Virus record (IMG/VR): IMGVR_UViG_3300028569_000016
Coordinates: 41,877-105,876 of that record
Reading direction: 5' to 3' (one strand)
Source: a virus
DNA length: 64,000 nucleotides
The notes under the pieces were generated by a model. It made no database searches. It was not told the origin of the DNA and was given only the letters and a program-made list of their open reading frames with translations. A program made the translations under genes and the position numbers. Shown here piece after piece: positions 1-64,000 of the stretch. Positions within the stretch are counted from its first letter, which is position 1. Every line of letters starts with the position of its first letter.

Positions 1-1029
1 GCAGATATTATTAAACGTAAAAATGGTCAATTTTCTATCAACAACAGCGAAACAGACTCTGCTGCTTTTACAAGTTTTGATGTTGGTAATTCAGAACACT
101 TACGAATAACGTCTTCAGGAAATGTTGGAATTGGCACCACGACACCAACAACTAAGCTTCATGTTGTGGGTGGTATTAGTGCTACTAGTGGTAATTTTAC
201 TAATACTTTACAAGTTAATAATGTTAATGTTAGCGTTAGTGGTCATACCCATACATCTTCTGATATAACTAATTTTAATACTAGTGTTAGTGGTTTATTA
301 CCAATTACTAATATAATTGCTGGAAGTGGAATTAATGTTGCTATTAGTGGAACAACAGCTATTATAACTGGTGATGATATTAGGTGGAATTTTTTATTAC
401 CGTCCGCGCCTACGGCCTTGACCGCAACTGTCGGAAACGCGCAAGTATCGCTGACGTGGACGGCACCGACCGGCGTGATTGCTCAGGCGCCGATCACGGA
501 CTACGTTGTTCAGTTCAGCAGTAACTCTGGATCGTCATGGACTACGTTCAGCGACGGAACATCCACGGCGACGAGTGCCACCGTGACGGGGCTGACAAAC
601 GGCACGGCGCATGTGTTCCGAGTCGCGGGCATCAACGGGATCGGCACTGGGGCGTATAGCACGGCGAGTGCTGCGGTGACGCCGAGTGTGCCTCCGCCTG
701 TCACATTAAACTCTGGCTCTGGTTCCGGCACTGCCGCAAGTAAGTGGAACCAATCCACCAGCCCGTGGCCCAATTGCGATTTTCAAGGACGTTTCATCAC
801 AGCTAATGCTACAGTGACTGTGCTAGTTGACAGCTACACCCAGGGCGACTCATGTGGCTGCGACGGGGAAAACTACTATACAATACAGCACAGAAACGCA
901 AGTAATGCTGTTCTTGTTAACGATTACAATCAGACTTTCAGCAACAGGTCGTTTACATTAGCCGCAGGTGACTACTTATATATTGACATAACATGTAATT
1001 TGCGCGGCTACAGAGCGTGGGTGCCATGA
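1..1029 (+). CDS. Tail fibre protein with C-terminal Fn3 module (5' partial)
   Basis: The frame is open from base 1, so the gene starts before the window; 342 residues are visible. Residues 40-55 contain the NVGIGTTTPTTKLHV motif common in phage tail fibres. A low-complexity Ser/Thr/Asn stretch with a GHTHTSSDITNF motif follows. Residues about 134-230 form a fibronectin type III domain (PSAPTALTATV ... LTWTAP ... VTGLTNGTAHVFRV). The last 100 residues are a Cys-containing beta-rich domain ending in RAWVP. The first ~365 bases are AT-rich like the rest of the phage, while the Fn3 part is GC-rich and belongs to a duplicated cassette. The stop codon overlaps the next start as ATGA. The role as a host-binding fibre is inferred from the family motifs and from the neighbouring adhesin genes. 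Confidence 0.75.
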   Translation, partial: ADIIKRKNGQFSINNSETDSAAFTSFDVGNSEHLRITSSGNVGIGTTTPTTKLHVVGGISATSGNFTNTLQVNNVNVSVSGHTHTSSDITNFNTSVSGLLPITNIIAGSGINVAISGTTAIITGDDIRWNFLLPSAPTALTATVGNAQVSLTWTAPTGVIAQAPITDYVVQFSSNSGSSWTTFSDGTSTATSATVTGLTNGTAHVFRVAGINGIGTGAYSTASAAVTPSVPPPVTLNSGSGSGTAASKWNQSTSPWPNCDFQGRFITANATVTVLVDSYTQGDSCGCDGENYYTIQHRNASNAVLVNDYNQTFSNRSFTLAAGDYLYIDITCNLRGYRAWVP

Positions 1030-1418
1030 TTGAACTTCCAGCAAGGCCAAACGAGATTCCGCACGTAGGCGAGAAGCAGCCATCCATCGCGCCGCCAGAG
1101 ACTGACACTCCTAAAGCGACGAGCTACGTCTGTAGGGTCTTTTTAGAAGCCGATAGATTCGGCAGCTTGACAACAAACTCTATTTGGTATCCGCCCGGTG
1201 GATTTATGGACTGGCACACCAACAGCGACAACCCCGGCAAGAGGTTGTATGTGTCATGGAGCGAAACCGGCGACAGCGGTATGAGGTGGTACAGAGACGG
1301 AGAGGTTGTTGACGACCCCGACCAGCCGGGATGGAACGTCAGGATTTTCGAAACGCCTCAGTGGCACATGGTATATGCGAACTGCTGGCGGTTTAGTGTT
1401 GGGTGGAAAGTAGATTAG
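1026..1418 (+). CDS. Fibre-associated 130-aa protein, copy A; possible beta-helix dioxygenase-like fold
   Basis: The start ATG at 1026 overlaps the upstream stop (ATGA), which implies translational coupling; a longer in-frame GTG at 1017 exists but lacks this logic. The protein has a Pro-rich N-terminus and then a Trp/His-rich core: GGFMDWHTNSDNPGKRLY, SGMRWY and WHMVYANCWRFSVGW. The order HxN ... H ... R is reminiscent of the metal- and oxoglutarate-binding pattern (HxD...H...R) of double-stranded beta-helix dioxygenases, with Asn replacing Asp. That assignment is a guess. Its tight linkage to the Fn3 module, conserved in both cassette copies, suggests the two products act together at the fibre tip. 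Confidence 0.6.
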   Translation: MIELPARPNEIPHVGEKQPSIAPPETDTPKATSYVCRVFLEADRFGSLTTNSIWYPPGGFMDWHTNSDNPGKRLYVSWSETGDSGMRWYRDGEVVDDPDQPGWNVRIFETPQWHMVYANCWRFSVGWKVD

Positions 1419-1421
1419 ATA

Positions 1422-1442
1422 GGTGTATTATTAGGTATTAGA
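1422..1442 (+). promoter_or_regulatory. Recurrent intergenic motif GGTGTATTA...TATTAGA (copy 1)
   Basis: GGTGTATTA at 1422-1430 is followed by TATTAGA at 1436-1442. The same pair lies at 2661-2681 (within the repeat) and, outside the repeat, at 4492-4510; a shorter relative, GGTGTATAA, is at 7169-7177. All lie in short gaps ahead of structural genes, so a late promoter or RNA-processing signal is possible. Confidence 0.35.
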
Positions 1443-1453
1443 AAGTCATTATT

Positions 1454-1504
1454 ATGTCATTATCATATAACAATTCAATCTTAGCTCAAAAAGACACCGA
1501 GTGA
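1454..1504 (+). pseudogene. Truncated fibre leader (16 codons), remnant of the 2693 gene start
   Basis: ATG at 1454 opens MSLSYNNSILAQ, the same N-terminus as the intact gene at 2693, but the frame hits TGA after 16 codons. It sits exactly at the right edge of cassette copy A. I read it as a broken gene left by the duplication or by cassette replacement. Confidence 0.6.
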
Positions 1505-1572
1505 AGATATACTATCAGCGTAATAATAGTTCCAACATAGCCATTTCTGATTATAGTACTTAAGGAATAATT

Positions 1573-2268
1573 ATGCCTCTTTCAAGAATACAAACAACTT
1601 TATTGTCTGGTGATGATATTAGGTGGAATTTTTTATTACCGTCCGCGCCTACGGCCTTGACCGCAACTGTCGGAAACGCGCAAGTATCGCTGACGTGGAC
1701 GGCCCCGACCGGCGTGATTGCTCAGGCGCCGATCACGGACTACGTTGTTCAGTTCAGCAGTAACTCTGGATCGTCATGGACTACGTTCAGCGACGGAACA
1801 TCCACGGCGACGAGTGCCACCGTGACGGGGCTGACAAACGGCACGGCGCATGTGTTCCGAGTCGCGGGCATCAACGGGATCGGCACTGGGGCGTATAGCA
1901 CGGCGAGTGCTGCGGTGACGCCGAGTGTGCCTCCGCCTGTCACATTAAACTCTGGCTCTGGTTCCGGCACTGCCGCAAGTAAGTGGAACCAATCCACCAG
2001 CCCGTGGCCCAATTGCGATTTTCAAGGACGTTTCATCACAGCTAATGCTACAGTGACTGTGCTAGTTGACAGCTACACCCAGGGCGACTCATGTGGCTGC
2101 GACGGGGAAAACTACTATACAATACAGCACAGAAACGCAAGTAATGCTGTTCTTGTTAACGATTACAATCAGACTTTCAGCAACAGGTCGTTTACATTAG
2201 CCGCAGGTGACTACTTATATATTGACATAACATGTAATTTGCGCGGCTACAGAGCGTGGGTGCCATGA
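1573..2268 (+). CDS. Fn3-module fibre protein with a different N-terminus
   Basis: 231 residues. The first 11 residues (MPLSRIQTTLL) are unlike the first copy; from SGDD onward the protein is identical to the C-terminus of the 1-1029 product, including the Fn3 domain (residues about 20-120) and the Cys-containing terminal domain. A good ribosome site (AAGGA, 7 bases before ATG) precedes the gene. It therefore looks like a stand-alone expression of the fibre-tip module on a new leader. Leaders resembling MPLSRIQ are common in phage structural proteins, so it may attach to the virion through a short anchor. The stop overlaps the next ATG. Confidence 0.75.
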   Translation: MPLSRIQTTLLSGDDIRWNFLLPSAPTALTATVGNAQVSLTWTAPTGVIAQAPITDYVVQFSSNSGSSWTTFSDGTSTATSATVTGLTNGTAHVFRVAGINGIGTGAYSTASAAVTPSVPPPVTLNSGSGSGTAASKWNQSTSPWPNCDFQGRFITANATVTVLVDSYTQGDSCGCDGENYYTIQHRNASNAVLVNDYNQTFSNRSFTLAAGDYLYIDITCNLRGYRAWVP

Positions 2269-2657
2269 TTGAACTTCCAGCAAGGCCAAACGAGATTCCG
2301 CACGTAGGCGAGAAGCAGCCATCCATCGCGCCGCCAGAGACTGACACTCCTAAAGCGACGAGCTACGTCTGTAGGGTCTTTTTAGAAGCCGATAGATTCG
2401 GCAGCTTGACAACAAACTCTATTTGGTATCCGCCCGGTGGATTTATGGACTGGCACACCAACAGCGACAACCCCGGCAAGAGGTTGTATGTGTCATGGAG
2501 CGAAACCGGCGACAGCGGTATGAGGTGGTACAGAGACGGAGAGGTTGTTGACGACCCCGACCAGCCGGGATGGAACGTCAGGATTTTCGAAACGCCTCAG
2601 TGGCACATGGTATATGCGAACTGCTGGCGGTTTAGTGTTGGGTGGAAAGTAGATTAG
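2265..2657 (+). CDS. Fibre-associated 130-aa protein, copy B
   Basis: Amino-acid identical to the 1026-1418 product, with the same ATGA coupling to the Fn3 gene in front. Conserved features are the DWHTNSD and WHMVYANCWRF segments. Keeping the pair Fn3 module plus this small gene intact in both copies points to a joint function such as chaperoning or decorating the fibre tip. The catalytic idea given for copy A is speculative and applies equally here. Confidence 0.6.
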   Translation: MIELPARPNEIPHVGEKQPSIAPPETDTPKATSYVCRVFLEADRFGSLTTNSIWYPPGGFMDWHTNSDNPGKRLYVSWSETGDSGMRWYRDGEVVDDPDQPGWNVRIFETPQWHMVYANCWRFSVGWKVD

Positions 2658-2660
2658 ATA

Positions 2661-2681
2661 GGTGTATTATTAGGTATTAGA
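2661..2681 (+). promoter_or_regulatory. Recurrent intergenic motif GGTGTATTA...TATTAGA (copy 2)
   Basis: Identical to 1422-1442 because it lies inside the duplicated cassette. It sits 12 bases before the ATG at 2693, which has no obvious Shine-Dalgarno sequence. Confidence 0.35.
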
Positions 2682-2692
2682 AAGTCATTATT

Positions 2693-2893
2693 ATGTCACT
2701 ATCATATAACAACTCAATACTAGCTCAAACTATTAGTGTTAGTGGATCTAATACTAATGTTAGTGGAGTTTTAACTGCTACTAGTGGAAATTTTACTAAT
2801 AATTTGTCTATTGGAACCAATTCTTTGACAACAACTAACACACTTAATATAATAAATAGTTCAAATCTTTATTTATGGTCTAATTTCAGATAG
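2693..2893 (+). CDS. Short tail-fibre stub protein
   Basis: 66 residues: the MSLSYNNSILAQ leader followed by Ser/Thr/Asn-rich fibre-like sequence (VLTATSGNFTNNLS) closely related to the upstream region of the 1-1029 fibre, ending NLYLWSNFR. It carries no C-terminal module. It could be a minimal fibre trimer, a fibre gene that lost its tip, or the acceptor site into which Fn3 cassettes are placed. No clear ribosome site is visible, so translation may depend on the upstream gene. Confidence 0.5.
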   Translation: MSLSYNNSILAQTISVSGSNTNVSGVLTATSGNFTNNLSIGTNSLTTTNTLNIINSSNLYLWSNFR

Positions 2894-2902
2894 GAGATTA
2901 TC

Positions 2903-3286
2903 ATGGCAGCTAGTCCAGTTTTCGCAGTTACTCCAAGAATAGGAAACGTATCAATAGCTACTGCTGAAGCTAGTTATACAGCACCAACAAATTTTGGAAC
3001 TTTAATAACAGGAGCAGCAACAGGAACACGAATAGCAGAAATAGTAGTAAAGATGGCCGCAACTAGTGCTGCTGCTATTGTTAGAATATTTTTATATGAT
3101 GGTACCACATACTGGCATTTTGACGAAATAACAGTTACCGCAGCCACAGGATCAGCAACTGTTCAACAAAACAGAGTATCTACTACGTATAATAATCTAA
3201 TACTACCAAGTGCGTCATGGTCAGTAAGAGTAACAACATCAGTATCTCAGGTTACTCATGTTACAGCCTTAGGAGCAGATCTATAA
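2903..3286 (+). CDS. Phage structural or adhesin-associated protein, 127 aa
   Basis: Preceded by a TAGGAG ribosome site. Ala/Thr/Val-rich, beta-strand pattern throughout (TPRIGNVSIATAEASY, ATGTRIAEIVVKMA, VRIFLYDGTTYW), with no Cys and no signal peptide. Short proteins of this composition are frequent beside tail-fibre genes in environmental phages, where they are presumed virion components. The TAATG junction overlaps the next gene by one base. No function can be assigned beyond probable virion surface protein. Confidence 0.6.
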   Translation: MAASPVFAVTPRIGNVSIATAEASYTAPTNFGTLITGAATGTRIAEIVVKMAATSAAAIVRIFLYDGTTYWHFDEITVTAATGSATVQQNRVSTTYNNLILPSASWSVRVTTSVSQVTHVTALGADL

Positions 3287-4152
3287 TGAATCAAGGTATT
3301 TATGCAATTGGAAGTGCCACAATAGCTTCGGTACCATATGGCGTTAATGGTATTCCTCTACCCTCTATTATTTCAGTATTGGTTGTTGGTGGTGGAGGAG
3401 GTGGCGGAGGTGGATTATTTTCCGGAAATCCAAATTTTCGTGGAGCGGCTGGAGGAGCAGGAGGTTTTATAGAATCTTTGTATATAATATCTTTGGGAAC
3501 TAGCTATACAGTAACTATCGGGGCTGGGGGTTCCGGTTCGCATGCAACAGGATTAAAGGGAGGCGACAGCTTATTCTCAACTTTTACTGCTGTTGGAGGT
3601 GGTGGTGGTGGAGGCTTTTATTATAGTGCCAATGGTAATACTCCATCATATTGGAACTCATCAATGGGTGGTATAGGTGGCTCTGGCGGAGGAGCAGCAA
3701 TAACTGGAAATATGCCTGTTGCAAATTCTATAGGAGGAAGAGCAATATTAGGACAAGGAAATGTTGGAGGAAGTGGTTTTTACAGTGCTACTGGTCCAGT
3801 TCATTTTGTTGGTGGTGCGGGAGGGGCTGGTAGTGCTGGTGGAAATGCATCTTCTGGTGGTAACGGCACGGCGGGGACTGGCAAGGCATCAACATTAAAT
3901 AACGTTACATATGCGGCTGGCGGAAGTTTGTCCTCTGGAGCTAACGCAAGTGTTAATACAGGTAACGGAGGAAACAATAATGGATCAACCACTTTTAATG
4001 GAACAAACGGAGGTTCTGGTGTTATCGTTGTAAGATTTAACAACGCTCTAAACATTAGATTAGGTGTTGGCTTGACATATGCCTCAATAATATCTGGCTC
4101 AGACAGGATTATTACAATCACAGCAGGAACAGGTACTGTTACTTTTTTTTAA
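3286..4152 (+). CDS. Glycine-rich tail-tip adhesin
   Basis: 288 residues from the ATG at 3286, chosen because it overlaps the preceding stop (TAATG); an earlier in-frame start would overlap the upstream gene by 70 bases. After a short N-terminus, LVVGGGGGGGGG opens a long series of poly-glycine runs separated by short loops (GGAGGAGGFIE, GGGGGGGFYYS, GGSGGGAA, GGAGGAGSAGG). This is the signature of glycine-rich phage receptor-binding domains, in which poly-Gly II helices pack into a sandwich and the loops contact the host, as in the T-even gp38 adhesins. The last 50 residues are non-glycine and beta-like. Loop variability would be expected to set host range. Confidence 0.75.
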   Translation: MNQGIYAIGSATIASVPYGVNGIPLPSIISVLVVGGGGGGGGGLFSGNPNFRGAAGGAGGFIESLYIISLGTSYTVTIGAGGSGSHATGLKGGDSLFSTFTAVGGGGGGGFYYSANGNTPSYWNSSMGGIGGSGGGAAITGNMPVANSIGGRAILGQGNVGGSGFYSATGPVHFVGGAGGAGSAGGNASSGGNGTAGTGKASTLNNVTYAAGGSLSSGANASVNTGNGGNNNGSTTFNGTNGGSGVIVVRFNNALNIRLGVGLTYASIISGSDRIITITAGTGTVTFF

Positions 4153-4163
4153 AGGATTACTAC

Positions 4164-4478
4164 ATGGCACATTATGCATTTTTAGACGAAAATAATATTG
4201 TTAGTGAAGTTATAGTTGGTAAAAATGAAAATGAAGATGGTATTGATTGGGAAAAATACTATGGAGAATTTAGAGGACAAACTTGTAAACGAACTTCATA
4301 TAATACGGTTGGCGGAGTTCACAACAATGGCGGAGTTCCATATAGAAAAAATTATGCGGGGATAGGTTATCTTTTTAGAGAAGACATAAATGCTCCAGAA
4401 GGAGCTTTTGTTGCACCTTGTCTCGGAGATGATTATGTTTTAGACGAAAATACTGGACTGTGGATAATTAAAAGTTAA
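4164..4478 (+). CDS. Conserved phage protein of fibre modules, 104 aa
   Basis: Begins MAHYAFLDENNIV and contains GEFRGQTCKRTSYNT, GGVHNNGGVPYRKNYAGIGY and a C-terminal APCLGDDYVLD segment. This combination is recognisable from many cyanophage and other environmental phage virion gene clusters, where its role is unknown but it accompanies fibre genes. A GGATT ribosome-site-like sequence precedes the ATG. It closes the fibre block before a 63-base gap. Confidence 0.65.
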   Translation: MAHYAFLDENNIVSEVIVGKNENEDGIDWEKYYGEFRGQTCKRTSYNTVGGVHNNGGVPYRKNYAGIGYLFREDINAPEGAFVAPCLGDDYVLDENTGLWIIKS

Positions 4479-4491
4479 CTAGTCAATATAA

Positions 4492-4510
4492 GGTGTATTA
4501 AAGTATTAGA
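4492..4510 (+). promoter_or_regulatory. Recurrent intergenic motif GGTGTATTA...TATTAGA (copy 3)
   Basis: GGTGTATTA at 4492-4500, then TATTAGA at 4504-4510, in the gap before the neck-gene block. This is an independent occurrence outside the duplicated cassette. A TATAAT-like TATATAAT follows at about 4517. A role in late transcription is possible. Confidence 0.35.
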
Positions 4511-4541
4511 TATTCCTATATAATTTAAAAGGGGTCAAAAT

Positions 4542-5072
4542 ATGAGCTGGCAAGCAGAAATACCCATTATTGTAAGAACCCTTATTAATGACTTGGATCA
4601 AAATAATCAAAATTACTCGGACGAAAGACTTCTGCAAGTCATAGCCGTAGCAGCTAAATATGTTCAGTTTGATATATCTTTAGAAAGTAATTATATAATT
4701 GATGTTGTTAATTTAAATATATCTCCAGATCCCACAGCGAATGATGATAGTCTTTTTATTAGTCTAACCGGTCTCAGGGCTGCTTGCATTATTGATCAAA
4801 GTGCTCTTAGAACCAAAGCAGCATTAGAAGGAATAAGAGCATCTTTAGGTCCAGCGCAATTATCTGTTGCTGGTAGTCTTGCTGGCTTTGACTTAATTTT
4901 AGAGAAGGGTCCGTGTGCTGCTTATAAAGAATTTATAGCCTATTGGGATGTTAAAGAAGCAACTGCTGTTAGGGCGATTCTCAGTCCGTTTGCTGGAAAT
5001 AAATTTGATCCAACTTATTTACAGTCTTCGGATCTACCAGCCAGAAGCACAAGAGATGGATTTTACTCATGA
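4542..5072 (+). CDS. Neck or head-tail connector candidate, 176 aa
   Basis: Preceded by AAGGGG ten bases before ATG. Starts MSWQAEIPIIVRTLINDL and has SDERLLQVIAVAAKYVQFDI, then a beta-like ISPDPT segment and a helical C-terminus. Proteins with this N-terminus occur in marine phage genomes among head-tail connector genes, but I cannot place it in a named family. Position ahead of the tail tube genes fits a neck protein. The stop overlaps the next start (ATGA), so it opens a coupled run of three genes. Confidence 0.55.
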   Translation: MSWQAEIPIIVRTLINDLDQNNQNYSDERLLQVIAVAAKYVQFDISLESNYIIDVVNLNISPDPTANDDSLFISLTGLRAACIIDQSALRTKAALEGIRASLGPAQLSVAGSLAGFDLILEKGPCAAYKEFIAYWDVKEATAVRAILSPFAGNKFDPTYLQSSDLPARSTRDGFYS

Positions 5073-5572
5073 ATTTAGATTTAACACCATTTAAAGCCCT
5101 TTATAACGATGCTATAGATAATCTATTATCAAGCACAGGACTGACCACCCCATGTAAACTTATATTTGAGTCTACTAAATTACAGCAATGTCCTAATTGT
5201 ATTTATGATACTATTACTAAAAAATCATCCAATAGATATAAATCTGGTGGACCGATTAATTTTAGCAATGGCCAAGCATGTCCTTATTGTCTTGGAGTGG
5301 GCACAACATCTAATTCGCTAGCAGAAGAGTCCGTATACTTTGCTTTAATAATAAACTCTAAAAATTTTCTTGGAACAGTAAATACCCCAGACATAGTTGC
5401 CCAAACAATTTGTAATATAGATTATCTATCTAAAATACGTCAATGTTCGAAAATTATTTTTAATACTGATATAGCTGGCCTTAGTAATAATATTTTTATT
5501 AGAAGTAATGAGCCACAACCAGTGGGTCTCGGAGATAATCGATATATTTTTACTAATTGGAAAAGACCATGA
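5069..5572 (+). CDS. Zinc-binding neck or connector candidate, 167 aa
   Basis: Two Cys pairs, CPNC (residues about 42-45) and CPYC (about 71-74), separated by a Lys/Ser/Gly-rich loop, form a probable zinc-binding knuckle. The rest is mixed alpha/beta. It is translationally coupled on both sides by ATGA overlaps to the 4542 and 5569 genes. A head-closure or connector function is inferred from position only. Confidence 0.55.
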   Translation: MNLDLTPFKALYNDAIDNLLSSTGLTTPCKLIFESTKLQQCPNCIYDTITKKSSNRYKSGGPINFSNGQACPYCLGVGTTSNSLAEESVYFALIINSKNFLGTVNTPDIVAQTICNIDYLSKIRQCSKIIFNTDIAGLSNNIFIRSNEPQPVGLGDNRYIFTNWKRP

Positions 5573-6207
5573 CGTATCTTCATATTAATATATTAGAGTC
5601 TAATGATGAAATTAGTCAAAAAATATTAAAAGCTTTATTACCAGAAGTTACTAAATATTTTAATAAAGCATTTAATCAGTGTAAAAAAGAAATTGCTACT
5701 ATTGTTAGTAATGCTATTGTAAGCTCACCAGAATATCAGTCAATAATGTCTGGTAAGCTAAAATATGAATTTGGTTTGCCAGATTCTGGTAGTAGACTAT
5801 CATCTATTCTATCTTTCTGGAAATATTTAGACATACAATATGATAAACCTAAAATTATTAAAAATCAAATTAATAGCTATTTTACTTTATCTATGATCAG
5901 ATCTGATTACTCCGACGTTTTATCATCAGCAGCAGCAGTTTTTAAAACAGAAAAAGGTAGTGATCTTGCATGGTTACAATGGTTATTATTATTTGGGGAT
6001 AAAGTAATTATAAAAGATTATTCTGTAGAGATGGGGCCAAATCCCAGATCAAGAACAGGTAATGCTATTATGGTTGGAAATACAAGAGGTAGATGGAGTG
6101 TTCCTCCAGAATTTTCTGGTACGGCACAAAACAATTGGATCACAAGAGCCATAGATAGTGTAGATAGTGATATTAACGAACTATTAAATAAATGCCTAAA
6201 GGTTTAA
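5569..6207 (+). CDS. Tail-completion or neck protein candidate, 212 aa
   Basis: The ATG at 5569 overlaps the preceding TGA; a start four codons earlier would lie inside the upstream gene. The C-terminal half has RSRTGNAIMV, GRWSVPPEFSGT and NWITRAIDS, a pattern I associate with phage tail-completion-like proteins in which a basic loop precedes WxVPPxFxGTxxxN. The N-terminal half is helical. No cysteine cluster or membrane segment is seen. The job is likely to join head and tail, by position. Confidence 0.5.
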   Translation: MTYLHINILESNDEISQKILKALLPEVTKYFNKAFNQCKKEIATIVSNAIVSSPEYQSIMSGKLKYEFGLPDSGSRLSSILSFWKYLDIQYDKPKIIKNQINSYFTLSMIRSDYSDVLSSAAAVFKTEKGSDLAWLQWLLLFGDKVIIKDYSVEMGPNPRSRTGNAIMVGNTRGRWSVPPEFSGTAQNNWITRAIDSVDSDINELLNKCLKV

Positions 6208-6214
6208 ATTTTAT

Positions 6215-7162
6215 ATGGTAGCTGGAGATGAAAAATTCACTGGAGTATCCTCCATAAATGACTATTTACTTATTTCTAACCTAGAAAATAATCTACATTC
6301 ATTTTTAGACTGGGGATTTTTAAACATTGGCGGATTTATTAATGTGAGTGGGGCTACTACTGATTATAGCTCTAATCCTAACCAGTTAGGCATTGTGATA
6401 GACCCTAATTATAATGATGGTCAAGTATGGCAGACTAGGCATTTTAATTGGGTGTGGGAATCTGGCATAACTTTTGGATCCTCTTCTCCCTCAATGATAA
6501 CGTCAGTTAGTGTGGACGGCACTATAGTAAATAGTAGTAATTATATATTAGACTATATGAATAGTAGAGTAATTTTTAATACAGCTATCCCAACAGATAG
6601 TATTGTTACTATGAATTACTCCTACAAGCTTGTTCAGATACACAAGTCATCTGATATTGCAGCTGCTACGTGGAAACAATTTGAATTAGATATGGCTAAC
6701 GACACCGCTCAATTTGATGATAATACCGGGGAATATGCTATTTTTGCACAGAATAGGATCCAGTTACCTTGTGTTATTATAGAAACTATTCCTAGGAGTG
6801 AATCTAAGCCATATCAATTAGGAAATAAATCACTAAGAACATATCAAGATATTCTATTACGTGTGGTAGCATCAAATATGAGCCATCGTAATTCTATAGC
6901 TGATATTATTAGATTACAAGATGATAAAGTTATATGGCTATATGATACTAATACTATTATTGGCGCTAATATTTTACCATTTAATTTTAATGGATCATTA
7001 AATAGTAATAGATTAAATTATGGTCAAATCGTTAATGATAATGCTTATCGCTGGAAAAGCTGTCATTTGAAAAATTTTATTATCTCAGAAGTAGAGTCAC
7101 GATATTATTTTGAAGAGGTTAGAATACGTATTACAGCTGAAATTATTTTTGATAATATTTAA
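6215..7162 (+). CDS. Virion structural protein, possible tail terminator, 315 aa
   Basis: Soluble, beta-rich protein without signal peptide. It contains an early GGFINVSGAT segment, a central VDGTIVNSSNYILDY / RVIFNTAIPTDSIVTMNYSY stretch resembling a small beta sandwich, and a C-terminal VRIRITAEIIFDN. It sits directly before the tail tube genes, where tail terminator genes often lie. The predicted start has only a weak AAGG signal upstream. Function is not recognisable from motifs. Confidence 0.5.
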   Translation: MVAGDEKFTGVSSINDYLLISNLENNLHSFLDWGFLNIGGFINVSGATTDYSSNPNQLGIVIDPNYNDGQVWQTRHFNWVWESGITFGSSSPSMITSVSVDGTIVNSSNYILDYMNSRVIFNTAIPTDSIVTMNYSYKLVQIHKSSDIAAATWKQFELDMANDTAQFDDNTGEYAIFAQNRIQLPCVIIETIPRSESKPYQLGNKSLRTYQDILLRVVASNMSHRNSIADIIRLQDDKVIWLYDTNTIIGANILPFNFNGSLNSNRLNYGQIVNDNAYRWKSCHLKNFIISEVESRYYFEEVRIRITAEIIFDNI

Positions 7163-7178
7163 GCATTTGGTGTATAAA
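7149..7178 (+). promoter_or_regulatory. Candidate sigma70-like promoter before the tail tube genes
   Basis: TTGATA at 7149-7154, an 18-base spacer, and TATAAA at 7173-7178 just after the end of the 6215 gene. It also contains the GGTGTATAA variant of the recurrent intergenic motif. It would give a separate strong transcript for the abundant tail tube protein. Confidence 0.45.
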
Positions 7179-7222
7179 ACAAATAGTGTTACCACAGTTT
7201 CAACTTAAATGGAGATTTTATT

Positions 7223-8116
7223 ATGCCAAATAATAGAGTGTTTTACGCTTCCCAAGGTGTTAGTGTGGGAGGCACAACGGTTCAGGGCGCTCAAAGCGTC
7301 GGAATCACAACAAACTTTAATCTAGAGCAAGCTTTCCAACTAGGTCAATTGTCCCTTTATGACAATATCTCTCTTGATCCTGAGGTAGAGATCACAGTAT
7401 CTAAGGTTCTAGATGGTGAAGATTCAATTTGGAATCTTGCTGGTACCACTGGAACAAGCCTTATTGATAATGCTAATGATAGCACAACAGTAGTAGTTGG
7501 TATTGGTAGCGATATTGCCAGCTCACTTACTAGTAGTAGTGCTGTTACTTGCACAGGTATGTTCATTTCGTCTGTTAGCTATACGTTCCCTGTTGACGGT
7601 AATCTATCAGAAGAAATCACTTTTATCGGCAATGCTAAGGCTCTTAGCGGTAGCGTTAGTGCTCCAGGCGTAACATCAAGTCAAGTATTACGTAGACAGA
7701 ATGTTAATATTGCAGGTTCAACCATACCAACAGAAGTTAGTGGTAAGAATATTACAAGCATTACTATCAGTGCTGATCTTGGTAGAGAAACAATGTATAA
7801 GCTTGGTAGTCTTGCCCCATTTCATCGCTTTGTAAATTTTCCACTCGAAGTTACATGTGAATTTGAAGTTAGTGCCACTGAGCTAGATGGTGTTGCAGTT
7901 AGTATTCCAAGTGCTGCTTGTAGCGGTTTACCAGCTAATGATAGAAGCATTCTTGTTAAGATTTGTGACGCAACTGGTACCGATAGATATGAGTTTGATC
8001 TTGGCACCAAATGCAAGCTTACTAGTGTTAACTATAGTGGTGGCGATACTGGCGGCGGCAATGCCACAGTTACCTACTCCTATAGTACCTACAATGAGCT
8101 AGATATCGTCGGCTGA
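7223..8116 (+). CDS. Tail tube protein, paralogue 1
   Basis: 297 residues with GGAG ribosome site. N-terminal VFYASQGVSVGG, GAQSVGITTNFNLEQAFQLG and PEVEITVSKVLDG recur in the next gene, as do the central SYTFPVDGNLSEEITF and the C-terminal YSGGDTGGGNATVTYSYSTYN. The two products are roughly 40-45% identical by eye. Position upstream of the chaperone-like genes and the tape measure gene, absence of membrane segments and a beta-rich pattern all fit the major tail tube protein. Codon use here is more GC-tolerant than in its neighbours, which could reflect high expression. Confidence 0.7.
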   Translation: MPNNRVFYASQGVSVGGTTVQGAQSVGITTNFNLEQAFQLGQLSLYDNISLDPEVEITVSKVLDGEDSIWNLAGTTGTSLIDNANDSTTVVVGIGSDIASSLTSSSAVTCTGMFISSVSYTFPVDGNLSEEITFIGNAKALSGSVSAPGVTSSQVLRRQNVNIAGSTIPTEVSGKNITSITISADLGRETMYKLGSLAPFHRFVNFPLEVTCEFEVSATELDGVAVSIPSAACSGLPANDRSILVKICDATGTDRYEFDLGTKCKLTSVNYSGGDTGGGNATVTYSYSTYNELDIVG

Positions 8117-8144
8117 TCGTAGTATCATATTGTTGGGAACATAG

Positions 8145-8169
8145 TGCGGGGGAGGATTCTTCCCCCGCA
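8145..8169 (+). terminator. GC-rich stem-loop between the tail tube paralogues
   Basis: TGCGGGGGA (8145-8153) pairs with TCCCCCGCA (8161-8169) around a seven-base loop. The following bases are ATTTCACTT, so there is no strong U-tract. It may attenuate rather than fully terminate, giving more of the first paralogue than of the second, or protect the upstream mRNA 3' end. Confidence 0.6.
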
Positions 8170-8198
8170 TTTCACTTATATTTAGGAGTAGTCACAAC

Positions 8199-9059
8199 AT
8201 GGGTAATAGAATTTTTTATGCTTGCCAAGCTGTGGCAATCAATGGGGCCCCCGTTAATGGCGCTCAAAGTGTTGGTATTACCACGAGTTTTGATTTAGAA
8301 CCGGTATTTCAATTGGGTCAGATCAAACCGGTTGATATCTTAAATATATCTCCTAATGTTGAAGTCACTCTTACGAGAGCTCTTACTAGTCAAAATGCTA
8401 CTGTTTGGAGTGGAGATTTTATTACTAATGTTGGATCGGCTAATAAGACTATTTGTATAGCTATTGGAGATGACACAGCTCCACTGTTAACTTCCAGTAC
8501 CGCACAAATATATTGTACTGGTGCTGGTATTAGTGGTGTAACATATACATTTCCGGTTGATGGAATATTTACCGAAGAAGTCACCTTCGTTGCTCAACAT
8601 AAACAAATTGGTGGTTGTGCAATTGTTATGTCTGAAGATACTACTTCAAAAGCAAAAACTAGACAACATTATAGTAGTGGCGCTCCATCTTTGGTTACCA
8701 GTGCCGGTAATCTGACAAATATTACCATTAGCACATCTGTTGGTCGTGAAAATTTGTTTAAGCTAGGTCAATATCAATCATATCATAATTATGCTAATTT
8801 ACCAGCTGAAGTAAGTGTGGAATTTGAAGTTAGCGCAACGTCTACTGATGGTATAGCCCTAGCTACCGCAGGATCTTGTAGTAGTCCTACTGGTGGAGCA
8901 TTTGATGAACAAAATATTGTTTTAAATATATGTGGTAAAACATTTACAATGGATAAGTGTAAATTATCTAATGTTACATATGGTGGTGGTGATACAAGTG
9001 GTGGAAATGCCACTATCACATTTTCATATACAACATATAATAATTTAACAGTTAGTTAA
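8199..9059 (+). CDS. Tail tube protein, paralogue 2
   Basis: 286 residues, TAGGAG ribosome site. Shares NRIFYACQAV, NGAQSVGITTSFDLEPVFQLGQ, YTFPVDGIFTEEVTF and YGGGDTSGGNATITFSYTTYN with paralogue 1. It has several extra cysteines and lower GC. In phages with two tube-like proteins one often forms the shaft and the other a specialised ring or variant; which is which cannot be told here. The intergenic stem-loop suggests lower expression for this copy. Confidence 0.7.
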   Translation: MGNRIFYACQAVAINGAPVNGAQSVGITTSFDLEPVFQLGQIKPVDILNISPNVEVTLTRALTSQNATVWSGDFITNVGSANKTICIAIGDDTAPLLTSSTAQIYCTGAGISGVTYTFPVDGIFTEEVTFVAQHKQIGGCAIVMSEDTTSKAKTRQHYSSGAPSLVTSAGNLTNITISTSVGRENLFKLGQYQSYHNYANLPAEVSVEFEVSATSTDGIALATAGSCSSPTGGAFDEQNIVLNICGKTFTMDKCKLSNVTYGGGDTSGGNATITFSYTTYNNLTVS

Positions 9060-9081
9060 TAATTAATTTTTTTAGGAAATT

Positions 9082-10113
9082 ATGCAGGATATTGAAGGAC
9101 TAGTATATAGAATCATTAATTCATATTATTATGTTGATATTAATAATATAAGTTATAAGGTGTTATCTCCAAGTTTAAAAATTAAACAACAAGCTCATAA
9201 TATATACTTATCTATTCTAAATAGTAATAAGTTTGATGATACCAGCTGGATCCGTAAAACTGATGCTCAAGCTATTCTAAATCATAATAAAATCTGGGAT
9301 AATGAGAAGGATGAACAATTTAAGATATTAAGTAATCGTCTTGATGATATGAAAATTGAATTATATCTTAAGTTTCTTGATCCTGTAATGAAGAAGAAAA
9401 TAAAAGCTAGTATAGAAACTGGTAAAAATAAAATACAAGAGATGTTACACCTTAAAAATTCTATGGATCATTTAACTCTTGAAAATCATGCAGAGGGTAT
9501 TAAAAATGAACATATTATATTAAATACGGTGTATGATATAAATGATAATTTGGCGATTCAAGATACTGTGGACACGAGATTATTTGAATCATTTGTTGTT
9601 GCGATAAATAAAGCATCTATAGGAATGGAAATTCTAAGGGAAGTTGCTAGAAGTGACTTATGGAAATCATTCTGGGATGCAGCAAAAGTAAATGTTTTTG
9701 AGTTGCCTGCATATAATTGGACAGATGAACAAAGACTATTAATTAATTTGAGCAAAATGTATGACTCTGTTAGAGAACATCCTGAATCACCAGAGGATGA
9801 TGTTATAGCAGATGATGATGCATTGGATGGATGGATGATGTTTCATAGAAGAAAAATTGAAAAGGAACGTAAGAAAAATAAATTAATGGATAGTGTTGGT
9901 GGAAAATATAAGAACGCTGGGGAGGTATTTATTGTGACGAACTCTGCTGAAGAAGCAAAAGAAATTTATGGTTTAAATGATCCAGAAGCTATGGCAGCAA
10001 TTAATCATATGAAAACATTAGCACAGACTGCTGAACAACCTATTCAATGGGCTGACTTACCTCACGTTAAGGCTGATTTACAGAATAAGCTAAAACAAAA
10101 ACACAAAAAGTGA
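9082..10113 (+). CDS. Tail assembly region protein, 343 aa
   Basis: Highly charged, helix-rich protein with no cysteine and an acidic run (SPEDDVIADDDALDG, residues about 235-250), followed by basic KIEKERKKNK. It lies between the tail tube and tape measure genes, the usual site of tail assembly chaperones. There is a 22-base gap to the next gene rather than an overlap, so the classical chaperone frameshift is not apparent. A chaperone role is inferred from order only. The ribosome site is AGGAA. Confidence 0.45.
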   Translation: MQDIEGLVYRIINSYYYVDINNISYKVLSPSLKIKQQAHNIYLSILNSNKFDDTSWIRKTDAQAILNHNKIWDNEKDEQFKILSNRLDDMKIELYLKFLDPVMKKKIKASIETGKNKIQEMLHLKNSMDHLTLENHAEGIKNEHIILNTVYDINDNLAIQDTVDTRLFESFVVAINKASIGMEILREVARSDLWKSFWDAAKVNVFELPAYNWTDEQRLLINLSKMYDSVREHPESPEDDVIADDDALDGWMMFHRRKIEKERKKNKLMDSVGGKYKNAGEVFIVTNSAEEAKEIYGLNDPEAMAAINHMKTLAQTAEQPIQWADLPHVKADLQNKLKQKHKK

Positions 10114-10135
10114 TATATCTAAAGGAAAATAATTT

Positions 10136-10447
10136 ATGAAAAATAACCAATCTTCTAGTCGCAGAGAAATTATAGAACAAATTGAAATAAGATTTAAAAC
10201 TATAATGATAGGCTCTTTAGCAAGATTCGAAAAAGAATTTGGTCATTTATGGAATAATAATGCTGAGCCATCCAATAATCAAGAAGAATATTTTAGTGAA
10301 AAGTGGGAAGATTTGAGACATGATCTATTGGACCATGGAAATAATCAAATCCGTCAAGGAATAGAAGAATTGAATATGTATTTAAATAATGTTGAGAAAT
10401 ATAGACTACAAGTGTTTTATAATCATAACAAGGAGAATAATCGATGA
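10136..10447 (+). CDS. Small helical tail assembly region protein, 103 aa
   Basis: Charged and helical (REIIEQIEIRFKTIMIG, EEYFSEKWEDLRHDL), with no cysteine or membrane segment. AAGGAAAA precedes ATG. The stop overlaps the next start (ATGA). It is probably a partner of the following protein in tail assembly; no family recognised. Confidence 0.45.
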   Translation: MKNNQSSSRREIIEQIEIRFKTIMIGSLARFEKEFGHLWNNNAEPSNNQEEYFSEKWEDLRHDLLDHGNNQIRQGIEELNMYLNNVEKYRLQVFYNHNKENNR

Positions 10448-11319
10448 GCGAAACTTTTAAGACAAAGATTCAGGATAAAGAAGTTACATTCTTAGTTAGG
10501 ATGCCTAACCTACAAAATCAGAGAGAAGGACAAAAGATCTATAATCAAGCATTCTCGGATGCTGTTAAATCTGGTTCTATTGTTAGAGCTAAATTAGATG
10601 ATCTATTAACAGAACAAGGATTATGGGACGATAATAAACAGGCTAGATTTTTAGCCATTCAAAGAGAGCTTAATGATAGTGAAAAGAAATTGGCTGTTGG
10701 TGGTATTTCTCTAAAAGAAGCCAAAAATATAGCTATTTCTATGAAAAGAGTAAGAGATGAACTAAGAGAGTTAATTTCTGTTAGAACCAACTTAGACACC
10801 CATACTGCCGAAGGACAAGCTGATAACTCTAGATTTAATTATCTAGTTTCATGTTGTGTGGTGTATAATGATAACAAGAAGTCTTATTTTAATAATTATG
10901 AAGATTACTTGAATAGGTCCTCAGATCCCGTTGGTATACTTGGTGCACAAAAATTAGCATCAATGTTATATGGATTGGATTCAGATTTTGAGAAAAAACT
11001 ACCAGAAAATAAGTTTTTATTGGATTATAAGTTTATTAATGATGATTTGAGATACATTAATAGAGAAAGTCAGTTGATTGATGAAGATGGCAGACTGGTT
11101 GATGAAAATGGAAGATACATTAATGATAGTGGGAAATTTGTTGATAGGGAAGGAAATTTGGTTAATGAAAAGGGAGATTATGTTGTAGATTTTACTCCGT
11201 TTGTTGATGATGAAGGTAAGCCAATAGTATTGGAACAGAAACCAAATGAAAAACCAGTCATTGACCAATCGACTCCGGAACCCAAACCAACAACAGAAAC
11301 ACCCCCTGTTAGCTCATGA
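10444..11319 (+). CDS. Tail assembly chaperone candidate with tandem 7-residue repeats
   Basis: 291 residues, coupled to the previous gene by ATGA. Residues 1-190 are helical and charged. Residues about 200-265 form a run of 7-residue units of the form aromatic/aliphatic-(I/V)-(D/N)-x-x-G-x, for example LIDEDGR, LVDENGR, YINDSGK, FVDREGN, LVNEKGD and FVDDEGK. Regular spacing of hydrophobic pairs and Gly suggests a beta-hairpin stack or a beta-helix turn. The tail is Pro/Thr-rich. It lies immediately upstream of the tape measure gene, so an interaction with that protein is likely but not shown. Confidence 0.5.
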   Translation: MSETFKTKIQDKEVTFLVRMPNLQNQREGQKIYNQAFSDAVKSGSIVRAKLDDLLTEQGLWDDNKQARFLAIQRELNDSEKKLAVGGISLKEAKNIAISMKRVRDELRELISVRTNLDTHTAEGQADNSRFNYLVSCCVVYNDNKKSYFNNYEDYLNRSSDPVGILGAQKLASMLYGLDSDFEKKLPENKFLLDYKFINDDLRYINRESQLIDEDGRLVDENGRYINDSGKFVDREGNLVNEKGDYVVDFTPFVDDEGKPIVLEQKPNEKPVIDQSTPEPKPTTETPPVSS

Positions 11320-11356
11320 TATCAGTGTAGTATTTGATTATATAAAACCTTGTAAT

Positions 11357-11393
11357 AATCCTCCATATTCCATGAGTATGGGGGATTTTTATT
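11357..11393 (+). terminator. Rho-independent terminator ahead of the tape measure gene
   Basis: An 11-base-pair stem (11357-11367 with 11377-11387, one G-U pair) encloses a nine-base loop and runs into TTTTTATTT. It lies 30 bases before the tape measure start, so partial read-through would limit production of this very long protein relative to the tube. Confidence 0.8.
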
Positions 11394-11422
11394 TCATCAA
11401 TATTATGGAGCTATAATTATAT

Positions 11423-14400
11423 ATGGCAGCAGCATTTAATTTGACAGCACAGATTAATTTGAGAGGACCAACCAACACAAAATCAATTGCTTCGTCTATT
11501 AGAAAGCAATTATCTAATATCAAGGTTAAGATAGATCTTGATATGAAAGGATCTTCAGCCAAAAGTATAGCTCTGGTTAATAAAGGTTTACAAAGCATAG
11601 CTACAAATGCATCTAAAGCTAATTCTAATATTAATCAACTTAATGCTAGCATTCAACAATTAGCGACTAGTCTTGGTGGACTTGCAGCTTCTAGTCCACA
11701 AGCATTAGCGGCCACAGGTAAAGCGGCAAGTTCAGCTGGTAAGTCTGTTTCTACTGCAACTTCTCAGATGCAAGAATTCGGTAAACAGTCTGGACTAGCT
11801 ATTCGTAGATTTGCTGCCTTCAGTACAGTTACTGGCGTAATTTATAGTTTAACTAATGCTATTACTAGTGCTTTTAAAGAATTTATTACATTTGATAAAG
11901 AACTGGTCAGATTATCTCAAGTTACTGGATCGAGCATGACTGCTTTATCCGATATTACAAAAGAAATAACCAGACTATCAACTACTCTGGGCGTTACATC
12001 TTCTGACTTATTACAAGTTTCTGTAACCTTAGCTCAAGCCGGCTTATCTGCACAAGATACTAAAACAGCACTTGAAGCATTGGCTAAATCAGCTTTAGCG
12101 CCATCTTTCGACGATTTAAATAGTACAGTAGAAGGTAGTATTGCTTTAATGAGGCAGTTTGGTATTAGTTCTGGAGAGCTAGAAGGCGCTCTTGGTAGTA
12201 TCAATGCTGTTGCTGCTGCATTTGCTGTGGAAGCTAGCGATATTATCGTTGCTATACAAAGAACCGGTGGTGTGTTTGCTGCTGCTAGTAATGGTGTTAG
12301 TCAGGGTACGGATGCTCTTAATGAATTCATATCAGTATTTACTAGCGTACGAGCTACTACTCGTGAAAGTGCCGAAACTATCGCTACGGGTTTAAGAACA
12401 ATATTTACCAGAATACAGAGAGGAGCAACAATAGAAACTCTCAAAGAATATGGTGTTGTATTAACAGACTTAGAAGGGAAATTCGTTGGACCATATGAGG
12501 CTGTTCGCAGATTAAGTGAGGGTCTTAATGGCCTTGATACTCGTGACTTGAGATTCTCTAAGGTTGTTGAAGAACTTGGTGGATTTAGACAAATTGGTAA
12601 GGTTATTCCTCTTATCCAGCAGTTTGCAACAGCAGAAAATGCCTTATCAATTGCTCAAAAGGGTCAGAGTTCTTTGAGTAAGAATGCTGTAGAAGCTCAA
12701 AAATCGTTAGCTATTCAGTTTGAAAAAACTAGACAAGCCTTCGTTGCCCTCATTAGAGATGTTGGCAATAGTAGTACCTTTAGAACAATTGCAACGATAA
12801 GTTTAACTACCGCTAATGCTTTCGTATCTCTTGCATCAGCACTTAAGCCATTGTTACCAATGTTAACGGCTCTTGCTGCTATTAAGGGAGCATCAATTCT
12901 TAGTGAATTTACTTCTGGTTTTGTAGGAGGTCTTGGTAAAGGCGCTCCTGATGGAGGAGACGACGGAGGTGGTGGTGGCGGTGCAGGGGGTGGAGGCTCT
13001 GGCGGCGGTGGTTCGGGCGGTAAGAGTGGCAAGAGTGGCAAGGGGAAAGGTCCAGCAAGCTCTAAGGTTGTAATGGCTAATACCCATGCTACAGCTGCAA
13101 ATACTTCACAACTATCTATAGTTAATACCACATTAGTAGGAATGATTACTAGTTTAAATAACTTAACTCAGATTATTGATAATGCATTTCCACCATCTGG
13201 AGGAACCGGATCTGGTCCGACAACAGCTAGTAAGGGTGGCAGAATATTAGGATTTAAACGAGGGGGTAGTGTTCCTGGTTATGGTAGAGGAGATAAAGTA
13301 TCGGCTCTATTAGAACCAAAAGAATATGTTATGAGTCGTGATGCTGTTGAGAAATATGGCACGGGTACATTTGATGCCATGAATAGTGGAGGAGCTATTC
13401 AGAGATTTAGTGTTGGTGGAGGTACTGATGCTATATCAACATATAAAGCAAGCTCTATGGGGCTTAATAGAAGTTTAATGCTTGGAACTCCATTAACTAA
13501 AGAACAACAAAAAATCAACAAAGACTTAAGTAAACAAGCCAAAGATAAATTACCAAAACAATTATATTCTGGTATCGGAGAAAATAGACTCAACATTATT
13601 AAAAAACAGGTTGGAGACAAGCTACAAGAATCAAAAGGTAAAACATTTTCACTGCCTGGATTTTTATCTACCAGTTCAGATAGTTCTATTGCAATGGAGT
13701 TTGCTCGCCAAGGACTTTTGACTATTTTGACCAACCCTAAGAAAAAAGGCATTAATACCAATAAACGAGTGAGCACAGAATATGATCTGGAAAAAGAATT
13801 TATATTACCTCAAAATTCTAAATTTAAAGTCTTAAAAGCAGAACAAAGTCAGTCTGCTGTTCGTCCTGGTAGTTCTTTGAAAAAAGAAAAATCTAATTTA
13901 GATGTTCAACAACTAGCTTCGGGTGGAGCTATACAAAAATTTGGTAAAGGGTCGTCTGGTGGCAAGGGAGTTAAAGCATCTAAGCCTAATAGTCAATCAT
14001 TAGTTGACCTACCTCCAGACAAGGATACGCATTTTACACACCTAGACGCAAGAGTAGAAGCTAAAGATTTCCCCAAAGAATTTCAAAACTATTTAAAGAA
14101 AAACAAAAAAACATCAGTCGTTGATGCATTATATTCTAGTATGGGTTTAGATTTACCAAGAAACTGGAACCTAGACTGGAGCCAGTCACCTAATAGTGCT
14201 GGTTCATCTAGTAAATTGCTATCAGACTATATATCTAAGCCTAGCAATGAGATATTTAAAACATTATTAGGTAATAGAAAATCCTCTTCTGCGGCTGAAA
14301 AATATGGTTTTGAAGGTAGAGAAAAGTCTATAGCTGCTGGCTTTCTGTCCGAGGCACAAGATAATATTAGATCTAATTTGGCATCTTTGATTAAAAGTAA

Positions 14401-17400
14401 TAGTAAGAAATTCTATGATACTGACAAAGATGATGTCTCCACGACCATGCCTGATCTTTTAGAAAGAAGTATAGGTAAGTCTTTACCTAAATCAAAATCA
14501 CCAGTGCTTATGGAGGCATTAAAAACTAAAATAGCTTATGTAGGCAAGAATAGTAAAGGTAAGGACTATAGAGATAGAATTAATAGGGAAATGAGGAAAG
14601 TACTAAACTCAAATAAAAAATCTAATGGAGGATTCATACAAAAATTTGCTGATGCTGGAGAAGTTGATATTGATGAAAGCTTATTAAGACCTTATGGACA
14701 AGTTGGTGTTTTAGCTAAAAAGAGTCTTAAGGGTGATGCGGGATTAAGTATAGAAGAGGCCGTTAGGGAGGTTCTAGTTAAACAATTAGCCGGGCTAGGT
14801 AATGAAGCTGGTATAGCAGAACTAACCGCCATTCCTGCAAACCTACGCAGGAAGCTTAGGAAAGACATGATTTCTAAAGGGCAGATAGATTTACTAGGAG
14901 CATCTGATGTAATTAATAATGCTCTGTCCTCTAAGGGAGTACAAGATGCAGAGTATGCTGCTAAAGTTGAAAAAATGAAAAAGGTTGGTGTTGTTGGATT
15001 AGTAGATGGTCAGGGTAAATTAGATTATTCTAAAGATTTTGATAATTGGGATATTGGTAATAATCGTACAGTCTACGCTTATGCTAGAGGTTTCAAGTCC
15101 CAATATTTTGACGCTGTTACTAAAATGCAACAGCAAACAGCATCTGCTAAGGGTCAGTTTGCAGAAAATCTACAATATGCTGATATATTTACTGGTGAAC
15201 CACTAGCTTTTGATTTTGATGAAACTTTAGTTGCTGGAGCAGATATTCTTAATGATAAAGGTAAACCAGATATTCCTAAATATTCTGATAGAACCATTGT
15301 GCAAGAAGCTCTAAAGAAGGGTAGATTAACAAAACTAGGAGCTAAGTTAAAATCTCTTATAGATGCCGACCCAGACTTTATTAAACAAACTAGAATTCTT
15401 ACTGCTAGACCACAAAATACTGAAGATCTTTTGGCACAGACCCTACAGAGTTTTGGACTACCATATAAAGCTGATGATGTTACTGGAGTAAGTCAAGGTC
15501 CTGGTACAGATATTGCTGGTGCCAAAGCGGCTAATTTAAGCAAGACAGAAAAATTAATTGATGATAATCTAGATAATGTTAGGGCTGCTGAAAAATCTGG
15601 TAAAAAAGCTTATCAATATAGAGAACCAGGATTAGCTCCAGAATATCAAGAATTGATGGGTCAAGGAAATATTGAGGGTGCCGTAGTAGAGGCGGCATTA
15701 GCAGAGCTTGGAGCTAGCTTACCGCCAATCGCCCAACTAGAACAGAATAGAGCCGTAGACTTTGAGAATGGATTAGGCCCAGCTGCTAAATATTTTGGTA
15801 TCCCAAGCAATATTCCAACAGAAGTAAAGAGAACTCTTACCGGTTATGCTTTTGATAGAGCTCGTAAAGAGTTTGGTAGATATTATGATGAGAATCCTAG
15901 TAAGTGGTTTGAGGGTGGACAAATTCAAGCTTTTGATGAGGGGTCTATGGGAGGCGTTAAGCCAGATAGATCAACTAAGAATAAAAGAAGAGGGGCCTAT
16001 GGTACTCGTGGCTTTACGCCACTGTCCCCATCAGAGCACTCCTCATTTGCTGCACAAGCTTATAGAGATGCTGATAGTGATGATAGTGTTGAGTGGTCAG
16101 ATCATTATGGCATGAAGATGCCAAAAGTATTAGCTGATTATTATGATAAACTTAATAAGTGGACTTTTGAATCTGGTGGTGCTGGTATTGCTATTGGTAA
16201 GAAATTGGTTAAGCTACCTGATGATATAGATCCAGAAGCTTTAGAAGCACTTAAACCAGATTTAATTAAACAATATGATGGATGGTATACAGAGGTAGAA
16301 GAAGTATTACCATTTGGTAGACCAACAGAAACAAAGAATCCAGCACTAGCAGCTAAACAAGCTAGAGCATCAGCAGCACTAACGGCAGAAAGTCGTAATA
16401 CTGCTTATACACAAGCAGAGGATGCTATAGGTTCATTTAAGAAAACTGGACAATTATCTTTTGATCCATCAATTGATAGTCATATCAAATCATCTTTTCC
16501 AAGCTATATTAGTGAATTAGAGGATGAATTAAAATCAACAAGTGATCCCGATGAAAAAATCTCTATTCAGCGCAAACTATCTAAGGCACAAAAGGCCTGG
16601 CCAGATTACCAGGCACTAACTAAGGGAACATCAGTACCAAATCAAGGTAGAGTAACAGCGCTATCAGAAACCTTATATACTTTATTAGATCAGTATGGTA
16701 GTGGAGATGTTGCCGTATCCGAACTAGATAATATTCTTAAGGCTATGGGACAGAAACTACCAGTTAAAAAAGCCCATGGAGGAATACTACAAAAATTTAG
16801 TATTGGTGGTAAACTTTCAAGAGGATCGAATGTTCAGAATACAACGCAAGGGTTTGCGGTTGGAGGCGAAACAGAAGCTTTAAGTGACCTTAGAGATTGG
16901 ACAAACGTTCAACAAGATCCAAACTTCCAACAAGCTGTTACTGACTTTGAAGGACTCTACGGCAGAAACAACGTCATGAATAAGCCTCAGTTTGATGCTT
17001 ATGATAAAGATAAGAGTAAAACCCCCAAAATAGGAATGGACGAAGGATTAAGTGGGGCCTCGTACAAGGTTACTCCGGGAATGATAGAGCAGAAGGGCGC
17101 AGAATATCAAGATATTATAGCTAATAGGGTAGCAGGATATCGAAAAGCAAATAAAGTTCAGCAAGCAGCGATTGAAAAAAATAAGATTAAGTCCCCAGCA
17201 CAACAAGCTATGGAGGACGCCCCATTCTTTAAAGACGCTCGTATACAAAAGGCTCTTGAGGATCAAGGAAAGGGGATGAGAGACTACGAACCTCGTCCTA
17301 AGCAATATGCTATTGGAGGAATACTACAAAAATTTGCAGATGGAGGAGCGCCCGGTAAGAAATATTCTTGGAGAGAAAGTAAAGGAGTTATGGATTCCTT

Positions 17401-20400
17401 TAATTCTAAAAGGACTTGGTACGATGTTTTTGAGCATAATCCAGAGGGTGGGGCTAAAGTTGTTCATAGTGGATCTTTTGATGAAGTATTAAAATTTTTA
17501 CAAGATAATAGGAGTAAAGATACTGAGCAAAAATCTAGCGAAGATCCAATGAAAAAACTAGCTGGTGGTGGTCGTATCAAATTATACCATGGATCAAATA
17601 CTGGTGTCGATGATGCCACACTTAAAAGTTTTAAAGAAAAGGGGGCTTTGTCAGATGTTGCCCAAGGATATGGTCAAGGTGCTGGCTTTTATGTTTATAG
17701 CGGTAAAGAAAAGGCTAAAGAACAAGCTCAAATGAGAGTTAAGGGTGGACTAGGTTCTTTTGCTGTTGTTAGTGGAGATACTGCTGGTAAGCCGATGGTA
17801 TTAACTTTTGAAGAAGCACTAGATCCAGCTACATGGGACTTAGATTATGAGTTAAATAAAGGTTCGGTAGTTAAATGGTTAGCACAAAATTTTGATAAGA
17901 TTAAAGATAAAGTTGCTCCTGGCGAAAAACTAACAGGAATCAAGGATGTTGTTAGTCCTGATAGTTCTAAAGGAATAATGTCACATGGTATTAGAGTACA
18001 AAGCGATACTGGGTCTATAAAAACCATATATTCCGGTATAGATTCTGATCTTAGAGAAGGAGAGCTTGTTGGACAAATAATGAATCGTCTTCAGTCCAAT
18101 GATCCAGAGATGGTTCATGGTTTTGAGAATCAGTTCTTTAAGAGTCCATCACTAGCTAGTGGAGAATGGGATAATTTAGCATTAAAATATGTTGGATCAT
18201 CTCCATTGAAACCAGTTGATATTGAAACATTTGCCGCTGGAGGAAGTGTTCAACAATTTGCTAGAGGCGGAGTGCCAGCATTGGTTAGTAATGGTGAGGC
18301 TTATATCCCACCCTCAACTGCTAAAAGTATAGGATATGGAACCTTAAATCGTATGAATCAAGCTGATAAAAATGGTATGGGGCGTTTTGCGGTAGGTGGT
18401 GGCGTTGGGGTTTTCAAGGGGCCGGGTAGCGGCACTAGTGATAGTATCAGAACCAATTTACCAGTTGGTAGTTTTATTTTAAGGGAAAAGGCAACCAAAG
18501 CTTTAGGGTTTAATCGTGGTGGCAGTGTTGGCGTTCGTAAATTTGCCACAGGAGGCGGTGTTGGTGCTGATAGAATGGACTATCTAAATAGAATAGCAGA
18601 TAAGTTGGGTATTACAGTTCAGCAGTATGAGCGCAGTATCAGAGAAAAAATCTATAAATCTGCTAAGGGTAGTGCGGAATCTAAAACATCAGCACAATCA
18701 GATGTTGGCGATGTTTTAATTAAGAATTTAGAAAATATTGGAGATGCTAGTGTTGAGCAAGCTACTAGAGAATCATTAACAGAACTTATTAGTAAGATAG
18801 ATCCAAATATAGATGCTACTAAACTTGGATCTACTATTGATGATGTTATTACTGGTATGAAGAATGGTTTATCTGTTGATGAACTCAAACAGACTTCTAG
18901 TGATCTTAAAGATATCTTAGAAAAGGATATTTCTATAGTATCAGAACTTGCTGATGCTCATAAAAAATATGAATCAGAGTTGGGTTTCTTGACAGGTAAG
19001 ATGAAAGTTAGGGGTATTGATGTTAGAGCGCAAAAATCTCTCAAAGAGGGTAAGTTTGGAGCATTAGAGTCTGGTAATCTTAGACAAGCACAAAGAAATT
19101 TAGAGTCCCCAACAGGACAAAGAATAGATAAGTTTGGAGAAGCTCTTAAAACACAAAATATTCCGGGTATGAAATTATTATCTTCTGCTTTTCCAAAAGT
19201 TGCAGATCGTCTAACAACACTTGGAGATAAGATTGGTGGAGTTACCGGTATCATAGGAAGTGGATCAGCATTATTAAGTACTCAAATGCCTGGGTTTTTA
19301 AAATCTATTGATGCATTTGCTGGTACTGTATCTGAGGCTAGTCCAGCCGTTGCTGGATTGCAAGGAGCTCTCAGAGATGCTGGTTCTTTTGGACTAAGTG
19401 GAGCTATTGTTGGTAAACAAGCTTTTGGAGCCAAGGGTGCTGCTGTTGGTGGTGCTGTTGGATTAGCTGGTGGCGCCGTATCTGGCTTTATTAAAGAGTC
19501 AACGTCTAAAGAAGTTGAACTAGCTATGAAGGGCGTTTCAGCTGCTTCATCAGATTTGGACAAAACACTCAGTCAATTATCAGGCGCTAAAACTTTTGGA
19601 GAACGAGCAGAGCTACAAGATAGGGCTGCTAAAAACTATGAAGCTCTTAATACTGCTTTAGAAAAATCGACCAGTACAATACAACAAAATAAAATTTGGA
19701 CTTCGTTAGCAAGTGGCCTAGAAGGCTTTTTAAGCGGACTAACTATGGTTATAGGATTCATGGCCGCTGCTCAAATGGGTGGACCAACTCTTGGTCCTGG
19801 CTCTGGTAAAGGCAGTAAAGGCAAAAAAGGTGGTGGCGGTAAAGGTAAAAAAGCAGCTGGTGGTCCGATAGGATTTGCTAATGGTGGTTTAGTGCCAGTT
19901 AAGTTGGCTGACGGAGAGGGAGTTTTTACTCCTCCATTACCTGCTAGTACTGGCGAAATGAAAAAAATGAATAATGCGGACAGAAATGGTTATAAGCCGT
20001 CTTTTTCTGGTGCAATGTCGATTGTTCCTGGTGGTGGTAGCGGCAAGGTTGATAATTTTGAAACTATGCTACCAGAAGGTTCTTATGTCGTAAGAGCTGA
20101 TGCTATGAAAGCTATGCAAGAACAGGAGATGGCAACAAGCAATAAGGGTGGTTCCATAGGAGCACATCAATCTAAGATTAGCATAACAGGTTCGACGCCC
20201 AAATTATCTTCCGGTGGAGAAGTACAACACTTTGCATCAGGTGGACAAATACAAAGACTAGCTAGTGGAGGAGGAACAAGGGGTTATGCTGTCGGAGGTA
20301 TTGTTAATCTGATAATGCGAGGACTAAAGATGGGACTAGGTTCTGCCCTTGGTGCGGCTGTGATGAATGGTCTATTAAGTGCTCTTGGTCAATTTTTTGA

Positions 20401-23400
20401 TACAAGCGCACAAGATGTACAACTACAAGCAGAACTTCAAGCATTAGATCAATTAAGACGCATAGCAGATAATAGTGAGGCTTTTGCCACTGGAAATAAA
20501 TCTTATGCTAATAGAATAATGAGAAATAGTGATGTTGTTGAAAAAGCATCATTAACTCCAGAAGAAAGAAGAGCCTCTTATGGCCGCAAGGAGAGCGGAG
20601 GAAAGCTTAATAGCTTAAATATACTACAAGAACAGGAGATGAGAAGCTCTCTTGGTGCTGAAGGTATGGTTGTGAATGATCAACAGAGCGTTCAGGAGTA
20701 TCTCGATACTCTTGGTGCTGGTTCTGAAAAACGTAAAAAGGCTGATGCAGCTATAGTTAAAGCTCAAGAACGTTTACGTAAAAGAATATATATAGAAGCT
20801 CGCGTAAGACAGGGACAAGATAAAGAAGTTGCTCGTAAAGAATATGAAGGGGCTATTGGTAAAGACGGCAAAGTTCGTAATGCTAAATCTGCTGGTAAAG
20901 TTAATAACTTAGTAGATCAAGAACTGGGTAGAGAAAATAGATCCCGAGTATTAGCTGATAGATTAGAGATAATAAATAGAGATGTTAAGAAATTTACTCT
21001 GAATATTAGCGATGTAATGAGTCGTTTGTCTTCTTCTATGGCTAGAATAGTTAGTGAGATTGATGCTAGTGCTACTAGGGCTATGAATATTTCTGGAGAG
21101 TTTTCTGGTCAAGGAGCAAGAGCTAATGAACCAGATGCTCAAAATGTAAGAGTTCTTGAAAATATCACAGCATATACCAGAGACGAACTATCTTCTGTTG
21201 TTGATAATGTTACTGCTGGTCTTGGAGATAACGAGCAAACAAAACAAATAGGAAGCTTTGTTAAAGGTCTACAGGCTATTGAACAAGAACTGCCACTGAT
21301 TCTTAGAGATACAGAAGGAGGAAATCTTGAGGCTGGCTCTCGTTCGAATATAGAATCTAGATTGAGCGATATGTTTGCTGGATTAGACATGGCTCCTGGT
21401 ATTCGTAAAAAATTAGAAGATAGTGTTTTGGAGTGGATTGATAGTGGAACATCTATTAATAGAAAGGGCATGTCTGTAGATGATCTTGCTGATAATATTC
21501 AAGCATTTAAAGAACTTAAAGATTCTGGAGAAAAAGCTAGGAAAACTTTAGAGGATTATGCTAGAAAACAACTTGAGGTAAATCGTAAGCTTGGAGCTAT
21601 GTCGGATTCGTTAGCTGCTCAATTTGATAAGCTAGCAGATAACTCCATTAAAGTTAAAGATATTAACTTACAGGCCGCACTGCAACTTAAGGAAAAATTT
21701 GGACAAACACTCTCTCTAAGAGAGATGACATCACCATTTGAAGCATCTGTTGGCGGACTAACTGGTGGATTAACTGATCCTGCTACTATTGGTCAAGAAA
21801 TATCAAAAGCTATTGCAGAAAAGAGAATTCTAGAAGCTGATCCTTCTAAATCTACTAGCGCTTTGGGTTCTGGAGATATAGCAAAACTCACCTCAAAAAT
21901 TAATAAGTATACTAAAGCTCTTGATCTATTGGCAAACAATACAGATAGGGCCTCTGCTGCTCTTAAGAAAATTGATGAACAATCTCAAATTTCTGCTGGT
22001 CGTCGTCGTAGTGTGATGGACTTCTTTGATATTATAGATAACCCAGAAGCTATGCTGGGTTTTGCTAAAGAGACACAATCATATGGTAGAGTTATGGGTG
22101 GTGCTGGTAGTATTGGAGATATTAAGGGAGCAAAGTCAACACTACAAAGTTTAGAAGGAACAAAAACGCCAGAAGAATATCAAAGACTACAACAACAATT
22201 CTTTGATAACGTAACAAGAATACTTGCTAATGCTGGTGGTGATCCTGCTGTTTTTAATCAATTCAAAGATATGTTTGCTGGTGATTTTGGTAGAACTGAA
22301 GATAATCCACAAATCAAACCATATATTGATGCATTTAATCAAGCAGCCACAGTACAAACGCAAGCAGTAAGAACACAGTCTGATCTTATTAGACAGGGTG
22401 GAGAACTATTATCCAGAGCATTGTCCACATCTGCTGATGATTTTACCAATAAGATGCAAACTGCTATTACTAATATTGTTAATGAGTTAAATGCTGTGGC
22501 TACCAGATTAGGCGTAGGGGGCGGCGCTGTTCCAGCCCCACCACATGCTAAGGGCGGCTTAATAAATTATTATGCTATGGGTTCTATGGTCGATTTTGCC
22601 CCTAAGGGAACAGATACTGTTCCAGCAATGTTAACGCCAGGAGAATTCGTCGTTAACAGAGCTGCAACATCAAGGAATCTTCCACTACTACAAAATATTA
22701 ATAGTGGTAAATATAGTAGTGGTGGAAGTGTTAAATATTTAGCTAAAGGAGGTTTATTAGACCGTAGTGTACGCACTAGGTTCCCAATGGTACCAGACAC
22801 AGAGTGGGATAAATTAGCTGGCACATCTGATCATATACCATTGAGTAGTTTTCCACAAAGCGATTTGTTAAAATATGTAGATTTTAGATCAGCGTCTAAA
22901 GATAATGTATTAAATAAATCAGAACTAGATAGTTATAATTCGGCAGTACAACAACATCATGACAGATACCTCTCAGGATCTGCTCAACAAAAATATAAGG
23001 TGTTGTCAGACAATAATCTTTTGATAGATAATTTACAAAAAGAAAAGAAACAATCTTCTGGATTTTTAGGTTTTGGAGGGGACAAAAATAAAACTAAACA
23101 AACTAGTCAAGCTTTAAACAAAGCAATAGCATTTAGAGATAAAGAACTTAAAGCTGGTTCAGGTTTAGATTGGTACAAAACTTATGAAGCTGCTCATGCT
23201 ATACAGAATAATAAACGAATCACTGGCGGGCGTAACATATTAGAAGAGAATTATTTCGGTGGAGATAGAAATTTTCCATTTACTCCAGAATTTATGAAGG
23301 TGGATAATGCTTTTAGAAACGCTAAATTAGGTCTTGAGCCAGCTGATTTTGAAAGTTTAATGTATGGCTTGGCTAGTAAAGCAATTCCCGGAGTATTGGG

Positions 23401-26400
23401 TGCTGTTGGTGGTGGTTTAGGTGCCATTGCTGGTGGATCCATCGGAACTTTGGGTGGTTTGATTACTGGCCCAGGAGCAATCGTTACAGGAACTGCTGGA
23501 GCATTATCTTTAGGCTTTACTGGAGGTATGCTTGGAGATCAAATAGGACAAAATATAAATTCATATATATGGGATAAATATATTCCAGAATCTATGAAGA
23601 ATAGAGTTATGGAGAAGATGAAGGCTAGTCCAGAATCATATTCAGGAGGCCAGTGGATAGGCTTTGGTGCTGAGTTGATGGGAGGTGCTGCTGCTGATGA
23701 TATGATAAGAAAGGGTATGACATCAGCTTTTGGTAAAGCCACCTCAGTAAGCGCAAAAATGTTACAGAATGGCTCTATCACATCCAATGCTATTAAGCTT
23801 GCTCCTAATAGTATTCCTATCGCTAATGCTGATGAAATTACTAATAGAAGTTTAGCATTATTTAAAGGTGGGGCTGAGCAAACTGTTCAAAAATCGAAGA
23901 GAGTGGTTGGTGGCAGTGGAAAGGTAGCAGTCCCAGAAATGCCAGCACCCAAATCAGAAGCTCCAGCTGGTGGACGAGCAACAGCAACAGTATCTCCTCG
24001 TAATTTGAAAGCTATTCAAGAACTCTTACAAAATTCTGGACTTAAGTACAACAATGTTGATAATTTATTAGATGACTTGGTTCGTAATCCTTCTGGTAAG
24101 GGGGTTTTTGAGATTCTTGGTAAGCCACCACAAACTGGTTCTGGAGTTCTAAAGCTTCAGAGATTATTACACCCAGACACTGCTGCAACATATTTACCAG
24201 ATATTTCAGCAGATATACTTAATACGGGAAGTAAGAAATTTCAAAGAATCTTTAATATAGCTCAAAATAAAGATATTTTGAATAGATATTCATCTTTAAT
24301 AGATGATGGATATTCTCCAAATAATATCGTTGATGCATTTAAGGGTAACGATCCTCCATATTTTATTAGAAGTCAGTTGGGACAAAAACCAGGCGCTCCA
24401 AAGTCAAGAGCCAAGGCTCCGGAAGCAAGTACAGGAACAGCTACTCCCAAACCTGGATCGACAACGCCACCTCAGCCAAAAACAGATGTTCCACCAAGAG
24501 GAAAAGCTCCAGAAAGTTCAACATCTGCTACTCCAAAACCAACAGATATGTCGGCACCACCAAAACCAACTGATATGTCAGCACCACCAAAACCATCCCG
24601 TGGTAAAGCTGGTGACGGCAGCACTGGAACTAAACCAAAGCCAACACCCCCAAAGGCCCCATCTGGAGCACCATGGTCCGATACTGTTAAGACCAAGCTT
24701 GCTCAATTATGGGAAAATAGTAAAAATACTGTTGGATCAGCTAAAAATTTCTGGGATAAATTACCATCTTGGGCTAGAAAGGGTATAAGTTGGGGTAGTA
24801 CAGGATTAGGTTTGTATGGAGGCAAAGCTATATGGGATTGGGCTACCGGAAATTCATCAGTCACCATTCCAGATGCTACCCCTTCTGGAACTCCTACTGG
24901 CGGACCACTACCTCCATCTACATTTGGCGACGACCCATTAGAACCTATTAAATATGCTGTTGAAGAAGCTAAACGTAAATATGAATCGACACAAGCTGGT
25001 AGAATGGATGCTTTCAAAACACAAGATGGTCAATATAGTTTTGGACAGGTTGTGAGTGCTGCTGCTAATCTTGGTCTTAAAGATCCAATGGGTATCACGG
25101 ACTTCAGAGCACGATATGCTAAAATACCAAAATTTGAACTTGGAGATGGCTCTGAGGCTGGACAACTATTAACACAAAAAGAAAGACAAGATAAACAAGA
25201 CGAGCTAGATAGTCTAAACAATCAAATAGGCGATATTGCTCAATATGATGTCGATAATGATCCAAATATTAAGGTTCTACTTGGTAGAAGAAATGAACTA
25301 CGCAAGCAGTTGGAGAGTGACTATAGGGGACAGCTTAATCTTGGAGTGCCTACAGGAGATAAGCCTCCTAAGTTTACGTTATCAAGTCCAAAAGTTCCCA
25401 GATCCAAAGAAGACTTTGGGTTAACAGACGATATGATTGATCCAGTTTCGGGTAAGCCACTACCGGGCTTAGTCAACGCTGCTAAAGATAGTCCAATAAT
25501 TAAAGAGTTGTCAAATCTAACTTCACATCAAGCAACCCTTAATAGAAAGGATGACTCAGGAAGCGCCACACCTGGACAAACTAATGGATCATTATTATCA
25601 AAATATAAATTAGATTTTGAAGATTTAGAGAAAGAATCAGCAAACGCTAATATGCGTAATGGACAAGATCTTCTTAATAGATTTAATAAATTGAAGAAGT
25701 CTTATGTTAAAGATTTTGGACCAGTCAATGATCTTGACGATCAAGATATAGCATTTGGTATGGATGCTCAAGGAAAAGCAAAAGCACAGGGAGAGGTTAT
25801 TAGGAAACATTTGGGCGGCAAATTAGGAGATAGCTCTTTTGTTGGAGCTCCATTTAAAGGTGGTCAATCTAATGGAGCAACACCACAAGAAAAAGCAAAA
25901 GCTCGTAAAGCTATCGATGAAATGAAGACTAAGTATGGAGTATCAACAGATGATGAATTAAAAAACAAACTAGAGGGTGCCTCTGTTAAAGAACAAAAAA
26001 TTATCAATGCTGATAAAGGATGGACAAGATTTGATAATAATAAGAAGACATATCATAGTGAATTAGAAAAATATTGGATGATAAGGGCAAGATGGGAAAA
26101 TAGAGAAAAATTAAAGGCTGATCCAACTTTAATGATGACAGGTTCTCCAAATTTAAGCTCTGAAGATGTAACAAAACTTAATACAGAAATACAGGATTTG
26201 GATGGTCAGATACAGACTGCTGCTCCAGGTAAGCAAGATGTCGATGACCTAGTTCGTCGTAGACAAGAAAAGCTTGATCAACTACATCAAGGTCAAGGTA
26301 TTAAGTTTGAATCAGTTCCACCTATGGAATATTTGTTATTTAATACTCCACATGATTCATCCCATCTTAATCCATTTAATACATTTGATAATAATTCATA

Positions 26401-28984
26401 TGCTTATGGTAAACCTGGACAAAATATTAATAATGCTAAGACTCCATTTGTTAATGATACCAATTCTATTATTATTGAATTATTAACAGCATATGGTAAA
26501 GCATATGGTATTGAAGCAGATATTCCAACTAATAATAATTCATTTAATGAGTGGATTAAAGGTATCAACCCTGAGACTGCAACTAGTCTACCATCAGTAT
26601 CTACCAAAAAGAGTTGGACATTAGACAAGCTTCAAAATCATTATGCTTTAGGAGAGACTGCTGCTGATACAGAGGGTAATTTTGCAGCAAAGTTTGGTTT
26701 GTGGGGTGTCGATGGTACAGAAAACTCTTTCAATAATAATTTTACAGAGCAATACAAAGAGAAATTTTTACAAAAAGCACGAGACTATCTGGTAAGCAAA
26801 TCTCAGAAAACTGCTAATGAACAATATCGTTTACCAGAAAATACAGATAATTATCTGAAAGCTATAGATGCGTTTGCTTCATATACTGGTGGAATGGATA
26901 GGGATATTTACGGAAAAGTTAATCCGGGTTTTGGTACGCTAAATATAGATAAAGGCATTGAAGGAGCGGACGATCAAGAGAAGCTAAAGAAATTACGTAG
27001 TAAAATTAGTAGAGCATATGTGAAGTATAAGAGAGAAAATATAGATAAGGCTTTTGGTGGCATAACACCAACTAATATTGATAGATGGAAGAGTGTTGAT
27101 AATAGATATGGCTTCCCAGGTAGTCCAGAAGAGGTTAGGGATACTGTATTAGCAGATGTTAATACTTTAGATAGAATTAATAATTTAGATAATTATATGT
27201 TAAGTAATAAGGTATCACCAGCAGATATTCGTTCGTTTACTGGTGGGGCTAATTTATTGATGGCTAATAATGGTCCTATAGGAGATGCTGTTGCTGGATC
27301 TTTCTCAGATGTTGATGGAAATAAGGTAAAGGGAGATATTAAATTAGTAGATTTCTTGGTTAACGCACTAGACTTTTCAGCTCCTAGTCTTGTTAATGAT
27401 AGACAAGCTAGGATTGATACGATTATAGGCATGGAGCTTGCTTCAAAAGTAAAAAATCCAAATCCAAGATATGCGCAGGCAGAAATTGATCTTGATACAG
27501 ATCTAGAAAATATTAAAGATTCTTATAAGTTGTGGGACTCTCTCCAATCATATAGCATTGATCCAACAACTAAAAAATCAACAGTCGATTATATTAATCC
27601 AGATACATTGGCTCTGGATACTTTTACCGGAGACAAGGATTCGGTAAATATTGCTGGCCAAAATATAGAGGCAAACTCTGGTTTCTTTAGGAGTTATGCT
27701 GGTGCCTTCACAGATGATGCTCCAGAATATAATCGATTAAAGCAAACTATTTCATATCTTGGTTCATTTGCTGGTGCAGGGTTGAAGTCTGCTGATCAGA
27801 TGACAACTATGCCTTCTCCATTTGATAATGATGCTTTTATCATGACTAAAAAAGAAAAGCAAATGCAGAGCGTGGCAACAAAACCAATTGGGGCGGCGGG
27901 TGCGGGAACTGCTCCACCAGCGGGAACCTCTCCTCCAGCGGGAACCTCTCCTCCAGCGGGAACCTCTCCTCCAGCGGGAACCTCTCCTCCAGCGGGAGCC
28001 GCGCCAGCATTAACTGGTGATGTTAAGACCCAAATTCAAACAATGCGTGAATCAGTAATAGGCAGTACTGGTAAAGCTAATAGTATTTTTGCTGATAATG
28101 CTCTACAAGATAGCGAAGCTAATGAATATAGTCCTATGTTAGATAATTTAGGAAGTTTATTATTTTCTAATATATCATCGTTTAGGGGTGATTCAGAGGC
28201 AGAAGCTAAGGCATGGTGGGCATATAAAAAACATTATCGTACAATAAAAAGATTTGGAGATCCTTTTGATCCTAAAGTGGTAGCTTCTAAGCCAAATATG
28301 GAAAGTATTAATACAGAAAGGACTCTGAGAGGTAAACTAAATGAAATGATTCAACAGCCCAAGTATTTATCTAGTGGTGGTCCAGCACTAGTTAATTATC
28401 AACCAAAGGGAACTGACACCGTACCAGCCATGTTAACCCCCGGCGAATTCGTTATTAATAAATCATCAGCATCTAGACATATGCCATTATTACAAGCTAT
28501 TAATAGTGGTGGTATTTCTTATGCTAGTTCTGGTGGTGTAATCAATCCTGTATATAAGGCTAGGGCCGGTGGAGTAGGAAATATGATGGGTATGGTTCAA
28601 GGCTTTGGAAAAGCTATGGGTTTTGATATGGGTGGAGCCAGTGCAGTGTTTGATAGCTTTATCAAGTCATTCAATACCGAAACCAATAATTTTGGATCTT
28701 TAATCAATAATCTTGCTAAGGTATTTCCTGCTCTTAATGGTCCAGTTAATGCTTTTGGTGGTCATGTTGATAAATTAGTAAAAGCTCTTAATGAACTAAA
28801 ATCGATAGAAATTAAGGGACCAAATATTCCTAATACTATTAATGTTAATAGTGAAACTATAAGAGTAGAATTAGTAGGACCAGAAAATACTAACTATAAA
28901 TTAAGCCCAGATGATCAGAAAAAGATCTCAGACTCTGTAGCACTACAACTAAAAACATTAATTACAATGGGTAGAATTGCATAA
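11423..28984 (+). CDS. Giant modular tail tape measure protein (5,853 aa)
   Basis: It sets tail length and is expected to fill the tail tube lumen. Residues about 157-486 match the TP901-type tape measure core (FDKELVRLSQVTGSS, then LGVTSSDLLQVSVTLAQAG, helical to about 486). A Gly/Ser linker follows at 511-543. Later parts include ADP-ribosyltransferase-like domains at about 668-815 and 2052-2270, a HAD phosphatase-like domain at about 1255-1400 (DFDET at 1264), a J-like segment with HPD at 4250-4252, a Gly-rich hydrophobic stretch near 3987-4040 and a PPAGTS repeat at 5497-5526. The motif GG-x-(I/L/V)-Q-K-F-A-x-GG recurs at module borders, and a GTDTVPAMLTPGEFV-type unit occurs seven times. 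At roughly 1.5 angstrom per residue a fully helical ruler would reach about 0.88 micrometre; globular inserts make the real tail shorter. No frameshift is seen. Confidence 0.9.
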   Translation: MAAAFNLTAQINLRGPTNTKSIASSIRKQLSNIKVKIDLDMKGSSAKSIALVNKGLQSIATNASKANSNINQLNASIQQLATSLGGLAASSPQALAATGKAASSAGKSVSTATSQMQEFGKQSGLAIRRFAAFSTVTGVIYSLTNAITSAFKEFITFDKELVRLSQVTGSSMTALSDITKEITRLSTTLGVTSSDLLQVSVTLAQAGLSAQDTKTALEALAKSALAPSFDDLNSTVEGSIALMRQFGISSGELEGALGSINAVAAAFAVEASDIIVAIQRTGGVFAAASNGVSQGTDALNEFISVFTSVRATTRESAETIATGLRTIFTRIQRGATIETLKEYGVVLTDLEGKFVGPYEAVRRLSEGLNGLDTRDLRFSKVVEELGGFRQIGKVIPLIQQFATAENALSIAQKGQSSLSKNAVEAQKSLAIQFEKTRQAFVALIRDVGNSSTFRTIATISLTTANAFVSLASALKPLLPMLTALAAIKGASILSEFTSGFVGGLGKGAPDGGDDGGGGGGAGGGGSGGGGSGGKSGKSGKGKGPASSKVVMANTHATAANTSQLSIVNTTLVGMITSLNNLTQIIDNAFPPSGGTGSGPTTASKGGRILGFKRGGSVPGYGRGDKVSALLEPKEYVMSRDAVEKYGTGTFDAMNSGGAIQRFSVGGGTDAISTYKASSMGLNRSLMLGTPLTKEQQKINKDLSKQAKDKLPKQLYSGIGENRLNIIKKQVGDKLQESKGKTFSLPGFLSTSSDSSIAMEFARQGLLTILTNPKKKGINTNKRVSTEYDLEKEFILPQNSKFKVLKAEQSQSAVRPGSSLKKEKSNLDVQQLASGGAIQKFGKGSSGGKGVKASKPNSQSLVDLPPDKDTHFTHLDARVEAKDFPKEFQNYLKKNKKTSVVDALYSSMGLDLPRNWNLDWSQSPNSAGSSSKLLSDYISKPSNEIFKTLLGNRKSSSAAEKYGFEGREKSIAAGFLSEAQDNIRSNLASLIKSNSKKFYDTDKDDVSTTMPDLLERSIGKSLPKSKSPVLMEALKTKIAYVGKNSKGKDYRDRINREMRKVLNSNKKSNGGFIQKFADAGEVDIDESLLRPYGQVGVLAKKSLKGDAGLSIEEAVREVLVKQLAGLGNEAGIAELTAIPANLRRKLRKDMISKGQIDLLGASDVINNALSSKGVQDAEYAAKVEKMKKVGVVGLVDGQGKLDYSKDFDNWDIGNNRTVYAYARGFKSQYFDAVTKMQQQTASAKGQFAENLQYADIFTGEPLAFDFDETLVAGADILNDKGKPDIPKYSDRTIVQEALKKGRLTKLGAKLKSLIDADPDFIKQTRILTARPQNTEDLLAQTLQSFGLPYKADDVTGVSQGPGTDIAGAKAANLSKTEKLIDDNLDNVRAAEKSGKKAYQYREPGLAPEYQELMGQGNIEGAVVEAALAELGASLPPIAQLEQNRAVDFENGLGPAAKYFGIPSNIPTEVKRTLTGYAFDRARKEFGRYYDENPSKWFEGGQIQAFDEGSMGGVKPDRSTKNKRRGAYGTRGFTPLSPSEHSSFAAQAYRDADSDDSVEWSDHYGMKMPKVLADYYDKLNKWTFESGGAGIAIGKKLVKLPDDIDPEALEALKPDLIKQYDGWYTEVEEVLPFGRPTETKNPALAAKQARASAALTAESRNTAYTQAEDAIGSFKKTGQLSFDPSIDSHIKSSFPSYISELEDELKSTSDPDEKISIQRKLSKAQKAWPDYQALTKGTSVPNQGRVTALSETLYTLLDQYGSGDVAVSELDNILKAMGQKLPVKKAHGGILQKFSIGGKLSRGSNVQNTTQGFAVGGETEALSDLRDWTNVQQDPNFQQAVTDFEGLYGRNNVMNKPQFDAYDKDKSKTPKIGMDEGLSGASYKVTPGMIEQKGAEYQDIIANRVAGYRKANKVQQAAIEKNKIKSPAQQAMEDAPFFKDARIQKALEDQGKGMRDYEPRPKQYAIGGILQKFADGGAPGKKYSWRESKGVMDSFNSKRTWYDVFEHNPEGGAKVVHSGSFDEVLKFLQDNRSKDTEQKSSEDPMKKLAGGGRIKLYHGSNTGVDDATLKSFKEKGALSDVAQGYGQGAGFYVYSGKEKAKEQAQMRVKGGLGSFAVVSGDTAGKPMVLTFEEALDPATWDLDYELNKGSVVKWLAQNFDKIKDKVAPGEKLTGIKDVVSPDSSKGIMSHGIRVQSDTGSIKTIYSGIDSDLREGELVGQIMNRLQSNDPEMVHGFENQFFKSPSLASGEWDNLALKYVGSSPLKPVDIETFAAGGSVQQFARGGVPALVSNGEAYIPPSTAKSIGYGTLNRMNQADKNGMGRFAVGGGVGVFKGPGSGTSDSIRTNLPVGSFILREKATKALGFNRGGSVGVRKFATGGGVGADRMDYLNRIADKLGITVQQYERSIREKIYKSAKGSAESKTSAQSDVGDVLIKNLENIGDASVEQATRESLTELISKIDPNIDATKLGSTIDDVITGMKNGLSVDELKQTSSDLKDILEKDISIVSELADAHKKYESELGFLTGKMKVRGIDVRAQKSLKEGKFGALESGNLRQAQRNLESPTGQRIDKFGEALKTQNIPGMKLLSSAFPKVADRLTTLGDKIGGVTGIIGSGSALLSTQMPGFLKSIDAFAGTVSEASPAVAGLQGALRDAGSFGLSGAIVGKQAFGAKGAAVGGAVGLAGGAVSGFIKESTSKEVELAMKGVSAASSDLDKTLSQLSGAKTFGERAELQDRAAKNYEALNTALEKSTSTIQQNKIWTSLASGLEGFLSGLTMVIGFMAAAQMGGPTLGPGSGKGSKGKKGGGGKGKKAAGGPIGFANGGLVPVKLADGEGVFTPPLPASTGEMKKMNNADRNGYKPSFSGAMSIVPGGGSGKVDNFETMLPEGSYVVRADAMKAMQEQEMATSNKGGSIGAHQSKISITGSTPKLSSGGEVQHFASGGQIQRLASGGGTRGYAVGGIVNLIMRGLKMGLGSALGAAVMNGLLSALGQFFDTSAQDVQLQAELQALDQLRRIADNSEAFATGNKSYANRIMRNSDVVEKASLTPEERRASYGRKESGGKLNSLNILQEQEMRSSLGAEGMVVNDQQSVQEYLDTLGAGSEKRKKADAAIVKAQERLRKRIYIEARVRQGQDKEVARKEYEGAIGKDGKVRNAKSAGKVNNLVDQELGRENRSRVLADRLEIINRDVKKFTLNISDVMSRLSSSMARIVSEIDASATRAMNISGEFSGQGARANEPDAQNVRVLENITAYTRDELSSVVDNVTAGLGDNEQTKQIGSFVKGLQAIEQELPLILRDTEGGNLEAGSRSNIESRLSDMFAGLDMAPGIRKKLEDSVLEWIDSGTSINRKGMSVDDLADNIQAFKELKDSGEKARKTLEDYARKQLEVNRKLGAMSDSLAAQFDKLADNSIKVKDINLQAALQLKEKFGQTLSLREMTSPFEASVGGLTGGLTDPATIGQEISKAIAEKRILEADPSKSTSALGSGDIAKLTSKINKYTKALDLLANNTDRASAALKKIDEQSQISAGRRRSVMDFFDIIDNPEAMLGFAKETQSYGRVMGGAGSIGDIKGAKSTLQSLEGTKTPEEYQRLQQQFFDNVTRILANAGGDPAVFNQFKDMFAGDFGRTEDNPQIKPYIDAFNQAATVQTQAVRTQSDLIRQGGELLSRALSTSADDFTNKMQTAITNIVNELNAVATRLGVGGGAVPAPPHAKGGLINYYAMGSMVDFAPKGTDTVPAMLTPGEFVVNRAATSRNLPLLQNINSGKYSSGGSVKYLAKGGLLDRSVRTRFPMVPDTEWDKLAGTSDHIPLSSFPQSDLLKYVDFRSASKDNVLNKSELDSYNSAVQQHHDRYLSGSAQQKYKVLSDNNLLIDNLQKEKKQSSGFLGFGGDKNKTKQTSQALNKAIAFRDKELKAGSGLDWYKTYEAAHAIQNNKRITGGRNILEENYFGGDRNFPFTPEFMKVDNAFRNAKLGLEPADFESLMYGLASKAIPGVLGAVGGGLGAIAGGSIGTLGGLITGPGAIVTGTAGALSLGFTGGMLGDQIGQNINSYIWDKYIPESMKNRVMEKMKASPESYSGGQWIGFGAELMGGAAADDMIRKGMTSAFGKATSVSAKMLQNGSITSNAIKLAPNSIPIANADEITNRSLALFKGGAEQTVQKSKRVVGGSGKVAVPEMPAPKSEAPAGGRATATVSPRNLKAIQELLQNSGLKYNNVDNLLDDLVRNPSGKGVFEILGKPPQTGSGVLKLQRLLHPDTAATYLPDISADILNTGSKKFQRIFNIAQNKDILNRYSSLIDDGYSPNNIVDAFKGNDPPYFIRSQLGQKPGAPKSRAKAPEASTGTATPKPGSTTPPQPKTDVPPRGKAPESSTSATPKPTDMSAPPKPTDMSAPPKPSRGKAGDGSTGTKPKPTPPKAPSGAPWSDTVKTKLAQLWENSKNTVGSAKNFWDKLPSWARKGISWGSTGLGLYGGKAIWDWATGNSSVTIPDATPSGTPTGGPLPPSTFGDDPLEPIKYAVEEAKRKYESTQAGRMDAFKTQDGQYSFGQVVSAAANLGLKDPMGITDFRARYAKIPKFELGDGSEAGQLLTQKERQDKQDELDSLNNQIGDIAQYDVDNDPNIKVLLGRRNELRKQLESDYRGQLNLGVPTGDKPPKFTLSSPKVPRSKEDFGLTDDMIDPVSGKPLPGLVNAAKDSPIIKELSNLTSHQATLNRKDDSGSATPGQTNGSLLSKYKLDFEDLEKESANANMRNGQDLLNRFNKLKKSYVKDFGPVNDLDDQDIAFGMDAQGKAKAQGEVIRKHLGGKLGDSSFVGAPFKGGQSNGATPQEKAKARKAIDEMKTKYGVSTDDELKNKLEGASVKEQKIINADKGWTRFDNNKKTYHSELEKYWMIRARWENREKLKADPTLMMTGSPNLSSEDVTKLNTEIQDLDGQIQTAAPGKQDVDDLVRRRQEKLDQLHQGQGIKFESVPPMEYLLFNTPHDSSHLNPFNTFDNNSYAYGKPGQNINNAKTPFVNDTNSIIIELLTAYGKAYGIEADIPTNNNSFNEWIKGINPETATSLPSVSTKKSWTLDKLQNHYALGETAADTEGNFAAKFGLWGVDGTENSFNNNFTEQYKEKFLQKARDYLVSKSQKTANEQYRLPENTDNYLKAIDAFASYTGGMDRDIYGKVNPGFGTLNIDKGIEGADDQEKLKKLRSKISRAYVKYKRENIDKAFGGITPTNIDRWKSVDNRYGFPGSPEEVRDTVLADVNTLDRINNLDNYMLSNKVSPADIRSFTGGANLLMANNGPIGDAVAGSFSDVDGNKVKGDIKLVDFLVNALDFSAPSLVNDRQARIDTIIGMELASKVKNPNPRYAQAEIDLDTDLENIKDSYKLWDSLQSYSIDPTTKKSTVDYINPDTLALDTFTGDKDSVNIAGQNIEANSGFFRSYAGAFTDDAPEYNRLKQTISYLGSFAGAGLKSADQMTTMPSPFDNDAFIMTKKEKQMQSVATKPIGAAGAGTAPPAGTSPPAGTSPPAGTSPPAGTSPPAGAAPALTGDVKTQIQTMRESVIGSTGKANSIFADNALQDSEANEYSPMLDNLGSLLFSNISSFRGDSEAEAKAWWAYKKHYRTIKRFGDPFDPKVVASKPNMESINTERTLRGKLNEMIQQPKYLSSGGPALVNYQPKGTDTVPAMLTPGEFVINKSSASRHMPLLQAINSGGISYASSGGVINPVYKARAGGVGNMMGMVQGFGKAMGFDMGGASAVFDSFIKSFNTETNNFGSLINNLAKVFPALNGPVNAFGGHVDKLVKALNELKSIEIKGPNIPNTINVNSETIRVELVGPENTNYKLSPDDQKKISDSVALQLKTLITMGRIA
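13424..13865 (+). other. ADP-ribosyltransferase-like domain inside the tape measure (ART 1)
   Basis: Residues about 668-814 of the tape measure. LPKQLYSGIGENR at 711-722 occupies the place of the conserved YRG; FLSTSSD at 747-753 gives the Ser-Thr-Ser motif (749-751); and EKEFILPQNSKFKV gives an E-x-E pair (790, 792) followed by the usual LPxxSKFKV strand. This is the R-S-E class order seen in exotoxin-type ADP-ribosyltransferases. The NAD-binding Arg appears replaced by Ser (YSG), so activity is uncertain. Confidence 0.65.
15176..15640 (+). other. HAD-superfamily phosphatase-like domain inside the tape measure
   Basis: Residues about 1252-1406. Motif I is AFDFDETLV (D1264, D1266), motif II is RILTARPQ (T1327), then a Lys in NLSKTEK and motif IV LIDDNLDNV (D1380-D1381). 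All four HAD motifs are in order and at normal spacing for a small polynucleotide or nucleotide phosphatase. Presence inside a tail tape measure is unusual; the substrate is unknown. Confidence 0.65.
17570..18235 (+). other. Second ADP-ribosyltransferase/PARP-like domain inside the tape measure (ART 2)
   Basis: Residues about 2050-2271. It opens RIKLYHGSNTGV (H2056), then GYGQGAGFYVYSGKEKAKEQA (Y2090), the arrangement of H-Y type ADP-ribosyltransferases and related DUF toxins. A clear third catalytic Glu is not obvious to me, though TFEEALD follows. It is bounded by AGGGRIK and AGGSVQQFARGG linkers. Confidence 0.5.
24070..24290 (+). other. J-domain-like segment inside the tape measure
   Basis: Residues about 4217-4290: GVFEILGKPP, then KLQRLLHPDTAATYLPD, and FQRIFNIAQNKDIL. 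The HPD tripeptide (4250-4252) sits between helices as in DnaJ proteins. This may recruit a host Hsp70 during tail assembly or after DNA injection; the loop and helix lengths are shorter than in canonical J domains. Confidence 0.5.
27911..28000 (+). repeat. Five tandem 18-bp units coding PPAGTS
   Basis: Five 18-base units, nearly identical, code for (A/S)PPAGT repeats at residues 5497-5526. The units use GC-rich codons unlike the flanking DNA, which suggests a recent slippage expansion and a length-variable Pro/Gly linker. Confidence 0.9.
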
Positions 28985-29033
28985 CTATGATTATTAAATA
29001 TTATAATACATACTACGAGGTTATTTAATATCT

Positions 29034-30629
29034 ATGTTTAAAGTAAAAACAGAAACATTAGTAGAAAATATTAGCACACAAGCTATTGATGGAGCAACTG
29101 TGTCTTTAGCTGGATCAACCCTGGACCCAGCGCCATTTGTATCATTATCTGTTGAGCAATATAGGGCTGGAGATTTGATTATTGGTGGCTCTTTAATAGT
29201 TTCATTAAATGGTACAGTTTATACAACTACTGGTGGATTTGGTAACATTGCTAGTCAACTACAAGCAAAATTTAAAACAATAGGCAGTAAGGGAGATTGT
29301 GTTAATTTAAATATTAATTGTAGTGGTACAGAATTGGTTAATGGTTATGGAACAATACGCTCCGTTAACATAGACGAAGGTCCAAGTCCAAGCTGGACCC
29401 AAATTGCTACATATTCTATTGAGATAGAAATGTATGTTAATATTAATGAATTAGTTGTTAAGCCAAATACCGCCGCCTCTCAGTATGTAACAACAAACGA
29501 GATTATAAAAGATTTATCTGAATCTATTACTTTAAATGTTGATAATGATGCATTTGCTAGTGATACCTTGTCGGGCACTAAGGCTGGTAGAGCACATGCA
29601 AAATATAGTTTTAGTGTTAGTGCTACTGGTGGTGCTGTGGGTTGTAAAAATTCATTCTCTCAAAAAACAGGATTAGAAGCCGCTGAAGAAGTTATTAAGA
29701 GACGAATATCATCAATAGAAAGTGGTAATGTTTCAACATCAATAGCCGTCCCCTCCTCCCTCGTATCTGCATTATCTAGCTATAATTCTGGTACTAAGTG
29801 TATGCAGATTCGCAGTATTGATGCTGATCCCATAAGTGGAACAATGACGGTAAATGGTGATCTTATCATTAGGCCGAGTGGTACAACTTATCCAAATGCT
29901 TTTATAGATATTAGCGTTGATGCTAGGGCAGAAACGGCTCAGGTTGGACGAAACGTTACAATCTCAGGTACTATTGAGGGATTATATACAACAAGTTTTA
30001 GTGATTTAATAACTAATGGAAATTTTCACTCTGGTATCAGCAAAATTAGTAATGCTGAGTCTGCATATAATTCATTAAAGGGTTCTTTTGCCGATTTTGC
30101 TAATCGATATCTTGAAGGGTTCTTATCAGATAGTTCAGACTGTACATCTGGTGGTTTATTAGCCATCTGCGCAAGTTATGTTGCTCCTAGTGAGTGTGGT
30201 ATACGACTAGTTAATCGTAGCGTAACCAGAAACTTTGGACAAGGTAGCATATCTTTCTCTGACGAATATTCTACAGCTCGTAATTGTAGTATTCCTGGAG
30301 CAGCAAAGGTTGAGAGTGAAATAACCCACACATATCCTACAGATATTTTTGCTGAATTTACAATTCCGTTCAGAGGCGAACCACTCATGCAAAATCTTGG
30401 AACAACAACAAAAGAAACTGTTTCTGTTAACGTAAATGTTACTGTAGAAAATCCTGGTTGCGATATAAGAGATCTTAGTGGAGTTATAGGATGTGCACAA
30501 GGAGAAGCAGATAATCTGGGTTCTTCGGAAGGTGCTGGCGGATGGTATCTCACACAAAATACGGTTACAAAAAGCAATACTGGAACCTTAAGAATTAGTA
30601 AAGAATGGACTAAACCTTATAATTGTTAG
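29034..30629 (+). CDS. Distal tail structural protein candidate, 531 aa
   Basis: First gene after the tape measure gene, with GAGG 13 bases before ATG. It is beta-rich, with scattered cysteines (KGDCVNLNINCSG, SDCTSGGLLAICASY, PGCDIRDLSGVIGC) that could form disulfides or metal sites outside the cell. Two similar strand patterns, SLIVSLNGTVYTTTGG and GDLIIRPSGTTYPNAFIDI, hint at an internal domain repeat. Position corresponds to distal tail proteins of siphoviruses, which cap the tube and carry the baseplate hub; no diagnostic motif is visible. Confidence 0.5.
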   Translation: MFKVKTETLVENISTQAIDGATVSLAGSTLDPAPFVSLSVEQYRAGDLIIGGSLIVSLNGTVYTTTGGFGNIASQLQAKFKTIGSKGDCVNLNINCSGTELVNGYGTIRSVNIDEGPSPSWTQIATYSIEIEMYVNINELVVKPNTAASQYVTTNEIIKDLSESITLNVDNDAFASDTLSGTKAGRAHAKYSFSVSATGGAVGCKNSFSQKTGLEAAEEVIKRRISSIESGNVSTSIAVPSSLVSALSSYNSGTKCMQIRSIDADPISGTMTVNGDLIIRPSGTTYPNAFIDISVDARAETAQVGRNVTISGTIEGLYTTSFSDLITNGNFHSGISKISNAESAYNSLKGSFADFANRYLEGFLSDSSDCTSGGLLAICASYVAPSECGIRLVNRSVTRNFGQGSISFSDEYSTARNCSIPGAAKVESEITHTYPTDIFAEFTIPFRGEPLMQNLGTTTKETVSVNVNVTVENPGCDIRDLSGVIGCAQGEADNLGSSEGAGGWYLTQNTVTKSNTGTLRISKEWTKPYNC

Positions 30630-30637
30630 TAGGATAA

Positions 30638-32566
30638 ATGAACAATCAATTGTACTCAATAGATATTAATAAACCAAAATGTTTAAATAGAACTAATGGT
30701 AGCATCATCATAACTGATCTATCCAATGGGCTATTATCTTTTTCATGGTTAGATGTTCCAAATACTGCCTCTGTAGCGGATTATGGGAGAGCTATTTATA
30801 ATTTAAATTGTGGCATATATACACTTGATATATATAATATTAGAGATAGGAGCACAGAGACTATAGCCATAGATCTCTCTTGCCCTAATGAGCTTAGTAT
30901 CGATTTGATACAAATGGATGAACTATTATGCTATAATGATACCTCAGATTTATTTATAGAATGGTCTGGAGGACAGCCCCCATACAATTTAAGTATAAAT
31001 GCTTTTCGTATTACAACAGACAATACATCTTATACCTATAAAATCAGATCTAATAATGGTTATAATATTTCTATTATAGATAGCTATGGTTGTCTTGTAG
31101 CTAAAAACGACATAAAAATTTTATCTGAACAGCTATCTGTTGATGTGAGATGGGAGCCTATAACTGAACATAAGAGTAAATCACCTAATGTATCTTGTAT
31201 AGTTTCTGGAGGTAAGTCGCCATATAGAGTGGCTTGGTTTACAGATACAGACAAGCAACCAATTGTTGTTAATCAAACATCTATTAATGATAAATTATAT
31301 ACAGGTAATTATAGAATAGTTGTAATAGACGATAATGGTTGTGAGATTCAAAAAACTTTTACTATCAGTGAGCCACCACCCCTTTCTGTAAATATCTCAA
31401 CATTTAATGACTATAGTACAAAGTCTTTATTTGATCCAGTTAACTCTCACAGAGTTCATAATCTATTACTTTTACCAGAACATAAAGATATTAAAATTAC
31501 TCAAGAATCTTTATTAAAATCTTCTAGTATATTCTTAAAATATAATAATACTAAAATAGAACAAAAATTATGTATGGATTATGGTTCTATAGAAATAGAT
31601 GATCAAAAATATAACTATTATTATGTATCGCCAGGGCTCCAAAATCCTAAAACTCACAAACTAAAACTAATAGTTGATGATGTAGAGCATGATCTTGAAC
31701 ATGTTTTTGGCAGTAACCGATCTAAACTAGTTATTGGTTCGCTTATTATGAATAATGATCACAGCTTTGCTTATAAAAATAAAGATATTATTCGTATTTA
31801 TTCTAATGATAATGAAAATATAGATGCTCAAGTACATCAGGTCTATATTAAAGCCGGTTTATATTTATCTCCTAGTATTTATACTATTATTAATTTTATT
31901 CATCCAACTAGTACAGACCCCAATGTTCTTCTTTTCATAAACAATAACTCTAACCTGTCTGTTCAATCTTTAACAACGAAAAGTAACAAGAGACTTGGTT
32001 CTATTCGTTGTAATGTTTTAAATGCTGATAAATTTTCTTTACAAGCCATTATTATTAATGAATACAATGAATCAGAAATATTTTCATTTAATAATCAAAA
32101 TACTCTTACTATTAATAATATAAAATATGGTCATTATAGAATAATTATCAAAGATAAAAATAGTACAGCTTATACATATAATCAAAAAAATATTAATACA
32201 GAGTATTATTCTATAGATATATTAGATTCTTCTGAAGCAGAAAGAGAGCTCTCCATGATTCAATCTGCTGATATCTATCATATAGACTCCTCTTTATTAA
32301 ATGTTTATAATAAACCTCCCAATAAGCTATTATTTTCTGACCCAGAATACAAGAATGGGGTATTAATGAATATCAGCCCCTCGGATTCTTGCTACAATAT
32401 AGTTGGTGAAAATATAAATATTACGGATTGTGGATATAAAATTATCAAAGATTTACCACACGGTAAATATAGTATTAGGATCTTTAAGGATGGATACAAA
32501 ACACAAAAATTAGAATTATTCTATAATACAAATAAAGAGCTTGTAACAACTATTCTAGAGAGGTAA
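30638..32566 (+). CDS. Tail or baseplate protein with SprB-like repeats, 642 aa
   Basis: AGGA five bases before ATG. The N-terminal half (residues about 85-250) contains two SprB-type units: a Cys-containing strand, SGGQPPYNL or SGGKSPYRVAW, then a strand ending YNISIIDSYGCLV or YRIVVIDDNGCEIQKTFTISEP. SprB repeats (Ig-like) are best known from Bacteroidota gliding adhesins. The C-terminal 350 residues lack recognisable motifs but end with a KYSIRIFKDGYKTQKLEL strand that resembles a carboxypeptidase-regulatory-like fold. It is likely exposed on the tail tip and involved in adhesion; this is inference. Confidence 0.6.
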   Translation: MNNQLYSIDINKPKCLNRTNGSIIITDLSNGLLSFSWLDVPNTASVADYGRAIYNLNCGIYTLDIYNIRDRSTETIAIDLSCPNELSIDLIQMDELLCYNDTSDLFIEWSGGQPPYNLSINAFRITTDNTSYTYKIRSNNGYNISIIDSYGCLVAKNDIKILSEQLSVDVRWEPITEHKSKSPNVSCIVSGGKSPYRVAWFTDTDKQPIVVNQTSINDKLYTGNYRIVVIDDNGCEIQKTFTISEPPPLSVNISTFNDYSTKSLFDPVNSHRVHNLLLLPEHKDIKITQESLLKSSSIFLKYNNTKIEQKLCMDYGSIEIDDQKYNYYYVSPGLQNPKTHKLKLIVDDVEHDLEHVFGSNRSKLVIGSLIMNNDHSFAYKNKDIIRIYSNDNENIDAQVHQVYIKAGLYLSPSIYTIINFIHPTSTDPNVLLFINNNSNLSVQSLTTKSNKRLGSIRCNVLNADKFSLQAIIINEYNESEIFSFNNQNTLTINNIKYGHYRIIIKDKNSTAYTYNQKNINTEYYSIDILDSSEAERELSMIQSADIYHIDSSLLNVYNKPPNKLLFSDPEYKNGVLMNISPSDSCYNIVGENINITDCGYKIIKDLPHGKYSIRIFKDGYKTQKLELFYNTNKELVTTILER

Positions 32567-32574
32567 TAGGATTT

Positions 32575-33489
32575 ATGTCGAGTGTAAAGGTTTTTGGATG
32601 CGAAGTAGTAAGCTTAACATGCAACTTAGGATTCGGTGGTCAAGAATCTACAGTTAGTCTTAAATTAGTAGAGTGTGGAACGCCGTATAATGGGTCTCTT
32701 GGTTGCGTTTATACAGTTGCCGTTGGTGGATTCACATTTACTGGTGTTTTAGCCGATCATTCTTATTCGAAATCAAGTTCTGGTTTAATATGGGATGTCA
32801 GATTAACAGATGGTAGACAAAGCTTATCTAATGTTTCTGTTATTCTAAACGATTATTATTGTAATGTTAATACTCCTAATCTAATTAATGTATTAGCTTT
32901 ATTAGAGCCATCGGTATGTAATTTAGGCTGTGATGATTTCATGGCGTCTTTTAAAGATGAACTTGGTATTCCAATGTTATACATTTTAAATGCCCTACAG
33001 GGGAGAACGTGTTTATTGCCAGTTTGTGGCGTTACTATGTACATAGACGTATCTGCTATAATAGCTATTTGTCCAGCATATTTGAAAATCAGTGAAACTA
33101 GTTCAAATGTTCTAAATATTATTAATCAGGCTTGTGATGAAGCTGGCTGTGATTTTATCATTACTATTATTGGTAATACTTTTACAGCTATTCCGATTAA
33201 TAAAAGAGTAGCTCCACCAAGTGGTGCTTTGGGAACATTATTAAATACTATTGCTGCTAGTTCATGTAATGGAGATGGAACCATAGACTATAGATATGGA
33301 GAAGAAACATCATATGAACCAAGTAAAAAATTAGTTCTTGGAGAAAATGTACATTATTTAATGACAGTATCTAAAGATGGAGAATGTAGTGGTGCTATGG
33401 GTACAGAAGGTGGAGCCCCAGCAAGTAATAATCCGATCATAGAGAGTCCACCACCACCTCCGCCGCCCCCGGCAACACCACCACCATGA
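32575..33489 (+). CDS. Tail hub-like protein with poly-proline tail, 304 aa
   Basis: A beta-rich, Cys-containing protein (VKVFGCEVVSLTCNLGFGG, LVECGTPYNGSLGCVY, DGRQSLSNVSVILNDYYC). Domain flow of two beta barrels with an interposed helical segment (SSNVLNIINQACDEAGCDF) resembles phage baseplate hub proteins of the gp27/gpD kind, as a suggestion only. The last 20 residues are a Pro-rich run, encoded by GC-rich CCN codons, that looks like a linker cut short by the stop. The following gene begins 16 bases later with AAGGAAA. Confidence 0.5.
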   Translation: MSSVKVFGCEVVSLTCNLGFGGQESTVSLKLVECGTPYNGSLGCVYTVAVGGFTFTGVLADHSYSKSSSGLIWDVRLTDGRQSLSNVSVILNDYYCNVNTPNLINVLALLEPSVCNLGCDDFMASFKDELGIPMLYILNALQGRTCLLPVCGVTMYIDVSAIIAICPAYLKISETSSNVLNIINQACDEAGCDFIITIIGNTFTAIPINKRVAPPSGALGTLLNTIAASSCNGDGTIDYRYGEETSYEPSKKLVLGENVHYLMTVSKDGECSGAMGTEGGAPASNNPIIESPPPPPPPPATPPP

Positions 33490-33504
33490 TAAGGAAATAG
33501 TTTT

Positions 33505-36500
33505 ATGGGATGTTCAGTTTATCAGTATTTCGGAGAAAGACATACAAGTTCTGGCCTCAAGGTCTTCAAAACAGCACCAGATAATATCAACTACCCCGAC
33601 TTTGACTGTTCTATACTAAAAGAATCTTTAGAATTAGATTTTGATACATTTAGACTAACTGAACTAGAGATGTTATCCTCAGCAAGTTTGGATACTTGGT
33701 TAAGCTACTGTGCCAAGAAAGATCACGATGGTGGAGGTAGTGATTTATTAGGGACTAAAATATTTAAATTTCTTAATGGACAAGGATTTGATGATTACAG
33801 ACAAGTCGTAGTAGATATGTTTACGGGTCTTTTAAATAATAATTATGATAACACATCAGAAGGTCTTGTTAAAACACAAACGTCTGATATATGGGCAAAG
33901 TTAGAGGTTGCTAGACAATGGTTATCGCAAATACATTCAAGCTTTTATGGACAACAATATTTGATAGAAGTGGGAGATTCATCAGTAGGAGCATGTATCA
34001 AAGATAGATTTGGTAATGCTCCATCTGATAATGTCAAAGTAGAATCAGAGGGCGGAATATATTATAGCTCTGATGCTCCGTCTACTAGTGGAGGCTGGTT
34101 ATCCAAAAATCAAACAAGCGTTATGGGCTTATCTGTTGGTACTAAAGAATTAGCTGCTTTTACAGAAAATGATAATAGGATAAGTTGTTTTGTAAAATTT
34201 AAAAAATCTACTAGTATTTCTAAATTTAATTTAACATGGGACGTTGATTTAAGTAAACTTGGAGATTCTAATTTTTATCAAAAAGAGGATATGTTATATG
34301 TTAAAGCAGATATTAATCCTGCTCTTTATCAAATAGATAGTAAGCAATATGTTTTAGTCACTTTGAATAACTCTGCATCATTAAGACTTTCAAAAGATTC
34401 TGTAACAGATTGTCCTAGATTAGCTGCTACAATGGGTGCTGTAGCTCTTATGACATTACATGGTACTGTTTATCAGTCCTCATTAGAGGACTCTGCCTGT
34501 GACGATAAACAAAATACTAACAGTGGTACAGTTGTTAATCTAAGTCAAGTAAATGTTTTCCAACTCGGTGCTCCGGCCATTTGTCCAGAAGAATTTTGTA
34601 TACCCTTAAAGAGTAATGTTTTTGTGTACGGTCCATGGTTTTATCAAGCTAATCCTATTGGCGGTACAGAAGTTGAAGCAAACAGAGAACTTGCTCCGTG
34701 GAATTTTTCGAATTTACAAAACAATGGCTACGAGACTATGAATTACTATGGAGATCTAATAGCGTCGGATGGGCCAAGGGGTTTACAAAAACAAGAAAAT
34801 GGATCCATAACTGTAGCTGCCTTACCGTCCTATTCTATAGGGTATGTGGTTGGAGGTAATGCTGCTACATTAACAGATATTCAAATTAATATTGGAGATA
34901 ACGGTTATACGACAACATATAATTTTCAAACTTATGCTCCAAAATTTGGTAAGCCAGGAAGACACCTTGCTGATTTATGGTCAAGAAATTATAAATCTCT
35001 ATCATATATGCAAAAGTTCTTTAAAGAAGAGAACTTAAAGATACGTGAATTAATTAATCAAACAGCTACTATAAGACAAGAAGATAAATATAGAGATAAA
35101 AGCAAGCCTATCACTTCTGGCGATGTTATTGTTGAACCACCAGATGTTGCCGGTTCAAATAGCTCTAAAACTCCGCACATGATGCTTTATTCTGGATATA
35201 GGATGAGGCTTAAAGATACTACAGATGATGGTGGCAGCGACACTATGGACAATGGAACATCGATTATTAGTCCATGCTCTTGTAAAAGTTCTCCATCCAT
35301 ACCTCCACCTGTAACTTCGTCTACAGCATCTCCTGGCAATAATATTAAAAATATGCCAATAGCAGTTACTGAGACTAGTTTACACAACACATGGTATAGA
35401 GAGAATCATTTTAATAGACTTGCGATTAGTACATTAGATCTAATTTTTTGTCCTATTAGTACCAATCAAGAAGGCGATGAAAACGGAGAACTACCCAGAC
35501 TATCTATGTATCAAGACTATAGTGGTAGTCATATAGAATTTAAAGATAAGGAACAAACTGCTTTGGGCGACGGCAAAGCCCCAAATTCTAGAACAAGATC
35601 AGAAATACCTCCTTTTTATTTTGAAGATATATTACAATATGATTTACCAATACATCAAATGTATTTAAATAGTGTTACATCCACAGTTATGCTTAGTGAT
35701 TGGTTAAGTAGAATCAATGGCAGTACTGATGGATTTGTGACTAATATTATTGGTTATGGTTCTGAGGCCAAAAATTTTACACTATCTGGTTTAGAAGATG
35801 CAGAAAATAAGAAACAAGATGAGACAAATTTTAGATATAGTGTATTAAGGGGTCCATTATCTTTACAGGCTTGGGGTTATGATACGGCCGGTAAACCTGT
35901 TCCAAATTCGGTGGACTCGGCTAGACAGGCCGAAAAGGGACGGTTTAGAAGACGCGGGTTGCAGGATAAGTTTTTAAAAAACTGGCTCTCTAACCCTAAA
36001 ACATGGCCTGCTGGGCCTATTGATTTAAGATGGGATAGAGAACGTGGAGTTTGGGTCTCTCCACCAGCCAATAAAATAGTAGTGGCTAGATTATTAGGCA
36101 ATTTAGAAAGATTTGGTACAGCAGAAGCAGAACTTATAGATCCTCAAGCCGGTGGCGTAAAATTTTATGAGGAGTATGATGTATGGTCTGGAGAAGGAGC
36201 AAATATCAAAGGATCTTTAAGTAAAACCAAAATTAAAGTATATGATTTTCTTGGCATTAGATTATGTAAATGTGATTATATCTATGCTTATTATGATGAT
36301 AATAGATATATTGTATTAGAAAGTAATAGAGCATATAAAGATCCTAATGAGCTGTGTTGTGCTACCACTACTACTGCACAAACTACCAAAGCATCCACAC
36401 AACCAACACCAACACAAGCAACGCCAACTTCTTGTTGGTGCAATTTAGAGTGTCTTAAAACACTTAACAACTTTAAAGAAGGAAAGCATCAAGCCTTGGT

Positions 36501-36597
36501 TCATAAACAAGAAACTTCTGGACCAGATTGTTTGGTGTGGGAGGATATAGTTGAGTGCTATACCACCCCACCAAACTATTATGATAATAATCCATAA
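33505..36597 (+). CDS. Large tail hub or receptor-region protein, 1,030 aa
   Basis: The last plus-strand gene of the structural operon. Many aromatic and Asp residues, beta-rich N-terminal and central domains, then a helical part (GRHLADLWSRNYKSLSYMQKFFKEENLK, residues about 490-520), a Pro/Thr/Ser linker with CSCKSS (about 588-612), a further domain with WDRERGVWVSPP near 845, and a Thr-rich linker ahead of a small Cys-rich C-terminal domain (CWCNLECLK). The preceding 304-aa protein may be its N-terminal half as a separate polypeptide. Likely the central tail hub or tip; no lysozyme or peptidase motif was found. Confidence 0.55.
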   Translation: MGCSVYQYFGERHTSSGLKVFKTAPDNINYPDFDCSILKESLELDFDTFRLTELEMLSSASLDTWLSYCAKKDHDGGGSDLLGTKIFKFLNGQGFDDYRQVVVDMFTGLLNNNYDNTSEGLVKTQTSDIWAKLEVARQWLSQIHSSFYGQQYLIEVGDSSVGACIKDRFGNAPSDNVKVESEGGIYYSSDAPSTSGGWLSKNQTSVMGLSVGTKELAAFTENDNRISCFVKFKKSTSISKFNLTWDVDLSKLGDSNFYQKEDMLYVKADINPALYQIDSKQYVLVTLNNSASLRLSKDSVTDCPRLAATMGAVALMTLHGTVYQSSLEDSACDDKQNTNSGTVVNLSQVNVFQLGAPAICPEEFCIPLKSNVFVYGPWFYQANPIGGTEVEANRELAPWNFSNLQNNGYETMNYYGDLIASDGPRGLQKQENGSITVAALPSYSIGYVVGGNAATLTDIQINIGDNGYTTTYNFQTYAPKFGKPGRHLADLWSRNYKSLSYMQKFFKEENLKIRELINQTATIRQEDKYRDKSKPITSGDVIVEPPDVAGSNSSKTPHMMLYSGYRMRLKDTTDDGGSDTMDNGTSIISPCSCKSSPSIPPPVTSSTASPGNNIKNMPIAVTETSLHNTWYRENHFNRLAISTLDLIFCPISTNQEGDENGELPRLSMYQDYSGSHIEFKDKEQTALGDGKAPNSRTRSEIPPFYFEDILQYDLPIHQMYLNSVTSTVMLSDWLSRINGSTDGFVTNIIGYGSEAKNFTLSGLEDAENKKQDETNFRYSVLRGPLSLQAWGYDTAGKPVPNSVDSARQAEKGRFRRRGLQDKFLKNWLSNPKTWPAGPIDLRWDRERGVWVSPPANKIVVARLLGNLERFGTAEAELIDPQAGGVKFYEEYDVWSGEGANIKGSLSKTKIKVYDFLGIRLCKCDYIYAYYDDNRYIVLESNRAYKDPNELCCATTTTAQTTKASTQPTPTQATPTSCWCNLECLKTLNNFKEGKHQALVHKQETSGPDCLVWEDIVECYTTPPNYYDNNP

Positions 36598-36610
36598 AAC
36601 ATAAAATATT

Positions 36611-36937
36611 TTACTTAGTCGCTGGTGCTTGCCACTTATGCCAACCCTTATTGGCTAGCCAATTACCGTCGTCGTCTTTGCGTTTAGGAAATAAAGTTCC
36701 GCCCTTTTTGTGTTGACCAAATGCTAGTATGGCGCCACACTCATTACAACGCAATTCGTAGTAATCATTGCCATCAACATTTCTGACAACAAATCTGAGG
36801 TTGAGACTATCACATAATCCACACTTCTCTTCAGCGAAGATTTCCTGTATGGTTGCTAGCTCTTTAAAGATTTCTTTTTGACCAGCACCCTCTAATTCAA
36901 ATTCAAGCTTATCACCAACTTTATATTTAACTTTCAT
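36611..36937 (-). CDS. Zn-ribbon protein, 108 aa
   Basis: Two Cys pairs, CGLC (about 39-42) and CNEC (about 64-67), form a zinc ribbon; the C-terminus has LFPKRKDDDGNW and GWHKW. The start overlaps the stop of the annealing-protein gene (ATGA). The pattern of a Zn-ribbon protein next to a recombinase is common in phage recombination modules, so single-stranded DNA binding or accessory recombination is plausible. It is the last gene of the leftward operon and meets the rightward tail operon across 13 bases. Confidence 0.6.
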   Translation of the reverse strand: MKVKYKVGDKLEFELEGAGQKEIFKELATIQEIFAEEKCGLCDSLNLRFVVRNVDGNDYYELRCNECGAILAFGQHKKGGTLFPKRKDDDGNWLANKGWHKWQAPATK

Positions 36938-37677
36938 ATGATACTCCAGTTATTAACGTAGCCTTTAACATTACTCTGAATGTCATCTATTTTTTGTTGA
37001 TAAGATGACAATTCTCTAATAATTGATAAAGCATCATGATGCAATATGCTCTTTATATTGGTTTCGTTAATGTTTAATGTCTTAATCAACTCTAATACAT
37101 TAACATCTAATCTTTTAGCTAATACATCAATAAAATTAATTTGATTATTAGTAATCTTATTAACATTGTCAGCACCAATATCGTCTTCAATATTTTCTGC
37201 TATTTCTTCAGCAGCAACAACTTTTCTTAATCTAAGGGCTCTACGCAAAGCTCTTCCTTCTGCTCTGGTTTCTGCTACGGCAACCGGGTGATTACGATAT
37301 ACCTTATCACAATTACCCCAATAAACATCAGCAGCTCCACTTACTGTTTTAGTCTTACAGTTCTCATCAGTACCTACATTTAAGTCGTACCATGTTAAAG
37401 TATGAACAACAGAAGCTCTCTTATCATTAGAAGGCTCAGGAGCCTGCACCAGATCAGACTCAGACTGAATAACTGTGCAGTTCATAACCTTTTCAAATAT
37501 TCGTCTTAGACCATCAGTGGTTGGATTTCCATGGATTTTTTCGTCGTCCGAAAGTTGTTGTAAAACGAAATCTGTCCATTCAAGATCAGTTATCGCTATA
37601 TCCTTAACAGTCTCAATATCGTCGGCTTCAATATTATTCTTCACCTTAACCTCTTTTATTTCTTTGATTTTAGCCAT
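36934..37677 (-). CDS. Rad52/ERF-type single-strand annealing protein candidate, 247 aa
   Basis: The core SGAADVYWG ... NHPVAVAETRAEGRALRRALRL is the pattern found in phage annealing proteins, in which a Gly/Ala-rich strand is followed by PVAxAETRAxxRALRxAL. The C-terminus (about 165-247) is helical. Neighbours are a nuclease gene upstream and a Zn-ribbon gene downstream, consistent with a nuclease-plus-annealing-protein recombination pair. It overlaps both neighbours. The exact family is uncertain. Confidence 0.6.
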   Translation of the reverse strand: MAKIKEIKEVKVKNNIEADDIETVKDIAITDLEWTDFVLQQLSDDEKIHGNPTTDGLRRIFEKVMNCTVIQSESDLVQAPEPSNDKRASVVHTLTWYDLNVGTDENCKTKTVSGAADVYWGNCDKVYRNHPVAVAETRAEGRALRRALRLRKVVAAEEIAENIEDDIGADNVNKITNNQINFIDVLAKRLDVNVLELIKTLNINETNIKSILHHDALSIIRELSSYQQKIDDIQSNVKGYVNNWSII

Positions 37678-38464
37678 CTGTATCTCCTATTTCTATGACA
37701 TTAATAGTAGTATCATTTTTTATTGTCAAAAGAGCAGAATTTAATTTATCACAAACCATCTTTGCTCTGGTCTTTGAGAAATCTTTTGTTTGTTTGATTC
37801 TTATCAGTTTGTATCCCTTACCAATCAATAAACCAGTTTTTTTCTTATCATAAGCAATATTTTTGTTTAAAACATCCTCCCCCCAAACCGGTTCAAAATG
37901 AGAGGGACCATCGATTTCAATAGCTATGTTCATGGTAGGCAGAAAAATATCTACTTGCAACTTGGTATTTACTAGCATCTGCTCTTTATGGAATTCGGTT
38001 TTTATACCACTACCAACCAAAAACTTAAGGATAAAATGCTCTAGTTTAGACCCAACTTTACTGCTGTGTCTTACGGCAATGTTGGCTTTATGTAGCATAT
38101 TTGCTTTTTCGTCCTCTGTTTTTTTATTCCATAATTCTAGATACATCGCTTGCTTTTGACGTAATTCATCAGGACTCATATTCTGCCAATTTTTCATTAC
38201 GCCAGATCCTATATTATGTTTTTCTTCATCTGATCTTTCTCTTCCCTTTGTTGGATGCTGATGTCTACCTGTTTTTAAAGCATTCTTTTGTGCTTCCGAT
38301 TTATTTTTAATTGGTATACCTAATCTTTTTGCATCTCTTAAAACCTTATTTGGATAGGTATTATGTTGTGTAGCAATATCTTTAAAGCTTAAATTATCTT
38401 TAGAGTAAAGCTTATCAATTATTTCTGCTTTTGATTTATCTGATAGACTATCATAATTTGACAT
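37670..38464 (-). CDS. PD-(D/E)XK nuclease with N-terminal HTH, 264 aa
   Basis: Residues 8-50 (KAEIIDKLYSKDNLSFKDIA ... VLRDAKRLG) resemble a helix-turn-helix DNA binder. Residues about 50-130 are basic and helical with NUMOD-like RSDEEKHNIG. The C-terminal domain has E (GSKLEHFIL), D (LQVDIFLP) and E-x-D (IAIEIDGPSHF), followed by GYKLIRIKQ: the Vsr/DUF559-like nuclease fold. Such architecture occurs in phage mobile endonucleases, so homing activity is possible, although its operon overlap with the annealing gene fits a recombination role equally well. Confidence 0.65.
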   Translation of the reverse strand: MSNYDSLSDKSKAEIIDKLYSKDNLSFKDIATQHNTYPNKVLRDAKRLGIPIKNKSEAQKNALKTGRHQHPTKGRERSDEEKHNIGSGVMKNWQNMSPDELRQKQAMYLELWNKKTEDEKANMLHKANIAVRHSSKVGSKLEHFILKFLVGSGIKTEFHKEQMLVNTKLQVDIFLPTMNIAIEIDGPSHFEPVWGEDVLNKNIAYDKKKTGLLIGKGYKLIRIKQTKDFSKTRAKMVCDKLNSALLTIKNDTTINVIEIGDTDG

Positions 38465-38783
38465 TTTCTAATTCCTCTATTTGTGAGAGAATATCTTGTA
38501 TATTTTCTATGTCTTTAACCAATATGTTATTTTCTTTAGGGATCCCTAGGCTCTCTAGAATATTAAGATCTCTAATAGATGTAGTGAGTATAATATTATT
38601 TCTATGTACTTTAGTAATATATAACGTATGAAATATTGCTATTGTACTTAATAAATCTGATGCGATTAGACAACTGTCGGTGAAAATTACTGGGGATTTA
38701 TTAAGAGTTGTGCATATCCTAGAGTATGCGTTGATTAATTTAATATCAGATTCTTGTGTTAGATATTGTTTATATAGAAACAT
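38451..38783 (-). CDS. Hypothetical protein, 110 aa
   Basis: Alternating hydrophobic strands and helices (SPVIFTDSCLIASDLLS, NNIILTTSIRDLNILESLG) give a Rossmann-like impression. No motif recognised. It overlaps its neighbours by 14 bases on both sides within the glycosylation-type cluster, so it may be an accessory subunit. Confidence 0.4.
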   Translation of the reverse strand: MFLYKQYLTQESDIKLINAYSRICTTLNKSPVIFTDSCLIASDLLSTIAIFHTLYITKVHRNNIILTTSIRDLNILESLGIPKENNILVKDIENIQDILSQIEELENVKL

Positions 38784-39465
38784 TATTATATATTTTTTTG
38801 TATAAATGGTTAATATTAGTTATTTGATCAATATTATTAAAATGAATAATATTTTGTTTCACTTTATGGGCAGAAATACTAAGATGATGAGTAATAACAG
38901 TATTAATAATTTCAAATAAATACATATTATTCTTAGTGTGGTTCTTGATTATATGTTTGAATAGCCCAAGGTCTCCACTCTTAATATATAGACATTCACA
39001 TAGCTTATTTGGCAGATCATAGAAAACAAATTCTATAAAATTTTTTGTATCTATATTACAACCTATTTTTGATTTAAATCTTAAAGAACTATTAACGATT
39101 ACGGATGATTGATGAGGCTTAATATTTTTAAATACGTTGGGGTCTACCACAACAGGCAAATTAATAAAAACAACATCTTGATTATCTGGAATCTCATCGA
39201 TCACAGAGGCTATCGATTGTCCCACGTTAGAATATTCATCATAATTATGCTCTATATATCTTACCCTGGTATTTTTAATAGAGTTCTCTAAAATTCTTTT
39301 ATGTTCAAAAGCATAAACTACTAATAGTTTTGCTTGCTTATTGATTTTTAAAATATTTTTAATTTGATGGTTTAAGAATGTATCTTTATATATTCTAATC
39401 AATGCTTTATTATTCATTGATCTCATTGATTTATCTGGTAGAGATGCTATTAATACAAAATACAT
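38770..39465 (-). CDS. Nucleotidyltransferase-like protein, 231 aa
   Basis: N-terminal IASLPDKSMRSMNNKALIRI followed by LNHQIKNILKINKQAKLLVVY has the shape of the nucleotidyltransferase GT-A fold (an N-terminal basic nucleotide-binding loop, a Lys, then a helix and strand), with later VVFINLPVVVDP resembling the metal-site strand. The canonical GGxGxR signature is absent, so catalysis is not assured. Context with glycosyltransferases supports activation or transfer of a sugar or choline-like group. Confidence 0.45.
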   Translation of the reverse strand: MYFVLIASLPDKSMRSMNNKALIRIYKDTFLNHQIKNILKINKQAKLLVVYAFEHKRILENSIKNTRVRYIEHNYDEYSNVGQSIASVIDEIPDNQDVVFINLPVVVDPNVFKNIKPHQSSVIVNSSLRFKSKIGCNIDTKNFIEFVFYDLPNKLCECLYIKSGDLGLFKHIIKNHTKNNMYLFEIINTVITHHLSISAHKVKQNIIHFNNIDQITNINHLYKKIYNNVSI

Positions 39466-39467
39466 AT

Positions 39468-39884
39468 TTATTTATAAGCTTTGATGTAATATTCGAATAC
39501 ATTGATATATTTTTTAACACTAATTTTAAATCCAGCATCTTTTAATATCACTAATATTTCTGACATATTGTGTATGGATTTTTTATTAGGATATAAAACA
39601 TTCTTAATAACGTCCTCTGAAATCATATTAAACGCAATAGCAATACCAACTTGACGCAAATCAGATCCTTGGATATGTAATGATCCACCACTTATTAGCT
39701 TATTATAAGCTTTATTCAGAATCGCTGGAACATCTTCAGCGATAAAATGGTCGCATAAATCTTGATATACTATTTCTTGTATAGACTCATCTTTATGTGT
39801 ATCTATCTCGGACACATGACAATAAGTGCTGTTAGTAGGCATCAATTCCTGTTCACTAACATGAAATAATATAGAATTATTCAT
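39468..39884 (-). CDS. Methyltransferase-like C-terminal domain protein, 138 aa
   Basis: Residues 30-90 (IVYQDLCDHFIAEDVPAILNKAYNKL, GGSLHIQGSDLRQ) resemble the post-motif-I half of a type 11 SAM-dependent methyltransferase: acidic strand, helix, then LxxGGxLxI. The glycine-rich SAM-binding motif I is missing, so the protein is a remnant, a non-catalytic relative, or works with a partner. It overlaps the 39877 gene by 8 bases. Confidence 0.45.
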   Translation of the reverse strand: MNNSILFHVSEQELMPTNSTYCHVSEIDTHKDESIQEIVYQDLCDHFIAEDVPAILNKAYNKLISGGSLHIQGSDLRQVGIAIAFNMISEDVIKNVLYPNKKSIHNMSEILVILKDAGFKISVKKYINVFEYYIKAYK

Positions 39885-40347
39885 AATATTTAAAAACCAT
39901 TTTAGAAGTTTGAAATAGTACCCTTTGCCACATATCTGTATCAGTGATATCTTCTTTTGTTAATATCTTATGATAGTTGCCACCCCACGATGTTGCAATT
40001 TTTTCGTTCATTGCGATTTTATATGCTGAAGGTAATTCGTACTTGTGTAAATTTACTTCTTCTTCAGATAATTCTTTAGGTTTAACAGAGTGGTCTATTA
40101 GTAGAACTGGGACATGAAACTGAATAGATATATTTTTACATTTTTCATAGTAAAGGATCTTATTGTTACAGACTATTACCTGGGGTGTATCTTTACCAAA
40201 ATACAAATGATCAAAACTAATAGTATTATGTTTTAGCTTCTTAAACGCTTGCTCAAAAACCATATTATCAGATGATGTCCATAAGACATTAATCTTATCG
40301 GTATTTTGAATTTTTTCTCTGATAAGTATGCCAGTTATAGAGTTCAT
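39877..40347 (-). CDS. Hypothetical protein of the glycosyltransferase cluster, 156 aa
   Basis: Contains a Rossmann-like N-terminal half (INVLWTSSDNMVFEQAFKKLKHN, PQVIVCNNKILYY, VPVLLIDHSVKP), similar in flow to the N-terminal domain of a GT-B glycosyltransferase. No catalytic motif. The ATGA overlap with the GT4 gene upstream implies co-translation and possibly complex formation. Confidence 0.4.
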   Translation of the reverse strand: MNSITGILIREKIQNTDKINVLWTSSDNMVFEQAFKKLKHNTISFDHLYFGKDTPQVIVCNNKILYYEKCKNISIQFHVPVLLIDHSVKPKELSEEEVNLHKYELPSAYKIAMNEKIATSWGGNYHKILTKEDITDTDMWQRVLFQTSKMVFKYYE

Positions 40348-41450
40348 TGTAGTAGATTCTTAATAAATGATTCTTCAGAAAATTGCTGCTTGTCAAACTT
40401 TTGTAATTTTTGTATTTTTTCTTCTTGGGTAGTTTCGTATGCTTTTCTCATTTGCTCTCTCATAGAGTCTATATAAGGCTCACGCCACTGTTCATAGATT
40501 GTATATGTATTTTCCATATAAAAATCTTTACTATATATATTAGTTAAAAAACTCTCGATCTCAAACCCATTATATTTATTAATGTATGTATTAGCTCCAA
40601 TGCCTTGATTTACGATAGTCAGGTTGTCAAAAAGAATAGACTCAATAGAACTAGGACCAAAAGACTCACACCTACATACATTCACATAACAATCAGCCTG
40701 ACTATGTAACCTCATCATATATTCTTGCTCATAATATCCTATAATAATATGAGGAGCTTGTACATGTTTGCTATTTACTCTTAAAGTTCTCTCCACTTGT
40801 TGTATATCATATGTAATAATTTTTTCAGATTCTTGATGATCAAAACCAGAGATATCAGTTTTTATAATAAGTTTAACATCGTCATGTTTTCTAAACTCAA
40901 GAAAAAAAGCAGTTAATAAACCTTTGATATTATTTTTGTCTTGATGTTTACCTATATAGTAGAATACAAAATCATTATCAGGATTACCAAATAATGTATC
41001 ATAATTCTTATTATATTTTGATAGATCAAATGGTTCGGGCATTACTTGTACCCGTGTTTCCAGACCAGCCTGTTCCAAAGATTTCTTAGACCAGTCAGAC
41101 TGTACTATAACACGATCCATCATATTTATTCTATCAATCCACCCGGTATGTTTAATTCCCAGAGTGTCTATATCAGTAATAGCAACGTTTTCCCCAAATT
41201 CTTCCCTATACTCAAAGCAGTTAGGAACCCCATGCTGTATTACCATATCATAAGATTTACTACTATTATCTTCAAATTCTGCATAGTCTTTACCAGACTC
41301 ATTTCCTGAGTCTAAATATGGAGTAAAATAGATAGGTCTAATACTCAGATTGATATTAAAGTTATAACCAAGGGCGTCAATATATCTACGAGCCGACCTA
41401 CCTAATCCTGTATTTTCTTTATATGGTCCTATATATAGTATATTTTTCAT
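40344..41450 (-). CDS. Glycosyltransferase, GT4-like, 368 aa
   Basis: N-terminal GPYKENTGLGRSARRY is the acceptor-side glycine loop of GT-B enzymes; FVFYYIGKHQDKNNIKGLL starts the donor domain; the EX7E element is CESFGPSSIESILFDN near residue 260. These define retaining GT4 glycosyltransferases. The donor sugar and acceptor are unknown; phages use such enzymes to modify their own DNA, virion proteins or host surface glycans. Four bases after its own stop end the upstream glycosyltransferase gene, so both are in one transcript. Confidence 0.8.
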   Translation of the reverse strand: MKNILYIGPYKENTGLGRSARRYIDALGYNFNINLSIRPIYFTPYLDSGNESGKDYAEFEDNSSKSYDMVIQHGVPNCFEYREEFGENVAITDIDTLGIKHTGWIDRINMMDRVIVQSDWSKKSLEQAGLETRVQVMPEPFDLSKYNKNYDTLFGNPDNDFVFYYIGKHQDKNNIKGLLTAFFLEFRKHDDVKLIIKTDISGFDHQESEKIITYDIQQVERTLRVNSKHVQAPHIIIGYYEQEYMMRLHSQADCYVNVCRCESFGPSSIESILFDNLTIVNQGIGANTYINKYNGFEIESFLTNIYSKDFYMENTYTIYEQWREPYIDSMREQMRKAYETTQEEKIQKLQKFDKQQFSEESFIKNLLQ

Positions 41451-41454
41451 ATGT

Positions 41455-43074
41455 TTAATTATACGTCAAAAAGTCATTTTGGGTTATAACCGAATTATCT
41501 TCTAAGAATTTATTAAGCATAGTTTTATTATTGAACCATATCTCAAGAGTTTTAAGAGCATCTGATTGATTGTACGGAATAATCACATTATTAGATAATA
41601 TATAACCATTATCCAATGCCATAATTAATTGCTGAATAAAAAAACTTGTTTTTAAGCTTGGAGCCTCTAAGATAGTATCAATAACGTTATATATAAACTC
41701 TCTATTATTTTTGCTTGGATCAACATTCTTTTTTATTTTGGCAAAGTGCTCTACTGTTATTGGTTGCCATCTATCAGCTGCTTGTATTTGAACTCTATCT
41801 ATGATTGTTTCAAAATCTTTAGATGTTTTGTCCCAGGAATGATTAGCTAATACTTTTGATGTTTGTGCTTCTGATAGTTTCATTTTTTCAGATATATCAA
41901 CGTCTCTAAACTGAGAAATCATATCAATACATTTATCATCATCAGGATATACCCTATCTGCATTATGTTCTTGTTCTCTAAAAGCAACAGCAACAGGTAC
42001 TTTGAAACCACCCAGATCATCAGCAAGCTCACTCATTGCTCCATGATCGACCGTTACAAACGGTATACCACAAGCAGCTGCTTCAAGAGGAGGTATACCA
42101 AATCCTTCACAAATAGAATACTGTATATATAAATCAAAAGTACTATATATTTTAGATAGATCGGTGTCTGAGATACCATTAGAAACATTTGCTAGTGTCA
42201 TTTTTAATTTGGAACATTTGGGACAGACTGCCTGAGCCCCTTTCCATTTCATAGGAGTCCAGTGTCTACAGTTATTACAAACATAGGTAAATAGAATATG
42301 GTCATATACATCATATTCTAGTAACAAGTCTGGTATATCCCACCCTATACTTTCTGGGTAACTGGTATGCATATATAAGTAAGTTTTTTTATTCATCAAA
42401 TTATTTAACTTACTAATAATCTTAAATAGATTTGGTATCAGTTTACGTCTTTGATTACGCATAACTGAGCCAATAATGAATGTATCTAAACCCAGACCTA
42501 AAGTATTGCGAGAAGATATTTTATTCTGTGGTTTAAAGGATTTAAGATCTATAGAATCTCGTACAACGCCAGAAACTTTGATACCATACATATTTTCAAT
42601 AGTATTCTTGGCCCACTCAGTGTGTGTCAATAATGTATCACAATTACTTATAAGATCCAACCATTCGTGTCTTATGGGGAAAGAGTCTATAGTTGGGGCT
42701 AGTATCCAGTGAAACTTATCTCTGAAAACAGATGTTCTCTGGTATGTTGCCATAAAAACATCTCTGAAGTCTATTACTATATCTGGCTTAAAGTGACCTA
42801 CCACAAGATCGAACCGCCACTGTCCAAAACCATTGCTAAGTCCAGAATTATATTGAGAAAATCTTGGGTCTTCTTTTTCTACAGCATTTGGGTAAATTTT
42901 CCAAGGACAAGAGTCCTTAAAAGACATCGTCCTATAACAAGACAACTCTGCTATTTCATACTTACCTGTATCAAAAAGTCTTTGTAGTATGGATCTAGTA
43001 TAGTTTCCATATCCAGATTGTATATGAGAAGATTCTGTACAGAATAATATTCTTTTTTTAGAATTATTTATCAT
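41455..43074 (-). CDS. Glycosyltransferase, GT4-like, with inserted zinc ribbon, 539 aa
   Basis: I start at ATG 43074 (MINNSKKRILFCTESS) because a longer reading would begin inside the terminator hairpin of ssb; no ribosome site is evident. The N-terminal SGYGNYTRSIL matches the GT-B acceptor loop. Around residues 263-287 a CNNC ... CPKC zinc ribbon is inserted in the donor domain. The EX7E element is CEGFGIPPLEAAACG near 320, followed by ELADDLGGFKVPV. The C-terminal 110 residues are additional. The ribbon may recognise nucleic acid or protein; it is absent from the 40344 relative. Confidence 0.8.
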   Translation of the reverse strand: MINNSKKRILFCTESSHIQSGYGNYTRSILQRLFDTGKYEIAELSCYRTMSFKDSCPWKIYPNAVEKEDPRFSQYNSGLSNGFGQWRFDLVVGHFKPDIVIDFRDVFMATYQRTSVFRDKFHWILAPTIDSFPIRHEWLDLISNCDTLLTHTEWAKNTIENMYGIKVSGVVRDSIDLKSFKPQNKISSRNTLGLGLDTFIIGSVMRNQRRKLIPNLFKIISKLNNLMNKKTYLYMHTSYPESIGWDIPDLLLEYDVYDHILFTYVCNNCRHWTPMKWKGAQAVCPKCSKLKMTLANVSNGISDTDLSKIYSTFDLYIQYSICEGFGIPPLEAAACGIPFVTVDHGAMSELADDLGGFKVPVAVAFREQEHNADRVYPDDDKCIDMISQFRDVDISEKMKLSEAQTSKVLANHSWDKTSKDFETIIDRVQIQAADRWQPITVEHFAKIKKNVDPSKNNREFIYNVIDTILEAPSLKTSFFIQQLIMALDNGYILSNNVIIPYNQSDALKTLEIWFNNKTMLNKFLEDNSVITQNDFLTYN

Positions 43075-43091
43075 TATGATTATATTAACAG

Positions 43092-43116
43092 AAAACCCCT
43101 CCTTGCGGAGGGGTTC
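43092..43116 (-). terminator. Terminator after ssb
   Basis: A perfect nine-base-pair stem (43094-43102 with 43107-43115), loop TTGC, read on the minus strand as AACCCCTCC-GCAA-GGAGGGGTT followed by TTC. It separates ssb from the glycosyltransferase cluster; the weak U-tract should allow some read-through. Confidence 0.75.
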
Positions 43117-43132
43117 CCGTTCCACACCATCC

Positions 43133-43540
43133 TTAGAATGCTACAACTTCTTCATTTTCCTGACTATCCGAATCAGTTGTCGTTACAGCCTTAGCTGACT
43201 GGCTGTTTTTTACTACTTTCTGGATTCGAGCAAAATTATTTACCCTTACCTTCATAGTAGATCGTTTGACACCATCCTTTTCCCATGAGTCATTCCTTAG
43301 AGATCCTTCAATCATAACTAGATCGCCTTTCCTAAAAGATGACGAAATAGCTTCTGCTCCGGTATCCCAAGCTTCACAGTTTACAAAGGTTGTAACCTTG
43401 TCTGTTTCGCCGTTGTTTTTTGTGAATTCCCTAGAAACAGCTACAGTAAAATTTACTACTGCGGTTTCTTTTCCTGATGGATTCACATGTCGTAGTTCTG
43501 GGTCTCTGGCCAAATTTCCTCTCAAAATAACTAAATTCAT
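43133..43540 (-). CDS. ssb: Single-stranded DNA-binding protein
   Basis: 135 residues from ATG 43540, which has AGGAG five bases upstream; an in-frame ATG six codons earlier lacks one. MNLVILRGNLARDPELR is the typical start of bacterial-type SSB OB folds, followed by VVNFTVAVSREF, TTFVNCEAWDTGAEA and KGDLVMIEGSLRNDSWEKDG. The C-terminal 30 residues are disordered and acidic (DSDSQENEEVVAF), ending in Phe like the SSB tip that binds replication partners. It coats single strands at the fork and in recombination, and has its own promoter and terminator. Confidence 0.93.
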   Translation of the reverse strand: MNLVILRGNLARDPELRHVNPSGKETAVVNFTVAVSREFTKNNGETDKVTTFVNCEAWDTGAEAISSSFRKGDLVMIEGSLRNDSWEKDGVKRSTMKVRVNNFARIQKVVKNSQSAKAVTTTDSDSQENEEVVAF

Positions 43541-43590
43541 ACGTACTCCTAAATTCAAAAAGTGTTACGAACCAACCGAACCATGGTTTT

Positions 43591-43618
43591 ATTATACAGA
43601 AGCATCGGACTGTGTCAA
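43591..43618 (-). promoter_or_regulatory. Sigma70 promoter of ssb
   Basis: On the minus strand TTGACA (43613-43618), 16-base spacer, TATAAT (43591-43596): both hexamers match consensus exactly. It lies about 50 bases before the ssb start and overlaps the 3' end of the polymerase OB gene region. Confidence 0.85.
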
Positions 43619-43619
43619 G

Positions 43620-44198
43620 TCAGACTTGCCAGCACTTTTTAATAATATATGTATCCTTGTCTCTTGATCTATCTAATTTTATTAGTAAGGTATTACCATC
43701 TAATAATAAGTCTTTATATTTAATATATTCCTCTGGAAATATTACTAAATCAGCTGCCCCTGTAGAGTCTGTAACTTTAATAAATGCCATTTCCTGACCA
43801 GGATTAACGCCCCTTTTTGTTTTAATAACATTTATATCACTAATTTCAGCCCCTAAGATCGGAACCTTTGAAGTTATTCCTTTAGATAAGTCTTTACATT
43901 CTACATTGGCCGAATATATATCGCACCCATCTATTTTATGACAGGTTATTGATGCTCCCAGATAAAACTTCTCATTACTAGCAATCCATTCTGGACTATC
44001 CTCTAGATCATATGAGGGACGACTCAATCCATTAATCAGAGATACAATGGTTTGTTTTCTTTTGGTTGTTAATTTTATTAAATTATTATTTGCTAATTGA
44101 TTGAGAGCAACCTCTATAGGAGATTCAGCATAATTTTTACTTATCACATCCATCTCACGATCTGTTAAATTATTTAATGTTTCATAATAAAACAACAT
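43620..44198 (-). CDS. DNA polymerase III alpha, C-terminal OB-fold part (third fragment)
   Basis: 192 residues. The C-terminal two thirds match the OB domain of bacterial DnaE: VPILGAEISDINVIKTKRGVNPGQ and EMAFIKVTDSTGAADLVIFPEEY. N-terminal helices (EVALNQLANNNL, RKQTIVSLINGL) correspond to the domain between fingers and OB. It overlaps the 44182 fragment by 17 bases in another frame, so it is a separate polypeptide. It presumably assembles with the other two fragments to bind template DNA. Confidence 0.8.
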   Translation of the reverse strand: MLFYYETLNNLTDREMDVISKNYAESPIEVALNQLANNNLIKLTTKRKQTIVSLINGLSRPSYDLEDSPEWIASNEKFYLGASITCHKIDGCDIYSANVECKDLSKGITSKVPILGAEISDINVIKTKRGVNPGQEMAFIKVTDSTGAADLVIFPEEYIKYKDLLLDGNTLLIKLDRSRDKDTYIIKKCWQV

Positions 44199-45225
44199 TT
44201 TTATTTCTTGATATTGGTATATGGTCTATAGCTCCCACAGATATCAAACCCTTACATGCTGCTGAATTAACCTTTCTGAGAATCTCACCATATATTTGTA
44301 TAAAATTCATACTAGCTACTGGTACGCCCTCTAATATCTTATGTAACTTTTCATAGACGGAATCTCCCAGGCTTTTAATATTTGTTAAGCCGAAGCATAT
44401 GCTATTATCAATATCGTCTATGAAAAATGCTTTTTTAGGCTTTAGTATAGAAGGCTTCTTAACTATAATATCCATTTCGTTAGCATTACTAACAAGTTCT
44501 TGTATTTCTCTTAGTGGATCAATTTTATCTTTAGCAAACTTTAGATAAGACGCAAAAAATGCTACTGGAAAGTGTGCTTTTGCATATGCTGATAAATAAG
44601 CATTATAGGCATAGCTAATAGCATGGCTTTTATTAAAAGAATATCTTTGAGATTTTTCTATCCATCCGAACAATTCTTCTGATTGTTCCTTTGTTAACAC
44701 GCCACTTGCCTCAGACTTATGTAAAAATAATTTTTTAATCTTTACCATTTCTTCTGGTTTTTTCTTACCGATAGCTTTCCTCAACTGGTCAGCTTCTGTA
44801 AGATCGAAATTGGCTATTTTTTGACAAATCTGCATAGCCTGTTCTTGATATACCATCTCCCCATAAGTATTACCAAGTATTGTTTCTAAAGCAGGATGGA
44901 AGAAGTCAACAGCTTCATTTTGATTTTTTTTATCTATATAGTGATTACTTACAGATTTTCCGTCTCTATAAGCCTCTAGGCATCCTGGTCTCATAATGCT
45001 AATAAGAGCAGAAAGCTGTTCTATATTTTCTGGCTTTAGTTTCTTCGCCATACTTTGTCCAAGTCTAGACTCAAGCTGAAAACACCCTTTTGTGTTACCA
45101 TCAGAAATCATAGACCATGTGCGTTTACAATTTAAATCAATATGTTCTATATTAATATCCAAATCAATTGTATTATTCTGCATATTGAACTTGCAGTCAC
45201 AATCATTAAAAGACAAAATGTTCAT
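44182..45225 (-). CDS. DNA polymerase III alpha, fingers and helical part (second fragment)
   Basis: 347 residues. It contains the fingers of the DnaE family: GNTKGCFQLESRLGQ (about 42-56), the MRPGC helix, EMVYQEQAMQICQKIANF, LRKAIGKKKPEEM and FNKSHAISYAYNAYLSAYAKAHFPVAF. In one-piece DnaE this directly follows the KFDxLG metal-binding segment found at the end of the 46089 product, so the break lies between palm and fingers. The start overlaps the exonuclease stop (ATGA). Confidence 0.85.
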   Translation of the reverse strand: MNILSFNDCDCKFNMQNNTIDLDINIEHIDLNCKRTWSMISDGNTKGCFQLESRLGQSMAKKLKPENIEQLSALISIMRPGCLEAYRDGKSVSNHYIDKKNQNEAVDFFHPALETILGNTYGEMVYQEQAMQICQKIANFDLTEADQLRKAIGKKKPEEMVKIKKLFLHKSEASGVLTKEQSEELFGWIEKSQRYSFNKSHAISYAYNAYLSAYAKAHFPVAFFASYLKFAKDKIDPLREIQELVSNANEMDIIVKKPSILKPKKAFFIDDIDNSICFGLTNIKSLGDSVYEKLHKILEGVPVASMNFIQIYGEILRKVNSAACKGLISVGAIDHIPISRNKNVVLL

Positions 45226-45920
45226 ACTTTAAAAGAATCCTTAAACTTAATTTTTTGACTTAGTTTTTTGTGTAATCTGAGAAATCTTATGAGTATCTGT
45301 GCACAGTCTTCAACGTCTTTGAGAGCATTATGAGCGTTGGTCTTATCTATACCTAGGTAGTCTCTCATGCTATCCAAAGAAAGTCCCTTGACTTCAGAAA
45401 CATAACTCATCCATATACCAAATAGATGCATAATATCTATCTTATCTCGTGGGTGAAAGAGACATGTTTCATTTTCTTTGTTGGTATGACTATACTTTAC
45501 GCTTAATCTGTTTACTATGGGCATATCAAATCGTAATATATTATAGCCAGCAGCTATTGGAGCAGTAAATTGTGATTTCTTACCACCATTTGCTTTTAAA
45601 TGATATTTATCCAAATATGTTACAAATTGTGACCATGCATGTTTTTGTTCTGGATAGACTTTCCAATCGTTAAGAACCTGTTCAGAAGAGACATTACGAA
45701 TTCTGCCGTGCCACTCCAGAATATCTGAATCTGTATATGGATTACTTACTGTTGTGTCACATAATTTATCTGGTTTTAAAAATGTATTAAATTCTGATTT
45801 AGGGATAATTTCTAGTTTTATTGGATCAATAATCAGTGCGGATAGTTGGACTGGGCTGCATTCCTCTGGATTTTTACCATCTGTTTCAAAATCAAATACA
45901 CATATTTTATTATAGATCAT
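45222..45920 (-). CDS. DnaQ-like 3'-5' exonuclease (proofreading)
   Basis: 232 residues from ATG 45920; an earlier in-frame TTG is less likely. DEDDh residues: VFDFETDG (D10, E12), AAGYNILRFDMPIV (D) and HNALKDVEDCAQI (His and final Asp). Proofreading subunits of polymerase III belong to this family. It sits between two fragments of the polymerase alpha gene with 4-11 base overlaps, so co-translation with the polymerase is likely. A general RNA or DNA trimming exonuclease is the main alternative. Confidence 0.85.
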   Translation of the reverse strand: MIYNKICVFDFETDGKNPEECSPVQLSALIIDPIKLEIIPKSEFNTFLKPDKLCDTTVSNPYTDSDILEWHGRIRNVSSEQVLNDWKVYPEQKHAWSQFVTYLDKYHLKANGGKKSQFTAPIAAGYNILRFDMPIVNRLSVKYSHTNKENETCLFHPRDKIDIMHLFGIWMSYVSEVKGLSLDSMRDYLGIDKTNAHNALKDVEDCAQILIRFLRLHKKLSQKIKFKDSFKV

Positions 45921-46092
45921 CTGCAATCACCTCTATTTCTGCTTTGTATTCAAATAGTATCTGTTTATTATCTTTTAGTCTTATCGCATTTGCTTTGATC
46001 TGACAACAACTTTGTTTGATTTCTGGAATTTTCAGATATTCTTTGTCGTCATAAATAAATCTTTGACCAGCTAATACGTTCTCAAATATCAT
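45910..46092 (-). CDS. Small protein between polymerase and exonuclease genes, 60 aa
   Basis: MIFENVLAGQRFIYDDKEYLKIPEI starts like small beta-barrel phage proteins that bind nucleic acid or polymerase; CCQIKANAIRLKDNKQILF follows. It overlaps both neighbours by 4 and 11 bases, so it is translated in step with the replisome genes. No assigned function. Confidence 0.55.
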   Translation of the reverse strand: MIFENVLAGQRFIYDDKEYLKIPEIKQSCCQIKANAIRLKDNKQILFEYKAEIEVIADDL

Positions 46093-47975
46093 ACCAGAAC
46101 CTCTTTAGATTTGAGTATGTCTCTAATATACATTATTTTATCTAGGAGTGCAATGCCTAGAATATCAAATTTAATAACCCCAATAGATTCTAGGTCTGAC
46201 ATTTCGAATCCCGCAATACTTTGTTCTGTTTTACCATCCCATATCATAGGACATATTGTGTGTAGCGGTTCATTTGATATGGCTATACCAGCCGCGTGTT
46301 TAGATTGATTGTACTTTGAGCCTTCCAATCTCATAGCCTGTTCAAAACGCTTTGCCAGTGGGCCATATAGCTTTTCATCGTCACCAAGATAGCACCATTC
46401 TTTAAGTTTTGCACTGTTGTTCTCAAGAGCCCATCTTATAATAGAAGCTTCTCCATCTTCTTCTTTCATTTCTTGTAATTCGTCAGCAATTTTAGCCTCG
46501 TCTGGTATATGTTTGGTTATTCTATTCATTTCTTCAAAAGATATGTTACCATATATACGTAATACTTCTTTCAAAGCTCCACGACCCTTTAGAGTGTTAA
46601 AGGTGATCATTTGTGATACTTTATCAACACCATATTTGTTTTTGATATAATTAATAATATCTTCTCTATGTTCTATTGGTACGTCAACATCAATATCTGG
46701 CATTGAGATATTTGTTTCTGTATTTCTTCCAGTATTATAGAATCTTTCAAAGATAAGATCGTACTTAATAGGATTGATAGACGTAATGCCCACAAGATAT
46801 GATACTAAACATCCAGCGGCAGATCCTCTTCCAGGTCCAGGTAAACAACCCCTATCTTTAACATAATTTACTATGTCTCTGATAATAAGAAAGTAGCTCG
46901 CTAAATTTGTTGATTCTAAAACCTCAAGTTCTTTCTTGACCCTATCAACATAGTTCTGCTGCATATCTTTTGGTATATGGTTTTGTATTTTTGCTGACCA
47001 TCCCTCTCTACATAGCTGTCTTAAATAATCTATTGGCTGTTGATTATTAGGACACTCAAAAGTGGGTAGTGTCGGTGATGAGAGTATGTCGTATACCTCA
47101 CAAATTTCATCAATTTTAATCGAGTTGGCTAGTTCAGTTTCATCATGTATAAGGGACATTTCTTCTGGAGAAAGTATATAATATTTATCAGATATGAAAA
47201 AACTAGACATTGGAATTTTATCATTATTGATAATTTTCTGTGATATTTCTGGTAATGTTGTTTTTAGTGAACTACATAATAAAACCCTTTGATCAACAGC
47301 ATCAGCCATTTCACAATAGTGCGCATCTATAGTGGCTACTCTTTGTATATTGTGTTTTTTTGATAGTTCTCTTAAAGCTAATCCTATAGTTTGCTGATGT
47401 TTGTTTTCGATATCCATAAGCTGTATCTCAATAAATACATTATTATTTCCAAATACTTCTTGTAGCTGCTTAATATGCTCTAATGCTTTGGATTCCCATT
47501 CCTCATTTAACTGAGATGTATTAAAATCATATATTTCATTCGCTAATGTCGATCCAGGATGACCAGATATACAGATAATATTCTGGTTCTTAGCCAGTGT
47601 CTCTTTTATTAAATTAAGATCAAGCCTAGGTTTATGATAAAAATTAGTAGAGCCATTAGACAGAGATACTAGATTAATAAGATCTTTCCATCCGTTATAG
47701 TTTTTACATAGAACAACTAGATGAGACAAGCTTTGGTTGGATTTTTCTTTAAGAGAAGCTTCTTGACGACTAATATATAATTCGCAACCCATAATGGGCT
47801 TGATACCATTCTTCTTCATGGTTTTATAAAAGTTAACACTACCTGATATCGTTCCATGATCAGTAATAGCGCAGCTTTTAATATTTAGTGCTTTACATCT
47901 CTTAGCTATTTGTTCCGGTTTAGATAAGCCATCAAGAAGACTATAGTGTGTGTGAACGTGTAGCGGCGTGTACAT
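46089..47975 (-). CDS. DNA polymerase III alpha, PHP and palm part (first fragment)
   Basis: 628 residues. The PHP domain starts at once: LHVHTHYSLLDG (His6, 8, 10), AITDHGTISG and GCELYIS, with metal ligands intact. The palm has GPGRGSAAGCLVSYLVGI (about 378), MPDIDVDV (catalytic Asp near 426-428) and IKFDILGIALLDKI (third Asp near 604). The protein ends 25 residues later, just before the fingers. All three catalytic aspartates are thus in this piece. DnaE is the replicative polymerase of bacteria; here it is broken into three genes without any intein. Confidence 0.88.
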   Translation of the reverse strand: MYTPLHVHTHYSLLDGLSKPEQIAKRCKALNIKSCAITDHGTISGSVNFYKTMKKNGIKPIMGCELYISRQEASLKEKSNQSLSHLVVLCKNYNGWKDLINLVSLSNGSTNFYHKPRLDLNLIKETLAKNQNIICISGHPGSTLANEIYDFNTSQLNEEWESKALEHIKQLQEVFGNNNVFIEIQLMDIENKHQQTIGLALRELSKKHNIQRVATIDAHYCEMADAVDQRVLLCSSLKTTLPEISQKIINNDKIPMSSFFISDKYYILSPEEMSLIHDETELANSIKIDEICEVYDILSSPTLPTFECPNNQQPIDYLRQLCREGWSAKIQNHIPKDMQQNYVDRVKKELEVLESTNLASYFLIIRDIVNYVKDRGCLPGPGRGSAAGCLVSYLVGITSINPIKYDLIFERFYNTGRNTETNISMPDIDVDVPIEHREDIINYIKNKYGVDKVSQMITFNTLKGRGALKEVLRIYGNISFEEMNRITKHIPDEAKIADELQEMKEEDGEASIIRWALENNSAKLKEWCYLGDDEKLYGPLAKRFEQAMRLEGSKYNQSKHAAGIAISNEPLHTICPMIWDGKTEQSIAGFEMSDLESIGVIKFDILGIALLDKIMYIRDILKSKEVLV

Positions 47976-49039
47976 TAAACCTCTCCGGGTGCCTTGTATG
48001 TTCCTATACTATATCCTGGAAGTTGATACTTGTCAACTGCATGATCAATGTTGTGGAGGTCTATATCATGTTTTATTTGTTCGCACTGGGTCATACACGA
48101 ATTCTTCTGTGTAATCTGATTATCTCTATACTCTAAGATTGGTAAAACATGCTTATCATCTTGGAATGTGTTTTTACCAAAATGACACAACTTACTACAC
48201 ATCCAAGACTTATGAAGTTTGGGTCGTGTTGTTGTTTTAATTTTGTGAAATTTTTCTCTTAACATATGTTCTGTAGTAGCTATATTATCTTGATTATCAA
48301 AACACACAGAGAATGGCCCACCATCATTAATATAATTGATTGTAACAATAATATGCTTAAATTCTGGAAATAGTCTATGTATAGCATAATGGTAGAGTTT
48401 AAGCTGAGGATCTTCCTCTAGTTTTTCTTGAGTTTTTTCTTTACCAGTAGCCCAGTTTAATCTACGACCAGTTTTCCAGTCTATAATCTCTAATGTTGTA
48501 TCGTCTATCTTGGTTATAAGGTCGATTGTTCCTTTGATGGCGAGATTACCACTTATCTTTTCTCCTTTAACATCATATATATATTTAGCCCAGTCTTTAT
48601 CTATTACTAAATCAAAATGTTGTTCTGATCTGAATATGTTTCGTCTCCTTGGATCAAAGAGTCTATTATTAGACCTTAGAGTTTTACTCACCCACTCTAT
48701 ACAATCTTTTCTATCTTTTTCTGTCCAAGGATGATGCTTACATTCTCCGGTATAATAATCATATATTTTATTGGTTAGAGTTAATACAAAATTATTATCA
48801 AACATATCTGATATAGTTAGATCTATTTTACCAACAATATCATCATCTACAGAATCAACATTATCTTGTTGGCTCTTTTTCATTATGGCAAGTATCTCTA
48901 ATACTTTATGTACGATAGTCCCCTTATCTGCTTTCTTATTAGATAGGCCTCTCCTACCAAGTACATACTCGATAAAATATTGTTGCTCACACATAGAGTG
49001 TGTATTATATGATGAACTTCTAAAGTATGTAATTATAAT
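47975..49039 (-). CDS. Cas4/RecB-like PD-(D/E)XK nuclease
   Basis: Conserved N-terminal sequence TYFRSSSYNTH lies upstream of the first ATG (48994) and matches the RxSSxxxxxxCxxQYxxxYVL start of this family, so the ORF should begin earlier. The only open stretch runs back to an ATT at 49039 with AAAGGA eight bases before it; no ATG, GTG or TTG is available, hence a probable AUU start (354 aa). Catalytic residues: GTIDLI (D), IDWKTG (D-x-K). Cysteines at the N-terminus and near the C-terminus (MCSKLC, SCMTQC) could hold an iron-sulfur cluster as in Cas4 and AddB. It overlaps the 49033 gene. Role: end processing in replication or recombination. Confidence 0.75.
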   Translation of the reverse strand: MIITYFRSSSYNTHSMCEQQYFIEYVLGRRGLSNKKADKGTIVHKVLEILAIMKKSQQDNVDSVDDDIVGKIDLTISDMFDNNFVLTLTNKIYDYYTGECKHHPWTEKDRKDCIEWVSKTLRSNNRLFDPRRRNIFRSEQHFDLVIDKDWAKYIYDVKGEKISGNLAIKGTIDLITKIDDTTLEIIDWKTGRRLNWATGKEKTQEKLEEDPQLKLYHYAIHRLFPEFKHIIVTINYINDGGPFSVCFDNQDNIATTEHMLREKFHKIKTTTRPKLHKSWMCSKLCHFGKNTFQDDKHVLPILEYRDNQITQKNSCMTQCEQIKHDIDLHNIDHAVDKYQLPGYSIGTYKAPGEV

Positions 49040-49626
49040 GATAGTATTCCTTTATGTTTTAGAAACTCTAAGAGAATTAAGTTTTGCTGTTGTATGGTCA
49101 TATATTGATTATCAATAGTTATATCAAATAACGTTTGATCAAAATTCTCAGGATCCAAGGCCGTTTCGCTTGAATGATCAGAATTATATGGATTACGAGT
49201 TAGCTTTATAACAAAACCACCAGCTTTTTTAACAGCGTCCACCTCGTTAGGAAATCTGCAATCAGCAATTAAAGAAAGATACGACCTATCTTGTTCAATT
49301 CTTCTAATAGTAGCCTCTGACCATACGTTTTTTTGCATTTTACGAAACATATCCGTGCCAACTATTTGCATGACTTCTCTGGCCGTTAACTGTTTTGAGT
49401 CCCAATAACAGTCAACAAGCTCATTCTTTTGATCATCGGCACCATAACATTGGTCGTGTGTTAGTCCCAAGATATTGATACATATGTCTTTTTTTAATGG
49501 GTCGGCAAAATTATATATAGTATAATTCTTAATAGAATAGTCATTGATAGCTTTGCCAATAAATTCTGCACACGTTGTTTTACCAGACTGTTTTCTTCCA
49601 GCAAAAGCTATAATAAAATTAGACAT
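49033..49626 (-). CDS. Deoxynucleoside monophosphate kinase
   Basis: 197 residues. P-loop AGRKQSGKTTCAEF at 8-21 and the diagnostic IADCRFPNEVDAVKKAGG near 118-136, as in phage T4 gp1-type dNMP kinases. YNFADPLKKDI and GTDMFRKM are further family blocks. It phosphorylates dNMPs to dNDPs, feeding the ribonucleotide-reductase-based nucleotide supply of this phage. Overlaps the primase stop by 8 bases. Confidence 0.85.
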   Translation of the reverse strand: MSNFIIAFAGRKQSGKTTCAEFIGKAINDYSIKNYTIYNFADPLKKDICINILGLTHDQCYGADDQKNELVDCYWDSKQLTAREVMQIVGTDMFRKMQKNVWSEATIRRIEQDRSYLSLIADCRFPNEVDAVKKAGGFVIKLTRNPYNSDHSSETALDPENFDQTLFDITIDNQYMTIQQQNLILLEFLKHKGILSL

Positions 49627-50788
49627 GTATTTTTTCCATTTCTGGTATAATGATTTGTTTGATTTCCTCTACTGACATATCACCAATATCATTTTGATTA
49701 ATAGATAATGTTTTAATATTATAAGTGCGACAACACTTATCATGTATTTGTTTTATACCAGCCTGACCAGCATCATCATTATCTAATAATATTAGTAAAG
49801 ACATTGCGCCAGAACAATCTAGTAGCATTTTTTGTCTATCGCTCAGGGATGTACCGAATATTGCTACAGAATTTTTGATTCCAGCTTCTTCTAATCTCCA
49901 AACATTGCCAGGACTTTCTACAATAACAGATATGCCTGTTTTGAGTATATAGTCTTTAGCAAACCATAGGTTGTAAAGGCAGTCTTTAGCCTTAAAGTCT
50001 TTATTATGTTTCCATTTAGAGTATTTGTATCCATATTGATTATCTATGCAAGTCTTATCTGTGTCATGATAATAAGAACACTCTGAACACTTATTAAATA
50101 TGCTTCGTCCGCTACAGCCTATCATATGAGTATAGCTTGGGTCATAAATCGGAACAACCACACGATTAAACATTTCTTTATTAGGATTTGTACAAACTCC
50201 AATGTCATACCTATCTAGTATTTGTTTAGAATATCCTCTGCCTACATAATAGTCTGCTGGTATACTTAATGCCTTACGCACAGACTGTCTTGATGGCAGA
50301 TTAGATTGGTTTGTTACTACTGGAGATATAGTCTGTATATTATTAGTAAATATTTTTTTCTCTAAATTAGTATTATTGCTTTTAATATCTTTAATGTCTT
50401 TATTTAGAATCTTTAGTGCCATATCAAGAGTAGTATCAAATGGATATATTTCGTCACCCTCCGTAGACCAGTTATTATGCTTAACAGATAGGATACCTCT
50501 TAAGAAGCCTATGATAGATGGCTGGAATATTTTTTCACAATGGTGTGTTCTACATACCCAGTTTCCTCGATATGAATCTCCCACATAATATAAATTAAGT
50601 GAGGATTCATTATCTCCCCTGTGTATGGGACATGCCATAGTGATCATTTTATTATTATTGTATTTACAATTTAGATCAAAAGCTTCGCACAAAAGATCTA
50701 CATTGTCACACAACTCGTCACATATTGCTTTTATTTTAGCTTGACTAAGTGAACGAGATTTCTTCTTCGTGGGATTCATTATCAACAT
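49619..50788 (-). CDS. DNA primase (DnaG-type)
   Basis: 389 residues. Zinc module: CPIHRGDNESSLNLY and CRTHHC (about 53-90). TOPRIM: SVIVESPGNVWRLEEAG near 286 and LILLDNDDAGQ near 333 (E, D-x-D). Short for DnaG, with no C-terminal helicase-binding domain evident. It makes RNA primers for lagging-strand synthesis with the DnaB helicase whose gene directly precedes it and overlaps it by 44 bases. A start three codons later is possible; neither has a clear ribosome site. Confidence 0.87.
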   Translation of the reverse strand: MLIMNPTKKKSRSLSQAKIKAICDELCDNVDLLCEAFDLNCKYNNNKMITMACPIHRGDNESSLNLYYVGDSYRGNWVCRTHHCEKIFQPSIIGFLRGILSVKHNNWSTEGDEIYPFDTTLDMALKILNKDIKDIKSNNTNLEKKIFTNNIQTISPVVTNQSNLPSRQSVRKALSIPADYYVGRGYSKQILDRYDIGVCTNPNKEMFNRVVVPIYDPSYTHMIGCSGRSIFNKCSECSYYHDTDKTCIDNQYGYKYSKWKHNKDFKAKDCLYNLWFAKDYILKTGISVIVESPGNVWRLEEAGIKNSVAIFGTSLSDRQKMLLDCSGAMSLLILLDNDDAGQAGIKQIHDKCCRTYNIKTLSINQNDIGDMSVEEIKQIIIPEMEKIHV

Positions 50789-52226
50789 TTGTTATTTGGA
50801 ATGAGTTTTTAGATTGAGACGTATTATTACTTAATTCTAGTTTCGTTTGACCTTCTGTTATCTTAGCACACCAACCCTTCATATTACAATTAATATAATC
50901 ATTGTCTTCTAGGCCTCCTCCGTGCCTACTTACTAGTGGAATTAATTTACGATTACCAGCATTGGGGCCGTCCTCAGCTATTTCTTCATCAGACTTACGC
51001 TTAAAGATGGAAAAATTACTACATAGCCATATGATTCTATCAGAGCCAGATGCAGTGTCGGTACTTTCTTTAGTGATGCCGTCTCGATTAAGCTGAATAA
51101 ATGCTACTATAGGAACTTTATATTTTGTAGCAAAATTATGTAAGGATGTCATCATGAACCCGAGTACCTGATACTCTTTCATGTCCTGAGATATGCCAGC
51201 AGAATCCATAAGCTTCAAATAGTCATAAAAAATTACACAATCTTTAGCAGTTCCATCGTCATTAAGACCAACCTCTTTAATAACCCATCTTCTCATAATA
51301 GCAAGCTGCTCATCAAAAGGCTTTCCTGCTATAGATTTGTAATATAATTTTGTTGACTTTAATTTATTTTTAGCTTCGTGTATTTTGGATCTTAGGTCCG
51401 CAGAGTCTTTAAATTTACCAGTTTCTATAGTTTTAAGATCAACCTCTGTCATCATACCAATAACACGATTAATATGATCATCAGTTGTCATTTCTGTATC
51501 CATATTTAAAACTGGCACCCCACTATTTGCCAAATAATAACCCATGTTATCTGCTAGTAGTGTTTTGCCTATTTTAGGTCTTGCGGCTATAACATTTACT
51601 GTACTCTTTCTTAAGCCACCCCCTATAGCCCGATCATATATAGGAAATCCTGTAGATAAACCAACCTGATCAACTGGATTATCTTCTAAATTTTGAATGT
51701 ATGCATCAATATTCTTACCGATAGACTCAGGCTCTGTTTTGTTATCTCCAAGCAATAGACTAAGATCAAAAACCTTGCTTTCTGCAATATTTAGAATATC
51801 AGATATAGATTCTGATCCTGTGACCGCATTTAGTTCTTTTTGGGCTAGTCCTAACTGATCACTAATATTTCTTGCTATTTCAAGTTTTTTTATTTTTGTT
51901 GCAAATTTTCTAATATTGCTTTGATCTACTGGAAAATCTAATATAGCCTTGATATGCATGGCTTCGTCTTTTGACGATAAAATATCTTTATATCCTAGCT
52001 CTTGAGCTGCAGAATATATAGAAGCTAGGTCTATTTTAGCATTACTATCATTGGCATATATGTGTTGAATACACGCATATATAAATGAATTACTATCTAT
52101 AGTAAATGAAGCAGATGATACTAGGTCTGATATATCTAAGTAAGCGTTCTCGCCATACTTACATAGTCCTGATAATACTGCTCTTTCCGCAGATGGGTCT
52201 GTGAGTGTTTCTCTTAATTTTGTCAT
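50745..52226 (-). CDS. dnaB: Replicative DNA helicase (DnaB-type)
   Basis: 493 residues. The N-terminal domain (PSAERAVLSGLCKYG) is the DnaB N-domain; a helical linker precedes the RecA-like motor with Walker A ARPKIGKTLLADN (about 214-226), DTEMTTDD, Walker B CVIFYDYLKLM and H4-type IVAFIQLNRDG. It forms a hexameric 5'-3' helicase that unwinds the fork and recruits primase. No helicase loader gene is recognised nearby. The acidic C-terminus is longer than usual. Confidence 0.9.
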   Translation of the reverse strand: MTKLRETLTDPSAERAVLSGLCKYGENAYLDISDLVSSASFTIDSNSFIYACIQHIYANDSNAKIDLASIYSAAQELGYKDILSSKDEAMHIKAILDFPVDQSNIRKFATKIKKLEIARNISDQLGLAQKELNAVTGSESISDILNIAESKVFDLSLLLGDNKTEPESIGKNIDAYIQNLEDNPVDQVGLSTGFPIYDRAIGGGLRKSTVNVIAARPKIGKTLLADNMGYYLANSGVPVLNMDTEMTTDDHINRVIGMMTEVDLKTIETGKFKDSADLRSKIHEAKNKLKSTKLYYKSIAGKPFDEQLAIMRRWVIKEVGLNDDGTAKDCVIFYDYLKLMDSAGISQDMKEYQVLGFMMTSLHNFATKYKVPIVAFIQLNRDGITKESTDTASGSDRIIWLCSNFSIFKRKSDEEIAEDGPNAGNRKLIPLVSRHGGGLEDNDYINCNMKGWCAKITEGQTKLELSNNTSQSKNSFQITNVDNESHEEEISFT

Positions 52227-52227
52227 T

Positions 52228-52641
52228 TTAACCTGGTGTTGCTGAGCACTTATTACATTTAAAACGTTCTACGCCGCCATATAATAAAGATGCTTGTACT
52301 TTTTCTTCTTTGCCACAAACTCTACATCTAACACTTACCATTTGTAGTTTACGACTACGAGCAACCGGTGGCTGTACATATAGTTTTTGAGCTAAGCCTG
52401 GATCTTCCTTATGCATATTAACTTCTGGCATAGATAAAAACTTGTTTTCTCTTTTTATATCTTTGACTTTTTTAGTTTTAGCAATACTTTGCTGTTTAGT
52501 TGGCAATTTAACCTTTGTATCTACCTCATCTTCAGAGACATCTTCTTGAGATGTAGACTCTAATAATGCAGATAGGAGACCTATCATTTGTTTTATCTGC
52601 TCTGGATTTTTTAATAGATCCTTAATATTATCAGTGGACAT
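52228..52641 (-). CDS. Zn-ribbon protein of the replication operon, 137 aa
   Basis: The N-terminus is helical and acidic with a Lys-rich middle; the C-terminus holds CRVC and CNKC pairs that form a ribbon (residues about 105-132), after a conserved-looking RKLQMVSVRC. Lies one base before dnaB. A DNA-binding or loader-like accessory role is possible but not shown. Confidence 0.5.
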   Translation of the reverse strand: MSTDNIKDLLKNPEQIKQMIGLLSALLESTSQEDVSEDEVDTKVKLPTKQQSIAKTKKVKDIKRENKFLSMPEVNMHKEDPGLAQKLYVQPPVARSRKLQMVSVRCRVCGKEEKVQASLLYGGVERFKCNKCSATPG

Positions 52642-53119
52642 TTTTCACCTTATTCCTTTGAATTGCTATAATGATATCTGATAGATTTTTTAAACTATTA
52701 GATAGATAAGACAACCTATCCATTCTTTGCTTTGCGTACTTTTGTATCTTGTGTAGCCCATTAGCTTTTTCATTGTTCTTTATGGCCTGATATAGCTTTT
52801 CCATGTAGCCATATCCTTTATAGTTGCTGATATCATCAGCTACTGCCAGCTTCAAAGTATCCTCGGCCCAGTTATGTCTAGCTATCTCACGATTCAATAT
52901 TCTCTGAATGTGGAAAGCCATCTGTCCTAGCCTATATGCCATTTGAAAACAATCTTCTGGTGTGAGTTTTTCTATAACATCTCTACTCATAGATAGATAC
53001 TGATTTAGCTCTTGTGACGATTCACTATTATTAGACGAAGCTGGCAGACCAATTGATGATTCATACTCATCTAAAATCTTATCCCAGTGTTCTAATTCTT
53101 CCTTACTAGTTTTATGCAT
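52631..53119 (-). CDS. Helical protein next to recombination genes, 162 aa
   Basis: Nearly all alpha-helical (LTPEDCFQMAYRLGQMAFHIQRILNREIARHNW ... RMDRLSYLSNSLKNLSDIII), no zinc site. It lies two genes from recA, where phages often place recombination mediators or helicase loaders, but I recognise neither signature. Overlaps its neighbours by 8 and 11 bases. Confidence 0.45.
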   Translation of the reverse strand: MHKTSKEELEHWDKILDEYESSIGLPASSNNSESSQELNQYLSMSRDVIEKLTPEDCFQMAYRLGQMAFHIQRILNREIARHNWAEDTLKLAVADDISNYKGYGYMEKLYQAIKNNEKANGLHKIQKYAKQRMDRLSYLSNSLKNLSDIIIAIQRNKVKNVH

Positions 53120-53516
53120 GTGCTATTTTCTCCGTCCATTCGTGGGTTTTATTATAGGGTAGTTCTATGTATGTGATATTATTAATATGGCACCACTCCT
53201 GCTTTTCTCTGTCCCTTTTTTGCTGCTTCAAAAAATCTAATTTAGATCTATGATAAAATGGTGTGAATTCATAATGCTGTTCACCGTGAACCTCTATACA
53301 TTTTTTAGTTAATGGTACAAAAAAGTCTATATAGAGAATCTCTGATTTTCTGATGTGTATAGGAACCTCTTCTAAAATTTGTAGAGTAGGGAATGCTTCC
53401 TTAATAATATCCCTTGCTAATAGATGAAAGCTTGATTTATTATTTAAGCTACTCTTAGCAGTTAGTCCATTAAAAGTTAGTTTATACTCTACGCCATCTA
53501 AACCCATGGTCATCAT
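53112..53516 (-). CDS. Vsr-like PD-(D/E)XK endonuclease, 134 aa
   Basis: EILYIDFFVPLTKKCIEVHGEQHYEF gives the D ... E-x-H catalytic arrangement, followed by FLKQQKRDREKQEW and ITYIELPYN. Short single-domain nucleases of this type occur in phage genomes beside recombination genes. The start overlaps the recA stop (ATGA). Likely resolves or nicks DNA, exact substrate unknown. Confidence 0.65.
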   Translation of the reverse strand: MMTMGLDGVEYKLTFNGLTAKSSLNNKSSFHLLARDIIKEAFPTLQILEEVPIHIRKSEILYIDFFVPLTKKCIEVHGEQHYEFTPFYHRSKLDFLKQQKRDREKQEWCHINNITYIELPYNKTHEWTEKIAHA

Positions 53517-54523
53517 TTGATACCCATGGTTTCCTTGGTCTGAGCGAGTATTTTATCATAGGATTCTGGATTGTCAACAAGGAACTGTCTAAGTTTTTCT
53601 GTGCCTTGAAATTTTTGTATTTCTCCATTAACTTCTAGACTATACCAAGCTCCTCCCTTATTTATAATACCAATATCTATAGCTAACATCATAATTTCTG
53701 TAACCTTATCTATACCCAATCCATATCTGATATAAGAAGTTGCGGTACCTCCTGGTGGCCCAAGAGCAGAGCAAAGAACCTGCCACTCTACCTCTTGTCC
53801 GATTTGAGTATTATCGACCCCAAGTGTCCAGGGCTTGAATGTTTTTGCTCTCAGCTTAATATCTGTTTGATATGCTATTGCCTGACCGCTCTTTTCTTTA
53901 AACTCTGCCCCATATCCAGTTGGATTTCCCATAAGATGGGTAATACCAATAACTATATTTCTATTTACTGGTATAACATTGGAAACCTTCCTACAAAACT
54001 TTGCCAATAACTTAGCCCCGTCGGCTCTTTGCATTTTATTCATCTCAGAAGTAATTTCCGCCTCTGTACACAAAGCAGAATATGAGTCAATAATTAATAG
54101 ACATCCAGGCTCCTCATGAATTATTCTCTCTCCTATTTGTAAATACTCTTCTGCATTTAGAATTTTTCCTTCTTGAGAGCCTATGATATCAAACCTATCT
54201 AGGTCTAAACCCTTAATACCTTCTAGATCTCTTTTCTTTAATCTACCCTCTATATTTAGATAGTACACATGCCTTGGTTTTTTTAAAGTACCTTTATACA
54301 TATCTTTTTGTGCCGTTGCAGCAAAGTCTAATGACGTTGTTGTTTTGCCACATTTGGGCTGTCCAGTTAATACTACAAAACTACCTTCTGGAATACCACC
54401 AGATAATATCATATCCAATGAAGGAGATAGTGGTATAACTACAGATGCACGATCCATCAAAGCAGTAGCGCTTTGCATAACTTCTGAACCAAAATTCTTT
54501 TTAACATCTTCTTTAAGTGCCAT
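53513..54523 (-). CDS. RecA-like recombinase
   Basis: 336 residues. Walker A GQPKCGKTTT (about 54-63), LNIEGRLKKRDLEGI, Walker B GCLLIIDSYSALC, then EMNKMQRADGAKLLAKF and NIVIGITHLMGNPTG match the bacterial RecA core. The N-terminal helix is short and the C-terminal domain reduced, as in phage recombinases. It performs strand exchange in recombination-dependent replication and repair. Ends with ATGA overlap to the Vsr-like nuclease gene. Confidence 0.9.
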   Translation of the reverse strand: MALKEDVKKNFGSEVMQSATALMDRASVVIPLSPSLDMILSGGIPEGSFVVLTGQPKCGKTTTSLDFAATAQKDMYKGTLKKPRHVYYLNIEGRLKKRDLEGIKGLDLDRFDIIGSQEGKILNAEEYLQIGERIIHEEPGCLLIIDSYSALCTEAEITSEMNKMQRADGAKLLAKFCRKVSNVIPVNRNIVIGITHLMGNPTGYGAEFKEKSGQAIAYQTDIKLRAKTFKPWTLGVDNTQIGQEVEWQVLCSALGPPGGTATSYIRYGLGIDKVTEIMMLAIDIGIINKGGAWYSLEVNGEIQKFQGTEKLRQFLVDNPESYDKILAQTKETMGIK

Positions 54524-54995
54524 CGTCTAACTCTCTTAATTTAGAAATGATATTTTTTGATTGATTACTGTCTTTACGGAATTTTGAGCTTTTAATTTGC
54601 CTAGAATCATCATAGTTTTTTGATTCTTTTGTTTCTTCGACATCAAGCAACGCCTGTTCCTGCTCTATGATAGGTATCAGATGAGGAGCCCGCAAAGAAT
54701 AAATATTACGAGCCTTAATGTTTTTAAGTGCTTTAATAATAGCCTTTGCGCTGTACTGTTTAAGTAATTTATGTGCTGATCCTATCTGATTCCTATAAAA
54801 TTTTTCCCACTCTTTATTTGTCCAAAATTTATAATGCAAATCCATGTTGTCTTTGATTGCTTTATTTTCACAGATTATTTCAGTAATAAATTGCGCTGCT
54901 GATACATTTTTCCCATTAGAATATTTTGATGGGTAAGAATTTTTATCAATCATTGGGTCTAAAAATAAAGTCCTGGGTGTCTGTTCCTTTTCCAT
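54513..54995 (-). CDS. Hypothetical protein before recA, 160 aa
   Basis: Start chosen at ATG 54995 (MEKEQTPRTLFLDPMID), limiting overlap with the 54946 gene to 50 bases; an earlier ATG at 55016 is possible. DLHYKFWTNKEWEKFYRNQIGSA and IIKALKNIKARNIYSLRAPHL suggest a helical DNA-associated protein. The C-terminus is Lys/Ser-rich. Unknown function. Confidence 0.45.
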   Translation of the reverse strand: MEKEQTPRTLFLDPMIDKNSYPSKYSNGKNVSAAQFITEIICENKAIKDNMDLHYKFWTNKEWEKFYRNQIGSAHKLLKQYSAKAIIKALKNIKARNIYSLRAPHLIPIIEQEQALLDVEETKESKNYDDSRQIKSSKFRKDSNQSKNIISKLRELDDGT

Positions 54996-55269
54996 TAAAT
55001 TTCTTTTTAAGATCATCGTTAAGTGCAGATGCCTCCTGTGTCATAATAGCTACGCTTGCATTCTGTTTTTGTGAAGTTTTAGTTATCATAAGAGCCTTTG
55101 ACTTACTCTCTTTTTTTTCTGTAGTAGTCGGTTTAGGTTCAGAATGTACCCTTATAGCAGCTTCAACCTTCTCTATCCCTATGCCCAACTCTTCTGCAAT
55201 ATCTCCATGTTTTTTATTTTGAGAATGTAACCATAGGATAGCATATTCTTGATTCTTGTTCTTTTTCAT
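54946..55269 (-). CDS. HTH-containing small protein, 107 aa
   Basis: Residues 8-42 (YAILWLHSQNKKHGDIAEELGIGIEKVEAAIRVH) form a helix-turn-helix like that of sigma-70-region-4 or transposase-type binders. The C-terminal half (MITKTSQKQNASVAIMTQEASAL) is low-complexity. It may regulate the operon; no target site is recognised. Overlaps neighbours by 4 and 50 bases. Confidence 0.5.
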   Translation of the reverse strand: MKKNKNQEYAILWLHSQNKKHGDIAEELGIGIEKVEAAIRVHSEPKPTTTEKKESKSKALMITKTSQKQNASVAIMTQEASALNDDLKKKFNGKGTDTQDFIFRPND

Positions 55270-55610
55270 ACTAATACCTCTCTTTGTACATTATATAATA
55301 ATGACAGATTTTGTGAATTTAAAAATTTAAGATACATATCGAATATATTTTTATTAACCCCAATAAATCTAATATCCTGTTTATCAAAAAGGTTGTTAGA
55401 TATTTTTTTGTGACCATAAATATTAAACGGATTGAAAACACTATTACCATTTATCATAATATAGTATTTGACTTGCTTATCCTTATAGATTTTTTTAGCG
55501 TATATTTTCTTTGAATCGCTATCGACTACAGAATTTCCATCGCCGTCTTGAGCTACGCTATCAATATAACTAGTATAGTATTGGTCTTTATTAGAATTTA
55601 TGTTGGCCAT
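55266..55610 (-). CDS. Small protein, paralogue A of the 55947 product, 114 aa
   Basis: Shares with the 55947 product the order KIYAKKI, YYIMINGN, NPFNIYG and FDMYLKFLNSQNLSLL. Neither has a recognised motif. Two related genes two positions apart in the same operon point to an old local duplication. Confidence 0.5.
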   Translation of the reverse strand: MANINSNKDQYYTSYIDSVAQDGDGNSVVDSDSKKIYAKKIYKDKQVKYYIMINGNSVFNPFNIYGHKKISNNLFDKQDIRFIGVNKNIFDMYLKFLNSQNLSLLYNVQREVLV

Positions 55611-55945
55611 TTTGGCTTTTGTGGTTTCTTCATCCTTGACATTCCTTGTGGTAAAGGCTTATCTGAGGCTGCTTCCTTATAGTTATTATGGTTATCGTAT
55701 AATGATCTTTTTTGATCATCAGTCATTTTGTCTCTATTACGATTTGCCAAGTCTCCTATAGTTTTTAGTTCACTGTCTGATTTTTTAACAGATGCGGAGA
55801 GTGTTGATATGTCTTCGTTATAATCTCTATTAGATACCGCCTTGCAGACGGGGCATTTTTTAGGACTATCAGTATAATTACTAATAGAGAAAAATAATTC
55901 AAAACTATGCGAGCACTTCACACACTTATAAGAATAGGTTGGCAA
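55598..55945 (-). CDS. FmdB-type zinc-ribbon regulator-like protein, 115 aa
   Basis: MPTYSYKCVKCSHSFELFFSI is the classic FmdB/CxxC regulatory-protein start, followed by KKCPVCK. The first codon is TTG; it is accepted because the family begins exactly there. The C-terminal half is basic and disordered. Family members are small zinc proteins of uncertain, possibly regulatory role. Confidence 0.7.
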   Translation of the reverse strand: MPTYSYKCVKCSHSFELFFSISNYTDSPKKCPVCKAVSNRDYNEDISTLSASVKKSDSELKTIGDLANRNRDKMTDDQKRSLYDNHNNYKEAASDKPLPQGMSRMKKPQKPKWPT

Positions 55946-55946
55946 C

Positions 55947-56360
55947 TTACTTCAAGCTCCTATTAGCTTTTTGTAATAGTCTTAGATTTTTAGTTCTTAA
56001 AAAGTCTATATATGTATCAAAAACTGATTTATCAACCTCTTTAAAAGACCATTCGGTTTTACAAACCTTATCAACAAATTTAGACTTTTCTTTAACAGAT
56101 GAGTGTATCTGTACGGGGTTGTAAAGCTCATTCTTGGGATTTAACATTACATAATAACTATGATACTTTTTGTTATCGGCAATATGTCTAGGTTTCTTAT
56201 TAAGAATAGCTTTCGCATAAACAATATCTGATTGTTCATTGCTACAGGGATTATTGTCTGTATCTAAAAAATCTTGCCGACCCATAAGAGTATAATACTT
56301 ATTGTCTGGAATCTCATTGTCTTTGTGTTGTATGTCAAAATCTTTGATATTGATTTTCAT
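55947..56360 (-). CDS. Small protein, paralogue B of the 55266 product, 137 aa
   Basis: IVYAKAIL, YYVMLNPKNELYNPVQIHSS and FDTYIDFLRTKNLRLLQKAN align with paralogue A. The N-terminal 50 residues are extra. It lies one base before the FmdB-like gene and overlaps the HNH gene by 26 bases. Function unknown. Confidence 0.5.
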   Translation of the reverse strand: MKINIKDFDIQHKDNEIPDNKYYTLMGRQDFLDTDNNPCSNEQSDIVYAKAILNKKPRHIADNKKYHSYYVMLNPKNELYNPVQIHSSVKEKSKFVDKVCKTEWSFKEVDKSVFDTYIDFLRTKNLRLLQKANRSLK

Positions 56361-56925
56361 TGGTGTGTTCCGTTTTAATGAAATTTTCCCACTCTGGAGT
56401 ATAATCTATATTAGACAAGGCGTGGAACCATGGCAAGTATTTTTGATTATACGTGGGTACTTTGGGTTTATTTAATAGGGCCATACCAGCTTCTTCTGGC
56501 GTTTTATTAGCTTTTTTACGATTACACTTACAACACGCAGTAACTATATTGTGCCAACAGGTTGGAGACGTTTTATTTTTCCATTTAGATTTTGGTATAA
56601 CATGATCATAAGTTAATTTAAGACGATGATATTGTTTACCACAGTATTGACAAGTATGATTATCTCTTAAGAATAGATTCTTTCTTGAAAATTTTACATA
56701 TTTTCTATATGTGTGAATATAGGTATTAGATTTAATAATAGATGGAAGTCTATATTGGTTATTTAACCCAATAATATATTCGTTATGATATGCTAAAATA
56801 TCAATACTAGGATATTTTTGTTCTTGTGTTTTAATATACCAACAAATAGATTTTTTCCAATCTATGATAGTAACTGGGGTATAGTCTACATTCAACAGTA
56901 AACACGCTTTATGAATTTTGCTCAT
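56335..56925 (-). CDS. HNH endonuclease, 196 aa
   Basis: Start ATG 56925 (MSKIHKACLLLNVDYTPV); an ATG two codons earlier is also possible. CQYCGKQY, LTYDHVIPKSKW, CWHNIVTACCKCNRKK form the HNH domain with two Cys pairs. The N-terminus (LLNVDYTPVTIIDWKKSICWY) is the usual start of free-standing phage HNH proteins with this wing. Either a homing nuclease or a phage DNA-processing enzyme; its place inside a coupled operon favours the latter. Confidence 0.8.
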   Translation of the reverse strand: MSKIHKACLLLNVDYTPVTIIDWKKSICWYIKTQEQKYPSIDILAYHNEYIIGLNNQYRLPSIIKSNTYIHTYRKYVKFSRKNLFLRDNHTCQYCGKQYHRLKLTYDHVIPKSKWKNKTSPTCWHNIVTACCKCNRKKANKTPEEAGMALLNKPKVPTYNQKYLPWFHALSNIDYTPEWENFIKTEHTNENQYQRF

Positions 56926-57640
56926 GACCATCAAGTTTGGACATAATATGTGCTATAATAGGATTTCTAACAATATCAACATATTCTAATCTACTAGATC
57001 CAATTCCATTTACTTCACTAAGAAGTTTTGCCATAGTAGCAAAGCCGCCACGATATGATCTTTGCAAATCAGATTGCGCAACGTCTCCTGTTAATACCAT
57101 TTTACTATCCATGCCTATTCTGGTTAATAACATTTTTAATTGATCATAAGAAGCATTCTGACACTCGTCAGCAACTATAAAACACTTATGGAAACTTCTT
57201 CCTCTCATAAGCCCCAGAGGCACTATTTCTATTCTATTTAAAAGTTTAAGTTTATTATATAATGGTGATGTTATAAAATAATTAATTTCATCTAAAATAG
57301 GCAATAAATAGGGATGTAATTTTTCTTCCGCTGTTCCTGGCAAATAGCCAAGTTTTTCACCAGCTTCCAATACTGGTCTTGTGATTACAATTCTTTCAAT
57401 TTTTTGATTTAACAAAGCTTCTAAAGCCATACCTATTGCAATATGCGTTTTACCGCTACCAGCAACACCATGACAAAATGTAATAGTATTTTCTACGACT
57501 GTTCTTATATATTCTGCCTGATTGTGTGTTTTAGGCTTTAGTCTATTCTTAAAGTTAAAGATTACATGATCTTCTGGTACTAAATTAGCAGTTAGATCTA
57601 AGGCTTTTTTCTGGTTTTTTCTGGTTGTTTTTTTTCTCAA
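56909..57640 (-). CDS. PhoH-like ATPase
   Basis: 243 residues from a TTG at 57640, which has GAAAGG eight bases upstream and lies 23 bases after the reductase stop. No ATG exists in the N-terminal region; longer reading would use TTG or GTG and run 28 bases into the reductase gene. Walker A CHGVAGSGKTHIAIG, RPVLEAGEKLGYLPG, Walker B FIVADECQNAS and GDVAQSDL are diagnostic. PhoH proteins are ATP-binding, RNA-helicase-like and very frequent in marine phages; the role is unsettled. Confidence 0.87.
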   Translation of the reverse strand: MRKKTTRKNQKKALDLTANLVPEDHVIFNFKNRLKPKTHNQAEYIRTVVENTITFCHGVAGSGKTHIAIGMALEALLNQKIERIVITRPVLEAGEKLGYLPGTAEEKLHPYLLPILDEINYFITSPLYNKLKLLNRIEIVPLGLMRGRSFHKCFIVADECQNASYDQLKMLLTRIGMDSKMVLTGDVAQSDLQRSYRGGFATMAKLLSEVNGIGSSRLEYVDIVRNPIIAHIMSKLDGHEQNS

Positions 57641-57663
57641 GTTATTTACCTTTCGGAATAGAG

Positions 57664-60600
57664 TTAAATCAGACACGCGCCACCAGCACAACTAATTTCT
57701 TCTATTCCTACGGTATTATCCTCGTCCTCAAATAGTTGTGTATAATCTACTTTTGAGAAACTTTCGTACAAATCACAATATAACTTCCAATTATAAACAT
57801 CCTTCATGCAGTATGTCAATCTTTTAACATCTCCCTCAAAATATTTACCAGCAAAATTTTTCATTTTAGTTATAAATCTAAGCTTATCTTCGCTATCATT
57901 ATCTTTGGCTTGATTCAGGTTAACGTAATCACAAGCTGCCCAGAGGTTATTATTGAATGCATTTAGTCCTAACTCTATTAGTCCGGAACACCATAAAGCA
58001 GCATCTCCGTACTCTTTTACAACCTCTCTACTGGTATAGACAGTAGTAAATGGAGCTTGAGTATAGTCTTTGTCCCCACTTTGTGGAATTAAGCTTATAC
58101 CAGCAAAAAATTTCCTATTATCATAGATATATTTTATTACTGAATTCCATTCATCTGGTTTAACGGTAACGGTATTGCTCACATTATGACTCAAATAAGA
58201 TTGTGTGCATAATGACCTATTTTTACCAGAATATACCCAGTTTTTTTGGGTTTCTTTTACTATTGATAACATTTCTACTGCTGGTAACTGATTCCTTAGT
58301 TTAGCGCCATCTGGTACCTCTATAGGAAACTTAATGACCTCATCAGTATTGTTAGCAGACCATGAGGACTTCTCACAGGCCTGCGGGTTTACTTTTTTGA
58401 AGTGTTGGTATGGGGCCTCTAAAATATTCGCCTGTACGTGTCTTATATAGCGTTTAGCGTGGTGTGGGTGTATACCAGAGCTTGTGCCTAACATACTACT
58501 GCTCGTACCTTCTGGCTTTAAACAGGTTACTCTGGCCGCTTGATTGATGCCAATTTTTTTAGCAATTTGTTTATTGGTTTCCACGGCTATTTGAGCACCC
58601 TGCTTTAGTACTTTTTCCGTTAGGATAATATCATGTTTTTCCATGATTCCTGTTAGAGATACTCCTAAAAGTGCCTCTCTTTCAAAGATTTTGCAACTAA
58701 TTTTACCGAGATAATCTAGTTTAGTAAAACCAGCCTGTAAAGTGCCTATGATAGCAGCAGCCTTGCATCTCTCGTAGAAATCAGCCTCATCTATTACAGA
58801 AGAGCAATTTACTGTGGATAGATTGCAACCCTGCCAACCAGACTTACCGGACTCTTCGTCTACAGGCCACATGCCGACCTCTACGCAGTTATGAACATAA
58901 ACGCCGTCGTTATCGAAGGCGTGAATATCTTCGACTGTGCAATCGTATACATCTAATTCCCCAACTATAGTTTTATTAATAAGCGTATCGACGAAGTTAG
59001 TTCTATTTGGCATTCTTTGATAGTTATTAACTATTGTTTGAATTTTTTGAGCTTTGTCAATATTCTTAATAGGAACGTATTTTGAAAATCTGACTATATT
59101 ATCGCTGCTAATCACTAGTTCATGAGATGCTTGGCAGAAATAGCTTTTTGTTCCACCGTTGCCGTCTGGCATCGCCCTGTCACCTTCTAATCTACGATTT
59201 TTGTAAATCTTAGAATAAATGCCTAAAGAATTAAGTGCTATTTGTAGATTTTGCAAATTTTCTAATTGAATAGATGATATTCTTAAAGAAGATCCTTTAA
59301 TATTATTCACAAGCACTGTTCCATCGGCATCAAAATATCCAGCAATCAAACCAGAAATATGATTCCACGAACCGCAAATAGATTTTTTACTTACTCTTTT
59401 GGATGTCCCGACCATACAATCATGCTTTGTTGCGAATTCCATTAACTTTTTGGATTCTATAGAACTATAAACAGCGATAGAGTTTTGTTCCTGTTTATTA
59501 TGGTTATTGATAAAACCAACATCTGATAGCATTTGATATGCTTCTGTTCTGTATTGTTCTTTAGATTCTCCCCACCATTTTAATTGCGCTGAATTTTTAC
59601 TATTGTTTCCATCTCCTAAGAATAAACCTAGTAAATACCCCTTTTCCCAATCCCTATCAGATTGATTCAATTTTGCTATTCCATTAGTAACTCCTATATG
59701 ATTATTAATAACTACATTTTCGCCAAAACTAATATCCTTAGCTTCTTTCCAGCCAGTTTTTGTCATTATCTTGTGATTAGGAGTTACTTTTAATGATCTA
59801 CCAGACTTAAATTGTAGTTCGATTACTTGTTTTGTGCCAGTTTTCCAAAAACCCTTATAGCTAGGATATGATACTCCATCAACGATAGCATTAAACGGCT
59901 TGTCAACAAGTTCAGAAACCATCTGTATCCCACTATCTGTTACTACTGTGGAATCGGCTACTACACAAGGATTAAAGGTCATTTCTGTGGAATCGCTCCA
60001 AATAAATCCCGGCTCACCAAATTCTTTGACACTAGCCATTAGTTTTTCAAATTGCTCTAATGACGTATCGTCTTTAAGTAGTAGTGCTGAGTTATTACTT
60101 CTTGCTCTTTGTGGATTATTTATGTACCAATTGCCTGTTTTAGCCTTTGCCATCTCCTCGTCATCAGCACTAAAAAGAGCCAAAGACGCGCTTCTACGAA
60201 CGCCGCCGGACAATACAGCATCACTACTATGCATAATAATGTCGTAGGCATCGATTGGCCTTAATTTTTTCTGACCTTTAGCTATACAATTATCTAGTAA
60301 TACTCGGATTTTTTCAAGACCATTTTGTAGCGGCTCAAAACCAGGAGCTTTACCAACTCCAGAACTTAAAGAAGATCCTTTTTTGCGTATATTGGAATAA
60401 TCAAATATAACATGGGCATTCTTATATTCCTTAAATTCTTCTATTGGTTTACTAAAATATGAGCTTAATAGTACCCCAAGAGCATCTGCCCACCCCTCAA
60501 TACTGTCTTCTACAAAATATTTTGTTACATTTTCGGACGTTAGATTGTGTTCTAGGGTAGGTAGTTTTGCAATGTGGTGTTTTTGTACACTAAATCCTGT

Positions 60601-60936
60601 GCCACTGCCGCACAAAAGTAGCCAAAAACACTCTTGGAAAAACCTTAGTCTATCACAATAAGAGCTGGTACAATTATAAATTTTAGCATGTCTTTTCGTA
60701 ATAGGTTCTCCGCCGAACTGTAAAGCTCTTTGACTGCCGAGCACCTTTTTCTTGTACATTATATCATAAGCCCAATCAATATCAGCCGTAATATTTTTGT
60801 CAGCATATGCCGTATGCATCATATTCCTAACTCTGTCAACAGCCTCTTTCCACGTTTCTCTTCTGTTTTGGTCTTCTATCCAACGAGCATATTTGCTAAC
60901 AAAAGTATAATTCTGCAATTCTTGAAGTGCTGACAT
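57664..60936 (-). CDS. Adenosylcobalamin-dependent ribonucleotide reductase with intein
   Basis: 1,090 residues; without the 360-residue intein the extein is 730 residues, matching monomeric class II (NrdJ-type) reductases. Extein motifs: LGSQRALQFGG, NCTSSYC, WLLLCGSGTGFSVQ, LSGGVRRSASLALF, FNP and CVEVGMWP either side of the intein, GCNLSTVNCSS, VSLTGIMEKHDI, TCLKPEGTSSSMLGTSSGIHPHHAKRY, and C-terminal redox Cys in SCAGGACLI. It reduces ribonucleoside triphosphates to dNTPs using B12. A strong promoter and AAGGAG ribosome site precede it. Needs host-supplied cobalamin and thioredoxin. Confidence 0.92.
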   Translation of the reverse strand: MSALQELQNYTFVSKYARWIEDQNRRETWKEAVDRVRNMMHTAYADKNITADIDWAYDIMYKKKVLGSQRALQFGGEPITKRHAKIYNCTSSYCDRLRFFQECFWLLLCGSGTGFSVQKHHIAKLPTLEHNLTSENVTKYFVEDSIEGWADALGVLLSSYFSKPIEEFKEYKNAHVIFDYSNIRKKGSSLSSGVGKAPGFEPLQNGLEKIRVLLDNCIAKGQKKLRPIDAYDIIMHSSDAVLSGGVRRSASLALFSADDEEMAKAKTGNWYINNPQRARSNNSALLLKDDTSLEQFEKLMASVKEFGEPGFIWSDSTEMTFNPCVVADSTVVTDSGIQMVSELVDKPFNAIVDGVSYPSYKGFWKTGTKQVIELQFKSGRSLKVTPNHKIMTKTGWKEAKDISFGENVVINNHIGVTNGIAKLNQSDRDWEKGYLLGLFLGDGNNSKNSAQLKWWGESKEQYRTEAYQMLSDVGFINNHNKQEQNSIAVYSSIESKKLMEFATKHDCMVGTSKRVSKKSICGSWNHISGLIAGYFDADGTVLVNNIKGSSLRISSIQLENLQNLQIALNSLGIYSKIYKNRRLEGDRAMPDGNGGTKSYFCQASHELVISSDNIVRFSKYVPIKNIDKAQKIQTIVNNYQRMPNRTNFVDTLINKTIVGELDVYDCTVEDIHAFDNDGVYVHNCVEVGMWPVDEESGKSGWQGCNLSTVNCSSVIDEADFYERCKAAAIIGTLQAGFTKLDYLGKISCKIFEREALLGVSLTGIMEKHDIILTEKVLKQGAQIAVETNKQIAKKIGINQAARVTCLKPEGTSSSMLGTSSGIHPHHAKRYIRHVQANILEAPYQHFKKVNPQACEKSSWSANNTDEVIKFPIEVPDGAKLRNQLPAVEMLSIVKETQKNWVYSGKNRSLCTQSYLSHNVSNTVTVKPDEWNSVIKYIYDNRKFFAGISLIPQSGDKDYTQAPFTTVYTSREVVKEYGDAALWCSGLIELGLNAFNNNLWAACDYVNLNQAKDNDSEDKLRFITKMKNFAGKYFEGDVKRLTYCMKDVYNWKLYCDLYESFSKVDYTQLFEDEDNTVGIEEISCAGGACLI
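58888..59967 (-). mobile_element. Intein with LAGLIDADG endonuclease in the reductase
   Basis: 360 residues (324-683) from CVVADSTVVTDSG to GVYVHN, followed by Cys. Splicing features: Cys1, TPNH block (residues 62-65 of the intein), penultimate His-Asn and +1 Cys. Endonuclease blocks: YLLGLFLGDG at 111-120 and LIAGYFDADG at 207-216, both with the catalytic Asp. All elements look intact, so the intein should splice and could home. The insertion site is inside NP|CVE, the active-site strand of the reductase. Confidence 0.92.
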
Positions 60937-60981
60937 CTGTGCTCCTTAGATTATATTGACTGTTGTCCGAATGATAAAACT

Positions 60982-61010
60982 TTTATATTAGAAAAAGTTA
61001 TATATGTCAA
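60982..61010 (-). promoter_or_regulatory. Sigma70 promoter of the reductase operon
   Basis: On the minus strand TTGACA (61005-61010), 17-base spacer, TATAAA (60982-60987), about 45 bases before the reductase ATG. Probably drives reductase, phoH and the overlapping genes downstream. Confidence 0.85.
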
Positions 61011-61055
61011 TTTTTTAGCTCTGTGTAAAAGATTATGATTACATTTTATGACTTA

Positions 61056-61523
61056 CTATACACCATCAACGATATTTTTTATCCAAGACATATCTGGATC
61101 TATTCTAACTATTTCAATACCTGTTTGCTCTACAAACTTATCAAATCTGTCTTTGGCTTCTTGATCAAAAAGGACTGTGCCGTGGCTATTTGACATCACA
61201 ACTTTACCCACCCCCTCCTGCCATAAGGACATTATACAATCATTACAACTTTGTCCAGTTATATAAGCTATTCCGTTATCTGGGCGAATTGTACAATTAG
61301 ATAGAGCATTACGCTCTGCGTGTATCATCCAATGATATTTTTCTGGTCTTGTTATCGGCAATAGCTTGTCGTCCATACCTCTAGGAAATCCATTATATCC
61401 GACTCCAAGTATACGATTTTGTTGATCTGTTATGATACATCCGTGTTGAGTATGTATATCATGGCTACGCTGAGAAACAACTTTAGCTAATCCTAAAAAA
61501 TAATGATTCCAAGAAGGTCTCAT
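61056..61523 (-). CDS. dCMP deaminase
   Basis: 155 residues from ATG 61523, which has AGGA just upstream and a promoter further up; the longer ORF (to 61652) would have its N-terminus across that promoter. MRPSWNHYFLGLAKVVSQRS is the usual family start. Zinc ligands: MIHAERNAL (His with catalytic Glu) and SCNDC, where Ser replaces the common Pro of PCxxC. It makes dUMP for thymidylate synthesis and complements the reductase. Confidence 0.88.
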   Translation of the reverse strand: MRPSWNHYFLGLAKVVSQRSHDIHTQHGCIITDQQNRILGVGYNGFPRGMDDKLLPITRPEKYHWMIHAERNALSNCTIRPDNGIAYITGQSCNDCIMSLWQEGVGKVVMSNSHGTVLFDQEAKDRFDKFVEQTGIEIVRIDPDMSWIKNIVDGV

Positions 61524-61557
61524 AGTATCCTGTGTTTTTTGTGTGGCTTGATACTGT

Positions 61558-61586
61558 ATTGTATCTCGTGTCTTCTGCTGTGTCAA
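61558..61586 (-). promoter_or_regulatory. Sigma70 promoter of the dCMP deaminase gene
   Basis: On the minus strand TTGACA (61581-61586), 17-base spacer, TACAAT (61558-61563), 35 bases before the ATG at 61523. Its position supports that start codon. Confidence 0.85.
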
Positions 61587-61612
61587 GAGAGTCATTCCGA
61601 TACTTGGGCATA

Positions 61613-61759
61613 TTATAGAATAATAAAGTCCATAGGTTGATCTAATATACACTCAAGCATTGAGTCGTCAGAACTACCACTTTTATTTCGTATTTGATCT
61701 TCGAGCCAATGTCCAATAACCACCTCTTTTTTAATGTTGGTTGTTTTAATTTTAGGCAA
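61613..61759 (-). other. Small ORF or 3' gene fragment at a possible junction
   Basis: A 48-codon minus-strand frame, reading IKKEVVIGHWLEDQIRN then SGSSDDSMLECILDQPMDFIIL and a TAA at 61613-61615. It has no ATG; the only start would be a TTG at 61759 that lies inside the opposing metallophosphatase gene. It looks like the tail of a phage protein whose front is missing beyond about 61,735. Confidence 0.4.
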
Positions 61760-62195
61760 TCATGATGGTCCTGCTGAAGTTCTTTCGCATTTATTGGGCA
61801 TAGATTTTCTGGAGGAGTATGTATTTGAGAGCGGGAATAAGAAAATTTTGGCTTTACACGGTGATAGATTTGACAGCGTTATAACAGACAGACCAATATT
61901 GGTCTATTTTGCGGACAAAATATACAAATTTATTCAAAAAATAGACAAAAGTTTTTATTTAGCTAAGCTTGCCAAGAAAAGCAGCAAGACTTTTTTAAGA
62001 AATGCAGAAATTATAGAGAAAAAATCAACTGATTATATGAGAAAAATTGGCTGCGACATAGTTTGTTGTGGTCATGTGCATTATGCGACTGCAAAACCGC
62101 ATACGGGTTACTATAATAGTGGAAGTTGGACCGAACTTCCTTGTAATTATCTTGTTGTAAAGGATGGAAAAATAGATTTATTTAATTTTTTCTAG
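61734..62195 (+). pseudogene. N-terminally truncated LpxH-like metallophosphatase
   Basis: 153 residues. Metal-site blocks GNHD (8-11), LALHGDRFD (about 40-48) and CCGHVHY (about 117-123) match UDP-2,3-diacylglucosamine hydrolase-type phosphatases. The first third of the family, with the DxH and GDxxD motifs, is missing: upstream of the ATG the frame has only 13 unrelated codons before a stop. In full-length relatives the GNHD block lies about 80 residues in. So either a truncated gene or one cut by a join at ~61,735. Without the DxH site it should be inactive. Confidence 0.7.
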
Positions 62196-62203
62196 TTTAG
62201 TCT

Positions 62204-62287
62204 ATGAAACATAGAGAAGAAATAACATCGATTTTCATAATTTTTGCATCTTTTGTTGTTGGGTGTGTTTTAGGGACTATATTTTGA
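62204..62287 (+). CDS. Microprotein with one membrane segment, 27 aa
   Basis: MKHREEITS followed by a 17-residue hydrophobic stretch (IFIIFASFVVGCVLGTIF). Eight bases after the metallophosphatase gene and three before the next ORF, so probably one transcript. No clear ribosome site; may be chance. Confidence 0.35.
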   Translation: MKHREEITSIFIIFASFVVGCVLGTIF

Positions 62288-62289
62288 TT

Positions 62290-62433
62290 ATGAATGAATT
62301 TGAAATCAAAAATAAGATTGATGATATGAGAAATTACATTATTTCCGAGTATTGTTGTGTAGATCAAGCTAAAGAATTGCACGAAGAGATTAAAAAATAC
62401 GAAAAAATGCTCGAAAATTTGAAAAAATCTTAG
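62290..62433 (+). CDS. Small coiled-coil protein, 47 aa
   Basis: MNEFEIKNKIDDMRNYIIS then CCVDQAKELHEEIKKYEKMLENLKKS: amphipathic with heptad pattern, so likely a helical hairpin. It follows the 62204 ORF by two bases. Opposite-strand reading here is a shadow. Unknown function. Confidence 0.5.
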   Translation: MNEFEIKNKIDDMRNYIISEYCCVDQAKELHEEIKKYEKMLENLKKS

Positions 62434-62438
62434 TATTT

Positions 62439-64000
62439 TCAAATAATTCTTCTTAAATAATCATCGTGAAGAGCGTTGGGGTCTAATTTTAGTCTTTTAG
62501 CAATCTTATAAATATCTTCTTTGTTATGAGAACAAATTTGAAGGTGTTTTAATGTATTTTTGATGTATTCTATTTTTATTTCGTTCAGTATGCAGTAGAC
62601 ATTTATCATTCTTTCGTGCATGTATGAGCCGAGATCACAGTCCTTAAACATTGATGATATTCCATAGAACCAATTATTGAACTTTTCAAGAATATCGTTT
62701 CTTAATATAAAGTTTGTAGTACAGTACCAAAATTTTTCTTCATATATTTTCGAGGTATTTATATTATATTTTTTAAAAAAAATATCAAGCCAAGGTGTTG
62801 ATTTAGAGAACATTGGATCATCTATCAGTTCTACAAAATAAGAGCAAACATCTGCATTTGAAATAGCTTTTAGGTTTTTTTCATGAAAGTCTTGAGACAG
62901 TTCAACATCATATTCCAACAAACAGCAATGTTTCTTCTTAGAAAGACCGTTTTTAGACACAGCATACCAAGCTGTGAAGCTGCACAGCTTCGGATAGTTT
63001 TCTATGTTGTGCTCCAGCCTATTGCAGATAATAACATTTTCCACATCTTCAATTAAATTAGTTGGTTTATTTCCCACGAACATAAATTTGTAATTAGGGA
63101 GTGCAGAAAATTTGTTTTTTTGCAAAGAATCTATGATTATATCTTGATCGTGACATACAATAAAATAATCAATGCCCTCAGAAACGTTTAGTTGTATGTT
63201 GACTTTTGTAAAGTTATCTATTATATATTTTTTCCCATTTCCTTTTCTTTTTGCTTTTTCAATAACTCTTTCTTCTATCACTTTTATTAAATTTTCAATT
63301 GATACTTCTCCATTAAATTCAAAATATATGTCTTTAGTTTGATCGCATTTATGGTCTGTGTATATGTTGTCTTTGAATGTAATTACTTTGTTGTTGACAT
63401 ACAAGTTTTCTAACACAACATATGGACATGGATCTTCTTGGGAAAAAAGCACGAAGTAGTCCATTAGCTTATAGTAGACAAATGGAAGTTGTACTACTGG
63501 GACGTGGTACAGGTTGTCTATCTTTGCAAAGAATTCCTCTTCTCCTCCTACCCATAAAAAATTGTATTTTGGATATAATTTTGAGACTTCTGCAAAGAGA
63601 TGCGGGTTCTTTCTGGCTTCAGTTTGTCCGCACACTCCTATTGTTATCTTAGAGAGATCCATTTCTCCCTTGTGATTTGAAACTTTGGGTAATTCTTTTC
63701 CAAACTCTTCGTCTATTAGTTTTAGAGTTTCTTCCAAAAATATTGGGGGCTGAATTTCTGGCTTATGGTTGTATTTACTCTTGAATTCCTCTTGAATTCT
63801 TTCAGATACAACATAGGTCGGCAATAAGTCGTATCTTCCATATACATCTGCTATTTCATGACTGTGCGTAATTACATTAGGATTTTTTAGTTTGATGAAA
63901 TCAATGAATATGCCTCTGATCGAGTTCAGATAGAAAGCCTTGGGTTTGATTTTTTCGTAGATATAACAGAGAAGCAACAAATCTTGTTCATATGAGATTA
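62439..64000 (-). CDS. Two-domain glycosyltransferase (5' partial)
   Basis: Open to the window edge, 519 residues visible; an internal TTG at 63980 is not the natural start. Residues up to about 275 look like a GT-B protein: THSHEIADVYGRYD, ITIGVCGQTEARKNPHLFAEV (donor-domain start), FVLFSQEDPCPYVVLENLYV (EX-type loop with PxPxxVLE). The C-terminal 240 residues (IDYFIVCHDQDIIIDSLQ, KHCCLLEYDVELSQDF) look like a second, GT-A-like transferase with a D-x-E site. It points toward the truncated phosphatase gene (convergent). Confidence 0.65.
   Translation of the reverse strand, partial: ISYEQDLLLLCYIYEKIKPKAFYLNSIRGIFIDFIKLKNPNVITHSHEIADVYGRYDLLPTYVVSERIQEEFKSKYNHKPEIQPPIFLEETLKLIDEEFGKELPKVSNHKGEMDLSKITIGVCGQTEARKNPHLFAEVSKLYPKYNFLWVGGEEEFFAKIDNLYHVPVVQLPFVYYKLMDYFVLFSQEDPCPYVVLENLYVNNKVITFKDNIYTDHKCDQTKDIYFEFNGEVSIENLIKVIEERVIEKAKRKGNGKKYIIDNFTKVNIQLNVSEGIDYFIVCHDQDIIIDSLQKNKFSALPNYKFMFVGNKPTNLIEDVENVIICNRLEHNIENYPKLCSFTAWYAVSKNGLSKKKHCCLLEYDVELSQDFHEKNLKAISNADVCSYFVELIDDPMFSKSTPWLDIFFKKYNINTSKIYEEKFWYCTTNFILRNDILEKFNNWFYGISSMFKDCDLGSYMHERMINVYCILNEIKIEYIKNTLKHLQICSHNKEDIYKIAKRLKLDPNALHDDYLRRII

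Follow-up and report, generated by a model that had tools for sequence, protein, structure and literature searches.

A giant phage tape measure protein with exchangeable enzyme-like modules: a putative delivery chassis

The giant tape-measure gene and its surroundings

The window analysed here, a stretch of 64,000 nucleotides, is part of the 105,876-bp virus record IMGVR_UViG_3300028569_000016 and holds a tape-measure gene of exceptional length. The gene and the features recognized within it are listed below by window coordinates.

11423..28984, plus strand: tape-measure gene, 5,853 aa, ATG to TAA, no internal stops
11423..12922, plus strand: tape-measure core, residues 1-500 (PF10145; 50 of 50 relatives)
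12935..13057, plus strand: Gly/Ser-rich linker, residues 505-545, marked by low-complexity windows
13238..13402, plus strand: first tape-measure linker/hairpin motif, residues 606-660 (ALLEPKEYVM...GGAIQRF), with tape-measure PHROG matches
13424..13858, plus strand: ART1, ADP-ribosyltransferase-fold module, residues 668-812 (PF03496)
14006..14626, plus strand: module, residues 862-1068, common to the relatives L003 and L050 only
14756..15919, plus strand: carrier module, residues 1112-1499, with a PD-(D/E)xK-like motif and the HAD domain inside
15191..15628, plus strand: HAD phosphatase-like domain, residues 1257-1402 (DFDET, TAR, K, IDD)
15959..16765, plus strand: module, residues 1513-1781, whole or in part in 10 tape measures
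17564..18214, plus strand: ART2, probable H-Y type ART-like module, residues 2048-2264 (LYHGS, GFYVY)
20300..22522, plus strand: second conserved segment, residues 2960-3700 (profile match in 47 of 47 tape measures)
22550..22747, plus strand: linker/hairpin motif TDTVPAMLTPGEFVVN, residues 3710-3775
23972..24322, plus strand: HPD-bearing region, residues 4184-4300, called J-like in the first-pass annotation
28370..28552, plus strand: C-terminal linker/hairpin motif, residues 5650-5710

The first-pass annotation, made from the letters of the window, had described a single 17.5-kb reading frame of 5,853 residues whose tape-measure core is limited to the first ~490 residues, with low-complexity linkers alternating with globular stretches thereafter, and all of this was confirmed. 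The frame contains no internal stop, and PF10145 (PhageMin_Tail) matches residues 180-382 with an E-value of 3.5e-24 and 86.2 bits, against a Pfam cut-off of 33.2. Tape-measure PHROGs agree with Pfam on the core, and as evidenced by the BLAST coverage of the window's protein, residues 1-500 are the sole stretch found in all 50 relatives. The second conserved segment, presumably a ruler or tube-lining part, is covered from about 3,000 to 3,760 in up to 32 of these 50; outside the core, this segment and the recurring linker motifs, coverage is patchy. The globular stretches are set apart by low-complexity Gly/Ser, Pro and GGxIQKF linkers, and the cluster of the motif at residues 606-660 is found in 45 of 47 tape measures. 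For most modules of the window other than those discussed below, Pfam, PHROG and PDB sequence profiles gave nothing convincing. Two in-frame tandem repeats also lie in the gene, one at 24533-24595 (27 bp x 2.3, encoding PKPTDMSAP) and one at 27902-27997 (18 bp x 5.3, encoding (AGTSPP)n).

A major-tail-protein PHROG matches positions 1-1029 of the window, while most genes nearby are without a PHROG match. Downstream of the tape measure, a 642-aa protein (30638-32566, plus strand) shows a weak Hoc-like Ig match. With a contractile tail in mind, Phage_sheath_1 was searched for in 13 records and was absent from them; note that divergent sheaths can escape detection, so that the missing sheath lends weak support to the reading of the virus as, probably, a siphovirus. 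The terminase (PF03354) was also examined and was uninformative.

Several other genes lie on the minus strand of the window. A ribonucleotide reductase gene (57664-60936) has matches to this enzyme at both ends, and an interior stretch that starts with CVVADSTVV, contains the LAGLIDADG-like motifs GYLLGLFLGDG and GLIAGYFDADG and ends with VHNC; judged by these motifs, the gene looks to be interrupted by an intein. At 44182-47975 two ORFs, 46089-47975 and 44182-45225, appear to make up one split DNA polymerase, with matches to positions 44-616 and 620-930 of PHROG 405, and the start of a 234-aa ORF between them resembles a DEDD exonuclease (FDFETDG). Two adjoining glycosyltransferase genes at 40344-43125 (PHROG 2170) possibly serve the glycosylation of DNA or of the virion.

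Enzyme folds beyond the core

The HAD phosphatase-like domain of the window carries the letters FDFDETL, LTARP, a lysine and LIDDN, and the corresponding motifs I-IV (D-F-D-x-T, (T/S)-A-R, lysine, D-D) are kept in all 21 aligned homologues, whose identity to the window's copy is as low as 32%. A model obtained with AlphaFold2 from 26 sequences has a mean pLDDT of 90.4, and the comparison with the PDB in Foldseek gave a probability of about 1 to several HAD structures. The top rows of that comparison are drimenol synthases, and most of the other listed matches are HAD hydrolases, AphA, phosphoserine phosphatase and the 3'-phosphatase of T4 Pnkp included. The aligned rmsd is high because of the flanking carrier. 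The T4 Pnkp 3'-phosphatase domain is among the best fold matches, with a TM-score of 0.60 on the target; there is, however, no significant match to it at the level of sequence, and no kinase domain was identified adjoining the HAD. In a search against viral models, polynucleotide kinase/phosphatase proteins were prominent. On the basis of motifs and model we regard the HAD superfamily fold with its conserved catalytic motifs as confirmed and the activity as predicted, and the likeness to polynucleotide 3'-phosphatases suggests, by analogy, a role in end repair or nucleotide dephosphorylation. The domain is hardly visible to sequence profiles, PF12710 matching 3 of 21 members (best E-value 0.013) and not the window's copy, which would explain a missing annotation.

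In the carrier that surrounds the HAD, the motif positions are E 1424, D 1446 and TEVKRT at 1466. The C-terminal half of this module, NIEGxxxE...D(F/Y)xxGLG...T(E/D)xKRT, recurs in 43 of 47 tape measures; in an alignment of 36 rows the D is invariant, the E is kept in at least 90%, and the lysine of (E/D)xK is replaced in several. The HAD is missing from the carrier of the relatives L045 and L040, and L027 has it after the carrier, not within it. A HAD/carrier profile matched in 14 of 15 records, inside the giant frame only. We suggest from these motifs that the carrier resembles PD-(D/E)xK nucleases; its designation as a proven nuclease of this type was rejected, as a carrier-only model reached a pLDDT of 59 and had no usable Foldseek match. 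For folding, two alignments of the carrier were set aside, as their N-terminal parts were misaligned.

ART1 scores 32.1 bits against PF03496 (ADPrib_exo_Tox), above the Pfam cut-off of 23.4. Two of its homologues pass as well (L041, L010), two fall below the cut-off (L028, L058) and one has no match (L050). With a profile built from six copies, solved ADP-ribosyltransferases came first in the PDB, the best E-value being 7.6e-4. The E-x-E motif, found near residue 790 in the window, is invariant in 6 of 6 homologues, and the S-T-S motif, present as FLSTS at 747, is kept in 4 of 6, with SVS and STT in the others. The arginine of the first motif, however, is absent in all six: the window has YSG where Y-R is expected, and Tyr-Ser stands where solved enzymes have Tyr-Arg. 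From these profile matches we consider the ADP-ribosyltransferase fold of ART1 confirmed, whereas its activity is uncertain for want of that arginine. ART2 is probably a module of the H-Y type, judging from the H, G and Y positions (HG, GFYVY) that are invariant in four distinct homologues; its best match to DUF3990, with an E-value of 0.017, fails to reach the cut-off. Partial matches to ART2 in other tape measures turned out to be a nucleotidyltransferase module and were dropped. In one of the relatives, the tape measure has a match to ART-PolyVal of Pfam.

The third signature named in the first-pass annotation, a J-like domain, was rejected. Residues 4184-4300 do contain the letters HPD, but the DnaJ profile PF00226 gave no match at E-values up to 10 anywhere in the contig, while control genomes did match, and this region has no homologue in the 46 other tape measures. 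As for the other named folds, the HAD stands on motifs, model and Foldseek, the ART stands once with a second one probable, and confident enzyme folds (HAD, ART) are indeed present past residue 500.

Relatives and module exchange

IMG/VR was scanned with residues 1-499 as the query, and the core was found to be encoded at 66 loci with identities of 47-100%. For long loci the downstream DNA was retrieved; 50 relatives entered the BLAST comparison, and the set for self-comparison comprised 47 tape measures including a few near-duplicates. All complete relatives consist of a single frame, with lengths of 1,958-6,454 aa; an incomplete one extends to 6,666. The closest relative, L003, has a diverged frame of 5,268 aa and a core that is 88% identical. 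Among cultured phages, Rhodococcus phage Reynauld gave one core match at 24% identity, and the modules beyond the core had no match among 50,697 phage records. The sole core-encoding contig found in the bacterial and archaeal genome collection, L098 (RFVO01000110.1, 4.8 kb, 61% identity), belongs to a Chitinophagia MAG, into whose bin it possibly came as a piece of phage DNA, and is a weak pointer to a host in the Bacteroidota. The moraphages (PMC12619734) are a possible match to the window's lineage.

The self-comparison of the 47 tape measures revealed further recurrent modules. In a P-loop plus nucleotidyltransferase module the motifs GK, P-x-T-x-GH and IS-x-T-x-x-R are invariant in 10 copies, and the nucleotidyltransferase assignment draws on a nucleotidyltransferase-like PDB match (E-value 2.9e-4), CTP_transf_like (0.011) and cytidyltransferase PHROGs. 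An HExTHQ module bears a zincin signature (HExTH) that is invariant in its alignment of 7 rows, and a PD-(D/E)xK-like module in relatives has an invariant E, P-x-D and E-x-K. A GNAT-like module, present in 12 copies, is named from its motifs alone; neither it nor its stand-alone homologues matched Pfam or the PDB. The count of an SNase-like module was discarded, as its profile came to detect the linker motif instead (41 matches), and one SNase-like copy matches an endonuclease PHROG with an E-value of 6e-4.

Further scans of IMG/VR left out the core and used as queries the alignments of the HAD, the nucleotidyltransferase and the GNAT-like module. The enclosing frames carried the tape core in 42 of 43 cases for the HAD, 36 of 37 for the nucleotidyltransferase and 27 of 38 for the GNAT-like module, and 7 further frames carry the linker motif. 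The only exception in the HAD search, L141 (1-8619), lacks the core; its frame spans at least 2,872 aa, encodes both HEVFH and the motifs of the same kind of HAD, and has no significant Pfam match. By its composition, it is possibly a polyvalent protein. GNAT-like homologues were also seen in short ORFs near position 6001 of other viral contigs (L176, L177, L178 and L179).

Compared with the window's protein, L003 has neither ART1 nor ART2 and also lacks residues about 1800-1958; the sequence flanking these gaps is colinear in BLAST. The order of ART1 and HAD varies: ART1 comes first in the window, L058 and L028, and second in L010. Between L031 and L038 the core is 59% identical, as against 98% for the zincin module and 94% for HAD and carrier; between L016 and L028 the values are 87% for the core and 38% for HAD and carrier, and between L029 and L040 they are 91% for the core and 37% for the nucleotidyltransferase. 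For the window and L003, dS amounts to 1.24 in the core and 1.2-1.3 across core and ruler segments, versus 0.35-0.47 in four modules (HAD, carrier and two others; 0.42 for residues 1513-1781), and the lower values indicate that the modules were exchanged after the cores had split. In the same pair dN/dS is 0.16 for the HAD, 0.01-0.04 for the carrier and 0.07 for the core, and the low values of HAD and carrier reflect constraint, that is, purifying selection. Module ends fall within 40 residues of GGxIQKF-type linkers in 32 of 126 cases versus 13 expected, and none of 2000 shuffles was as high as observed. By these sequence comparisons, modules are exchanged among relatives independently of the tape core.

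A ruler as putative carrier of enzymes

We consider it rather likely that the protein is a genuine tail tape measure turned into a chassis for exchangeable enzyme cargo, which is probably ejected with the DNA. The core (1-500) and the second segment (about 2960-3700) would carry out the tail work, and the glycine-rich GGxIQKF linkers and VPAMLxPGE motifs would mark the slots for recombined enzyme modules. In the window's phage the payload would consist of the HAD inside its conserved carrier, the ART-fold domain, the probable second ART and several unassigned modules. The tape measure would be packed into the tail tube as one chain and would leave the virion together with the DNA or before it, whereupon its modules would work early in infection in the host cytoplasm, the HAD perhaps on nucleotides or nucleic-acid ends and the ART on proteins or NAD. 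Note that folded enzymes beside other tape copies in a narrow tail tube are sterically awkward, so that unfolding or processing may be needed. No fold is assigned to the majority of the residues past 500, which also speaks against this reading. The description of the protein in the first-pass annotation as a carrier of enzyme domains holds in so far as enzyme folds occur beyond residue 500, modules are swapped independently of the core, and the HAD or nucleotidyltransferase used as query leads almost exclusively to giant tape-measure genes; it loses the J-like signature, and ART1 supports it less than had been assumed.

Tape measures of siphoviruses are believed to enter the cell envelope upon ejection and to form a DNA channel (PMC10770324). 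The lambda tape measure is located at the inner membrane while the DNA enters: in infected cells, a proximity enzyme attached to ManZ, a protein of that membrane, labelled it (PMC13190303). The 5,002-residue tape measure gp96 of Thermus phage P23-45 is fused to a virion RNA polymerase for which a function during DNA entry was proposed, and the relatives G18 and phiFa are without the fused enzyme (PMC10770324). Like the window's protein, it joins a very long tape measure and an enzyme in a single polypeptide, but it has one fixed N-terminal enzyme, whereas the window's protein has an N-terminal core and many exchangeable internal modules, with no RNA polymerase found among them. Polyvalent proteins (Iyer et al. 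2017, PMC5512222) likewise unite many unrelated enzyme domains, ARTs included, in one injected chain, and several disparate enzyme domains per chain are found here too (HAD and ART, with more in relatives); they occur, however, in head, relaxase and other contexts, and the main text of that paper does not contain the words 'tape measure'. In Tme (PMC11126660) and Sle1 (PMC13277306) a tape-measure-like protein bears a functional domain that varies between relatives. Both belong to Streptomyces contractile injection systems and carry a C-terminal domain, in contrast to the several internal modules of the window's phage. What is new here is that the phage tape measures of a whole family would carry, within the chain, an exchangeable payload of several enzymes; no description of a swappable multi-enzyme tape measure was found in the open-access papers searched.

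The inserted domains might instead be enzyme-derived folds that serve as structural filler, spacers or binding decoys and need no catalysis. The missing first-motif arginine of ART1 and the loss of the carrier lysine in some relatives would fit such a role, as would a module content so variable that only core, ruler and carrier are common to nearly all. It is at odds, however, with the invariance of HAD motifs I-IV in 21 homologues at identities down to 32%, with the nucleotidyltransferase and zincin signatures that are invariant in their alignments, and with a dN/dS of 0.16 for the HAD, and we hold it to be unlikely. Fusion of several genes through sequencing or assembly error, as the unusual length and the lack of relationship between the modules might suggest, is refuted by the giant single frames of the relatives. 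A 125 kb IMG/VR record (L002/L070) contains an identical frame of 5,853 aa, L003 a diverged one of 5,268 aa, and complete relatives extend to 6,454 aa in a single frame, which makes such an artefact exceedingly improbable.

The modules could also be active elsewhere, in the cell envelope or during assembly, in the manner of peptidoglycan hydrolases or a maturation protease. The tape measure of mycobacteriophage TM4, with its peptidoglycan-hydrolase motif, is a further case of an enzyme motif in a tape measure that aids infection, although it acts on the cell wall with a single motif and has no cassette of cytoplasm-type enzymes (PMC1796659). Some HAD phosphatases are moreover periplasmic, AphA being among the fold matches, and the zincin could process the tape. 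Against this, neither the window's protein nor its relatives yielded a match to any family of cell-wall hydrolases, and the nucleotidyltransferases and ARTs use ATP or NAD, which are cytoplasmic; we give this alternative little chance. Given these cytoplasmic cofactors and the precedents of P23-45 and lambda, exposure of the cargo to the host cytoplasm at entry is the economical reading.

The differing sets of enzymes exchanged among dozens of uncultured relatives suggest that the ruler doubles as a putative delivery vehicle. In its widest form, on which we are evenly divided, this proposal holds that the family loads varying sets of HAD, ART-fold, nucleotidyltransferase/P-loop, zincin, GNAT-like and nuclease-like modules into the tail tube, and that these, once ejected, encounter the host before any other protein, probably in order to repair ends or cofactors and to disarm defences before phage gene expression. 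Tape measures are usually seen as rulers and membrane channels. If the cargo is delivered, they would in addition be chassis for early effectors, beside the head-packaged Alt of T4. This would explain tape measures of 4,000-6,600 residues, and the simple rule that relates gene length to tail length would be broken for the window's tape-measure family. With the established helical rise of about 0.15 nm per residue, 5,853 residues would correspond to a tail of about 880 nm if the entire chain served as ruler. It would also provide a catalogue of candidate enzymes for host takeover and counter-defence, recognized by their place between tape-measure linkers, and a phage counterpart to the reconfigurable tape-measure effectors of bacterial injection systems.
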